From NCBI GenBank assembly GCA_949358305.1, contig OX442324.1, positions 7,599,601 to 7,663,600 on the forward strand: a stretch of DNA of 64,000 bases, given 5' to 3'. Each line of letters begins with the position of its first letter. Within the stretch, counting starts at the first letter, position 1. This document shows positions 1-64,000 of the stretch, piece by piece. Below the pieces are notes generated by a model, which was not told the DNA's origin, searched no databases, and saw nothing but the letters and a program-made list of their open reading frames with translations. Position numbers and translations under genes: made by a program. Source of the DNA: Strigamia acuminata (Eukaryota > Arthropoda > Chilopoda > Geophilomorpha > Linotaeniidae).

Positions 1-159
1 TCGAATACGATTCGAATACATCTCGAATACATCTCGAATACGAGTCGTACGAGTCAAAGTCCGGTAACGGGTCATCGTATTCGAGTTGTTACGAGTTCGT
101 ATTTTGATCGTATTCGTATTCGAATCGAATTCGAATCGTATTCGAATCGAATACGAATT

Positions 160-1042
160 CGCATTCGACTCGAAAACGAGTCGAATACGATTTCGCGTTG
201 AAGAAGGGCAAAATTCGTACTCGACTCGAAAACGAGTCGAATACGATTTCGCGTTGAAGAAGGGCAAAATTCGCATTCGACTCGAAAACGAGTCGAATAC
301 GAATTCGCATTCGACTCGAAAACGAGTCGAATACGATTTCGCGTTGAAGAAGGGCAAAACTCGTACTCGACTCGAAAACGAGTCGAATACGATTTCGCGT
401 TGAAGAAGGGCAAAACTCGTACTCGACTCGAAAACGAGTCGAATACGATTTCGCGTTGAAGAAGGGCAAAATTCGCATTCGACTCGAAAACGAGTCGAAT
501 ACGAATTCGCATTCGACTCGAAAACGAGTCGAATACGATTTCGCGTTGAAGAAGGGCAAAACTCGTACTCGACTCGAAAACGAGTCGAATACGATTTCGC
601 GTTGAAGAAGGGCAAAACTCGTACTCGACTCGAAAACGAGTCGAATACGATTTCGCGTTGAAGAAGGGCAAAATTCGCATTCGACTCGAAAACGAGTCGA
701 ATACGATTTCGCGTTGAAGAAGGGCAAAACTCGTACTCGACTCGAAAACGAGTCGAATACGATTTCTCGTTGAAGAAGGGCAAAACTCGTACTCGACTCG
801 AAAACGAGTCGAATACGATTTCGCGTTGAAGAAGGGCAAAATTCGCATTCGACTCGAAAACGAGTCGAATACGATTTCGCGTTGAAGAAGGGCAAAACTC
901 GTACTCGACTAGAAAACGAGTCGAATACGATTTCGCGTTGAAGAAGGGCAAAATTCGCATTCGACTCGAAAACGAGTCGAATACGATTTCGCGTTGAAGA
1001 AGGGCAAAATTCGTACTCGACTAGAAAGCGAGTCGAATACGA
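160..1042. repeat. 56-bp hairpin satellite array, copy I
   Basis: Tandem units of about 56 bp. Each contains a palindrome with 10-bp arms (ATTCGACTCG / CGAGTCGAAT) around a TTTT/AAAA loop, joined by a spacer reading CGCGTTGAAGAAGGGC on this strand. Some units lack the spacer, leaving two palindromes about 30 bp apart. Long open frames cross the array on both strands because the unit has no stop in most frames; they are not treated as genes. Confidence 0.9.
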
Positions 1043-1402
1043 GATCATTTTTTGATCTGGGTCGTGAATGCGTCCGTATGTCACGCGAACGCGTGTTGGA
1101 GTCGATTCCGAGTTCGTATTCCATCTTGAACGCGCATTGGAGACGTAAACCAGTTTATTTTACCCACTCTCGCTCGATCCCGCTTCATCGCTCCTTGTCG
1201 CTCCTGTGAAAAAAAATACATGAGAATGTGCAGAAATGAACCTTCCAATACTCACATGAAAATTGACAACCTTGACACAAAACAGTCTATTGACACTCCC
1301 AACACCACCCCGGACATTTTCCGGAAGAGTTTGGTCCACCCGGAATCCCCAGAATAGTCGCCCCCGAAATGCGGATTTCGCGGAAGCCAATCCGCGAAAA
1401 GG
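1043..1402 (-). repeat. Terminal non-satellite segment of fold-back copy I
   Basis: About 360 bp of unique-looking sequence ending in CCGCGAAAAGG. The end can fold on itself (GCGGATT / AATCCGC). A frame of about 76 codons on the minus strand is kept open in all four copies in the window, including the diverged one at 11880-12233, and a GTGAGT donor-like site lies inside it. This could be a captured exon or simply a low-stop stretch. Confidence 0.7.
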
Positions 1403-2006
1403 ATATCATGGAAAAAAAATGAACCTTTACAAAATACTAATAATAACGTTATAATAAGCAGTTACAATTGAAATTAAAACAACATTTTTTTTTTAATTAG
1501 AAACCAAAGCAGAATCATCCCTAAATTCTGACACGGCGTTGTCAAACAAACAGTTGGCGCCAAAACGAGAAATTAGGCAACAAAACATTTTGAATGCTAC
1601 AAAAACACATTAAATAACCATAAAACAAATAAAAATAAATACAACAGCTAAACCAAATTGTAATAAACAAGACAGCAAAGTGCGGGAGTGAGTGACAACG
1701 CCAAAAAAACGCCCGAAAACGCCCCAAGAACGCACCAAAACGCCCCAAGAACGCACCAAAACGCCAGATAACCGTGCAACTTGAGGCAAAAAACATGCAA
1801 ACATAATTTTTTGCTTTGAGTGGCACGATTTTCAGGCTTTTTGGAGCATTTTGAAGCGTTTTGGGGCGTTTTAGAACGTTTTTGCTTATTTTTTAGCATT
1901 CTCATGCGAGCTCGCGCGTGCAGGCGAGAAAAAAACAAACTTATTTCTTCAAGAGTTAAAAAAAAAATAACCCTAACCAGGAAATTACTGTAAAAACAAC
2001 GGCTTG

Positions 2007-2065
2007 CCTCGAATAAACGCCGGGGCGTTTACTAATTTTCAAGACTGGAAGTGAGGCGAGATGTT
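2007..2065 (+). repeat. GCCGGGGC near-palindrome module (best of several copies)
   Basis: Reads GCCTCGAATAAACGCC then GGGGCGTTTACTAATTTTC and closes with GAGGCGAGAT. Further copies with small changes lie near 2985-3022, 4383-4443, 4528-4590 and 4626-4686, with a partial one near 2636. The GCCTCG start and GAGGC end also form a short inverted pair around the palindrome. Confidence 0.7.
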
Positions 2066-2229
2066 GTTTGCTTTATTTGTTGAAACAAATTAGGCGTCAC
2101 TAATTCACCTGTATTAGGGTTTCGGTTCTGAGAAACCGGACGAGGAGTCACAATAACGGGACACGGGAAATTTCAAAACTTACCGGTTTCGTCAAAACGC
2201 CATTGAAACGTTACATTTTTATAGCGTGT

Positions 2230-2410
2230 CAATGATAAAAATGGTCATTTTGGATGAAAAACGGCCATTTTGGATGAAAAATGGCCACTTTTACTATAAA
2301 AAATGGCTGAAAATGGCCATTTTTACTATGACAAATGGCTGAAAATGGCCATTTTAATAAAAAAAGGCCATTTTTACTTCGAAAATTGGCTAAAAATGGC
2401 CACTTGAGTG
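2230..2410. repeat. Minisatellite of GGCCATTTTT-type units
   Basis: Irregular repetition of AAATGGCCATTTT and GATGAAAAACGGCC units. Equivalent arrays occur at 3778-3900 and 4728-4880, each directly followed by GAGTGAGTGACAACGCC (or GATTGAATGACAACGCC). The GGCC cores make each unit self-complementary. Confidence 0.75.
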
Positions 2411-5400
2411 AGTGACAATGCCAAAAAACGCGTGCAAACGCCTGCGAACGCCCCAAAACGCCCCAAAACGCCAGATGACAATGCAACTTGAGGCATAAAA
2501 CTTGAAAACACAATTTTAAACGTCACAAAAGTTGAAACAAAGATGAAAAATTAATTTTTTGCCTCAAGTTGCGCGATTTTCAGGCCTTTTGGAGTGTTTT
2601 TGAGCATTTTTTGGCGTTCTCAGCGGCGTGTTTGCCTCAAATAAACGCCGGTTTAAACAAAAAATGACGTCATTTTTGGTTTAAAATTGAAGTAAAACAC
2701 AAAATATTTTAGTTTTTAAATGCAACTGGTCTAAATTTTGTCAAATGTTGTCATACTTCTTGAAAGTCATCATTTATTGATAAAAAATTTGAAAATTTAC
2801 CTAATTGTAGCATGTATTTGTGGTTAGTTTTGATTTGAATTCAAACTGTAATTTTTTGCTTCGAGTTGCGCGATTTTCAGGCGTTTTGGGGCGTTTTTGA
2901 GCTTTTTTTGGCGTCCTCGGGCGAGCTCGCGCGTGCACGTCACAAGTAACCCTAATCAGGAAAGAACCTACAAAAACTATGGCTTGCCTCGCATAAACGC
3001 CGGGGCGTTTATTCATTTTCAAAAAGACAAATGAAATGGATAAATAAAGAAATTAGCGGGGAAATCCAACATGGCGCCCACTTCAAATCCGCTAGAGCGG
3101 CAAAACACGACATTTGAATTTCAACACAAGAATAAAATCAAGAATACACACTGTATTGAATAAAATAACATTAGGAAATGTAATTTCCTACAACAAAAGC
3201 ACTATTTATTAAAAGAACACTTGAAAATAATCGTTTGCCGAACGGAATGAACTCGGTCAGCAGCGCACAAGTGCGTACCGACAACGAACGCTCGAAACGA
3301 CAAAACGACCGTTCCGGGACAAAAATAAAGCAAACCAATCGACAGATCACCCCCAAATTAGTCTAAATCAATTCTAAAACCTATCCATAACACAAGAATA
3401 AGGTCCAAACAAAAGGTTAGAAGTTTGAACACAACCGAACTAGATTAAGAAATATGACGTCACGCGTCTTACGCAAGTGATCTGTAAATCGACGAATGCA
3501 CTAAAAATCATCCAAAATCACACAAAATGAGCAAGAATTAAAGAAATAAGACACAGAGAAGTAATAAAACTTTAAATAGCAATGAATAAAGATAATATCA
3601 ATATCATAGACACTAAAATTCATGAAAACACTGTAACTTTTAATAAATCACAAAAAATGAAAGTTTAATATGTAAAAATATCTAAAAAGCTGAAATTCAA
3701 GAAAAGCAAAAATTAAAGACACTTTGTTAACTTTAATTAAGACAATAAATGACATAAAATCCGGACACAACAATTATTCCATTTTGGATGAAAAACGGCC
3801 CTTTTGGATGAAAAACGGCCATTTTGGATGAAAAACGGCTAAAAATAACCATTTTTCTATGAAAAATGGCTAAAAATGGCTAAAAATGGCCATTTGATTG
3901 AATGACAACGCCAAAAAACGCCCAAGAACGCCCGCAAATGCCTAAAAATGCCTAAAAACGCCCCAAAACGCAAAATGACAATGCAACTTGAGGCAAAAAA
4001 CATGAGAACACAATTGTAAACGTTACAAAAGTTGAAACAAAAATAAACAATTAATGTTTTGCCTCGAGTTGCACGATTTTCAGGCGTTTTGGAGTATTTT
4101 TTGGCGTTCTCAGGCGTACTCGCGCGTACACGTCACTGCCGAGTAAAAAAAACATACTTATTTCTTCAAGAGTTAAAAAGGAAGTAACCCTAATCAGGAA
4201 AAAAAATGCAAAAACAATGGCTTGCCTCGAACAAACGCCAGAAGTGAGGCGAGATGTTGTTTGCTTTATTTATTAAATCAAATTAGGCGTTGCTAATTCA
4301 CCTGTATCTCTTAGTTCGACGTAAGAACACGCGCTTTTTTTAAAATGAAAGCCCAAGTTGGGTTTCATAAACGTACCGTATTGCCTTGAATAAAAGCCGG
4401 GGTGTTTATTAATTTTTAAGACCAGAAACGAGGCGAGATCACGACTCAAGATTAAGCGAGAAGAAATAAACGTGTTTCTTCTAAAGGAAGTAACCCTAAT
4501 CAGGAAAAACTTACATAAACAATGGTTTGCCTTGAATAAACGCCGGGGCGTTTATAAATTTTCAAGACGGGAGGCAAGGTGAGATGATGATGCGGTGCGA
4601 CGCGAATAAAAGCCCAAGTTGGGTATTGCCTCGAATAAACGCCGGGGCGTTTATTAATTTTCAAAACCGGAAATGAGGCGAGATCAAAACGCCATTGAAA
4701 CGTTACATTTTAATAACGTTTCAACGATAAAAACGGCCATTTTTGATTAAAAAAACGACTAAAAATGGCCATTTTACTATAAAAACGGTGAAAAAAAAAC
4801 ATTTTTACTCTGAAAAATGGCTAAAAATGGCCATTTTGACGAAAAACGGCCATTTTTACTACGGAAAATGCTAAAAATGGCCACTTGAGTGAGTGACAAC
4901 GCCAAAAAACGCCTGCGAACGCCTGCGAACACATAAAAACACTCCAAAACGCCAGATGACAATGCAACTTGAGGCAAAAAACATGAGAACACAATTTTAA
5001 ACGTCACAAAAGTTGAAATAAAGATGAAAAATTAATGTTTTGCCTCGAGTTGCGCGATTTTCAGGCGTTTTTGAGCGTTTTTTAGCATTTTTTGGCGTTC
5101 TCAGGCGTGCTCGTGTGTACACGTCACTGCCGAAGAAAAAAACAAACTTATTTCTTTTAGTTAAAATGTATTTCAAGCTTTAACAGGGGTTTAAACAGGA
5201 AATGACATCATTTTTAGTTTAAAATTGAAGTAAAACACAAAATATTTTAGTTTTTGAATGCAACTGATCCACGTTATGTCAAATGTTTCCATTACTTCTT
5301 GAAAGCCAAAAAATTTGAAAATTTAGCTAATTTCAGCATGTATTTGTAGCTAGTTTTGATTTGAATACACACTGTAATGTTTTGCCTCGAGTTGCGCGAT

Positions 5401-5500
5401 TTTCAGGCGTTTTGGGACGTTTTGGAGCAAAAAAAACAAACTTAATTCTTCAAGAGTTAAAAAGGAAGTAATCCTAATCAGGAAAAGCCCACAAAAAACA

Positions 5501-6555
5501 ATGCAAGATCACGCGGTACGACGCACGGACTCCCAGCGCACGGAATGCACGGACTTTCTGTGGACTTCCCGTGCACGGAAGACCGGCGCGGACATTTCCA
5601 TTGGAGACCAGCGCAGAATTACCTACAGGCAATTCCGAATCAAAGGCTTCTTTATGGTTTATACATTACTTTGCAGTAGGTATGCCTGGCCTTGATTTGA
5701 AAGTGCAGTAAATTCTGCTGAATGCAGTGTTTTAAACTCGCAGCAATTGCGATGGTGCCAACTATTGGAAAATAAATTTAAAATGTAAAACCAAAGAATT
5801 TGTAAAAAAAATTTGTTTTAATCAATTGCAATAATGATATTCTACTTAATTGTTGGATTATGAAACGTGAAACCAATCCCATGATTAGGAAATATAAATT
5901 TTATTAAATTCATCGTGTATCTCACATCTCACATTCACTGCCATTTACTTAGTGTCATCCAAAAATCAGGTTTTATCAAATCCTGAGGTTATTCTAGTAC
6001 GTCTTAACTGCCCGGCAGGTCGCGCAACCTGTGGAGCAACAATTGATGTAAATAGTGCAAGCAGCACGCACGGGAAAGTGCGCACTGATGGGTCCATGCC
6101 AGTGCAAGTACATTGGGTAATGTATTATTGCGAGCGCGCGTGTTTTCACACAATTACAATGTGCTGATTAAACCAACAGCATTATAGAAGCATTATAGAC
6201 TGATTATATTGTATAATTTTTATTTTAACAAAACCCTGAATTTCATTTCTAATCGGTTTTTTTTTTTATTGACGCGCACAGAAGCGTTGTAGCATGTTCA
6301 CACAATGTGGAATTTGCAAATTTGAGAAAGCGGCTTTCCCAAGGTTGATAAAACGCGCGCGATCGTGCGGAATATACAAATAAGTGAAATCCGCAAAATC
6401 AGCCATGAGACTGCGAACAGGGGGTCAAGGTATAGGCCGCCGTAATGTTAAAAATAGGGTCCCTTTCGCACTCCGAGAAATCCGCATGCGCGCCATAAGG
6501 TTAAGCACTCCAGAAGCGTGTGTCGCACGCGTCGGCGCGCCGCTAAAAACATATC
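5501..6555. other. Intermodule stretch with no confident gene
   Basis: Mixed composition. It contains one exon-like segment (5953-6116, listed separately) and a GC-richer end next to the fold-back terminus at 6556. Short open frames at 5501-5695 and 6384-6555 have no recognisable features. Confidence 0.5.
5953..6116 (+). other. Possible isolated coding exon
   Basis: A 164-bp segment bounded by an acceptor-like TTTACTTAG (ending 5952) and a donor-like GTAATG (from 6117), open in one frame and ending on a codon boundary. It would encode about 54 residues, including a NCPAGRATCGATIDV stretch with two cysteines and a QVHW end. I do not recognise the family. It could be one exon of a host gene or a captured fragment. 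The support is only the open frame with flanking splice-like sites, so confidence is low. Confidence 0.25.
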
Positions 6556-6908
6556 CTTTTCGCGGATTGGCTTCCGTGAAATCCGCATTTCGGGGGCGAC
6601 TATTCTGGGGATTCCGGGTGGACCAAACTCTTCCGGAAAACGTCCGGGGTGGTGTTGGGAGTGTCAATAGACTGTTTTGTGTCAAGGTTGTCAATTTTCA
6701 TGTGAGTATTGGAAGGTTCATTTCTGCACATTCTCATGTATTTTTTTTCACAGGAGCGACAAGGAGCGATGAAGCGGGATCGAGCGAGAGTGGGTAAAAT
6801 AAACTGGTTTACGTCTCCAATGCGCGTTCAAGATGGAATACGAACTCGGAATCGACTCCAACACGCGTTCGCGTGACATACGGACGCATTCACGACCCAG
6901 ATCAAAAA

Positions 6909-7830
6909 ATGATCTCGTATTCGACTCGTTTTCGAGTCGAATGCAAATTTTGCCCTTCTTTGACGCGAAATCGTATTCGACTCGTTTTCGAGTCGAATGC
7001 GAGTTTTGCCCTTCTTCAACGCGAAATCGTATTCGACTCGTTTTCGAGTCGAATGCGAATTTTGCCCTTTCTCAACGCGAAATCGTATTCGACTCGTTTT
7101 CGAGTCGAATGCGAGTTTTGCCCTTCTTCAACGCGAAATCGTATTCGACTCGTTTTCGAGTCGAATGCGAATTTTGCCCTTCTTCGACGCGAAATCGTAT
7201 TCGACTCGTTTTCGAGTCGAATGCGAAATCGTATTCGACTCGTTTTCGAGTCGAATGCGAGTTTTGCCCTTCTTCAACGCGAAATCGTATTCGACTCGTT
7301 TTCGAGTCGAATGCGAATTTTGCCCTTTCTCAACGCGAAATCGTATTCGACTCGTTTTCGAGTCGAATGCGAGTTTTGCCCTTCTTCAACGCGAAATCGT
7401 ATTCGACTCGTTTTCGAGTCGAATGCGAATTTTGCCCTTCTTCGACGCGAAATCGTATTCGACTCGTTTTCGAGTCGAATGCGAAATCGTATTCGACTCG
7501 TTTTCGAGTCGAATGCGAGTTTTGCCCTTCTTCAACGCGAAATCGTATTCGACTCGTTTTCGAGTCGAATGCGAATTTTGCCCTTTCTCAACGCGAAATC
7601 GTATTCGACTCGTTTTCGAGTCGAATGCGAGTTTTGCCCTTCTTCAACGCGAAATCGTATTCGACTCGTTTTCGAGTCGAATGCGAATTTTGCCCTTCTT
7701 CAACGCGAAATCGTATTCGACTCGTTTTCGAGTCGAATGCGAATTCGTATTCGACTCGTTTTCGAGTCGAATGCGAATTTTGCCCTTCTTCAACGCGAAA
7801 TCGTATTCGATTCGCTTTCGAATCGTATAC
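6909..7830. repeat. 56-bp hairpin satellite array with higher-order structure, copy II
   Basis: About 17 units carry the ATTCGACTCG / CGAGTCGAAT palindrome and the GCCCTTCTTCAACGCG spacer. A block of several units, marked by one spacer-less unit and a CCCTTTCTC variant, repeats about three times with a period near 243 bp (81 codons in the open frames). That is a higher-order repeat inside the array. Confidence 0.85.
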
Positions 7831-8463
7831 GAGATGGTCGATTTTTGTTTCCCGGACTTTGATTTGTATTCGAGTTGTTACGAGTTCGTATTTTGATCGT
7901 ATTCGTATTCGAATCGAATTCGAATCGTATTCGAATCGAATACGAATCGAATTCGAGTCGTATTCGAGATGGTCGATGATTTCCACTCGCTCGTATACGC
8001 GTTGTATACGAGCTCGTATTTTGATCGTAATCGTAAACGAATCGTTTACAAGTCGTATACAAGTCGTATACGACGTGTATACACCTCGTATACGAACGAA
8101 GTTTGTGAAAACACAATTTCCAAATAAGACGTATGTGACTACTATGTGTTTTCATGTCGTAGTAAGTGTCCGGTGGATTTTCCAAACTTCGTTCGTATAC
8201 GAGGTGTATACACGTCGTATACGACTTGTATACGACTTGTAAACGATTCGTTTACGATTACGATCAAAATACGAGCTCGTATACAACGCGTATACGAGCG
8301 AGTGGAAATCATCGACCATCTCGAATACGACTCGAATTCGATTCGTATTCGATTCGAATACGATTCGAATTCGATTCGAATACGAATACGATCAAAATAC
8401 GAACTCGTAACAACTCGAATACGAATCAAAGTCCGGGAAACAAAAATCATCGACCATCTCGTA
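7830..8463. repeat. Large inverted repeat at the centre of fold-back copy II
   Basis: The left arm (about 7830-8103) and right arm (about 8192-8463) are near-perfect reverse complements. Both contain GATGGTCGAT, CGTATACGCG-type and ACGAATCGTTTAC motifs. An 88-bp centre that is not self-complementary separates them, and its outer edge reads TCCAAACTTCG. A transcript would form a stem of roughly 270 bp. Confidence 0.9.
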
Positions 8464-8671
8464 TACGATTCGAAAGCGAATCGAATACGATTTCGCGTTG
8501 AAAAAGGACAAAACTCGTATTCGATTCGAAAGCGAATCGAATACGATTTCGCTTGGGAAAAGGACTCGAATGCGCCTCCACGTTGCAATGCGCATTTGTG
8601 TAAACGATGATGGAATCCCCTGCTTAAATACTGGCTATCGCGTCACGTAACAGCAACGTGCCACGTCACGT

Positions 8672-10255
8672 AATTGCAACGTGCCGCGCTATGCCACACA
8701 ATGTGCCGCCGCGATAGGCCATCGAACCCGAATGTGTGTGATGCGAAACGCGCGAGTACACGCGCGGAGAACGCGCGGCAATGCTAGCAACAGGAGCGCA
8801 ACTGCCCAAGAAATTGCTCAACAATAAAAGGCACGTGGAAGCACGTGCCTGAAACAATAGGCACTTCAAATAAAGTTATTGTTAAAAAACGGGCTTGAAA
8901 ACCAACAATTACACAATAATTAAGGGGCAAGAAATGAACTTTGCTGCAATGCAAAGTTCTCAAAATACAGAGAAATGAAAGTTACACTTGTATAAAGAAT
9001 TGACAATGTTTGAAACCAATAAAAACTACAAAAACACACTTGTAAAAAACCCAAAACAACCCCCAGAATGAATTATTTGACTCAAATTAACCCTAAAACA
9101 GTCTTGGAGGTCGTGCAGACGACAGAGTCGGATCGGAAGGTTGCTAAAACCTGACGCCAAAACTAGCAATGGGACAGCTAGTTAGAAAACAGCTTTTTCA
9201 TCAATCATGAACGCTGAAAACCTCACCCAGGGGTAGAAAATGATGGAGAGAACGTTTTCGCCATCTAAAACGGTCTAAAACGGGTCTAAAATGCCTAAAC
9301 CGGCGCCTGGAACGTGGCGCAGTTGTTGGGTCAAATATTGTCAAAAATCAGTGGAAATTTGTCAAATACTGGCAAAAATCTGCTGAAATTTGTCAAAAAT
9401 TGCCAAATTTTGGCGCAAGTTACGTGAGGTTTGCGCGCATCCAACTATGACGAAAAATCCATGCGTGTGCACGCGCGATTTACTGGCGCGTTGGAAGCGT
9501 TAAAATAAATTTTTCCAATATCTAACACAATTTGCACCGAATTATGGCAATTTTTGACAAATTTACATGGATTTTTGCCAGTATTTGACAAATTTCCACG
9601 GATTTTTGACAATATTTGACAAATTCCAGACAAATTTCAGACAAATTTCAATTAATTTTAGAAATTTTATGAGAAATTTCAGCAAATGTTTGAGGATTGA
9701 GGAAATCTTCTGAAATTTGTCAAATATAGGCAAAAATCTTCTGAAATTTGTCAAATACAGGCAAAAATCTGCTGAAATTTGTCAAAAATTGCCCAAATTC
9801 CGTGCAAGTTTTGCAAGTTTTGCGCGCATCAAATTGTATGCGCGCCTATACTATTGCACGAGCGCATTGACGCGTGATGAACACCGACCACGTTTACGAA
9901 GTGAATTCGAGCTACAAAAGTATCGAGTCGCCATTCTATGATGGAAAAAAAAAATTAAGTGTAAACAAACAAAATAAAAACTTTAATATACAAGAAACGT
10001 ACAATTCCACTCAACTTTGTTTCAAATTTTATTTATTGGATCATTGAAAATAAACAGTAGTGTTGTGCACTGTACGCTTAAGTGTATACCGGCGATGCGT
10101 TGTTTTGTGGTGGGGATTTGCCTCGATAATTGATCTTTTCTCTTTGTTTGCAATATTTTTTTGGCCTTTTTTGTTGATTTTTCGGTTTGAAATTGTTTTT
10201 TTCCGGTGTAATTTAAGTGGTGGAAGGTTGTTGCGTGTGTTGAGGGTAATTTTGG
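8672..10255. repeat. Tandemly duplicated unit, first copy
   Basis: The sequence from 8672 reappears from 10359 with only small differences. The shared part includes a hairpin (GGCACGT / ACGTGCC) beside AATAAA, the phrase CACCCAGGGGTAGAAAATGA, and a 3' part ending near GTGGTGGAAGG. The first copy has about 350 bp extra in its minisatellite (9360-9720) and lacks about 80 bp that the second copy carries near 11370-11455. No coding frame is convincing. Confidence 0.8.
9340..9800. repeat. GAAATTTGTCAAATA-type minisatellite
   Basis: Degenerate repeats of CTGAAATTTGTCAAA and GGCAAAAAT run on both strands: one block at 9340-9410, inverted units around 9550-9620, then 9700-9800. It expanded or contracted between the two copies of the duplicated unit. 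Confidence 0.7.
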
Positions 10256-10358
10256 CGGTTTTTGGGTCGGGATTAGTGTTTTCAGCGATTTTTTATCGGT
10301 ATTTGGGGTTTGATGCAGCGGATAGCGCATGCGAATCGCCGTCGACCGTAGCATTAGC

Positions 10359-11625
10359 AATTGCAACGTGCCGCGCTATGCCACACAATGTGCCGCCGCG
10401 ATAGGCCATCGAATCCGAATGTGTGTGATGCGAAACGCGAGTACGCGCGCGGAGAACGCGCGGCAATGCTAGCAACAGGAGCGCAACTGCCCAAGAAATT
10501 GCTCAACAATAAAAGGCACGTGGAAGCACGTGCCTGAAACAATAGGCACTTCAAATAAAGTTATTGTTAAAAAACGGGCTTCAAAACCAACAATTACACA
10601 ATAATTAAGGGGCAAGAAATGAACTTTGCTGCAATGCAAAGTTCTCAAAATACAGAGAAATGAAAGTTACACTTGTATAAAGAATTGACAATGTTTGAAA
10701 CCAATAAAAACTACAAAAACACACTTGTAAAAAACCCAAAACAACCCCCAGAATGAATTATTTGACTCAAATTAACCCTAAAACAGTCTTGGAGGTCGTG
10801 CAGACGACAGAGTCGGATCGGAAGGTTGCTAAAACCTGACGCCAAAACTAGCAATGGGACAGCTAGTTAGAAAACAGCTTTTTCATCAATCATGAACGCT
10901 GAAAACCTCACCCAGGGGTAGAAAATGATGGAGAGAACGTTTTCGCCATCTAAAACGGTCTAAAACGGGTCTAAAATGCCTAAACCGGCGCCTGGAACGT
11001 GGCGCAGTTGTTGGGTCAAATATTGTCAAAAATCAGTGGAAATTTGTCAAATATAGGCAAAAATCTGCTGAAATTTGTCAAAAATTGACCAAATTCCGTG
11101 CAAGTTTTGCAAGTTTTGTGCGCATCAAGCCATGCGCGCCTATACTATTGCACGAGCGCATTGACGCGTGATGAAAACCGACCACGTTTATATCAGTGAA
11201 TTCGAGCTACAAAAGTATCGAATCGCCATTCTAGTATGGAACAAAAAAAATTAAAAAATAAAAACTTTAATATACGAGAAACGTACAATTCCACTCAACT
11301 TTGTTTCAAATTTTATTTATTGGATCATTAAAAATAAACAGTAGTGTTGTGCACTGTACACTTAAATGTATACCGCAGTACAAGTACCGCGGTCCCGGTA
11401 CTGCACCGGTACACGTAAAAACGCGAGTTTCTCAAATTTAAAAAGTTGATGTCGGCGGCGATGCGTTGTTTTGTGGTGAGAATTTGCCTCGAGAATTGAT
11501 CTTATCTCTTTGTTTGCAATATTTTTTTTGGCATTCTTTGTTGATTTTTCGGTTTGAATTTGTTTTTTTCCGGTGTAATTTGAGTGGTGGAAGGTTGTTG
11601 GGGTGTGTTGAGGGCAATTTTGGTT
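10359..11625. repeat. Tandemly duplicated unit, second copy
   Basis: Matches 8672-10255 apart from the shorter minisatellite and an extra palindrome-rich insert at about 11370-11455 (GTACCGCGGTCCCGGTAC and neighbours). The two copies sit head to tail with about 100 bp between them. Confidence 0.8.
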
Positions 11626-11879
11626 ATTTGTTGATTTTTAATTGATTTAATCGTTTTCTGTTTGTTTTTGCTGGTTTTTAATCGATTTTTCTGTATTTTT
11701 GGTCAATTTTTACCAATTGTAATTGTTATTTGTCATTCTGAATTGATTATTGTCCGATTTTATTCGATTATTGTCAGATTTCAGTCGATTTTTGTCGATT
11801 TCTAATCAATGTTTATACATTTCTTATCAAGTTTTGTATATTTTTGTTGATTTTTAATCATATTTGTTCCTTTTTAATC
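11626..11879. repeat. T-rich degenerate repeat
   Basis: Loose repetition of TTGATTTTTAATC-type words, strongly T-rich on the plus strand. No gene. Confidence 0.5.
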
Positions 11880-12233
11880 AAAGTCGAAAACGAGTTGTAA
11901 ATGCGTTCGTATGCGACGCGAACGCGTATTGGAGTCGATTCCAAGTTCGTATTCCATCGCGAACGCGCATTTGAGACGTAAACAAGTTTATCTTTTTCAC
12001 TCTCGCTTGATCCCCCTTTATCGCGCCTCATTGCTCCTGTGAAAAAAAATATATGAGAATGCACAGAAATGAACCTTCCAATACTTACATGAAAATTGGC
12101 AACCTTGACACAAAACAGTCTATCGACACTCCCAACACCACCCCGGACATTTTTCGGAAGAGTTTGGTCCACCCGGAATCCGCAGAATAGTCTCCCCCGA
12201 AATGCGGATTTCGCGGACGCCAATCCGCGAAAA
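11880..12233 (-). repeat. Diverged lone terminal segment of the fold-back family
   Basis: Aligns with 1043-1402 and 14764-15123 with scattered substitutions and ends at the same CCGCGAAAAGG (12233), but no satellite array is attached on its left. It is either an older solo end or the remnant of a deletion. Confidence 0.7.
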
Positions 12234-12276
12234 GGATAAAAAATTTCCAATGTATAAACTTTATTTCTGTTTTCAG

Positions 12277-12486
12277 TTTCCTGATATGATTAAAGAAAAT
12301 CCTAAATATTATTTCCAAACATTTATCAAATTCTTTTCAAAAGCAGTTGTGGAGGCGTCTACTACGAACGAGTCATCGTGGGCGTCAAATTTGAATATTT
12401 TTAACTTTCTGCGTTTGCACGAATTCGCAGAATTCGTCCACTGGCATCGTGGCGACGCATGGTCGACATTTTGTATTCATATGTGA
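12277..12486 (+). other. Possible host exon beside a fold-back end
   Basis: A strong acceptor-like tract (TTTATTTCTGTTTTCAG, ending 12276) is followed by a frame open to a TGA at 12484-12486, about 69 residues, beginning FPDMIKENPKYYFQ. The composition is coding-like (phenylalanine, lysine and asparagine rich, no simple repeats). I do not recognise the family. The fold-back end at 12233 lies only 43 bp upstream, so the element would have landed in the preceding intron. Confidence 0.3.
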
Positions 12487-12563
12487 CGCGCACTCTATTT
12501 ACTCACGTAGAACACACGAATCGCGCGCGTCAACGCGCACATGTAAATTTAGTTTCACTGAAT

Positions 12564-15123
12564 CGCGTACGAGTTTTTCCCTTTTTCAACGCGAAATCGT
12601 ATTCGACTCGCTTTCTAGTCGAGTACGAATTTTGCCCTTCTTCAACGCGAAATCGTATTCGACTCGCTTTCTAGTCGAGTACGAATTTTGCCCTTCTTCA
12701 ACGCGAAATCGTATTCGACTCGTTTTCGAGTCGAATGCGAATTTTGCCCTTCTTCAACGCGAAATCGTATTCGACTCGTTTTCGAGTCGAATGCGAATTC
12801 GTATTCGACTCGTTTTCGAGTCGAATGCGAATTTTGTCCTTCTTCAACGCGAAATCGTATTCGACTCGTTTTCGAGTCGAGTACGAATTTTGCCCTTCTT
12901 CAACGCGAAATCGTATTCGACTCGTTTTCGAGTCGAGTACGAGTTTTGCCCTTCTTCAACGCGAAATCGTATTCGACTCGTTTTCGAGTCGAGTACGAGT
13001 TTTGCCCTTCTTCAACGCGAAATCGTATTCGACTCGTTTTCGAGTCGAGTACGAATTTTGCCCTTCTTCAACGCGAAATCGTATTCGACTCGTTTTCGAG
13101 TCGAGTACGAGTTTTGCCCTTCTTCAACGCGAAATCGTATTCGACTCGTTTTCGAGTCGAGTACGAGTTTTGCCCTTCTTCAACGCGAAATCGTATTCGA
13201 TTCGCTTTCGAATCGTATACGAGATGGTCGATTTTTGTTTCCCGGACTTTGATTCGTATTCGAGTTGTTACGAGTTCGTATTTCGATCGTATTCGTATTC
13301 GAATCGAATTCGAATCGTATTCGAATCGAATACGAATCGAATTCGAGTCGTATTCGAGATGGTCGATGATTTCCACTCGCTCGTATACGCGTTGTATACG
13401 AGCTCGTATTTTGATCGTAATCGTAAACGAATCGTTTACAAGTTGTATACAAGTTGTATACGACGTGTATACACCTCGTATACGAACGAAGTTTGTGAAA
13501 ACACAATTTCCAAATAAGACGTATGTGACTACTATGTGTTTTCATGTCGTAGTAAGTATCCGGTGGATTTTCCAAACTTCGTTCGTATACGAGGTGTATA
13601 CACGTCGTATACAACTTGTATACGACTTGTAAACGATTCGTTTACGATTACGATCAAAATACGAGCTCGTATACAACGCGTATATGAGCGAGTGGAAATC
13701 ATCGACCATCTCGAATGCGACTCGAATACGATTCGAATACATCTCGAATACATCTCGAATACGAGTCGTACGAGTCAAAGTCCGGTAACGGGTCATCGTA
13801 TTCGAGTTGTTACGAGTTCGTATTTTGATCGTATTCGTATTCGAATCGAATTCGAATCGTATTCGAATCGAATACGAATTCGCATTCGACTCGAAAACGA
13901 GTCGAATACGATTTCGCGTTGAAGAAGGGCAAAATTCGTACTCGACTCGAAAACGAGTCGAATACGATTTCGCGTTGAAGAAGGGCAAAATTCGCATTCG
14001 ACTCGAAAACGAGTCGAATACGAATTCGCATTCGACTCGAAAACGAGTCGAATACGATTTCGCGTTGAAGAAGGGCAAAACTCGTACTCGACTCGAAAAC
14101 GAGTCGAATACGATTTCGCGTTGAAGAAGGGCAAAACTCGTACTCGACTCGAAAACGAGTCGAATACGATTTCGCGTTGAAGAAGGGCAAAATTCGCATT
14201 CGACTCGAAAACGAGTCGAATACGAATTCGCATTCGACTCGAAAACGAGTCGAATACGATTTCGCGTTGAAGAAGGGCAAAACTCGTACTCGACTCGAAA
14301 ACGAGTCGAATACGATTTCGCGTTGAAGAAGGGCAAAACTCGTACTCGACTCGAAAACGAGTCGAATACGATTTCGCGTTGAAGAAGGGCAAAATTCGCA
14401 TTCGACTCGAAAACGAGTCGAATACGATTTCGCGTTGAAGAAGGGCAAAACTCGTACTCGACTCGAAAACGAGTCGAATACGATTTCTCGTTGAAGAAGG
14501 GCAAAACTCGTACTCGACTCGAAAACGAGTCGAATACGATTTCGCGTTGAAGAAGGGCAAAATTCGCATTCGACTCGAAAACGAGTCGAATACGATTTCG
14601 CGTTGAAGAAGGGCAAAACTCGTACTCGACTAGAAAACGAGTCGAATACGATTTCGCGTTGAAGAAGGGCAAAATTCGCATTCGACTCGAAAACGAGTCG
14701 AATACGATTTCGCGTTGAAGAAGGGCAAAATTCGTACTCGACTAGAAAGCGAGTCGAATACGAGATCATTTTTTGATCTGGGTCGTGAATGCGTCCGTAT
14801 GTCACGCGAACGCGTGTTGGAGTCGATTCCGAGTTCGTATTCCATCTTGAACGCGCATTGGAGACGTAAACCAGTTTATTTTACCCACTCTCGCTCGATC
14901 CCGCTTCATCGCTCCTTGTCGCTCCTGTGAAAAAAAATACATGAGAATGTGCAGAAATGAACCTTCCAATACTCACATGAAAATTGACAACCTTGACACA
15001 AAACAGTCTATTGACACTCCCAACACCACCCCGGACATTTTCCGGAAGAGTTTGGTCCACCCGGAATCCCCAGAATAGTCGCCCCCGAAATGCGGATTTC
15101 GCGGAAGCCAATCCGCGAAAAGG
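12564..15123. mobile_element. Satellite-bodied fold-back element (copy III)
   Basis: Contains a satellite array (12585-13200), an inverted-repeat core (13200-13770) and a satellite array in the opposite orientation (about 13880-14763), and closes with the terminal segment 14764-15123. From 13722 onward it matches copy I (1-1402), with no difference seen. The left terminal segment is missing, so the left boundary is approximate. The arrays face each other, so the element as a whole is a long palindrome built of short palindromes. Confidence 0.75.
13200..13770. repeat. Central inverted repeat of fold-back copy III
   Basis: Same design as 7830-8463, with the same unique centre (GTATGTGACTACTATGTG and neighbours). 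The right arm is shortened at about 13710, where it changes into CATCTCGAATA repeats and a GTCAAAGTCCGGTAACGG stretch. Confidence 0.8.
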
Positions 15124-16635
15124 TTAACCTTGAATCTATGCTGTGAGTGTGATGGCGCATTATTGGACGAAATGATAGAACAGGAAAACGAGGAGATTGA
15201 GCGGGAACGGGCCAGCACACCGCCAGTTCGAGACTGTGGATCCGAGTTGAGTATTACTCCGCCATTATTGGGACCAGTTAATCAGGTAATCATTGAGACA
15301 CCTCCTGATCAAATTATAAATGCGCAAGGACCTGAGAAGAAAGCGAGGGATCCACGTACAGCCAATTTGCCACAATCTCCAACCAGAAGACCAATCTCAG
15401 GTGAATTGAGTAGGCGAGCAACAGTAAAGATTGTGCCTCGTGAGGCTTCGCAGAAATCCAAAATTCCCGTCCTTGTGTCTCATTTTCGAGTGGTACCAAA
15501 CGCACCCCCAGGAAATACTAGCGCAACTATACCTCCTAACAGCACGGTAACTGTCTCTGATCGACTATACTTGACGGGGTCGCATTTAGAGTCAGCGCAA
15601 CCCCAGCTGGGCGATGGTACGTCAACAGTTACATCAGCTACTCATTGTGATTTATCCACCGATAGATCTGGAATCAGCACAAAACCGGTACATACATTTG
15701 AAGTCATTTACGAGTTGTTAAACCGATATGAGGTAAATATATATGCGCGAGACGTGCATCCATCACCGTCCAGATTCTATATGGAGCGCCGAGGCTGGAT
15801 AGCCTTGATAACTTTCATGATGGACCGCGACTTCAACATCCTCCAAGCCGATTTCCAAGAGGTATTTAATGAAATGCTTCTACGCATTCGTGCCATGTCT
15901 AACCAGACCCAGCATCGCTTGAGTCAGTGTGATCTGTATGATCGAGTAAATGCGCTGGAGTTGCTGATATGGGCAATGCATGAGGAAGTCTCCCAAGTGC
16001 TTCACCAGATTTTGAGGCGACGTGAGCGACGCGAGGGAGGCGACGAACGACGAAATCTGGAATATATGCGAAGATATGAAATGGAGATAGAGCGGCTCGG
16101 CGAGCGACATTGGGCAGATAGACGAGCAGTGGAGGAGGCTAGTGAGGATGAATTTAGACGACGACGGGAACGGACCCGTTTAACCGAATTGCGCGAAATT
16201 CGGTGTTCGACTGTCTATCGTTACGTGTTCCTGCCTCCTGCCCCACGCACAAGACGAGGTGAGTGGGATGCAACCCAACCATTCATAACTTTGGAACTAC
16301 TTCCAAGTTTGATGCCTCCCACCACGATTCGTTGCAATTTTGCTGAGGGAGAACGAGGATGTCTCCAGTTTGATATGTCGATTCGGGCTCAGCGACAGCT
16401 TTTCCGATCTTTAGCCATTGCGGACTTGCATATGTTTCGTTCGGAGGCTGATCCGTTGTTGCATCTTCTCTACCGGAGGTATGGAGAATACTTTTTGGCT
16501 CACTGTCTTTTCGAAATAAATCGTCAGGGCGCACGTACATTCCAAGATGCACGACGTGTTGTGGTGGAAGTGGCGTTTAACATGCTAATTTATTTCCGAG
16601 ATCCTCAACACCGTCAAACCTTGGAATTCGAGTAA
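15124..16635 (+). CDS. Third-ORF protein of a Ty3/Gypsy-like element (F), 5' end lost
   Basis: About 500 codons open from the fold-back junction to TAA at 16633-16635. The true start is missing; the first in-frame ATG is at 15172. The N-terminus has a cysteine cluster (CCECDG). A proline/serine/threonine-rich linker follows, then a helical arginine/glutamate-rich region (RRRERREGGDERR). The middle part (GW..L....DFN....DF, then a DC and a histidine-containing helix) and the C-terminal part (LF...A-DL, YGEYFL..., VVVEVAFNMLIYF) align with the third ORF of element E (33926-57339), so the two are homologues. The family is unknown to me. Its position upstream of a 3' LTR suggests an accessory ORF after pol. 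Confidence 0.6.
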   Translation, partial: LTLNLCCECDGALLDEMIEQENEEIERERASTPPVRDCGSELSITPPLLGPVNQVIIETPPDQIINAQGPEKKARDPRTANLPQSPTRRPISGELSRRATVKIVPREASQKSKIPVLVSHFRVVPNAPPGNTSATIPPNSTVTVSDRLYLTGSHLESAQPQLGDGTSTVTSATHCDLSTDRSGISTKPVHTFEVIYELLNRYEVNIYARDVHPSPSRFYMERRGWIALITFMMDRDFNILQADFQEVFNEMLLRIRAMSNQTQHRLSQCDLYDRVNALELLIWAMHEEVSQVLHQILRRRERREGGDERRNLEYMRRYEMEIERLGERHWADRRAVEEASEDEFRRRRERTRLTELREIRCSTVYRYVFLPPAPRTRRGEWDATQPFITLELLPSLMPPTTIRCNFAEGERGCLQFDMSIRAQRQLFRSLAIADLHMFRSEADPLLHLLYRRYGEYFLAHCLFEINRQGARTFQDARRVVVEVAFNMLIYFRDPQHRQTLEFE

Positions 16636-17445
16636 ATAACAATCCTAAACGTGACTTTGTGTGCGCAAGTTTTTTGCAAATTGAAGTCAGGAGATCGTAT
16701 TAATGGGCGCTTCGTAAAATTCCTCCGCTTCGGCGTTGAGTTGAAGGACTTGATGCGAGGATCCTGGTGATTTGCGAATACTTTGTGCGCACATCAACCT
16801 ACTATTCATCATTATTTTGTGTTTTCATCATATATTTTCATCTCTAATTGTGTCCAAAATGCGCCGCCAGATCGTGGATCTCTGGTAAATGCCCTAATAA
16901 AACATCTCCGCATTTGTGCGTTGAGTTTGGGCTGGCCTGCATTTAAATATCTTCACGGTATCCACAACCAACATTCATCATCATCTTTAAATCTTCATCA
17001 TTTTTCCGTTCCGCCATGCGATTCCATTGATGAGGCGCTCCGTAAAACATCTTTCAAGTTGGAGGACTTAATGGAAGGAACGTGGGCAACGGTAATGTGT
17101 TGATTCGAAGAACAAACAATTATTATTAGTGTTTCATCATAAGTGTTATTATTTTTTGCGCACGTTTTTCTACTGTGATAATTCTCACTGATAATTTATA
17201 TTTTTGTTTAATTATTTTTACGTTTTTAGTGCTTTAGAATCGGACAATTGGATTTTTAGTACTACAATTATATTTTATGTAAGTGCAATTATGATTTTGA
17301 TAATTTTTTAGTTATATTATTGAAATATCTATTTTAGTTTAATTATTTTGATATCTTTTTGTGCTATAATCATTCCAGAATTATCTTCATTTAATTATGA
17401 TAATTTCTTCCGAAGTTTAGGAATTTAATTTCATCTAATCCTTAT
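16636..17445 (+). other. 3' region of element F up to the element D insertion
   Basis: AT-rich downstream region after the third ORF. No convincing frame: an open stretch at 16783-17103 is serine/histidine-rich and looks random. It ends in TTAT (17442-17445), the left copy of the target-site duplication of element D. Confidence 0.5.
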
Positions 17446-19345
17446 TGTGACGGTTTACAATGGCTATAAATGCCTATTTTCTTAGAAAGAAGCGCTGTTG
17501 CGCCATTATCATGATATCTCGAAGATATTCTGTGTAAAACTGATAAATGTCTGGAATAAAGTTATTTATGATGTTTCAAATACAAAGATGTTCGTTTATT
17601 AAGAATAAACACTCATTCCTACTTGATATCAAAGGATTCCGGCCGAATCACGAAGAGTCGTCTGCTAAAACCGCATTTGTCAATGCGCAATGTTGCCACA
17701 AGATGGCGCGATTACGATTTAGCGGCAAATTCAAGATATGAATATAAAACATGTAAATAAATATAAAACTATATTTACTAGAATGAAACGAAGCTTTGTG
17801 AACATTAATATAAAGATATATTAATGTCTTGTGATGTTAAATACAATGTAACTTCCATTTTCTGCGGGACAGGACATTTGGTGATCAATCGATCAACCAA
17901 TAGATCTGATTGGTGGATCCATTTCCGGTCCTGGGTATCCAGTTCCGGTTGTGGTGAGAATTAGCACATTGTTCCTCCGTATCCACTTCCGGTGATACGG
18001 GATTGGAGGGATTCGTGGAACCCATGTTCCAATTGGATAACTGGATTAATCCTTAATCCAGTCAGGTTATATAAACCCAAACAACCGGCCATTCTGCAGC
18101 TCTGTTTGATTATTTCTGTTTGGTATTGTTACTTAAGAAGTATGATTCGTTGTTCACGTAAAAAACCTTTTGGTTCTTTGTTGATTTATTCGCAAAGAAC
18201 CGTTGCATGATTCTACAGAATCATGCCACCGCCGGCAATTGAAGTCGAAGTGCTGGGATTATTATGTTGCATAAATGTTACAGTCTACGGTTGCGACGCC
18301 GAAGGAGAACCCGCCGTTGTGCAATTCAGTATCCTCCGGACAGGACCAAGTTGTCTTTTTCGGTATGAACGTATTCCGTTACCACGAGTAGCATCGGTAT
18401 TGTTGAGAATCGGTTCCTTCACCTGATGGTGCCAAAGCAGTCTGTTTTACAGTAACCACGAGTAGCACCAAGTGTTTGGCAAGCTGATTCTCATGGTATT
18501 CGATGCCAAAGCAGTCGGTCTATTATTAGTACCGCGAGAGATAAAACTGCTGTGCGGAGCCGCGAGCTATCGACCCCTGTGTACGTGGTACCGTCAACCA
18601 CTCGATGGACGACCGTGCTGCGACGCCGGGGACGCTTGATACCGTTCTGCATGGCAAGGCGTATATTCTAATCGATGGCAATTGTGTGTTGCGACGGGAA
18701 GCTTAATCTTCATTTTATTTATAACAGCAAAACTTAAACTCGACAACCAGTTGGACCAAAATCAAGTCAGAAGACTTAATCTCATATTGAACTCAATATA
18801 ACCGATAAGTTGACGACAACTTATTCCCGAAATATCTAAATAAGAATTCACAACGATATGAATTAAATATAATTCATAAGTGGAATATTGATAAGTAAAT
18901 GAATACATTTACTTACACCAATATCCTCCCAAAGTTGTGGCGGTGCAGACAAAGTCAACCGCAATGCTCAGATCATTCGATTTATCGACGTGCGATAGTT
19001 TACACAGCGAACCAAGGAAACCAGCGAAGCCGTATCGGACTCCAGGACACAGCCATCCGGCTTAAGATGACATCTATAATCAGGTCGAGCGATGGGGAAA
19101 CCGCTCCCATATTCCAGACCCGTAGTGATATTATTCTAGGGCCAGTTGGCCAATTCTTTGTATAGTTTAATAGCTGATTTAACTTGCCAAATGTCGGCAT
19201 TAGTCCTATGTATAATTTAGCTCATCCATATTGTTTGCCAACAATAAACTGTCTTGTATTTATCTCGTATTGTATTCACTGTTTATTTATTGCGATCTCT
19301 TCCCGGTACCATTGTTAAATGGGAGTTGTGGTCGTCACCGTCACA
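17446..19345 (+). repeat. 5' LTR of element D
   Basis: 1900 bp, offset exactly 7503 bp from the 3' copy. It carries a TATA box (18068-18075), several CTTCCGG/TTTCCGG words around 17920-17995, and AATAAA at 19243-19248. If transcription starts just after the TATA box, the R region would exceed 1.1 kb. Confidence 0.92.
18068..18075 (+). promoter_or_regulatory. TATA box of the D LTR
   Basis: TATATAAA in the middle of the LTR, with an initiator-like TCTGCAGCTCTG about 30 bp downstream. The same site is at 25571-25578 in the 3' LTR. Confidence 0.5.
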
Positions 19346-19347
19346 CG

Positions 19348-19366
19348 TGGAGGTCCCACCGAGATT
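19348..19366 (+). other. Primer-binding site of element D (tRNA-Gln)
   Basis: TGGAGGTCCCACCGAGATT, 2 bp after the 5' LTR. Its complement is the CCA end, discriminator, acceptor strand and T-arm of a metazoan tRNA-Gln (acceptor GGTCCCA). Confidence 0.8.
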
Positions 19367-19369
19367 AGG

Positions 19370-22300
19370 TTGCAATTAAATTCGATTGAATTGCAACAGT
19401 GAATATTGGAGATAAATATTTAACTAAAAAGATTTAAGTTAAAAATAGACAGATTAAATTTTCAGTTTATATTTCCATGTGAAGAAGTTAAACTGATGAA
19501 ATAGAAATACGTAGTAGATTTTCCTTCATTATTTTCGTTTGAAGATTTTAGGGATTTCAAAGACTACCACCTAATCTCACACGTGGAGGTCCCACCGAGA
19601 TTAGGTTGCAATTAAATTCGATAGAATTGTAAAAGTGAATTTTGAGATAAATATTTAACTAAAAGATTTAGTTAAAAAACAGACAAGTTTCAAACCATGT
19701 TTATTTTCTTGAGAAACACCAAAACAGTCCTTTAACTAGGAATTTCGGAAGTTATAGACCTATCACACGATCACTGAAATAGGTTGCAAATTAATTCGAT
19801 CGAATTGCAAAAGCGAATCTTGAATCCGATATTAACTAAAAAATTTTAGTTAAAACAGACAAATAGATTTTCAGTTTATATTTTCATGTGAAAAGTTAAA
19901 CTGACGAAATGGAAACGTTTAGTGAACTCTCTTTACTATTTTCGTTCGACAATTTAAGGAATACGAAGTATTTTAAATAAGAAATCAAAAAAGTTTCGAG
20001 TGAAATAAGAATACAGATATTTTTTTTTCGAAGTTTGTTTTATTTCGAAAAGCTAAAAACATACAAGTTTAGAAGGCGGACTTCTTACGAATTTATCTTT
20101 CCACCTGAAAAGTTAAAACGAAGAAAACACCGCAACTATTTGGAAATATTTACAAGAAATTAAGTTTCTTGTAACTGTACGTCGACACCGATAGCCAGCG
20201 ACCACGCGCCATAGCAATACGCGTCGATCTCCGTATCAAACGCAGCAGGGAAGCTACTCAAACCTTCAACGCAAGGTGCGAACGAATGCTTGGAAATTAT
20301 GGCGGACAACAGATAAAAGACAGCGGAGAAATGTTACAGAAGGTTCGTAGAGATTTATTTAAGTGTCGCGAACTAATTTTTCCACTGCCATCGGTACCAA
20401 AGATAATTTAGTTGTTGGAGAAAAACAACACACTCCATTTCGCAGAAAAGATTTGCAAATCGAAATGAATATTACCTTTATTTGAAGGAATTAACTATTT
20501 TCACAAAAAGTACATTTTTTCCTTCGGGACAATGGAAATTAAGAAAATATAAAATGGCGGCGAATGAAGTTGCCGACCACATAGAATAGTATTTTTTACA
20601 TTGAAAGTTACGAATCACGATAAACGCTTTCCCTCGGAAAAGTAAAAGGATTTCATTCAATCTTTCCTTTCGGAAATTTAACAGTGTTTTAAGTTTCCAA
20701 CGATATTTGGGTCTCCCAAATTTTGAGAATTTCTAAATGAAATTTAGCTGTTTGAAAAACAACGAATATTTTTAGTAATCTAATCGGACATTTTCCCACA
20801 TGATTTCTTAAAACCGGAATAACAAATCCATTTGTGGCTATGAACTTTGCCACATGAAATATTTACGGAGCGAATATTTTTTGATTGGATTGAAGCTTTA
20901 AAATCAGATAGCTGATTTAAACGAAGAAAATAAGTTTCAAAGTAATTATTTTTCTTTCGGAAAAATCAAATAAATCACCGCTGATGAAAAGTTGTATTTT
21001 TCCATTCGAAAAAACTAAGAATTGCACAAGATTTATCTTCTATTTTGAACATAGATTTTATTCGGAAAAGGAAAGATTCTAGATACATTATTTTTCTCTA
21101 AAAATTAAGAATTTAGTCAATTTTCCTAAAGGTTAATGGAATGTCATCATATATTTCGTTCGTAATTTACGTGTTAAAGTTTAATCAGAAAAACGATTGA
21201 ATATGTTTTATTTGCGATAAGTAAAAGAAAGGTTCTTTAAAAATGGAATTTCGATGCAAATCCCACAGTAAAGGGAATGTTATGTGTGAGCAATTAACGA
21301 AAAGTTGGAATAACTTCATTTTATTTCATTCAAAAGTAGTTGTGAAAAATCAATTTCAAATATTTTTCAAAGAAAAATTATTTTTATCGGAAAAAAGTAA
21401 TTTACATGTCCTCGCGCGGACCGAGTAGTAAACTGCTTAATTGTGACATCGATACTGTTATTGTGTCACGTGTTATACGGAATTCCAAACCAGTGAATTA
21501 CGAATTTTGGCGCGATAGGAATAGAAGTTTGACAGTGAAAGTTCTCCAGATTTGTCTTTTCATTTGAAAAAGTTCAAATTGAGGAAATGCTGCAGCAGAT
21601 GAAGGTATTTACGACAATTGAGATTTAAATATTCTTTCATTCAAAAGATAAAAGATCTCTGCAAAAACATCTCGTTATTAGAGATAAGGGGGACGAAAAT
21701 TATTAAAACGAATAATCAAAGACACGTCCTTCGTAAATATCGCAAAGGAATAACTAATTGTGAAAACAATTGTCCGCTCAGGAAAAGTGGAATTTAGCTA
21801 GATATTTTCTTTCGAAAAATCAAAGCAATTGTCATCAAAAAAGAAAGATTTGATGAATAATTTTTACCCAAAAGTCTAAAGGATTGTCGAATAGTTTTCT
21901 CCCGAAAAACAAGTACACATTTGTACCAATAACTTTATCGTTTAAAGTAAAATTTCGAATATTTTCTTTTGGAAGATTAGAGAATTAGATAATTTTTCTC
22001 GCAAAACAAATTTAAAGAATTTTAACGAATTTTTATTTGTTAAAAAAATTTGTTAAAAAAGGGGGAGATGGATGGTGAAAATTTATTTTTTCACACTCGA
22101 AAAATGGAATTTAAACCCGAAAAAGTAAAGACTTGGTCAAATTATTCTTCCTATTGGAAATGAATACACAATGTTGGGAATCGAAAATAGATTTCAATTA
22201 CAAAGGAATGATTATTTGAACGATAATTGAATAAGAATAAGAAAAATTGAGAGTTTGAGAAAACTTTATTAAAACTGTGGTTGTAATGATATTACACACT

Positions 22301-22500
22301 AAACGGAATAATCAAAGAAAAATATTTTTTGAAGAAAAGTTATTTAATTATTTGGATTGGTAAAAATCCCAAAGTTCAAGAAGATTGAAGTAAGTTTATT
22401 TTATTTTCATTTGAAAAATACAATATTTTACGAATGTCTTCCCGAAGGAATTTTATTTTATCGGTAAAATTGAATCTCGAAGGGAACGGACTTAGTAGAG
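19370..22500 (+). other. Long AT-rich leader of element D
   Basis: About 3 kb without a convincing gene. It contains repeated TTTTC.TTCGAAAA-like words and two GGGGGA purine tracts (AAGGGGGACGAAAA near 21687 and AAAAGGGGGAGATGG near 22060) resembling the tract before the 3' LTR. These could be extra plus-strand priming sites. Confidence 0.4.
19584..19602 (+). repeat. Second, duplicated primer-binding site in the D leader
   Basis: The same 19 bases recur about 236 bp downstream, preceded by the same CACACG that spans the LTR end and followed by the same AGGTTGCAATTAAATTCGAT. A third, decayed copy of the following sequence is near 19780. The leader is therefore a tandem duplication that copied the LTR terminus plus the primer site. 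Confidence 0.8.
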
Positions 22501-22544
22501 AACTACTAAATAGATGTAACGTCCTTTATACCATTGGCCGACAC

Positions 22545-22610
22545 TAACATCCGCCAATCAGAAGTTGGGAGATCTAGGGATCCCCAGCCCCCTGCTATTA
22601 AAGGAGGACC
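22545..22610 (+). promoter_or_regulatory. Possible internal promoter of element D
   Basis: A CCAATCAG box (near 22554) lies about 40 bp upstream of a TATTAAA (near 22597) in a locally GC-richer patch 270 bp before the ORF. The motif match is the only evidence. Confidence 0.25.
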
Positions 22611-22872
22611 AGATCAGATACTGATCATTCGCATCCAGACCAGACCAGAAGACGTGTTCCAGAGTCATCTTGACCACGCCGTCCCGATTTCAGTCACGAT
22701 TCGAATTTTGTGTGCCGTGTAACCTGCAAAAGCTAACACGTGTCAAACAAACGCGAAGTTTAATTTTATTTTGTCAAAAGTAAAGTTTAGAAGTGTTTCT
22801 TGTTGAAAAGTGTATTATATTCGTCTTCTTTATAAATTAAAGAATTAAAATCGTCAGATTTTGAATTTTTTT

Positions 22873-24354
22873 ATGGCTCAAAAACCATTGAATATGATCG
22901 ATCCAAAAGGAAATAATAAGCAGACAAACTTAAATTTAAGTTCTGTACCACTTGGCGATCAAACAGAAAAGATTCCCGATCATTTTACTCTGTATTGTAA
23001 TCGTCATGGACTGGATAAAACCAAGTTTAAAAATATAATCGAAGCTTCAGACTATGTAAAAGCTAGGAACTGGCGAGATCGTACCCAATCTCAATCTTCA
23101 CATCAAGATCCAGTACGGAATCCACAAACATACAGCCGAAACTTAGTGAATCAAGATTCTCATACTATGTTTCAAACATCCAGTAGGGGATCTAAGTTAG
23201 AAAAGTTTAAACCACCTAATTCGGTAGATAAGGGGGAAGAGAATTATAAACCTAATAATTCTCGTCCAGAGAGTTCGTTAACTAACCAGTCGGTTGTTCA
23301 GAACAAATTAAAACTCGTTTACAATCGAGATCAGCTAATTTCAGTTCGATATGCTAATCCAGCTGAAGCACAACGATATGTGGCTAGCCTTAATCTGTCG
23401 ATTAACCTACCGCTATCAAAAGAATTGGGAACCGTAAACAAAAGTTTTGGGCCACCAATATCAACGCAAAGGAAAGATATTCGGACTCCAAACAAACATT
23501 TGCAGTCAAATAACGTACAACAACGTGCCCGATCGCCGATCACAAACTCATGTTTGCGGACGTATGATTTGTCTACCAAGAAGAGTCCCCAGCCAAGACA
23601 ATTCTACCTAACGCCCATTTCAAATCGAAAAAAGGTCAAGCAAACTTTTCCCTTGAAAAAGTATTACCAACACGATAATGAGAATGATTTTAAACCTAAA
23701 AAAGAAAGTTTTTTGACTAACCCACGGGAGATCCGGTATCAATTCGAACAGTATTGTAAACAATACCAGTTAAATTCAGCTGAATTTAAAAATATAAACG
23801 AAGCGCAACAATTCGTATTTCGAAATCAATACCGTAACCAACGACTAAAACCCGTCCCAGTCGTCAATCTGACGGAGATACAACAATTTGCGTCTGGAAA
23901 GCAACCCTGCAATATCCAGAATAATTCATCTCAACGAGAGGAATTAAGAACTTCAAAAAAGCGTTTTCGGTCACCAAGTCCAGCTGGTGATGAAGAAACT
24001 TCAAGTACAAACCAACATGTTCAAAAACTGACTGAAAACCCAGGTTTCCAATCATCAGTTCCACGACTTAGAGTCAAATATAGATCCCCTCGTTTGTTGC
24101 GGGATTTCACAATTCCAAATATGGGTCCTTTCCACGTATGGTTTTCCAATGAGGGTCCCATTCATGTATGGTTTTCCAGAGATGACCTAAAACAAAAAGT
24201 TGGGTCGTCACGGTCATTTACACTGCCAAGTGAGTACACTGTGTGTAACTGCCCAAAGAAAAAACGTCGAAAGAAATCAGTACAGCAGGCTGAGAGATCT
24301 CGGAAATTTGCAAATATGCGAGCTCAATATTTAGCAAAGAATCATGTTGATTAA
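22873..24354 (+). CDS. Gag-like protein of element D, novel family
   Basis: 493 residues from the ATG at 22873; the frame is open a few codons further upstream. The protein is rich in asparagine, glutamine, serine and lysine. Three related segments stand out, around residues 37-69, 146-174 and 287-319, with the pattern YC...L....FKNI.EA..YV..RN; the middle one is the most diverged. Near residues 420-440 a GP.HVWFS motif is repeated in tandem. The C-terminus has a CNC and a KKKRRKK cluster that could bind nucleic acid or direct nuclear import. There is no CCHC zinc knuckle and no enzymatic domain. As the only protein of an LTR element it is most likely structural (Gag-like). That role is inferred from position, not from homology. 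Confidence 0.65.
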   Translation: MAQKPLNMIDPKGNNKQTNLNLSSVPLGDQTEKIPDHFTLYCNRHGLDKTKFKNIIEASDYVKARNWRDRTQSQSSHQDPVRNPQTYSRNLVNQDSHTMFQTSSRGSKLEKFKPPNSVDKGEENYKPNNSRPESSLTNQSVVQNKLKLVYNRDQLISVRYANPAEAQRYVASLNLSINLPLSKELGTVNKSFGPPISTQRKDIRTPNKHLQSNNVQQRARSPITNSCLRTYDLSTKKSPQPRQFYLTPISNRKKVKQTFPLKKYYQHDNENDFKPKKESFLTNPREIRYQFEQYCKQYQLNSAEFKNINEAQQFVFRNQYRNQRLKPVPVVNLTEIQQFASGKQPCNIQNNSSQREELRTSKKRFRSPSPAGDEETSSTNQHVQKLTENPGFQSSVPRLRVKYRSPRLLRDFTIPNMGPFHVWFSNEGPIHVWFSRDDLKQKVGSSRSFTLPSEYTVCNCPKKKRRKKSVQQAERSRKFANMRAQYLAKNHVD

Positions 24355-24948
24355 CATGATATGATACACAAAGATTCCCCGATTATAGTGTAAACAGAAA
24401 ATCCTCTTCTAAAAATCATGACCTCTCTTCTAAAGAAAAGGGGGACAAAATATAAAAGTTAGAATTAACAAAATTTTGAAAAGTAATGCTACATTATTAA
24501 GACAACTAGTTTAATTAAATTAGTCAATTGTACAAAGAATACCAAGTGACTCCGGTCATGACAATTAAGGGGGACAATTATGATTTCTTAATTGTCAACT
24601 CTTATCATCTAAAAGCTATTTATTGTATATTTATAGCGATACATCTGACTAGGCATATGAAATAAATATTTTGTGATAACACAAATGATGATTTTATGTA
24701 TGACGAAAGTTTCTTCAAAAAGAAGACTTGGAAATAAATTCTGGACTTGAATTTAGGCTATTAGAAAAGATTATTTCGGCAGAAAATCAGAACTTAGATA
24801 ATTCAAGTTAGTTTATGTAAGCTCAAATTCGAAATTGGAAGTCACGGTATCTCCAAGATACATCAAGTCCGAAAATAGCATTTATGCTAATTAGGAGAAT
24901 AACGAAAACTCTATAAAATTTTATATAATTGTGTTATTAAGGGGGATG
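24355..24948 (+). other. 3' untranslated part of element D with polypurine tracts
   Basis: AT-rich. AAGGGGGATG (24939-24948) abuts the 3' LTR and is the probable polypurine tract. Similar AAGGGGGACA words lie near 24438 and 24567. Confidence 0.6.
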
Positions 24949-26848
24949 TGTGACGGTTTACAATGGCTATAAATGCCTATTTTCTTAGAAAGAAGCGCTG
25001 TTGCGCCATTATCATGATATCTCGAAGATATTCTGTGTAAAACTGATAAATGTCTGGAATAAAGTTATTTATGATGTTTCAAATACAAAGATGTTCGTTT
25101 ATTAAGAATAAACACTCATTCCTACTTGATATCAAAGGATTCCGGCCGAATCACGAAGAGTCGTCTGCTAAAACCGCATTTGTCAATGCGCAATGTTGCC
25201 ACAAGATGGCGCGATTACGATTTAGCGGCAAATTCAAGATATGAATATAAAACATGTAAATAAATATAAAACTATATTTACTAGAATGAAACGAAGCTTT
25301 GTGAACATTAATATAAAGATATATTAATGTCTTGTGATGTTAAATACAATGTAACTTCCATTTTCTGCGGGACAGGACATTTGGTGATCAATCGATCAAC
25401 CAATAGATCTGATTGGTGGATCCATTTCCGGTCCTGGGTATCCAGTTCCGGTTGTGGTGAGAATTAGCACATTGTTCCTCCGTATCCACTTCCGGTGATA
25501 CGGGATTGGAGGGATTCGTGGAACCCATGTTCCAATTGGATAACTGGATTAATCCTTAATCCAGTCAGGTTATATAAACCCAAACAACCGGCCATTCTGC
25601 AGCTCTGTTTGATTATTTCTGTTTGGTATTGTTACTTAAGAAGTATGATTCGTTGTTCACGTAAAAAACCTTTTGGTTCTTTGTTGATTTATTCGCAAAG
25701 AACCGTTGCATGATTCTACAGAATCATGCCACCGCCGGCAATTGAAGTCGAAGTGCTGGGATTATTATGTTGCATAAATGTTACAGTCTACGGTTGCGAC
25801 GCCGAAGGAGAACCCGCCGTTGTGCAATTCAGTATCCTCCGGACAGGACCAAGTTGTCTTTTTCGGTATGAACGTATTCCGTTACCACGAGTAGCATCGG
25901 TATTGTTGAGAATCGGTTCCTTCACCTGATGGTGCCAAAGCAGTCTGTTTTACAGTAACCACGAGTAGCACCAAGTGTTTGGCAAGCTGATTCTCATGGT
26001 ATTCGATGCCAAAGCAGTCGGTCTATTATTAGTACCGCGAGAGATAAAACTGCTGTGCGGAGCCGCGAGCTATCGACCCCTGTGTACGTGGTACCGTCAA
26101 CCACTCGATGGACGACCGTGCTGCGACGCCGGGGACGCTTGATACCGTTCTGCATGGCAAGGCGTATATTCTAATCGATGGCAATTGTGTGTTGCGACGG
26201 GAAGCTTAATCTTCATTTTATTTATAACAGCAAAACTTAAACTCGACAACCAGTTGGACCAAAATCAAGTCAGAAGACTTAATCTCATATTGAACTCAAT
26301 ATAACCGATAAGTTGACGACAACTTATTCCCGAAATATCTAAATAAGAATTCACAACGATATGAATTAAATATAATTCATAAGTGGAATATTGATAAGTA
26401 AATGAATACATTTACTTACACCAATATCCTCCCAAAGTTGTGGCGGTGCAGACAAAGTCAACCGCAATGCTCAGATCATTCGATTTATCGACGTGCGATA
26501 GTTTACACAGCGAACCAAGGAAACCAGCGAAGCCGTATCGGACTCCAGGACACAGCCATCCGGCTTAAGATGACATCTATAATCAGGTCGAGCGATGGGG
26601 AAACCGCTCCCATATTCCAGACCCGTAGTGATATTATTCTAGGGCCAGTTGGCCAATTCTTTGTATAGTTTAATAGCTGATTTAACTTGCCAAATGTCGG
26701 CATTAGTCCTATGTATAATTTAGCTCATCCATATTGTTTGCCAACAATAAACTGTCTTGTATTTATCTCGTATTGTATTCACTGTTTATTTATTGCGATC
26801 TCTTCCCGGTACCATTGTTAAATGGGAGTTGTGGTCGTCACCGTCACA
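24949..26848 (+). repeat. 3' LTR of element D
   Basis: No difference from 17446-19345 was seen in the parts compared. AATAAA is at 26746-26751. It is followed by the TTAT target duplication. Confidence 0.92.
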
Positions 26849-27907
26849 TTATTTTTTGCGCGAATTGTTCTGGAATGATTCAAGTTAGTATTCAATGTTT
26901 AAATTTATTTAATGAGTGTTTTTTCATAATTATTTAATATTTAATCAAGATTATTGTGATATTTAACTAATTTTTCATGATTACTTTAATTCTGTGATAT
27001 TTTAGATCAACGTGTTTAATTTCCGTGGCAATACGAGTTGTATTGTGCGCGCGGGTATTTGTTATGTTTCTAATATTATATTTTTGTTTTCCATTCCATT
27101 CATAGAATTAATAACCTAATTATCCTTGCGCAAAGTTTCGCGCATCCATTTAAAAAGTTCCTATTAACCTGAAATCATACTTACCTTATGCAGGTTGCAT
27201 AATTTTGTACTTTACCTTTATTTTGTGTTTGTTTTGCGCAATTATGCGCATCCTACCATAACATAAAATACCCAATCTGATTTAATAAATCCCATCACGA
27301 TTCCTGATAAATCTCATGTGTCGGCTATTTCTTTTCGTTTGATTTAAAATTGTTGATCTTTATTCGTTTTGATTTTGAAACGAGAAAATTGTTTATTTAT
27401 ACAAAAAGTAAAAAGTAAAAGTGTTTAAAGTTTTTATTACATAAATTGTTTGGGTAAAGTGTATAGACTCTCGTCCGTCCTAGGTATCGTCGGCCCCTTT
27501 AGGTTTAGTGTTCGCCCTCCTTGTGTTGTCCCCGTTTCGTTTTGTGATTTCGAGTAAAATGAGTTAAAATTTACCATTGTGACTTTACAAAAAATCTTAG
27601 TTTAAATTTATTTTCAAAAGCCATGGTGATTTATTAATTCTTTGCTTTTAATAATTTAATTGATTTTTGATATTTAGTCTAGTATTGTTTAACTTTTGCT
27701 TATTATTTTAAACAGAGTTGTTAAGTCTTTGCGCAGACGCGCATCATTTTTGTTTAATTTATTTTATTTTAGTTTATTTTTGTTTATTTTTTGAAAATTT
27801 GTGTAATTTTTGCGCATGGCGCATTATTGTTGTATGACTTTCCTTGTCTCTTATCCTTTTATTCCCTTCGATAAATCTCGAATAATAAAAGCCTAAGGGG
27901 GGAGGGA
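26849..27907 (+). other. Remainder of the 3' region of element F
   Basis: AT-rich, no gene. It continues the sequence interrupted at 17445 and ends in the purine tract AAGGGGGGAGGGA (27895-27907). Confidence 0.5.
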
Positions 27908-28560
27908 TGTCACGGGCAGGTTACCCACCCTTCTTTTTTATTCATTTCTAACTTAGACTGACCCAATCTTAAGTTTTCTTATTTTTTCCCAATCTTTCTT
28001 TTCATCTAACATCGATGATTCATCTCTAAATATATGCGCAGCTTCATTGCGCGCATCTTATTATTTCCAACAATTAACCTTATTTCATACCTTCCACCCC
28101 CTCACCCACTCCAATCGACCTGGTCACATGACTCATGTTTACCTGGTCGCTAATTTTATCCATAATACACACTTCTCATCCTTCTCTCAACGAGTTAACA
28201 CCTCTTAGATTGAATTGAGTTTGTCAATCTTTATTTCGCGCTTTAACACGCGCACCTTCTAATTTAACACTTAATAGCGCCTCTTTTTGCCCACCTTTTA
28301 TCCCTTCGCATGCCTGTGACATCCTACGCCCACCCGCATACGAATATCACTGCGCATACTCATTCTTTTTAAACGTAAAGACCCACAACGTGAGACTGAG
28401 CCCGTCGAATATAAATAATGTGTGTTACAGCGAGTTAGGTTTATTCACCGTCCGATATCCGCATATGACGATGGCACAAACAGAGTAAATCTACGAACTT
28501 TGCCCACTGATTTGCGCTAACATCACCTTGCGCGTAAATTCAGATCAAATCAATTAAACA
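27908..28560 (+). repeat. Probable 3' LTR of element F
   Basis: It starts TGTCACGGGCAGG directly after a polypurine tract, exactly as at 58173 for element E (TGTCACGGTCC). A plausible end is ..CAATTAAACA at 28560, where Gypsy coding sequence begins. There is no second copy in the window, so the right boundary is a guess. Confidence 0.45.
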
Positions 28561-28925
28561 TCTAAGTTGATTCGTAACAAAGGATTGGCAGAGCCAACTC
28601 TACACAGAAGATTCCCGGATTGGACCAAGCCATACATATTACAAACAGACGCTAGCTATTCAGGTTTGGGCGCTGCACTCATGCAACTCAATGATCAAGG
28701 TGAACGAACACCAATCGCCTTTGCATCACGTGCATTGAATTCTGCTGAAAAGAATTACAGCGTTACCGAAATTGAGTGCTTAGCGGCGGTTTGGGCGGTC
28801 AAAAGATTTCGTGTGTATCTTGAGATGATGAATTTTTATTTAGAAAGCGATCATTTGTCGTTAAAGTGGCTTTTCCAGCAGCGAGAACCAAAAGGACGCC
28901 TGGCACGATGGGTTCTGTCCCTCAG

Positions 28926-31276
28926 CACTGCAAAAAATATTAGATTTTATGACTGATATACATAAATAAATATATTGTAAACAATATGATTTAATCATTG
29001 TAAATCATGTTTATCAAGATTGTTTGATCTAATATTTATCATTGCGTTTACAAGTTTTAAAAGGACCACTTTACAATCCATATTAACATTGCATTTACTT
29101 TTGTTTATCAAGATTTTTTCTATATATTTATGAAAGATTTTCATAATGTTTAATTAAGCTTTATAATAATTTTATCATTTGATTTAACTTTATTTATTTT
29201 TTTGTGTAACAGATTTATCAATAGTTTTAAATAACATTTAAGTAAATTGTGTTATAGTTTTATCATCAATTTTAAAATCCTTTTTCTAAGATTTTAACTT
29301 TGTTTATCAATAGTTTTGTTTTATATTACTTTTAGTAATAAATCTAAATAAAGTAAGAGCTGATTTTATTAATGATAATGAAATCATCAAGTAAATAAAT
29401 TGATAAATTACAAAAAACATATTATAAAATTATAGTGTAAATCAATATAAAATTTTCCTTTCATTCAAAGGTTAAGAAACAAGTAATCACAAAATTATAT
29501 ACATGAATAATAATAACCATTAGTTTAAAAAAAATTACACAAATAATAGCTGAATGAAATAAAATTCCAAATATAATTAGTAAAATTGGTAATAAGGTCC
29601 TCACAAAATTATTTTTAAAAAACTTAAAATCAATGTTACAACTTTGAACAATTTAATAATGGAATAAATTTATTCAATTATTTTACATAAATCCAAAAAA
29701 TTATTTTTTTTGAAAAATGAATTTTGTGGAATGGTAGGCTCCTGAAGTTAAATCTGAAGCCAAGCCAAACCCAACACTCATTTGTTGTAGTATAAATTAT
29801 TTGGTAGACTCCTGAATAATCTGAAGTCCAGCCAAACATAAAGTATACTACACTTCATATTAGTATACTAGTATACTACAACTTCATAGAGTATAGAACC
29901 AAAAGTTACTCTATGCCCAACTTGCTTTGTATCCGACAATTTGAGAATTGAATACATTTGCTTCATTTGAATTTCCCTCCGCGTTGGCTTGCCATAGATC
30001 GTTGTATCGGCTTTCGAGTCATCCTTGGCCAACTTACTGCACAAATGCCTGCAAATCAAACTTTAATCTTTTTAGTTACACCTTTCATAGTGTTTCCGTG
30101 CATTTACGCACCTTACGCGGTCGACTGACGGCTACTGCATCGCCCAAACCCGCCGTATCGTTGCACCCGCCGTCCTCCAAGTCGACTGCTTTTCGCGCCT
30201 GTCGCGCACTCGCTCCTGGAGCGATCTTTTTGTCCCGCTCCAAAGTCGTTGTCGCGGATAAAGGTCGCTGCTGAGGCCTTTTAACCACTGCAAAGGGGTT
30301 ATTCGGCACCCTTCTCTCGTTTCCGCCCCTTGTTTGACCAGATCTCGGACCCCACAGTTCGATATCGGCGTCGCAAGAGGCATTTAGCTGTACTGCGCCT
30401 GGCAACGCCGCCATTTTGAACGACCTTGGTCGTTTCCCAACTCGTTTTTAGATTGTTTCGACTTCTCGCCCAATTTACTAGTAATTCGAACTCTCTTCCG
30501 CCGTGTTAGCATTTATTTAAATACTAATCGCTTATTTGTCCGTTCTAAAAAGCCTTCACTTCGATCAAAACGAGTCACGTGACTTCAGCACCTTCGCTTC
30601 GGTTTGTTTCGCCTGCCAACCAGGTTTTAGCACTACCGGAGTAGCTCACCACGTTCTAACGTGCATTTCGGCCCGTTTTGGTTTGTTTTTGGTCTGTTTG
30701 ACCACTCTTAAACGTTTGAAGAGGTTCCTAAACCTCTCGTCGGGTCTTTCCCGGAGGTTTGGCGGCCTTAATTGTCGTTTTCAACGTTTGGATCGCGCAT
30801 CCCGCCTCGCGTCGGGTTTTAGTAGCCGCACGACCCGACTCCTCTCGTCTGCTCGCCCTTTGAGTTTGTTTTTTACACTAATTTACGTGAATAAACGGTT
30901 TTTGGGGAATTTTGGGCTTACTACTAGTTTGATTTAACTAATCAATATTGTGTTTTCAGAGCTCGTAGTTGAGTTTAACTTGAGTTTGGATGTTTTATTG
31001 ATTCTGTATTGTGTTGAAGCCCAACCGTTTTTTTTGTCGTTTTTACAACATATTTTATCATTGCATAAATATAAATATTTACAGTTAGTTAAACATGTGA
31101 AAACTAAATGAAAATCCTTATGTTTAGCCAATACATCAAATTAATTTATAAATACATGGTAAATGAAATATTTACCTATAGATTTATCATTACATTTAAA
31201 ATAATTGATTATACTAATATTTATCATTATTTTTAAAATATATTTAATTTTGAAAATCAGATCTTTTTTTGCAGTG
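28926..31276. mobile_element. CMC/CACTA-type DNA transposon, non-autonomous, in the RNase H of E
   Basis: The terminal inverted repeats are CACTGCAAAAAA at both ends. A 3-bp CAG duplication flanks it (28923-28925, 31277-31279), and its removal restores the RNase H frame. The ends are AT-rich with repeated ATTTATCATT words in both orientations, like subterminal repeats of the CMC group. The centre (29930-30940) is much more GC-rich and looks foreign. No transposase domain was found. The CACTG terminus with a 3-bp duplication supports CMC (EnSpm/CACTA, Chapaev, Mirage) but does not pick the branch. Confidence 0.8.
30112..30414 (-). other. Possible captured first coding exon inside the CMC element
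   Basis: On the minus strand an ATG in a good context (AAAATGGCGGCG) opens about 101 codons up to a donor-like AAG/GTGCGT at 30111; the frame itself runs on to 30085. The peptide has a charged, disordered look (VVKRPQQRP, ARQARKAVDLEDGG). Downstream on the same strand, TTTGATTTGCAG near 30049 is acceptor-like and an open stretch follows. The simplest join gives an early stop, so the exon model is unproven. The GC-rich block contrasts with the AT-rich ends, as in CACTA elements that carry host gene pieces. Family not recognised. Confidence 0.3.
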
Positions 31277-33395
31277 CAGTGAGTACAAATTTACATTTCT
31301 TTACTGTTCAGGAGCACAGAATCGTGTTGCGGATGCCCTTAGCCGTGCGCCTGTGGAACCATCGGAACCATTGGATGCAGACGACTCGCCTCTCGTTGAT
31401 GAAACATGCTACATCGCTTATTTTGACGACCCAAATGATTGGCCAAAATTACCAATAATCAACTTTATTGGAGTTGGATTGGCTGCGGCACAACAACGAA
31501 ATAACGCAGCTGTGATGACAAGAGCGCAAGGACGACAACAGCGGATTAAACCAAAATTGGGTAGGCCAAAAGGTTCTAAAAATAAGAAGAGACCGCCACC
31601 AAATTATCAGGTATTGACTCGAGCCAGAGCACGTCAACAAACACAAGTTTCGACGCCTCCTGGAGCTGTTGCACCATTGCCACCTTTAATGTCGTCTCTG
31701 CCATCACCAAATGTGCCAACTGCATCGTTTCCAACTCCTAATGTGTTGAGCCCACCTGCAGGACCATCTGGAGCTGTGCGACCGAATTTCGACGGATATG
31801 GAGGTCCAGATTCGGATTCGTCGGACGATTCAACAACTTATCGACCAACGTGGATGGGACGTGCTGGATTTATGCCACAACAAGTGCGTCAAGATCGATC
31901 ACAATTTCAAAGAAATGCGTCGAGACGCCCTGTTGCTGATGAACAACAAGACGAAGAAGAGGACGAGGCCGAGCGACTCCATGATGCGCCGCAAGACCAC
32001 CAACCTTTTCATCTAATACCAACAATTAACGAAATAATTCGTCGACAACACGAAGACACGTGGAGCGCCGAATTAATCGAATATCTTGATCAAGGACATT
32101 TGCCCAATGACCAAGTGCAAGCAGCGCGTATCAGGTATCATGCCGTAGATTTTGCTATTTATAAGGGAATGTTGTGTCGTTATCCACCGATCGACATAAA
32201 TAAAATTCGCCGTAGAAGACAAATCTATTTGCCCTTAGTGTTACGCGAACAATATTTCAAGGCTCTGCATTACCCGCCGAGCTGCGGACATTTAGGAGTT
32301 GAGAAAACACTTCATCGACTCCGGGCCCGAGTTTATTGGCCAAAAATGAAGGAAGACGTTTTACTTTGGATTCAAAAATGTGAACCGTGTCAACGAGCTA
32401 AGCCGTTGAATCGCCTTCCATATGGACCAATGATCATGGCTAAACCACGACATTTGTTTCACACAATTTACATCGATTATTACGGTAAAAAGCCCCGATC
32501 GGTTGGAGGACATTGTTACGCATTAGTAATTGTGGATGCCGCCAGTCGGTGGTTGGATGTAAGATTGACCGAGACATCTGACTGGAAAACAACAATTAAA
32601 CAATTGCGAGGATTTATTCAGCGATGGGCATTTCCAAAAGTCATTATAAGTGACAATGCGCCGGCTTTCCGTTCAATGGAGTTCCAGGCCGCATGTCAGA
32701 GTTTTGGCGCCATTAATCGCTACACGGCTGTTTATCATCCGCAGGGGAACTTAGCCGAGAGATTAAATCAAGCATTGAAAAACTGCATTTTAGCTTATAT
32801 TGAAGAGCATGTGCGCTGGGACGTTCACATTGGATATTTTGTGCTAGCAATCAACTCAGCATATCAGGCTTCGCTTCAATATTCTCCTTATCAAATGGTG
32901 ACGGGACAAGAGGCGCGTTATCCAGGTGATTTCGATTCGGACACCGACGATGGACAGCCGCTGCCGCCGGCACGAGCGCGAGAGACGCATGAATTGATGA
33001 GAGAATTGCGAAATAGTGCCACTGCAAATTTACAAAAAGCTCAAATTAGACATAAACGTTGGTTCGATCGAAAAAGAAGACCACACGATTTCAAACCAGG
33101 CGATTTTGTGTCTATTAAAAATCGACAATTGTCATCAGCGGACCGACAGTTTGCTGCAGGACTTCGACAGAGGACGGAAGGCGTTTACGTAATCCATAAA
33201 TTAACCGGACCCAATACTGTCATTCTAATGGACAAGGATGGTCGTCGAATGCTGCCGTATAACGTCGTAGAATTGCGCCATTGGTTCAATAATGATGATG
33301 ATTTAGACCAAACGGACGCAACAATGATCGAAAAACATGTTGCTGCGTTTACATCGGAAATTGAAACCATTATCGCTTCATTTTCGATAAAATAA

Positions 33396-33925
33396 CTTAA
33401 TTTCTTTTCATTTTATAATTTTATTTCTTTCTTTACTTTACCCAACCTTCTTTCCTTCTTGTGTTTATAATTTTCCCTGTTTTAAACCAAATATTTACGG
33501 AGGATAGACGCTGAAAATAGTAAGTAAAGATTAGTTTAGGAATTTGAAATTCATCAATTTAAAATGATGATACGAAAATTTACTAAGTCCAAACTCATGC
33601 TTCTTCGAAGTGCGTGATTAAATCTCGTTCACGCGAGAGGTCCGTGTCATATTTTATGACGAGGCGACCCCGTAGCGAGACCGCGTGTATTAAAGACATG
33701 TGAGGGCACGACTTAGCCACATTTTAATTTGCGTCTGAATAGTCGCGCCTCAAAAACTTAACAATTACAAAAATTGGATAAATATTGTTAGAAATTGTGC
33801 GTCTATCACCCGTAAGTACTTTCTATTTCACAACAATTTAATCTTAATTGAATATTTTCGTTAAATTAACTTTTTCTTCCTGGAAAATTTCCATTTCTTT
33901 TAGTTTCACTTTACGATAATTTATT
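33396..33925 (+). other. Spacer between pol and third ORF of E, with a candidate intron
   Basis: Contains GTAAGT (33813-33818) and a pyrimidine-rich acceptor TTTCTTTTAG ending 33903, a 91-bp candidate intron 22 bp before the ATG of the third ORF. A spliced leader would be one way to express an ORF downstream of pol. Part of the spacer (33600-33720) is GC-richer with short inverted words. Confidence 0.4.
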
Positions 33926-34033
33926 ATGGCGTCCTACGATCCAAATGTAACAATTACGATTCCAAAACCAACGCAAAAAGGCTACCCAAAGTACCTGCCG
34001 ATGCCACCAATCGAAGCGTCGGGCGAAGGATTG

Positions 34034-34569
34034 TGTTGGTCTAAAGACCAAATATTATCGATGAATATATTTTATTTCTTCTTGATTTCCCATTACGTTT
34101 AGATATTCGGTGCATATCAGTTATTACTTGATTGTTTTCAGTTATTGCGTTTAATTTAACGCTGTCACATATGTAATTCCATATGATGTTCATATTCCCA
34201 GATGATTTGTTCTTTTATATAATGATTTGTCTTGTATTCATGTCAATAATCGGCACCAGGTGCCGCTTGACATCTCCTTCCCAATCCAACATGGCGCAAC
34301 ACACGGGCGTGTGTAGCTCACCTGCTTTTCAACTGTTTTAGGACATTAATTCGTAATGTATTATGTTTTTATTAAAGTGTATATTTAGTTTAAACCTCGT
34401 TCATTATTGGCAAGCACATTCAGTGCTTTTAGGCGAATATAAGCGGTATTTTCCGCGCGCCTCGTACGTATCGAATCGATACGTTTTGCAGACGTTCGTG
34501 CGTGAAGCACGACACCATACGCACGCTTCCCACCGGTTAAATACCGGTTTCGCGCACTCCTCTGCTACA
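34034..34569 (+). repeat. 5' LTR of Copia A
   Basis: 536 bp. It carries several hairpins: ACACACGGGCGTGTGT, CGTATCG/CGATACG (34467-34483) and ACCGGT/ACCGGT (34532-34548). The last 11 bases (CCTCTGCTACA) copy the 3' end of initiator tRNA. Confidence 0.95.
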
Positions 34570-34570
34570 T

Positions 34571-34588
34571 TGGTAGCAGAGGGTGGTT
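34571..34588 (+). other. Primer-binding site of Copia A (tRNA-iMet)
   Basis: TGGTAGCAGAGGGTGGTT, complementary to the 3' end of a metazoan initiator tRNA-Met at all but about one position. It can also pair with the LTR end just upstream. Confidence 0.85.
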
Positions 34589-35209
34589 GTTTGCTAATTT
34601 TTCGCCCAATTTTCGGCGCAATTTCCGCGAAAATCGCGATTTTGCACGAAAATTTATATTTTCAGGTTTTCGGCCGCCATTTTGACCCGATTTTCGTCTC
34701 GAGAACGTCGCCGACGTCCTATCGACGTTCCGTAGAAGCCCGTGCTGCTTCCCATTCGATTCTACGCTTAATTTCGGTCGGAATTCCGCGGGTTTGCGAA
34801 TTTCGTGTCGAATTTTCTTTTTATTTTCAGTTTTTCGACGATTTGCGATTCGACGACGTCGGAATAATTATTTTCCCCGAGAAACGAGACGATTCTCGCT
34901 GTGTCATACCCCGGTGTATGCACAGTATCGCCGATCTTGATTTATTTACGACGATTTTGCACTTTTCTTGCGAAGAGCCTCATTTTATGAGAAGAATTTG
35001 GATTTTCGAATCCAAATTGCGCTTTTTCTCCGGTTTTTTCGAGAAAAACCGCGCCGTGCCTTCATTTGCACGAGGACTGCAACCGCAGTTGATTCATCTA
35101 TTTCTCCTAATTTCGCAATTACCTTTGTTAATATTAAGAGGGGATTTTGGTGAGTCATTTAGAATCCTTGTCGCCCTACGCTCGATTCCGAGCACCGCGT
35201 CATTGTATT

Positions 35210-35320
35210 CCGTGGCAAGCCTGAGCCCTGCGCCACCTGACACTCCCGTGACCCTAGGTGGTCGTAAAGGACGTCAGGGGGACACTTGTCACGGGTTATC
35301 AGGCAATTGTAGCATTGCCT
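35210..35320 (+). ncRNA. Structured leader RNA of Copia A
   Basis: Nested helices: outer CCGTGGCAAG (35210-35219) with CTTGTCACGG (35285-35294); middle CCTGAC (35236-35241) with GTCAGG (35273-35278); inner GACC/GGTC (35250-35263) closing a CTAGGT loop; then a separate hairpin AGGCAAT/ATTGCCT (35301-35320). The same fold with different bases occurs in B and C. It lies about 140 nt before the gag ATG. Role unknown; packaging, dimerisation or translation control are options. Confidence 0.75.
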
Positions 35321-36435
35321 CCCAATTCTGGTCTTTCCGCCTCGAACAGCAAGTGCTAGTGAAGTGCGACGATCTTGTGCTCCGATTTAGTGCCATTAAG
35401 CAGTGCCACTCTCTGAGCTTTTGTGTTCTTCGCGTCGTGTTTTGTCTAGTGATTTACGATGCAGAAAGCGGCCAATTCAAACACTTTGATTCCAATTCTC
35501 GGCGTCGGCAATTACGAGGACTGGCGAATGGCAATGCAGTTCTTGTTAAAATCCGAGGGGCTCTGGAGACACGTGACAGAGGACAAGGAGGCGGACCACA
35601 TTGCAACCCTGACGCCCAAGGAACTCGACCGTTACATGATAAAAAAGGACAAAGCACTAGGGCACATTTACATCCACGTGAGCCCCAGCAAGCGCACAGT
35701 TCTTGAGACTTGCAACACGCCAAAGGAGGCGTGGGAGATGCTCGCTAAGATCTACGCGCCAAGTTCCAGGGCCCGTCAAGCGGCCATGCGCTGGGACTTC
35801 TTAAATCTGCAGCTTCAACCCAACGAAGACATGCCGGATTTTATTGCCCGCGTGGACAATTACGTGCGACAATTAAGGGATGTAAATGAAATCATTAGCC
35901 CAATTCATCACGCGTATCAATACTTGAAGTGCTTGCCGCCTGAATACGCGCAGGCTACCTTCGCGATCTATCATTGGCCAGACCCAAAGTTTACGCCGAA
36001 GGATGTTGCCGAGCAACTGATATCCGAACACATGCGTCTTAAATCAACTGGGCTGCTCGGATCATCTCAATCGTCAGCTCATGCTTCTAAAGGACAGTTT
36101 CGACCGCGTAATAAATCTGGTCCACGTGATTTATCGACCGTGAAATGCTTTAATTGTGATCAATTTGGACATTATGCAAACAGATGTCCACGTCCACCTC
36201 GACAAAATCAGAATCAACCCACGGTCACGCTGCAACGTAATTCTCGCAGCAAGAGTCGCAGGCGTAACAAGAATGCTGCCGCAAAGGTCAACAATTTGCG
36301 ACCCCGTGAAAATTCTCTTCCACATCGAGAGGGGACATTCTTTGTCAACGCGCCGCAGGTTGTTCAGCGTCCAGTAGCCCATTTCATGCAATCCAACGAA
36401 TGGATACTGGATTGCGGCGCCACAGACCACGTTTC

Positions 36436-36904
36436 TGTTGTTTATCGATGCCAAACAGTCCTCCGTACTTGTTTTGCGCATTTCTTAATGTATTACTGCA
36501 TTATGCAGCCTAGTGTATTTATTAGGATTTATTTCATTATTTAACATTGGGCATAATGCTGCCTGCATCATGTTAGTATTAGTTTACTTTTTCCAACACC
36601 AGATGGTGTCACTTGTATGTTTTTCTCAATCACAATGGCCGCTTGCATGCCAGCAAGCACTCATGCATTTTCTCCATCTAAATGGACCAAATTATGTAAG
36701 CATTTTCGTTTTTATTAAACATTTAGTTTATTTTACATTGTGTTTGTCACTTATGAGCACTTTAGAGTGCAGTGACTTTATTTTCCACCATTTTCAAGCG
36801 CTGGAGGTGCGCGCACGTCATTGCGCTCATATTAGCCGTGTTTCGGCATTTAAACTCGCTTCCACACACAGTATTTTATACTGTGAGCGCACTCCTCTGC
36901 TACA
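36436..36904 (+). repeat. 5' LTR of Copia B
   Basis: 469 bp with hairpins ACACCAGATGGTGT, GCTTGC/GCAAGC, TCCAT/ATGGA and CACAGTAT/ATACTGTG (36867-36885), and a GTAAGC donor-like word at 36696. It ends CCTCTGCTACA. Confidence 0.95.
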
Positions 36905-36906
36905 GG

Positions 36907-36924
36907 TGGTAGCAGAGGGTGGTT
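36907..36924 (+). other. Primer-binding site of Copia B (tRNA-iMet)
   Basis: TGGTAGCAGAGGGTGGTT, identical to that of A and two bases after the LTR. Confidence 0.85.
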
Positions 36925-37491
36925 GCTATCCTTGCAGCACGCCGAAACCGCTAATTTTTATCGCCATTTTTGCGAAATTCGCGAATTTGCGATAAATTTT
37001 CTATTTGCAGATTACGCCGATTTCCGCGACGATTTTCGTCTCTAGAACGTTCGAGACGACACGCCGACGTTCTCACGTAGTCTGCACGACCAGCTCTACG
37101 ATTTTTCATTTAATTTCGTCCGAATTTCTGCGGGTTTCGCAATTTTCGAGACGAATTTCAATTTATTTTCAGATTTTCGCCATTTTCCAACGAGAATCAA
37201 CGTTGGAAACCCGCTTTACACAGCGTGAACGACGATTTGGACTAATTCCCGACTTAGTACACCGTGTACGGTCGTTGTATCGACAATTTTTCGACGATTT
37301 TCGCATTTTAAATGCGCAACTACGCCATTTTCATCTCTAGATTGGCGCAACGTCTCATCATACTAATTAAAAATTGCTTTTCAGTAGTCGTAATTAGCTT
37401 GTTAGTATTTAAGATAGTATTAAGTTTTTGTGGGTCCTTTAGAATAGTTTTTGCTCTTCTGTTCCAGTCGGAACTACCGCATTAACTCATT

Positions 37492-37598
37492 CCTAGCCAG
37501 TGCTTACCGCGGCCAACAGGTACTCCCGCGCCTCCAGGTAGGCGAACGGACCCCTGTGTGTTGGCTGGCTAGGGTTATCTGACCACTTCAGAAGTGGT
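37492..37598 (+). ncRNA. Structured leader RNA of Copia B
   Basis: Outer helix CCTAGCCAG (37492-37500) with CTGGCTAGG (37565-37573); CCAAC (37513-37517) with GTTGG (37560-37564); ACAGG with CCTGT (alternative or stacked); inner CGCCT/AGGCG (37529-37544) closing a CCAGGT loop; following hairpin ACCACT/AGTGGT (37582-37598). Same architecture and loop as A and C with largely different stems. Confidence 0.7.
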
Positions 37599-37759
37599 TG
37601 CCCAATTCGATTGATATCCGCTTTGACAGTGCTTCGATCAGTGCGCCGTATTTGTGTTGTGCAACGCGATATTGTGCTACGAGATCGTCAAGTGCTCCAA
37701 TTGTACCATTCTCCATCCAGTGTATTTTGCTACGGATAGTTTCGTAACTTCACGTCATA

Positions 37760-40700
37760 ATGTCCAAGTCCGTCGAAGGAAATTCCGGACGCCTTCCCAT
37801 TCTCAGCGTAGGAAACTACGAACTATGGCAGCGCTCAATGCGCATGGTGCTGAGAAGTGAAGAGTTATGGGAACACGTAACTGAAGAAGAAGAGGCAGAT
37901 TTCCTTAAAACCGCGGGTGACAAGGAAAAGAAGAAATACAAACGTCGTAAAGCCAAGGCATTAGGCTTAATATACTGTTCAGTAAGCGAGGCGAAGAAGT
38001 CTGCGCTAGATGATTGTAAAACCCCGAAGGAAGCATGGGACATTTTAGCCAACATTTATGCGCCATCATCTCGTGCGCGGCAGGCAGCCATGCGCCGTGA
38101 ATTTTTGAATTTGCGCCTAGAGCAGGGCGAAGATATGGCCGACTTCTTAGGACGCGTTGACTATCATGTCCGCCAAATGAAGGATATCGGAGAGATAACT
38201 ACGCCTGATCATCACGCTTACCAATACTTGGACTTATTACCTCGTGAATATTCACAAATTTCATTCACAACATATCACTTGCCCAAAGGTGAATTCACAC
38301 CAAAGAAAGTGTCCGAACAGTTGCTCGCGGAACATATGCGACTCAAGGCTATGGATTCGCGCGACACGGACAATTCAAAACATTCTCGTGCCTATGCTGG
38401 TGAAAAACAGCAACGTGGGAGAAATCGTTCTCGTCCCTCTCGACCGTTATCTTCGGTGCAGTGTTTTAATTGCCAGGAATTTGGCCATTACGCAAATAAA
38501 TGTCCTTTGCCATCGCGCCGAGATGACAAGAATCAACCGGCAGCTTCACTTCAAAGGAAGCCGAGGAGTTCTAGCCGCAAACGCAACAAGAACTCAAACC
38601 GTGATGATTCGAGGCCAAGGGGGAATTCCAGCGCAAGACGAGAAACAAACTTTTTCGCAAGTGCTCCGCAACAGTTACCCACAATTCACTTCATGCAATC
38701 ACATGAATGGATCGTGGATTGTGGGGCAACAGATCATGTGTGCCACGTTCAAGCTTGGTTTCAGGATTTTGTCAAAGTTGTGCCCTTTAATATCGCTTTA
38801 GGCCAGGGACATTCCGAAGTTCTAGGAAAGGGCAAAGTCCAGATTATCTCCATGATCAACAACGTAGAATGTGTCGTAAATCTCCAAGATGTGTTGTATG
38901 CGCCAAAATTCGAGGCGAATTTGATTTCAGTGTCAAAAATGGATAAAACTAAACATCACATCCATATTTGGAATGGAGACGTTTATGTCTACAAATCCGA
39001 CATTAAGCATCCAATGCTTCGGGCCAAAGAAAAGGGCGGCCTTTACTATGTTGACGGCTTGTGCCCACCTTCAACGTTGATATCAACAGTGGATGTGCCT
39101 ATTGCGCAGTCGACCGCTCCGACCCGAACATTAGTCACGACAGAAGAGGATTTCATCCAGTATCCAAGGGCAAAGAAAAAGTCGAAAGATCCTGAACTTT
39201 TTACTGATTTTCGGCTCGAATTCCCTCCTTTGCCAAATGAAATTCCTCCACCTGCACCAATCAAAGTAACCCAGTCCAAGACACCTCCTGTACCTGTTCC
39301 TACCAATCCTTTACCTCAAGTCCCATCCTTTGCCGACACATTAAAGGCAATTCCTACAACTTCCAAACCGAATCCAAAATCGGCGAATCAAAAGAAAGTT
39401 GCAGCGCCTACGGTTAAAAAGGATGCGACAGGGATATGGCACAGCAGATTGGGTCACCTTCATACCAATGCGATGAAGCTTTTGGCCGGAAATAACCAAG
39501 TTTATGGTGTGACACCGGCAGAAGTGAACAAAGAACTCTCATGTAATCATTGTCGAATTGCGAAATCAACGCGCATTTCTCATAAACCTGATGAACATCC
39601 TATTTCTACAAAGGCTTTAGATCTCCTACACATGGACGTGTGGGGAGCATCAAGAACGACTTCCTACGGAGGCGCGCGTTACGTGCTAACGATTATTGAC
39701 GACGCCACGCGCTATGCCTGGATATTTCCGATGGCCCAAAAATCCCAAGTATTTGGATTGTTCAAAGACTACGTCACACGAATCGAACGAGTGACGGGCA
39801 AACGAGTGAAGGCCATCCGAACTGACCGAGGAGGAGAATTCTTGTCAAATGAATTCGAACGATATCTAAAGGAAACCGGGATTCAAGCCCAACGGACCAA
39901 TCCACATAGCCCCGCTATGAATGGCACAGCGGAGAGAATAAACCGCACAATGGCAGATTACACGCGTGCCATCCTAGATGAAACTGGACTTCCGAATGAA
40001 CTTTGGGCGGAATTCGCAGTGACTTTCTCGTATATAAAGAACCGGTGCCCTCATTCTCGTCTCAAAAATGAGGTGCCCTATATCCTGTGGCGACGACGTG
40101 CCCTTTCGCTCCGACACCTCCGCAAGTTAGGCTCCAAGTGCTGGGTTCATCATACAGCGCCCGGCAGGGACAAATTGGATCCACGAGCTTGGGAGGGCTA
40201 TTTAGTCGGATACGCCACGACAACGCGAGGTTATCGCATCTGGAACCCAAAAGACAATAAAGTCATCGAATCCATTCACGTCCAAATTGACGAAAGACAA
40301 TCGTACAAACGCTCTAACCATTATCGAGGTCCGCAAGAGCCATGGATGGGACCAGATATGGATCAAATGCGCCAAACATCACAAACTTATCAACCATTGC
40401 GAGTTTCTCAACCGCATGTGAGGTTTGACGACGGACTGGAATATACTGATTGGCCCAAATTTCCAGATTCAGAGGATGAATGTGATACAGACTATGACTC
40501 TGACGATTCGACCCCAGCGGGTGCTCAATACCGGACTCCGCCAGCCACTCCAACTCCGGGATCTCCTATTCGAGCCCCTCTAATTACTCCAGTAATAACG
40601 CCGGTGCTGAGTCCAGTTATTACTCCCGGCAATACACCAAGTCATACACCACCTGGTTCACCTCCGAGTTTTGTAAATGCTCGTCGAGGCTCTCGTGGAA

Positions 40701-42565
40701 ATGCGCCACAAGCTCATCAAGCAGCCCACCATGGTCCACCTCCAACTGGAGCTGCAACTGCATATAAATGGCGTTACATTGGTGGAAATACTGAGTGTAG
40801 ACACTGGAAAAGGGAGGAACATTTGCGCAAAGTACAGGAACCTGGAAAACTCAAAGTCGATGTTTATTATTTCCCAGAAGCAGGACTCCGATTACGTTCT
40901 AGAGGTGACGTTGAGGAATTCTGTCACATGAACAATATTCCTTATGATCCCGAATTATTTTATTTTGGCAACATGGAATATGAATTAGAGAATCTTCCGC
41001 CACCACTTCCCAGAGTGCACCTTTGTCGTCGTGATCCCACAAGTTACGCAGAGGCTGTAAGATTTCCGGATGCAACCAAATGGCAGGAAGCCATTAATGA
41101 AGAGTTAGACACTTTTGCAGAAAGAGGCGTCTATGAAGAGGTCCCTAAACCGGAAAATACAACCATATTAGGGTGCAAGTGGCTCTTCAAACTGAAGGAA
41201 GATGCTCTAGGAAAACCAGCCAGATATCGCGCAAGATTAGTGGCACAGGGCTTTCGCCAAACTTTAGGTGTAGACTACGATGAAGTCTTTAGCCCTGTTG
41301 TCAACTTTGTTCTCATACGCCTATTCTTCTGCCTATTAGTAGTCCTCAAAGGGTGGAAGGATGCGCATTTAGATGTGAAGTGCGCGTACCTATACGGCGA
41401 TCTTGCGCACAAAGTGTATATGCGCATTCCAGCTGGCGCAACATGTTCAAATCCAAATCATGTATGGCTCCTGATAAAGTCGCTCTATGGTCTCCACCAG
41501 TCCGGGCGCCAATGGTTTGAGAAATTAGATCAAACATTGCGCGATTTAGGATTTCGCAGATTACCAGGATGCAATTGTGTATACATATACGGAACTTCCG
41601 CCGTGATGCTAATATACGTCGATGATATAGTACTATTTTACGCGACGGATGGCATCCTGACGCAATTAATTGCTCTTATTAGCACCAAATTCGACATCGT
41701 CAATTTAGGCCCAATTTCAAAACTTTTAGGTGTATAATTCATCCGTACTCCCAAAGGAATCTTCATCATCCAACGTGCATACATACAGAAGATTCTCAAG
41801 AAATTTGCAATTGTCGCCGATAAACTCATCAAGGTCCCAGTAACACCAGGAACGACGCTCGTCAAAGGGTCGAAAGAGGACTTGCCAGAATTTCCTTATC
41901 GTTCGTTAATTGGCTCTCTTCTCTTCCTCGCATCGAGGACACGACCTGATATATTATTCTCAGTGATAATGTTGTCACAGTTCAACAATTGCTACAACCA
42001 CACTCACATCAAGGCGCTCATGCAGGTTGTGCGCTATGTAGGCAATACTTTGGATTACGCAATTGAACTGTCAAATTGTTCCAATGGACAACTATGGGGA
42101 TATACTGACGCGTCCTGGGCCACCGAAATCAGCACTTCTTTGAGTTTCGGCGGGTATATAGCTTATATTGGAAACGTCCCCATCGGATGGAGTTGTCGTA
42201 AACAAACCAGCGTGGCATGCTCAACGATGGAGGCGGAATTTGTCGCACTCGTTGAGTGCGTCCGTGAACTTTATTGGCTGGATTACGTCTACAGTTCCGT
42301 CCCGATGCTGAATAGATCTTCACCACCTTTAGTGTTCTCCGATGCGCTTTCTTCCATCCAATTCACATCAAATGACGTGGAGAACAGTAAAACGAAACAT
42401 ATCCGAGTGAAATTTCATTGGATTCGGGAATGGTACACAGCAGGTGCATTCCAATTGCGCAAAGTCCCCGGATCAATGAACGTGGCAGACATTTTTACCA
42501 AATGGTTGGGATCATCTCAACTGCGTCTCCTGATTTCCCGGATTTTCAATTTCAACCTATCGTGA
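37760..42565 (+). pseudogene. gag-pol: Gag-Pol of Copia B, one nonsense codon
   Basis: A single frame of 1601 codons from the ATG at 37760 to TGA at 42565, broken only by TAA at 41735-41737 where relatives have Glu (LLGVEF). Domains: Gag capsid (about residues 10-200), CCHC knuckle CFNCQEFGHYANKC, protease WIVDCGATDH (serine of the usual DSGA replaced by cysteine), GAG-preintegrase WHSRLGHLH, integrase with D, D, E in HMDVWG, RTDRGGEF and GTAERINR, a proline-rich linker, an MBD-like segment (40768-40974), reverse transcriptase with YVDDIVLF, RNase H (TDASWAT, STMEAEF) and the C-terminal KTKHIRVKFHW block. The stop removes the end of reverse transcriptase and all RNase H unless read through. 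Confidence 0.93.
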
Positions 42566-42773
42566 CATTCTTATTTTAGTTTTACCCGAATGTGAGGATC
42601 ATCGAGTTCCAGTGGGAATTTTCGGGCTTCCGTAGTGATTAATTTAACAGTACCCGGCTCGATGTTCCGAATTATTATTTCCATTATTATTATTCTATGT
42701 AAAGTTACATTTAAAGTTTTTCCCTTAACTTATTCTTTATTTTTTGCGGCTATTTGCCATCGAAGGGGGAAAT

Positions 42774-43242
42774 TGTTGTTTATCGATGCCAAACAGTCCT
42801 CCGTACTTGTTTTGCGCATTTCTTAATGTATTACTGCATTATGCAGCCTAGTGTATTTATTAGGATTTATTTCATTATTTAACATTGGGCATAATGCTGC
42901 CTGCATCATGTTAGTATTAGTTTACTTTTTCCAACACCAGATGGTGTCACTTGTATGTTTTTCTCAATCACAATGGCCGCTTGCATGCCAGCAAGCACTC
43001 ATGCATTTTCTCCATCTAAATGGACCAAATTATGTAAGCATTTTCGTTTTTATTAAACATTTAGTTTATTTTACATTGTGTTTGTCACTTATGAGCACTT
43101 TAGAGTGCAGTGACTTTATTTTCCACCATTTTCAAGCGCTGGAGGTGCGCGCACGTCATTGCGCTCATATTAGCCGTGTTTCGGCATTTAAACTCGCTTC
43201 CACACACAGTATTTTATACTGTGAGCGCACTCCTCTGCTACA
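42774..43242 (+). repeat. 3' LTR of Copia B
   Basis: No differences seen against the 5' LTR. Preceded by purine tract CGAAGGGGGAAAT, followed by the GTTTC duplication. Confidence 0.95.
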
Positions 43243-43970
43243 GTTTCTCACGTGCGAGCTGGTTTCACCGAGTTCACCGATGTAATTCCCAAGTAACGGG
43301 CAAAGGAACGGTTCGACTTCTTCTAGCGATTGACAAGACGCAATGCACCGTTAATTTGACCAATGTCCTATATGCGCCGAATTTCGAGGCGAACCTGATC
43401 TCCGTGTCCAAGATCGATAAAGCTCGTCACCATATCCATGTTTTCAACAGTGAAATTCATGTCTACCAATCGGACATTCGTAGCCCTCTCATCCGCGCAA
43501 AGGAGAGAGGTGGTCTTTATTATGTAGACGGTTTGTGTTCGACTCCGACGTTTGCGACGACGATTTCCGCAACGACTCAGCATTCTGTGCCTCCTACACA
43601 GACATATGTTACCACTGAGCAGGATTTTCCGAACATTCCAAAGCTGAAACCAGGAAAAGGAGCCAAGCAAAGAGAGATTACGGATTTTCGGATTGAGATG
43701 CCAGCTATTGGACCTGTAAAACAAATTTCCATACAACAAGCTCCTCAAACCAATCCGATTCCTCCTCCTATTCCCACGCAAATCCATAATAACCTGACCA
43801 CTCTTCCCTCCTATGCGGGTGCCTTGCAGTCAATCCCAACGGCAAACCCAACCGCGATTCAGAACGCAAATTCCTTTCCTCCCCTCGGCAATCCGTCACA
43901 TAAGAAGCAGACACCAATTGCCAACCCTACATCCGTCAAGGACGCAACTGGATTGTGGCATAGCCGTCTT

Positions 43971-44558
43971 TGTTGGACTTTAGAACCACTTTTGAGTTAT
44001 TTAAATCATTTTTCGATGTGAAATGGCTTTGAAACGTTTATTTTATCATTTATCGGTAATTGTTTCCATTTTCCTGGGTTATTCAGTGTTTATTTAGTGT
44101 TTTCATGCTTGTTTGTCAGGAGAATGCATGATACCGGGTTAAATGTACTCAATACATTAGGTTTCATGCATCCTCTATCTTGTTCTTATGCTTTTCATTA
44201 TTATTGTTTATAATATCGGCCACCAGATGTCTCTGGCACATTACAAATGGCCGCTCACACGGGTAGTGTGTTTCCTTGTGTTTGTCCAGTGATTCTGGAC
44301 CCATTATGTAAGTTTTCTCTTAATAAATGTTATATTTTTGGTTAACTATTGTATTTAGTTCGGCACTACACGTTTCTATAAGTGTAGTGCACGCGAATTT
44401 GATCGTAAGTCCGCTCAAACTCGCGTACGCGCATCACGCGCATTTGTCCGCACTTAGAAGTGCGTTTGACTCATTTGTCCGCACTTAGAAGTGCGTTTGA
44501 CTCAGTTTTACGCTTCCTATCGCCTATTTCGGCGATATTTTTGCGCCACACAGCTACA
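43971..44558 (+). repeat. 5' LTR of Copia C
   Basis: 588 bp. Hairpins include CACAC/GTGTG, GTCCAG/CTGGAC, GCACTACAC/GTGTAGTGC (44363-44390) and CGCACTT/AAGTGCG, the last inside a 31-bp tandem duplication (44441-44471, 44472-44502). A GTAAGT donor-like site is at 44308-44313. Confidence 0.95.
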
Positions 44559-44560
44559 AG

Positions 44561-44572
44561 TGGTAGCAGAGG
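44561..44572 (+). other. Primer-binding site of Copia C (tRNA-iMet)
   Basis: TGGTAGCAGAGG, two bases after the LTR. The match to the tRNA is shorter than in A and B because the next bases (CCTGG) diverge. Confidence 0.75.
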
Positions 44573-44601
44573 CCTGGAAAGCCACCAGTGCCTCGTTTTT
44601 C

Positions 44602-44856
44602 CATTAATTTTCCGTGAATTTCGCGATTTTTCGCGATTTTTGCGGAAATTTTTTTTTTTTTTCAGATTTTCGACGATTTCTGGCAGTCAACAACCCCGGA
44701 GTGCGGTCGTAATCGTCGATTTTTGAATTTTTTCAACCTTTTTTCGTGTTTTTCGAGTTAAAAACACTGTTTTTTTGTGTTTTTCGACTTAAAAACACTG
44801 CTTTTTGTGCATTTATTGTGCAAGATAGCGACAATTGACCTAGGAAAAGTCTTGTT

Positions 44857-44902
<46 letters not shown>

Positions 44903-45010
44903 CCCTCTAATTTTTCGTGAATTTCGCGATTTTTCGCGATTTTTGCGGAAATTTCATTTATTTTCAGATTTTTTCGCCGATTTTCATCATTTGTCACGTT
45001 CCGACAACGT
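44602..45010 (+). repeat. Duplicated leader segment and 44-T run in Copia C
   Basis: A CGTGAATTTCGCGATTTTTCGCG block with a following TTTTCAG occurs at about 44609-44670 and again at about 44913-44970. Between them a run of 44 T lies at about 44859-44902. Each copy ends in an acceptor-like TTTCAG. Confidence 0.8.
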
Positions 45011-45309
45011 CTGAGCGACGTTTTCATCCAGAAACGGGCATAACCCGCTGTCTGCACCCCGGAGTGCGACAGTATCGGCGATTTTCGAGAAGTTTTTCCC
45101 GGTTTTCGAAATCGGTCGGCGATCTTTTGAAGAATTCCGCATTTTTTATGCGTGGTGTGCACAGGGACGTCTGTGCATACAGATTCACCAACTTCTCCTT
45201 CTTTTTATTTCAGATTTCGAATTTATTTGTTAATTTTAAGTTTTTGGAGTGGGTCCCGATTAGTATCGGCACAGCCCTTCGGACATTCCGTCCAAGCTGT
45301 GCTTGTATT

Positions 45310-45420
45310 CTTAGACAAGGCTGAGCCCTGCGCCACCTAACATTCCCGCGGCCCCAGGTGGTCATAAAGGACGTTAGGGGGACACTTGTCTAAGGTTCTT
45401 AGCCAATTTTAGCATTGGCT
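45310..45420 (+). ncRNA. Structured leader RNA of Copia C
   Basis: Aligns with A at a constant offset without gaps. Outer CTTAGACAAG (45310-45319) with CTTGTCTAAG (45385-45394); middle CCTAAC with GTTAGG; inner GGCC/GGTC with loop CCAGGT; next hairpin AGCCAAT/ATTGGCT (45401-45420). At least five pairs differ from A on both sides while keeping pairing. Confidence 0.78.
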
Positions 45421-45556
45421 CCCTGTCGAGGTTTTTCCGCTTCTAACAACGTTTAGTGAAGTGCTTCGAGTGAAAAGTGCTCCGATTACGTCTTTAGTGC
45501 CTCGAGTGTTTATGCGTGCTCATTATCGCCATTATCTCCGATTTTCCTCCGGAAAA

Positions 45557-48500
45557 ATGCAGACAGCAAGAGCCAACTTGAATTGGAATCGGTACACGAA
45601 GGAAACATCGGCTTTTGCTATGGACAATCGTGGATGCAATCAATCCCGACCTCCTCGTCCGATTTCGAAGGTTCGCTGTTTTAATTGCGGCTTTTTCGGC
45701 CATTACGAGAATAAGTGCCCCCGCCCTCGCAAACAGGGCAAGGAACCGCAACCGGTCGCGTCTCAACAAGGCCGACCCCGCAGTAAGAGCAAACGACGGT
45801 AGAATAACAGTTCGCAGCAATCCGGTGGTCAAAACCGTGATGTTTCTCGTCCCCGAAGGGACGCCGCTTACCTGTTGTCGGCTCCACCGGTGATCGAAGC
45901 TCCGGTTGTACATTTTCTCCAGTCCCACGAATGGATTGTCGATTGTGGGGCCACCGACCACGTTTCGCACGTCAAAGCGTGGTTTACGAACTTTGTTTCC
46001 GTTGTCCCATTCAACATCGAGTTAGGCCAGGGCAGTTCGAGGGTCACAGGCAAAGGTGACGTTCCGGTCAAGTCGCTCATCGATGGCTGCGAATGCACCG
46101 TATTGCTCCGCGACGTCTTATTCGCACCTGACTTCGGCGCAAATCTTATCTCGGTTTCTCGGATTGATAAATGCGGACATCACATCCACATTCACAACTC
46201 GGAATTGCATACGTATGAAACGGACATCAAACTAAGTGTTCTTCGGGCGAAACAGAAGTCTGGACTTTATTTCGTGGATGGGCTCATCTCGCCATTCGCC
46301 GCTCCGACTAATGTTTCGAGTTCGTCTGTTTCATCATCACTTCCGACTCCGACACCGACCACTCTAGTGACGAAGGAAGAGGACTTTCCCGCATTGCCCA
46401 AGTCTTCCAACAAGACTAAGAAGAAGTCGGCTGACAATATGACCGATTTCCGCTTGCCCGTCTTCTCCAACACCTTGCTTGTCCCTTCACTTTTCCCTAC
46501 CAGTCCTGCTCCTATTCCCGGATCCCAACCTCAACAGATCCGGATGTATTCCAATGCCCTCACATCTCCTCCCGTTGCCAAGTCAAACGCAGCATTACCT
46601 CCCAAACCAGTTAATCCTTCGGTTGCCAACGTCGCAGACGCCACGGGATTGTGGCACGGCAGGCTGGGTCACCTGCATACGAAGGCCATGCGGACTTTAG
46701 CGGCTAACTCCCAGGTTTATGGGCTTGATCCAGCTGCTGTTCGCCAGGAACTTTCCTGCAACACGTGCCGTGTTGCCAAGTCCACGCGTGCTCCACATAA
46801 GCCAATTTCCGCGCCTTCAACCACGAAACCGCTTGAATTGCTTCACATGGACGTCTGGGGCCCGTCGAGACTGCCTTCCATCAGCGGTGCTAATTTTGCC
46901 TTCACCATTATCGATGACGCCACCAGGTACGCCTGGCTTTTCCCGATCGCCCGTAAATCTGATGTTTTTGCTACGTTTAAAGACTTTGTTTCTCGCGTTG
47001 AACGTATTGCTGATTGCCGAATTAAAACAATTCGCACCGACCGTGGAGGAGAATTCATTTCGAGGGATTTTGACCGTTTTCTTGCTGACAAGGGTATTGT
47101 TGCTCAACGGACCAATCCCGCATCGCCACAGATGAACGGTGTCGCCGAACGCCTGAACCGGACAATGGGCGACTATCTCCGCTCCATCAACTCCGAAACC
47201 GGATTTTCGCACACGCTTTGGGCTGAACTTGCCGTGACGTTCACATATATCAAAAACCGCAGTCCGCATTCGAAGCTCAACGACGAAATCCCATACATTT
47301 TGTGGCGCCAGCGTGCTCTTTCCGTCAGACATTTTCGTAAGATTGGTTCCAAGTGCTGGGTACACTTCACCGCACCTGGACGCAACAAACTGGATCCTCG
47401 AGCGTGGGAAGGATTTCTCGTTGGCTACGCTTCGGGAACTCGAGGGTATCGAGTGTGGAATCCGGCTACGAACACCGTCACCGAATCTGTTCACGTCCAA
47501 ATCGATGAACGGCAGAACTTTAAGCGCTCGCCCTTTTATGTTCCAGATCCGGATGACAATGCTCCACCCATGGAGGAGCCTGCTCGTGGCCACACCCCGT
47601 CACGTGTCACTTTTCGTGATAACTTTCCAACTCAGCCTTGGCCTCGTCGACGTCACGATTCGGATAACGACTCTTCTGCTGACAGCAGTGACGAGGATGG
47701 TATTGCCAGTCGTGCTTCCTCCGTCGCTTCGAGTGCTCCGTCTTTCGCTTCATTCGCACCATCTCTTCCTGCAGCTGATGGTCTCATCGCCGCTGCTGAC
47801 GGCTTAGCTGCTACGACTGATGGCTCTGTTACCGACGCTGATGGCTCTGTTACCGTCGCTGATGGCTCCGATAATGTTACGACCATTGCAGGACATGGAC
47901 AATTTACACCGACCGTACGTTCCACCCGCTTGCCTCATCTACGGCGTTCGATGTCCTACCCATCTCTCCCGGGTCTTGACGACACCGCAGCGATGTCTGA
48001 ACAGGGTTCAGATTTTGACGAAGACCTTCTCGACGAAGCGGCTGCCTTGCCTGTCCGACTTCCGGGTACGCCTAATTTGGCGCCTTTACGCGCTCTTCAT
48101 TGCCCTTGGAGTTTTGTTGGCGGCGTTTCGCCCTTCAGCGGATGGAGGAGAGAAGAGCATCTCCGGAAAGATCAGGTTCCGGGGAGGATTAAAGTCGACG
48201 TTTATTATTATCCGGAGCACGGTGTCCGCTTGCGGTCGCACACAGATATCGCCGCTTATTGTTTCGCACACCGGATACCGTATGATGAGTCCGTTTTCTT
48301 CTTCGGCAATTTAGAACACCACATGCCATATGCTCCGCCATCGCCTCCTCGTGTCCACATGTGTTTTCGGGAACCGGCCACATACGCCGAAGCTGTGAAA
48401 TTGCCCGAAGCACCGAAATGGACCGAAGCAATCGACGAGGAACTTTCGACTTTCAAGCAACGAGACGTTTATAAGGAGGTTCCGAGACCCCCTGACAAGA

Positions 48501-49897
48501 CTGTGCTCGGTTGCAAATGGATTTTTAAGTTCAAAAGTGACATTACCGGAAAGATTACCCGATATCGTGCTCGACTGGTCGCCCAAGGATTTCGGCAGAC
48601 AATGGGCGTTGACTACGATGAAGTTTTTAGTCCCGTAGTCAATTTTGTCCTAATCCGTTTCTTCTTTTGTCTGCTGGTTATTCTCCTCGGATGGAGGGAC
48701 ACGCACCTCGACGTGAAATGTGCCTACCTCTACGGCGACCTTGACCACGAGATTTATATGCGGATTCCCGCTGGTGCCACATGTTCCTCGCCCGACAACG
48801 TATGGTTGTTGACCAAGTCGCTTTACGGTCTTCACCAGTCGGGGCGCATGTGGTACCAGAAACTTAATGAAACATTGACAGAACTTGGATTTCAAAAGTT
48901 TCCAGCATGTAATTGTGTGTACGCCTACGGACATTCGGCCATTATGCTGGTATACGTCGACGATATTGTTTTATTTTATGCTTCGGAAAACATCAGGGAT
49001 CGAATACTCAAGCTGATCACGAGTAAATTCGACATCGTCGACCTGGGGCCAATCACCAAACTGCTGGGAGTCGAGTTCGAGCGTCGTGACGGGAAAGTCT
49101 TTATGACTCAACGCAATTACATTGACAAACTCCTCAAAAAGTTTAATGTTTCATCTGACGCGCTCATCAAGGTGCCAGTCACACCTGGGACCACGTTAGT
49201 CAAGGGACCGCTCACCGACCTTCCGGATTTTCCGTATCGATCACTCGTCGGATCTTTATTGTTCCTGGCTTCACGTACTCGCCCCGACATTTTGTACTCG
49301 GTGATCGCATTATCGCAGTACAACAACTGCTACACTGAGAGCCATATCAAGTGTTTGCTGCAGGTCCTTCGTTACGTCGCGAACACGAGCGAGTACGCCA
49401 TCGAACTTTCGAAATGCGATTCGAGTCAACTGTGGGGTTGCACAGACGCCTCTTGGGCCTCCGACATCGCTACATCGAGATCATTCGGCGGATACATTGT
49501 TTACATCGGAAGTGTGCCCATTGGCTGGAACTGCAAGAAGCAGACCAGCGTCGCTTGCTCCACAATGGAAGCCGAATTTGTCGCACTTGTCGAAATCGTC
49601 AAAGAACTCTATTGGCTCGACAGTATTTATCAAGTGTTTCCACCTTTACGTCGATTATCGAAACCGATCATATTTTCCGATGCCCTCGCCTCGATTCAGT
49701 TCACGAACAACGACATCGAGAACTCGAAAACGAAACATATTCGAGTGAAGTTTCACTGGCTTCGTGAGTGGCACATTGCCGGATGTTTCGAACTCCGCAA
49801 AATTCCGGGTGAGATAAATGTATCCGACATTTTCACCAAGTGGCTCAGTTCAGAGCGTCTTCGAAATTTATTATCTCGGATTTTCGTCTCGAAGTAA
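45557..49897 (+). pseudogene. gag-pol: Gag-Pol of Copia C, capsid region deleted and one nonsense codon
   Basis: A frame of 1447 codons from the ATG at 45557 to TAA at 49895-49897. After a start resembling A (MQTARAN), nearly 200 residues of Gag capsid are missing and the frame goes straight to the knuckle CFNCGFFGHYENKC. A TAG at 45800-45802 separates this short Gag from the rest. Downstream everything is open: protease DCGATDH, GAG-preintegrase, integrase (HMDVWGP, RTDRGGEF, GVAERLNR), a linker with ADG-type repeats, an MBD-like segment (48107-48312), reverse transcriptase (YVDDIVLF), RNase H (TDASWAS, STMEAEF). The enzymes look intact but no capsid protein can be made. Confidence 0.92.
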
Positions 49898-49945
49898 CTT
49901 TTTTTCGATTGTTTAGCACCGACATTTTACATCGAAGGAGGGAAT

Positions 49946-50533
49946 TGTTGGACTTTAGAACCACTTTTGAGTTATTTAAATCATTTTTCGATGTGAAATG
50001 GCTTTGAAACGTTTATTTTATCATTTATCGGTAATTGTTTCCATTTTCCTGGGTTATTCAGTGTTTATTTAGTGTTTTCATGCTTGTTTGTCAGGAGAAT
50101 GCATGATACCGGGTTAAATGTACTCAATACATTAGGTTTCATGCATCCTCTATCTTGTTCTTATGCTTTTCATTATTATTGTTTATAATATCGGCCACCA
50201 GATGTCTCTGGCACATTACAAATGGCCGCTCACACGGGTAGTGTGTTTCCTTGTGTTTGTCCAGTGATTCTGGACCCATTATGTAAGTTTTCTCTTAATA
50301 AATGTTATATTTTTGGTTAACTATTGTATTTAGTTCGGCACTACACGTTTCTATAAGTGTAGTGCACGCGAATTTGATCGTAAGTCCGCTCAAACTCGCG
50401 TACGCGCATCACGCGCATTTGTCCGCACTTAGAAGTGCGTTTGACTCATTTGTCCGCACTTAGAAGTGCGTTTGACTCAGTTTTACGCTTCCTATCGCCT
50501 ATTTCGGCGATATTTTTGCGCCACACAGCTACA
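49946..50533 (+). repeat. 3' LTR of Copia C
   Basis: No differences seen against 43971-44558, including the 31-bp tandem duplication. Confidence 0.95.
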
Positions 50534-53500
50534 GTCTTGGCCACCTTCACACGAATGGAATGAAGTTATTGGCCGCAAATGATCAAGTGTACGGCATGCA
50601 ACCGGGGGAAGTAAGCAGGGAGTTGGCCTGCAACGACTGCAGCGTAGCCAAATCGACAAGAGCTTCTCATAAGCCTGATCCAAATCCCTCGACTACAAAG
50701 CCTTTGGACCTTCTCCACATGGATATTTGGGGGCCAGCCCCAATCCCATCGTTTGGAGGAGCACGTTTCGTCCTCACAGTCATCGACGACGCAACGCGCT
50801 ATTGCTGGATCATACCGCTAGCGCAAAAATCACAGGTTTTCGCAACCTTTAAGGACTTTGTCGCCCGAGTGGAAAGAATTCAAGACTCCCGAATAAAAGC
50901 GATTCGGACGGATCGAGGCGGAGAGTTTATGTCCAACGAATTCCTCCGTTTCCTTCAAGATAAGGGCATTCAAGGGCAGCGAACGAACCCGTCGTCGCCA
51001 CAGATGAATGGCACGGCCGAGCGCATAAACAGGACAATGCTCGACAACGTCCGCGCAATTATTTCCGAGACGAAACTTCCGGATGCGCTTTGGGCCGAGC
51101 TCGCGGTTACGTTCGCCTACATCAAGAACCGGTGCCCTCATTCTCGACTTAACAATCAGGTCCCGTACATCCTTTGGCGACAGAGAGCCCTATCGTTACG
51201 ACACCTCCGCAAAGTCGGCTCAAAGTGCTGGGTGCACTACACTGCGCCAGGCCGGAAGAAGCTGGATCCGCGGGCCTGGGAGGGGTATTTAGTCGGCTAC
51301 GCCACAGGGACCCGTGGATTCAGAATTTGGAACCCAACTGACAACAAAGTCTACGAGTCGATTCATGTCAAGGTCGATGAGCGCCAATCCTACCGGAAAT
51401 TGATTAAAATTTCGTCTCAACGACCTCAAGAATCGTTTACCAGCCCTGGACAACAATCGGTTTCGTTTGATGATAATCTCCAATACCATCAATGGCCGAG
51501 GGGATCCGATTCAGAGGCGTCGGAGCACTCTGCGAATGATTCCGAACGTGTGTCAACAGCATCTGCATCGATGCACACACCTCTTGCGTTCCCGCATATC
51601 CACATTCCACCTCCGACGACTCCAGAACGGGTCTTGCTGGATTTATGTGCGACATTGCCTCCGGGTTCCGCATCCCTTCGACAATCTCATCACATTTCAT
51701 ACGAAGAGGAACGCGATACTGACCACGACATCCGAGAAATGGATGAATTATCGGTTTATCCCGAGACATCCGTACTCATTGACCCGTCAGCGGAACCATC
51801 GTCGCATCAATTACCTCCGTCGACACCACCCTCGCCTCAACGTTCGACAGCGCCTCCTCTCCCACGTGAGACGCCGATACCGACACCGAGATTTATCACA
51901 ACTCGTCGTCAACAACGTGCTGGTGATCCGGCTACACATACCATGCAAATTTTTGACCCCGATCCTATGTCACCAGCGCCGGTATTGGGAACCGAAGTCG
52001 CTGCGGCAACCGCTCGCCACACGACTCATATGTGGCGATTCGTCGGTGGAGATGGGGAGTGCCGAGAATGGATACGTGAGGAACACCTCCGTAAGGACCA
52101 AAAACCCGGATCAATTGCCATCGACGTTTGTTATTTCCCAACTCCGAAGATCCGTCTAAGATCTTATAACGACATCGAGGAGTATTGTTTGTTGAACAAC
52201 ATCGATTACGACCCCGGACTCTTTTTCTTTGGCAACCTCGAGCACAAGTTACCAGTTCTTCTGGGCGTTCGTCATGCGGCTCATCTGTGCCGAACCGAAC
52301 CGGCTTCATTCGCCGAAATACCGAAATTCACTGATGCTCCGAAATGGCGTGAAGCAATTGGGGAGGAGCTCGATATGTTCAAAGAGCGAGAGATCTATGA
52401 AGAAGTTCCCCGACCACCCGACACCACTATTCTTGGCTGCAAGTGGATTTTTAAACTCAAAACCGATGCAGCCGGAACCGTCACTCGATACCGAGCACGC
52501 TTAGTAGCGCAAGGTTTTTATCAAACCCTCGGAGTCGATTTTGATGAGGTGTTTAGCCCAGTCGTGAACTTCATATTGATTCGTCTGTTTTTCTGTCTTC
52601 TCGTCGTATTACGTGGTTGGAAGGACGCCCACCTCGACGTGAAAGGTGCGTACCTATACGGGGAATTAAAGCACAAAGTCTACAGGCGAATCCCCGCGGG
52701 TGCCACATGCTCCGATCCAAACAACGTGTGGCTGCTCCTCAAGTCACTTTACGGCCTCCACCAATCGGGAAGACAATGGTTCGAGAAACTCGACGAAACA
52801 TTACGGGCCCTCGGATTTCGAAGAATGCCGGCATGCAACTGTGTATACGTTTTTGGAGACACAGCTGTTATGCTGGTTTACGTGGATGATATTGTTATAT
52901 TTTACGCATCCGACAATGTTTTCACTCAACTGATTCGACTAATCAGCTCGAAATTCGACATCGTGAACCTCGGCCCGATCACCAAACTCCTAGGCGTCGA
53001 ATTCATCCGTGACGCCGGGCGCACGTTCATAACCCAACGTGCATACATCGCCAAAATGGTTAAGAAGTTCGGGACATCAACGAATAACCTAGTCAAGGTG
53101 CCAGTGACCCCAGGAACGACACTCGTCAGAGGGTCCACCGAAAATCTTGAAGATTTTCCCTATCGATCATTAATCGGGTCACTACTGTTTTTGGCATCGA
53201 GAACTCGTCCCGACATCTTATACTCCGTCATAGCATTAGCACAGTTCAACACATGCTACAACCGAACCCACATCCGCGCCTTGTTACAGGTTCTGCAGTA
53301 CGTAACGAATACTGCAGATCTTTGCATTGAATTATCTGGTTGCTCTTCAAGTCAACTGTTGGCATTCACCGACGCGTCGTGGGCAAGCGACCCGGAAACA
53401 TCATTGAGTTTCGGAGAATATATCGTATACGTTGGAAATGTCCCTATCGGCTGGTCCTGTCGTAAACAGTCGACCGTAGCGTGCTCAACCATGGAAGCCG

Positions 53501-54040
53501 AATTCATCGCCCTGGTTGAGTGCGTAAAGGAGCTTTTCTGGCTCGACAACGTGTACGCCGAATTCCCGACTCTCAATCGTTTATCTCGACCCATCGTGTA
53601 TTCCGACGCCCTGGCCTCTATCCAGTTCACGTCTAATGACATCGAGAACGCGAAAACAAAACACATTCGCGTTAAGTATCATTGGCTCAGGGAGTAGTTC
53701 ACGACAGGAGTCTTCGATCTTCGAAAAGTTGCCAGCGAGGTCAACATCGCAGACATTTTCACCAAATGGTTATCGTCAGAACGTTTGCGATCGCTGACTT
53801 CGAAGATCTTCCGAGTATAAACTTCACCGTGACATTCTTGATTTGTTTTCACCCGACTTCGAGGATCATCGAGTATTAGAGGGAATTTTCGGGCTTCCTT
53901 AGAGAAGAGTTCTTCAATAATAGTACCCGACTCGGTGATTCGAAACTTTATTGTTTTTCAATTTTCAAATGATTATATGCTGTAATTCCAGTACCCGTTT
54001 GTTTCATCCCCTGACAAATATTTCCATCGAAGAGGGGATT

Positions 54041-54576
54041 TGTTGGTCTAAAGACCAAATATTATCGATGAATATATTTTATTTCTTCTTGATTTCCCAT
54101 TACGTTTAGATATTCGGTGCATATCAGTTATTACTTGATTGTTTTCAGTTATTGCGTTTAATTTAACGCTGTCACATATGTAATTCCATATGATGTTCAT
54201 ATTCCCAGATGATTTGTTCTTTTATATAATGATTTGTCTTGTATTCATGTCAATAATCGGCACCAGGTGCCGCTTGACATCTCCTTCCCAATCCAACATG
54301 GCGCAACACACGGGCGTGTGTAGCTCACCTGCTTTTCAACTGTTTTAGGACATTAATTCGTAATGTATTATGTTTTTATTAAAGTGTATATTTAGTTTAA
54401 ACCTCGTTCATTATTGGCAAGCACATTCAGTGCTTTTAGGCGAATATAAGCGGTATTTTCCGCGCGCCTCGTACGTATCGAATCGATACGTTTTGCAGAC
54501 GTTCGTGCGTGAAGCACGACACCATACGCACGCTTCCCACCGGTTAAATACCGGTTTCGCGCACTCCTCTGCTACA
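54041..54576 (+). repeat. 3' LTR of Copia A
   Basis: No differences seen against 34034-34569. Preceded by CGAAGAGGGGATT and followed by GATTG, where the E third ORF resumes. Confidence 0.95.
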
Positions 54577-57339
54577 GATTGGTGCCACGCTTTCATCCTG
54601 ACCACCCGAATGATCAAAGTTTCCCAAACTATGAACTGTGTCCAGTTTGTAGCGGGACAGGATTTGAAATTTACCAACTGCGGGCGCCACGAGAATGCCG
54701 AGCGTGTCGGGGCGGCGGTGACTTGCGCCGTTGCAAATTTCGGAAATGGATGCGCCTTATGTTCGCTTATGTACTAGGCTATGAATCAATAGATAAGACT
54801 TCGTTGGCTGGAGTGGATTTTCCGCCGCCGAGGATTCCATTCGGCAGTGCAAACGCCATCGCTCGTTTTCGACATGCGCACGCATCATACTTGGCACGCA
54901 TAAAGCAATTGGCGAAGGAGAAGGGAATCCGGCCGTTGACTTGGAAATACCCGGAGGGAGCATACATAATTGCCGGCGAGCAGCCTGCCGAACTTCCGGA
55001 CCAGTTTGTGACGCCTGAAGGAAAGACCTACGACGTAGAATCGGGTATAGAACTATGTTTGACGGCGCCTAATGTAATCGCAGATGCGAAAAGAGCGTAT
55101 TCGGAGCCGGAGAGAGTTGCGGCCGACTTGCCGTTTCAACATTCAAATTTGCGTCCGCGACATACGTACGAGGAGCGAAGCACGCATCGTTTAAAGGAGT
55201 ATACGCAGAAAGTAACGAAAAGGATTGGAGCGGAGGCAAACCGGGACACTCACTTCGTGACGGGACGATCCAGACCAACATTGAACGCGTCTTCGATTAT
55301 AGTCGAAGAAAATGGAGCGGTTGGAGGAGCGCCTGCCGCCTTGCCCGTCGTTAAACCAACAGAAGAACTTTCGTTGGGCGATCAAGTGATTAAAAAGGTA
55401 AAGAAGAATGAAGAAAATAGAAGAGAGAGAGAAAAAATTAGCAACATCAACACGATATCGACCCCGATTATCAAAACGGAATCAAGCGTGACGGCGGCGG
55501 AGGCAAAGTCGATCAACGTTTCAACGGTGACCACTTTGGGCGCTGCTGCGCCGATTGTCATTCCTTATTTTTATGTCGTGAAAAACAATTCGTCTTCGAT
55601 TGAGACGTCTGAGTCGAGCCAGGCTGCCCGGTCTGTCGATGCCACCACTGTGACCCAATCGAATGTGACGCCCAAGATGATGACTTCAGTTGCTGCGACA
55701 TCGGTGCCGATTACGTACTCCAAAATTGCAACTTCAAACACACAAATGGACACAATTGCTGATTTTAACACAAAACTAATTAAAGCTGATTTTTCCCCAC
55801 AGGTTGACCGAGATATCAAAGCGTTGTTGAATTTTGCGCCATCTTCATCCATCGCGAATATCGCTGCCGAAATTGCGAAAGATGCAGGAGAGTGCGCAAG
55901 GATCCACGACAGCAAGAAATTGGAAAACAAGGTTTCGAATCCAATTGCTAAGGCCATTTCGGCGGTCTCGAGCGGATCAACGTCGTCGGAAGGATGCGCA
56001 TCTCTAAAGCCACGATATCTCCAGGGATTCGACCGAAATGGATGTACAATGCGCCCGGATCGTATTTTCACTCAGATGTCTGAAATATTCCGGCCCCATG
56101 AGCTTGAGATACTGTACCCCATGGAGAACAGGGGCCAAGGACGAATCAATTTGAGATCTGAGGGATGGAGCGAACTTTTCAAGATGTCGATTAATTTGGA
56201 CTTCAATGTTAGCGCCTCGGACTTCAAGGCGGTCATCGGAACAATTTTCGGACGTCTCGGAAACATAGCCAAGGAAATAGAAGCAAAGATGACGAAAGAC
56301 TGTACCGGAGACGAACACGCGGTGCAGCACCTCATTGTGCACGCCGTGCACTTTAATTTGAAGGAGATCATCACCCAAATGCATCAGAGTCGTCGCGACG
56401 CCGTCAAACGATTTCGAGAGGCCGACGCGCTGAAGGAGGCCCAGCGACTGGAGGACGAGAGAAATGCGCCCGCCAAACCACCGCTGGATCCAGAATTGAT
56501 CATGACGGAGGATGAAATTAAGAACTTTTCAGAAAAGATCCTCATCGAGTTGGCGCCTGAAAAATTGGTGCAACAGTTTAAAGACGCAATTGCCGAAAAT
56601 CCAAGATTGGCGGATCCCCGAACCAAATATTCGTTCGTCCGTAATCGTGGCAGACACTGGAAAGCTCGCCTCGGAGTTATCGTCGGATGTGGATTATTCA
56701 ATGTCGGATGTCGAGTCGCTTCGCGAGTCAACGGGCGACGAGGAGAACCACAAAGCATTCCTGGCGGCGCGAGAACACAACAAAATTGAGGTAATTCAGG
56801 CCGACGAGCCCTTCAGACTTCCTGGAGTTGGACGGGGCGGTGCAAAAGCTGGACGTCGATCGCCATTGATGTCGAGGATGCCTAAAATGATTTTGACACC
56901 ACCGAAGGAAAAAGACGACGATCCAGGCGAGGTTGTTACACGTGAGAGTTTGCGCGAACCAGTCAAGCCACGGCCCAAAGAAAAGCGTTTGGAGGAGCCA
57001 ACTTGCGCCCTTGCGATCATGGAGGAAATTGTTCCAGTGGACGAAATATTCTTTTCATTGCCGTGGGAGCCTAAAATCGAATTGGTCGTGGATTGGAGTA
57101 TTCTGACGCGCCTTTTCGAAACGATCATCTTTTCAGACTTACAACTTGACCACAGCGCGGGCGAAAAATTGTTGTCCCTTATTAAACAATATTATGTTGG
57201 ACATTTCCTTTACCGAGTAAACAGAATTGGCCAGAAGTGTTACGCAACTTCTAAGCAACAGGTGAGAGTGATCCTCGTAAAAACAGCGCTTAGACTGGTC
57301 TATTATGCGATGGACGGTCAAGGCGCGTCTGCATTTTAA

Positions 57340-58172
57340 AAAAAAAATAAAACTCATGGATTGACTTCAAGAACCTACAGTGACTTTGCGCCTTCTAAAA
57401 ACCCATATACGAACTGTTATGTGTGTGGACTTTATTGTGATAATTGTGATACAAACAATGAGTGTTATAATTGTTTAAAATGTGATTGTTGTGCGCCTCG
57501 ATGAAGATTTTACGTTAAGTTCCGTGAAAATCCAAACGCCTACGAAAGAAGATAATATTCGTTTGCGAACTTTTTATTTTTTAATATTTATATTTTACTA
57601 ATCATTTTGCTAATCATTTTCATTAACCATTTGTGATCATTGAAATTTTACTATCTTTATATTGTGATAATTGACGCCAAATCAGCGCCTAATCAATATT
57701 TTTATTTGCTAATAATTTACATTTTTATAGAAATTTTGCCACCCATAGGTATTGTTAATTAATCTTAAATTATTTAATTTTCTAGTCATAACACAAAATA
57801 TCATTGTTAATTTCAAGTGTTATCAAATAATTTAACAAATTTTATTATTTTATTTAGAATTTAGTCGTAATTAGCGCCTAAACGTCTATTGATTCTGTTA
57901 ATTTTTAATCAAACGATTTTTTACAATATTCCTCTCCTAAATCCATTTGTTTGTGTTTGTTTGTTCTTGTCTGTAATTGCGCCAAGTTGTGCGCCTGTTG
58001 CGTCTGTCCAAATAAATCCCTACCTGTGTTATGTGTTTATTATGAGATTAATGTTGTTGATTCATTATTTTTATTTATTTATATGTTCAAATCTTTATCA
58101 ATCATGTTTGTTAACTCCATTTAGATGTTGATTATATAAAAACCATATAATAAACATCTAGGTGGGGGGGAA
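57340..58172 (+). other. 3' region of element E with polypurine tract
   Basis: AT-rich, no gene. A cysteine-codon-rich patch (57410-57500) is open only briefly. It ends in GGTGGGGGGGAA (58161-58172). Confidence 0.5.
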
Positions 58173-59200
58173 TGTCACGGTCCTGACTTTGAGCAGTAGA
58201 AATTTTCAAAATTTTAAGCGCACTTTGCGCCTTTTCCCTAGTTTTTCCCAATTTTATTAAGAAATTGTTTTAATTTCGCTAAAATATTTTATTTTTCCCA
58301 GATCTAGATTTATTATTTTATTTTATATTATTTTCCTTATTTTTAACATTTATCTTTGATTTGGCCTGGTTTTAATCACCCCATCCAGACAATTCATGAG
58401 AATTCTGCAATAAGTTGATATAATCGCGCTCTAAATTTGCATATTTCACCCCTGATCGCCTGTTTTCTGCCCAGTCCCCATTGGGAATTGACTTGGCCTT
58501 TGACATGTGATCAGAGGTGACTTGTTCTGTCAAGACATTTTTGACAGAGAGAATAATTTTCGCCTTCGACTAGACAACATCTCCTGTCTCAACTGGGAGA
58601 TTTCCAAGTGCGATTTATGTTGCGTCTCAACGCATACGGTCATTATGCAGCCCGAATTCTCATGGTTGGCTATCTAACCACAACATTTATTATTTGCCCA
58701 TTATTTGCGTATGCATTACTGGAAAAACGGCGTATTCGACGGTCTTAATTCGTCAATACATTTTATGCCACGACTGTGACTTCCTCCTCAGCCTAGACAT
58801 TTTGAACTCATACTCGTCTCAATTGCGTATTCATTTCATTATCGACGGTTCGACGACGTTGTCTGCGGTTTGGTACCTGTTTGCGCGTTCACCCAACGTT
58901 TGCGCGTGTTCAGGAGAAGAAACATACTCTTCGTAAGTACGCCTAGCATATGACGACATTTTCCCTAGTGAAGAGCGATATTTTGGTCTTAAATTCGAAG
59001 TATCAACGTTCGCCATTTTGTACGGCGCCCGAATTGAATCCTGCACCCATAAAATACAGATTTCACGAATAGACGCTGTCTTAACCTAGCTACCACCCCC
59101 GGCAAAGTTTTAAGAGTTGCAGCGCCTGCGAACCTAAATTTTCTGGTTATTACAATCCCTGGAAATTCTTAAATTTCCGAAACCATTGTTAAAAAGTCGA
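58173..59200 (+). repeat. Probable 3' LTR of element E (right end unresolved)
   Basis: It starts TGTCACGGTCC directly after the polypurine tract. There is no second copy in the window, and its right end is lost against Copia G somewhere before 59212. The body contains GTGCGATTTATG, TTTGCGCG words and an AT-rich start. No gene is supported in it. Confidence 0.4.
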
Positions 59201-59211
59201 CTACGACGTGA

Positions 59212-62200
59212 CAACGTCTAGCTCAACAAAAGAGGGACTCGGGCCAGGGGTCAATCGTTGACGCCTTCAGCACAGGACAGGGTTCCGCCAACACGAAAAA
59301 CAGTGATAATTCAAAACCTCAACAACAAGGGAACTTTAGCCAGAACAGCCGTGGATTTCAAGCCGGACAAAAAGGCGGCAAATCAAATTATCGAGGTGGT
59401 AAAAACACGAGAGGAAGTTTCAGAGGGAATCCAACCGGATCAACGGGACGGGGGCCGTGTTTTCGCTGCAATCAACATGGACATTGGGCAAAGGATTGCA
59501 CGGCTCAACTACAATTAGTGTCGAATACCAACATGAAGACGAATACGGTCGAAGAACTTGACGCAGACATGTTGGATGTTGGATTTCTCACCGAATTGAG
59601 CAAACAAGAAATGTTGCAGTGCAGTGGAGCCAACAATTGCTGGATTTATGACACGGGAGCCACTGGACACTTTTGTAAAGACAGAGCTCAATTCCACAAT
59701 TTCAAGGAAACAACTGGAACAATAAGCCAAGCAGACAAGAAAACACTAATACAGATCCAAGGAGTTGGAGATGTCTGCATTATGTCTCTGGTTGGGAATG
59801 AAACGATTCCCATAACACTGAAAAAGGTCTATTATGCACCGGATCTGCGAAGGAACTTATTGTCGGGGCCGTGCATTGACGAAGCAAGATGCAGAGTCGC
59901 AATTGGTTCGGGTTTAGTCAAAATCTACGACCCACAATGGAAACGGCAGTTGATGCAAGGAGTCAAAAAGGACAGACTCTATTACATTCAAATAAGTGAC
60001 GAGAAACCCGACATTGAGAAACTGAAAGAAAAGGAAAGGAATAAGGTCAATACTAGTGAGGGAAAGACACAACAAGCTACTGGATCAAGCAAAACAGCTT
60101 CGAATCCAGAAGAAGCACGACTTTGGCACGAGCGACTTGGACATATCCATTTCCCTAGCGTGCAACAAATGAGTAAGACAGAAGCGGTAATTGGACTGCC
60201 CGTGCTCGACGTGCCAATCACACAGTGTGATGTGTGCACACTTGCAAACAAGAAATCAGTGTCGCACAAGTCAATACCGGGAATTAGGTCGAGGGGACCG
60301 CTAGAACTTTTGCACATGGATGTGTGCGGGGCGTTTGGAACTCCCACACTATCTGGAAACCGGTATTTCTTTACCATCACAGATGACTATTCACGATACT
60401 CGACAGTATATCTGATGAAACAAAAGGACGAAGTATTCGACTTGTTTAAGAAGCATGTGAAACGAATTGAGCGCCTGCTCGGAAAATCGATTTTGGCAAT
60501 ACGAACGGACAATGGGATGGAGTTCTGTTCCAACAAATTTGGCCAGTACCTTGAGGAACAAGGAATTGCACATGAGAGAACAAATGCCCAGAACGGAGTT
60601 TCTGAAAGACTAAACCAAACATTAGCCAATGGGATGCGAGCGCTTGTGTACGATGCACAACTGGAACATCGATTTTGGGGAGAGGCCATCCTAACGTTCA
60701 ACTACTTGAGAAATAGAATTGCCAAGCTGAATTCCGAGAAGACGCCAATGGAACTTTATTATGGACGGAAACCATCATTGCGTCATTTAAGAAAGTTTGG
60801 AAGTCTCTGCTTTGTGCAGAAGAAAGTACGAGACGGAAAGATAGACAATAAGGGCATACATGGAATTATGCTCGGGTATTCGAGGATTACCAAAGGATAT
60901 CGGATTTAGCTGCCAGAATTTTCGAAAGTCATTGAAACAAGCGACGTTAAATTCGTGGAGAGCAGGCGCGGTGTTGAAGGCGTGCTGGGCCTACCGGAGA
61001 AGTACACCACGTACATCGACAGTTTGAATGACAACTTGGAGAACGACGACCGTCAATATTACTCCGACGAGGACAATAGGCCACCGCTACCCCCGCCACA
61101 GCCTATTATGAAAAGAGGAGATCCAGAACCGGAACTGCCTCCAATTAAGTTGAAATTTCAACAGCCTGAAGAAAAACTACAACATAATTTACCAGCAGTC
61201 AATCTTCAAAAGGCTTTACCACAACTTGGACAAGTACTTCCAAAACACAATTGCAACGATACCCGCACTCGTTTGGAAGAAGACGGAGAAGACAAGGGCA
61301 ACAGGTCAGAAGGATTATGAATACACCATTGAAGGGTATGACAAGCCAAAGTTGCGATCAATACCAGACGTCAAGCGATATTGCGCGGATCATAATCTTC
61401 CCGTCCCAGAGCACCTCTTCGAAGACAAGAGAAGAAAGAAGCCCTCTGAGTCCAATGTGACTACTGATGATTTCGATTCGTACTTGGATGAATTAACACT
61501 CGATGTCGAAGCGAATCATCTCGAAGTGTTTATACTCGCACGTTTTGAGCAGATAGCTGGCCTACCAGAGAAAGAAGAGTGGAACCACGCTATGTGCGAT
61601 GAAATTGACACAATGCACGAACGCGAGGTATGGGAATTAGTTCCACCGCCACCCGACATAAAACCAATAGGATGCAAGTGGATTTATACCATCAAGCAAA
61701 ACGACAAAGGGGAAATCGCGAGATATAAGGCAAGACTTGTTGCGCAGGGTTTTTCACAAGTCTACGGCGAATCCTATGAGGAAACCTTTTCGCCAGTGGT
61801 GGATTTCTCCATTGTCCGCTTCATGTTTACGCTCTTGGTCTGCATGTTGAAGTGGACCTATATCCAAGCAGATGTAAAGTGTGCCTATCTCTACGCAAAG
61901 CTGCACAAGACCATATACATGCGTCAACCGAAAGGTTTTATTTGCAAGGGTAAAGAAAACTACGTTTGCAGACTCATTCGCGCAATATATGGACTGCACC
62001 AGTCAGGCAGAAAATGGGGCATTGAATTAGAAGACACCCTATTGAAACTTGGACTCCAACACGTAAACTGGTGTAACTGTGTTTACAAGTTTGGAAACGT
62101 CGCTTATCTCATCGTATACGTCGACGATATTGTTGTTTTTGGGAAAAGACACGAAGACGCGACACACGTACTCAACTTGATTAAGACACAGTTCGACATT

Positions 62201-62699
62201 GTTGTCTTGGGTCAAACGAAGAAGCTTTTAGGAGTGGAATTCCACCCTTACAATCAGCAGATGATCCTACACCAGCGATCATACGTCAACAAAGTCTTGT
62301 TGAAGTTCAAAGACCATTTGGAGCCCGTGAGAATCAGGTCGCAACCAATGGTAAAATCGACAATACTCACCAAAAGACAATGCCCGGACACACTAGAGGA
62401 TTTAAATATAATGGAAGGAATCTCTTATCGAAACCTACTTGGGTGTTTGGCATTTCTTGCATCGCGAACCAGACCAGATTTGACGTATGCCATCAATATT
62501 CTCAGCCAATTCCAAGCCAACCCAGGATGGGAACACTGGATCACATTGCTGGATTTACTTAGCTACGTGAGAACAACAAGAAATCTTGGACTGATGCTTT
62601 TTCCAAATAGTCGAATTGAAGTTGTTGGCTATAGCGACTCAGATTACGCTAACAACAGAGACGATCGGATTTCCGTTGGAGGAACTCTAGTGACATTGG
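59212..62699 (+). pseudogene. gag-pol: Copia element G (different lineage), truncated at both ends and mutated
   Basis: The frame opens after TGA at 59209-59211. Glycine/asparagine-rich end of Gag, knuckle CFRCNQHGHWAKDC (about 59455-59500), protease DTGATGHF, GAG-preintegrase LWHERLGHIHF, integrase (HMDVCGAF, RTDNGMEF, GVSERLNQ), TAG at 60907-60909 in place of the Trp expected after YRI, a linker, a frameshift (+1) between 61226 and 61320, a segment with KLRSIPDVKRYC resembling the second half of the MBD-like module, reverse transcriptase (YVDDIVVF), and the start of RNase H (YSDSDYANN), which breaks off at about 62699. No LTR or primer site is visible. Integrase and protease motifs differ clearly from A, B and C. 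Confidence 0.85.
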
Positions 62700-63303
62700 G
62701 TAATGCTTTGTTGTTGCTTTGTCTTTGTTTCAGCTTTTCAAAATCTGGTTTCTGATCACTCGTTTTGATATAATAAAGCCTATCCTTCTTCTCCGCTTGC
62801 ATCAATTGTCTTTGCCACTGCGGATCGTAAACTTTAACAATTCCAGAGCCTATTGCAACCTTGCATCTCGCTTCATCAATGCAGGGCCCCGACATCAAAT
62901 TTCGTCTCAAATCCGGCGCGTAATAAACCTTCTTTAAGGTTATCGGAATCGTTTCCTTTCCCACGACACACATCACACAAACATCACCAACTCCTTGTAT
63001 TTGAATTAATGTTTTTTTATCTGCTTGGCTGATGGTTCCGGTGGCTTGTTTAAAATTGAAAAATTGGTCCTTCTCTTTGCAGAAATGTCCGGTTGTTCCT
63101 GTATCATAAATCCAGCAATTTCCGGGTGCGCTGCACTGCAATGTTTCTTCTTTACCCAATTCTGTCAAAAAGCCGACATTCATCATGTTGTCATCCAATT
63201 CCTCGATTGTATTCGTGTTCAAACTATTGTTTGGTGCGAGCTGCACTGTGCAATCTCTCGCCTAATGTCCTGGTTGGTTGCATCGAAAACACGGCCCCCG
63301 TCC
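62700..63303 (-). pseudogene. Inverted Gag-protease piece of Copia H
   Basis: On the minus strand this encodes the knuckle (CFRCNQPGH, then TAG at 63262-63264 where G has Trp, then ARDC), protease DTGTTGHF and the following region, homologous to 59450-60060 of G. It is wedged between the RNase H of G and the reverse transcriptase end of H. Junctions near 62700 and 63303 are abrupt, without long repeats. Confidence 0.8.
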
Positions 63304-64000
63304 TGATGGTATTGCACCAAAGGTCCTATGTCAATAAGGTCCTGCTAAGATTTAAGAATCATCTAGAATCAGTCAAGATTAGATCACAGCCGATGACAAA
63401 ATCGACTGTTCTTACAAAGAAGCAGTGCCCAACCACGATAGACGACTTTAAACATATGGAGGGAATTCCGTATAGGAATTTGCTTGGATGTCTCGCATTT
63501 ATCGCGTCGAGAACCAGACCGGACATTACATATGCAGTCAACATCCTGAGCCAATTCCAATCCAATCCAGGATGGTAGCACTGGATCGTCCTACTGGACT
63601 TACTCAGCTATATTAGAACAACCAAAAACTTAGGACTGATGCTTTTCCCAAATAATCGAATTGAGGTCATCGGATACAGCGACTCCGATTATGCTAATAA
63701 TAGAGACGATCGGATTTCCATTGGAGGGACATTAGTAACTCTAGGCGGTGCACCAATTTATTGGAGAACTTTTAAACAACGAAATGTGACGCTGTCCACT
63801 ATGGAAGCCGAATATGTAGCCCTTACGGAAACGGTTAAGGACTACATTTGGATCGTCCGAGTCCTACACGAGATCGTTCCTAATCTTGTGGATCGCTTCT
63901 ACTATTGTGTTCTTTGCGATAACATTTCCACTGTAGATTTCACTAAATCCAATATTGAGAATCGCAAAACTAAACACATTGATATAAGATATCATTTCAT
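63304..64000 (+). pseudogene. pol: Copia H: end of reverse transcriptase and RNase H, runs off the window
   Basis: Starts at the LHQRSYVNK block and continues through FIASRTRPDITYAVNI, a TAG at 63576-63578 where G has Glu, then RNase H motifs YSDSDYANN, STMEAEY and the CDNIS block to KTKHIDIRYHF at the window end. Closely similar to G but a separate copy. Confidence 0.82.

Follow-up and report, generated by a model that had tools for sequence, protein, structure and literature searches.

A large lineage of Copia retrotransposons (CopiaMBD) in the centipede Strigamia acuminata carries a methyl-CpG-binding domain (MBD) within Pol, and we consider it probable (about 0.72) that this domain docks integration on methylated, CpG-dense DNA. 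In this study, we analysed a window of 64,000 nucleotides (the whole stretch of DNA presented here), whose contig corresponds to chromosome X, and searched the genome to which it belongs (237,517,015 bases in 157 contigs). CopiaMBD elements hold the domain in conserved form and at a constant place, they have been active recently, and their copies are enriched in CpG-dense DNA relative to those of MBD-less Copia. In the mechanism that we propose, the MBD would stay joined to integrase, or to reverse transcriptase, by a presumed physical tether in the integration complex. Through putative methyl-CpG binding it would dock that complex on CpG-dense DNA that is presumably methylated, and integration would thus favor CpG-rich repeats, among them other LTR elements. 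The window contains three such elements, A, B and C, whose parts are as follows.

34034–34569, + strand: 5' LTR of Copia element A (TG..CA, 536 bp), identical to 54041–54576 (536/536), with the target duplication GATTG before it
35459–36544, + strand: gag of element A (Retrotran_gag_2 and zinc knuckle, Pfam); the frame continues into the inserted LTR of B
36436–36904, + strand: 5' LTR of Copia element B (469 bp), inside A, identical to 42774–43242; target duplication GTTTC
37760–41737, + strand: gag-pol frame of element B, with gag_2, zf-CCHC, Pol_BBD, rve, SH3, MBD and RVT_2 (ORF list, Pfam)
40769–40978, + strand: MBD module of element B; PF01429 at 27.4 bits on a 104-residue excerpt and 22.9 in the whole frame
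42774–43242, + strand: 3' LTR of element B, identical to its 5' LTR
43110–44021, + strand: open frame that leaves the 3' LTR of B, crosses part of the A pol and enters the 5' LTR of C (ORF list)
43971–44558, + strand: 5' LTR of Copia element C (588 bp), inside A, identical to 49946–50533; target duplication GTCTT
45875–49897, + strand: pol frame of element C, with Pol_BBD, gag_pre-integrs, rve, SH3, MBD and RVT_2 (ORF list, Pfam)
48107–48316, + strand: MBD module of element C, the main finding; PF01429 at 27.8 bits on a 104-residue excerpt and 23.0 in the whole frame
49946–50533, + strand: 3' LTR of element C, identical to its 5' LTR
50560–53697, + strand: remaining pol of element A, with rve, SH3, MBD (below the cut-off on its own) and RVT_2 (ORF list, Pfam)
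52033–52242, + strand: MBD module of element A; PF01429 at 13.4 bits on a 104-residue excerpt, under the cut-off of 21
54041–54576, + strand: 3' LTR of element A, with GATTG directly after it

Element A (34034–54576) is interrupted by B (36436–43242) and C (43971–50533), and this nesting means that two CopiaMBD elements inserted into a third. All three are young, since the two LTRs of each are identical and each insertion is flanked by a perfect 5-bp target-site duplication. Integrase preceding reverse transcriptase (RT), the RVT_2 match, gag_2 with a zinc knuckle, TG..CA LTRs and the 5-bp duplications place them in Ty1/Copia, and the MBD inside an arthropod Copia polyprotein makes them CopiaMBD elements of S. 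acuminata. The gag-pol frame of B stops inside RT, with a second frame at 41882–42565, and by eye the middle of the frame at 43110–44021 resembles Pol_BBD plus linker as they read in B and C.

The module, of about 70 residues, sits in frame between integrase and RT in all three elements, and in the open frames of B and C Pfam places PF01429 between SH3/rve and RVT_2. The preliminary description had proposed an MBD here, and profile, predicted fold and contact residues uphold that identity. Its translation of the element C segment (48107–48312, +) agrees with ours; for B it gave 40768–40974, which is one base off frame and meets six stops, and the module itself is present in frame from 40769. 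Element A has the same module in frame from 52033. The suggested comparison of the three segments with PF01429 (curated cut-off 21 bits) succeeded for B and C; A falls short alone, and its whole frame gave no PF01429 match in Pfam at E values up to 10, yet the identity of its module is 61% with that of B and 57% with that of C. A profile built from eleven modules matched MBD2 among solved structures at E 2.5e-14 and did far worse against BAZ2A (E 0.095). MBD/TAM structures, MBD3 and TAM domains among them, fill ranks 1–36 for the predicted fold (VIA-align on Foldseek's ranking), in agreement with the fold that had been anticipated. A search of the MBD region against a set of 5.8 billion proteins gave no match at E 0.001 among 98 candidates.

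At the positions of MeCP2 R111, D121 and R133 all three elements have Arg, Asp and Arg, as had at first appeared from the sequence. The same contacts are invariant across ten divergent module rows, an invariance that was partly selected for because rows L001–L008 were the top PF01429 matches; row L002 is left out of the module alignments owing to an internal stop. Not every contact is common to all, since element A carries Cys in place of MeCP2 Y123, and the contact loop of A, B and C is one residue longer than in the other rows. By these sequence and modelling criteria the module is a true MBD, nearest to MBD2 among solved structures, and it would be expected to bind methyl-CpG.

Conservation of the module stands out from its surroundings. 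Among A, B and C, 38 to 43 of 70 residues are identical (54–61%, against 12–14 after shuffling), and the 154–213-residue linker that precedes the module is 22–23% identical, barely above the shuffled level (50/213, 48/213 and 42/195, with shuffled means of 38, 42 and 36). The integrase-SH3 part is 69–77% identical and RT 61–71%, B's RT being cut short. For two closely related pairs from other families, the module (60 codons) gives dN/dS of 0.07 and 0.10. Across the genome, all 150 scored PF01429 matches (the best 150 of 1092 candidates) lie above the cut-off. The element C module recurs with 100% identity in at least 35 of the 150 matches scored out of 1249 candidates, the copy in the window among them, a sign of recent spread. 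In an unrooted integrase tree of 17 rows, from which 3 of the 20 extracted rows (L004, L007 and L026, each under 110 residues) are left out, the nine MBD-bearing rows form one clade with support of 97/95.

As a test of targeting, we compared 600-base flanks, read on the 3' side only, from four sets: MBD-Copia (60 copies), MBD-less Copia (40 copies), a fourth Copia family, D (20 copies), and 20 random sites from six chromosomes (one was all N and was dropped, leaving 19). Copies were picked from the best-scoring matches listed, mostly with long open frames, and their groups (five MBD-bearing, four MBD-less) are defined by frame length and score, not by tested family membership. Median CpG per 100 bp was 6.33 for MBD-Copia, 2.75 for MBD-less Copia, 4.5 for random sites and 6.0 for D. 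MBD-Copia flanks thus exceed both MBD-less (p=3.3e-7) and random ones (p=0.0024), MBD-less and random flanks do not differ significantly (p=0.13), and D differs from MBD-less (p=3.3e-4) and random flanks (p=0.021) and not from MBD-Copia (p=0.52). Because many flanks of one MBD-bearing group, M_1658, lie in tandem repeats (5 of 12 matched others of the group at the same offset and 6 of 12 are largely tandem repeat), the statistics are also given without it (n=48): p=7.1e-6 against MBD-less and p=0.0098 against random sites. Each of the five MBD group medians lies above each of the four MBD-less medians.

These figures describe copies seen today, which are survivors of selection and not new insertions. 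Part of the CpG signal is base composition, since flank GC differs as well (0.448 for MBD-Copia against 0.353 for MBD-less) and CpG observed/expected (o/e) differs less (1.24 against 0.98, p=0.0019). Copia or Gypsy coding sequence occurs in 11/60 MBD-Copia flanks, 0/40 MBD-less, 6/20 D and 1/20 random flanks; MBD-Copia differs from MBD-less (p=0.0028) and not significantly from random sites (p=0.28). A Gypsy control was dropped: 18 of its 20 flanks shared matching sequence at a common offset, which places them inside the element, and the finding of CpG-denser sites than those of other LTR elements therefore refers to MBD-less Copia only. The preliminary description had suggested that such a module would be a targeting device; the CpG-dense flanks fit this idea without proving it.

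The flanks of 7/60 MBD-Copia copies (five of M_1658, one of M_C and one of M_1696) contain a tandem repeat of 53-bp units, each with 11 CpG, that runs in both orientations and starts at different offsets; it occurs in 0/40 MBD-less, 0/20 D and 0/20 random flanks (Fisher p=0.04, MBD-Copia against MBD-less). A 337-bp stretch of it has at least 40 identical full-length copies, all on contig C1 among the matches listed (708 candidates), and with so many identical copies the repeat may itself belong to a mobile element. An 18-base motif that we had guessed matched no locus.

The S. acuminata genome note reports 237,534,282 bp in 158 scaffolds, with an X chromosome of 9.63 Mb and a Y of 10.34 Mb (PMC10556566). 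A search of the assembly for PF00145 gave 11 matches (11 of 11 candidates scored) in five loci, and DNMT3 was not seen among these 11 genome-wide matches. The SRA domain, as in UHRF1, is present with two matches. By motif, four of the five loci are DNMT1-like (GPPCQGF) and one is DNMT2-like (SPPCQPF), motifs that we take to be of DNMT1 and DNMT2 type. A host devoid of methylation machinery was considered and is ruled out by these loci together with the SRA domain. A protist host bearing an entirely new element was considered too and is rejected, the host being S. acuminata. In three myriapod orders, one species each is reported to have all three DNMTs (PMC8821070), and for Strigamia maritima a DNA methylation level of 33.18% is given (PMC8857917). 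The window shows no depletion of CpG (o/e 0.98–2.09 per 4-kb chunk), which is not usual for long-methylated germline DNA and counts against the proposed mechanism, and o/e at the DNMT loci is 1.26–1.47 despite the four DNMT1-like loci of the host.

Family D is represented in the window by one module:

61244–61465, + strand: diverged MBD-like module of the fourth Copia family, D, found by hhalign; frames 59518–60909 and 61226–62755

Against the ten MBD rows the D module gives an hhalign probability of 96.2 (E 2.6e-9 for the single comparison). It has no MBD match in Pfam, and a D-only profile run against the PDB found no MBD, its sole match being ribosomal L35 at E 0.1. Its contact loop is about four residues shorter than that of the MBD profile, and it is constrained, with dN/dS of 0.13–0.30 in three pairs. 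In the unrooted 17-row integrase tree D groups with the MBD-less rows, across the split from the MBD clade. This placement would fit a single capture before the two lineages parted, with the D module diverging later, and it would also fit a separate origin. Further D-like Copia fragments lie beside it at 62644–63246 (−) and 63093–63578 (+), in opposite orientations, as judged by eye.

The alternative that survives best, which we nevertheless regard as unlikely, is that the MBD is now a general DNA- or chromatin-protein-binding domain that no longer reads methylation, and that CpG-dense sites are reached by another route, such as GC-rich or repeat chromatin. MBD3 and the BAZ2 TAM domains are regarded as binding DNA or chromatin proteins in this general way, and both kinds of domain appear among the fold matches of our module; the Cys at the Y123 position in element A and the undepleted CpG of the window point in the same direction. 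So does family D, whose flanks are as CpG-dense as those of MBD-Copia despite the shortened loop, and the preference may thus not come from the canonical contacts; this is the strongest result against a target set by canonical methyl-CpG contacts alone. Against this alternative stand the invariance of the three contacts in ten divergent rows of a constrained module and a profile match to MBD2 far better than that to BAZ2A.

We also entertain, as a speculative and rather doubtful extension, that the slot between integrase and RT is an exchangeable DNA-reading cassette, which would set the landing sites of each Copia lineage: an MBD would lead to CpG-dense repeats, the AT-hook-like motifs of some MBD-less families to AT-rich DNA, and the diverged MBD of D to CpG-dense DNA by another mode of recognition, since D sites stay CpG-dense although its contact loop is shortened. 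AT-hook-like stretches were noticed by eye in the slot of 2 of the 4 MBD-less groups (RGPGRPKL..KPGRPSK in a group with a 1388-aa frame and KPKRGRPTK in one with a 1307-aa frame). Median flank GC is 0.378 and 0.328 in these two groups, and 0.366 and 0.348 in the two without such stretches. The cassette reading is weakened by the latter pair, which are equally AT-rich.

It appears improbable that the MBD serves instead the balance between expression and silencing of the element itself, by covering methylated element DNA or recruiting host repressors, and has no part in site choice. In its favor, the domain adjoins RT in the polyprotein and so need not be attached to integrase; against it, the insertion sites of MBD-bearing and MBD-less Copia differ within the same genome. 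The chance that the resemblance to MBD is fortuitous, or reflects a generic Copia linker domain, is practically nil: element A scores weakly alone, but Pfam, profile and fold all lead to MBD, and the slot before RT in five copies of the four MBD-less groups shows, by eye, only a low-complexity linker and no MBD.

The preliminary description knew of no described MBD in a Copia element, but there is one: capture of an MBD by an arthropod retrotransposon family was published in 2019 by de Mendoza, Pflueger and Lister (Genome Res 29:1277, PMC6673714). Their elements reportedly belong to Copia, come from Strigamia maritima and from a spider, and encode an MBD with affinity for methylated, CpG-dense DNA, young copies lying in CpG-dense regions. 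As far as that description goes, those elements and ours are alike in being arthropod LTR retrotransposons with a captured MBD; ours differ in coming from another species, S. acuminata, in forming several divergent families and in being accompanied by family D with its diverged module. MBD-bearing Copia is a type already described in arthropods, and the S. acuminata elements are a further confirmed example. With the MBDs of MBD2/MBD3 and MeCP2 the module has in common its fold, the W and the three contact equivalents, MBD2 being the best profile match; it differs in lying within a retrotransposon polyprotein and in the varying length of its contact loop. The chromodomains of chromoviruses (Ty3/Gypsy) are likewise chromatin readers borne by LTR elements; they are considered to guide integration and lie at the C-terminal end of integrase. 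Superfamily, domain and place thus all differ from the MBD between integrase and RT, and a Pfam scan of the A, B and C open frames to E 10 found no chromodomain. Copia and DIRS elements with a DNMT3 gene have also been reported (de Mendoza 2018, cited in PMC12344493); those retrotransposons carry a writer, whereas CopiaMBD carries a reader.

What this study adds is the species, several families with numerous young copies, a comparison with MBD-less Copia inside one genome and a family with a diverged MBD. The arrangement of a transposon bearing a methylation reader is carried by many recent copies in S. acuminata, and the coexistence of MBD-bearing, MBD-less and diverged-MBD Copia in one genome is a natural experiment on what sets insertion sites. 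With a public chromosome-level assembly and PacBio HiFi reads (ERR10906091), targeting is directly testable in this species, and family D helps in this.

Two other parts of the window deserve mention. Within positions 1–15000 a CpG-rich repeat forms long arrays that read as repetitive open frames, with o/e of 1.66–2.09 in the first four 4-kb chunks. The frames at 15130–16635 and 54579–56789 are long, have no Pfam match over the cut-off and, by eye, are possibly related to each other and to 56512–57339.
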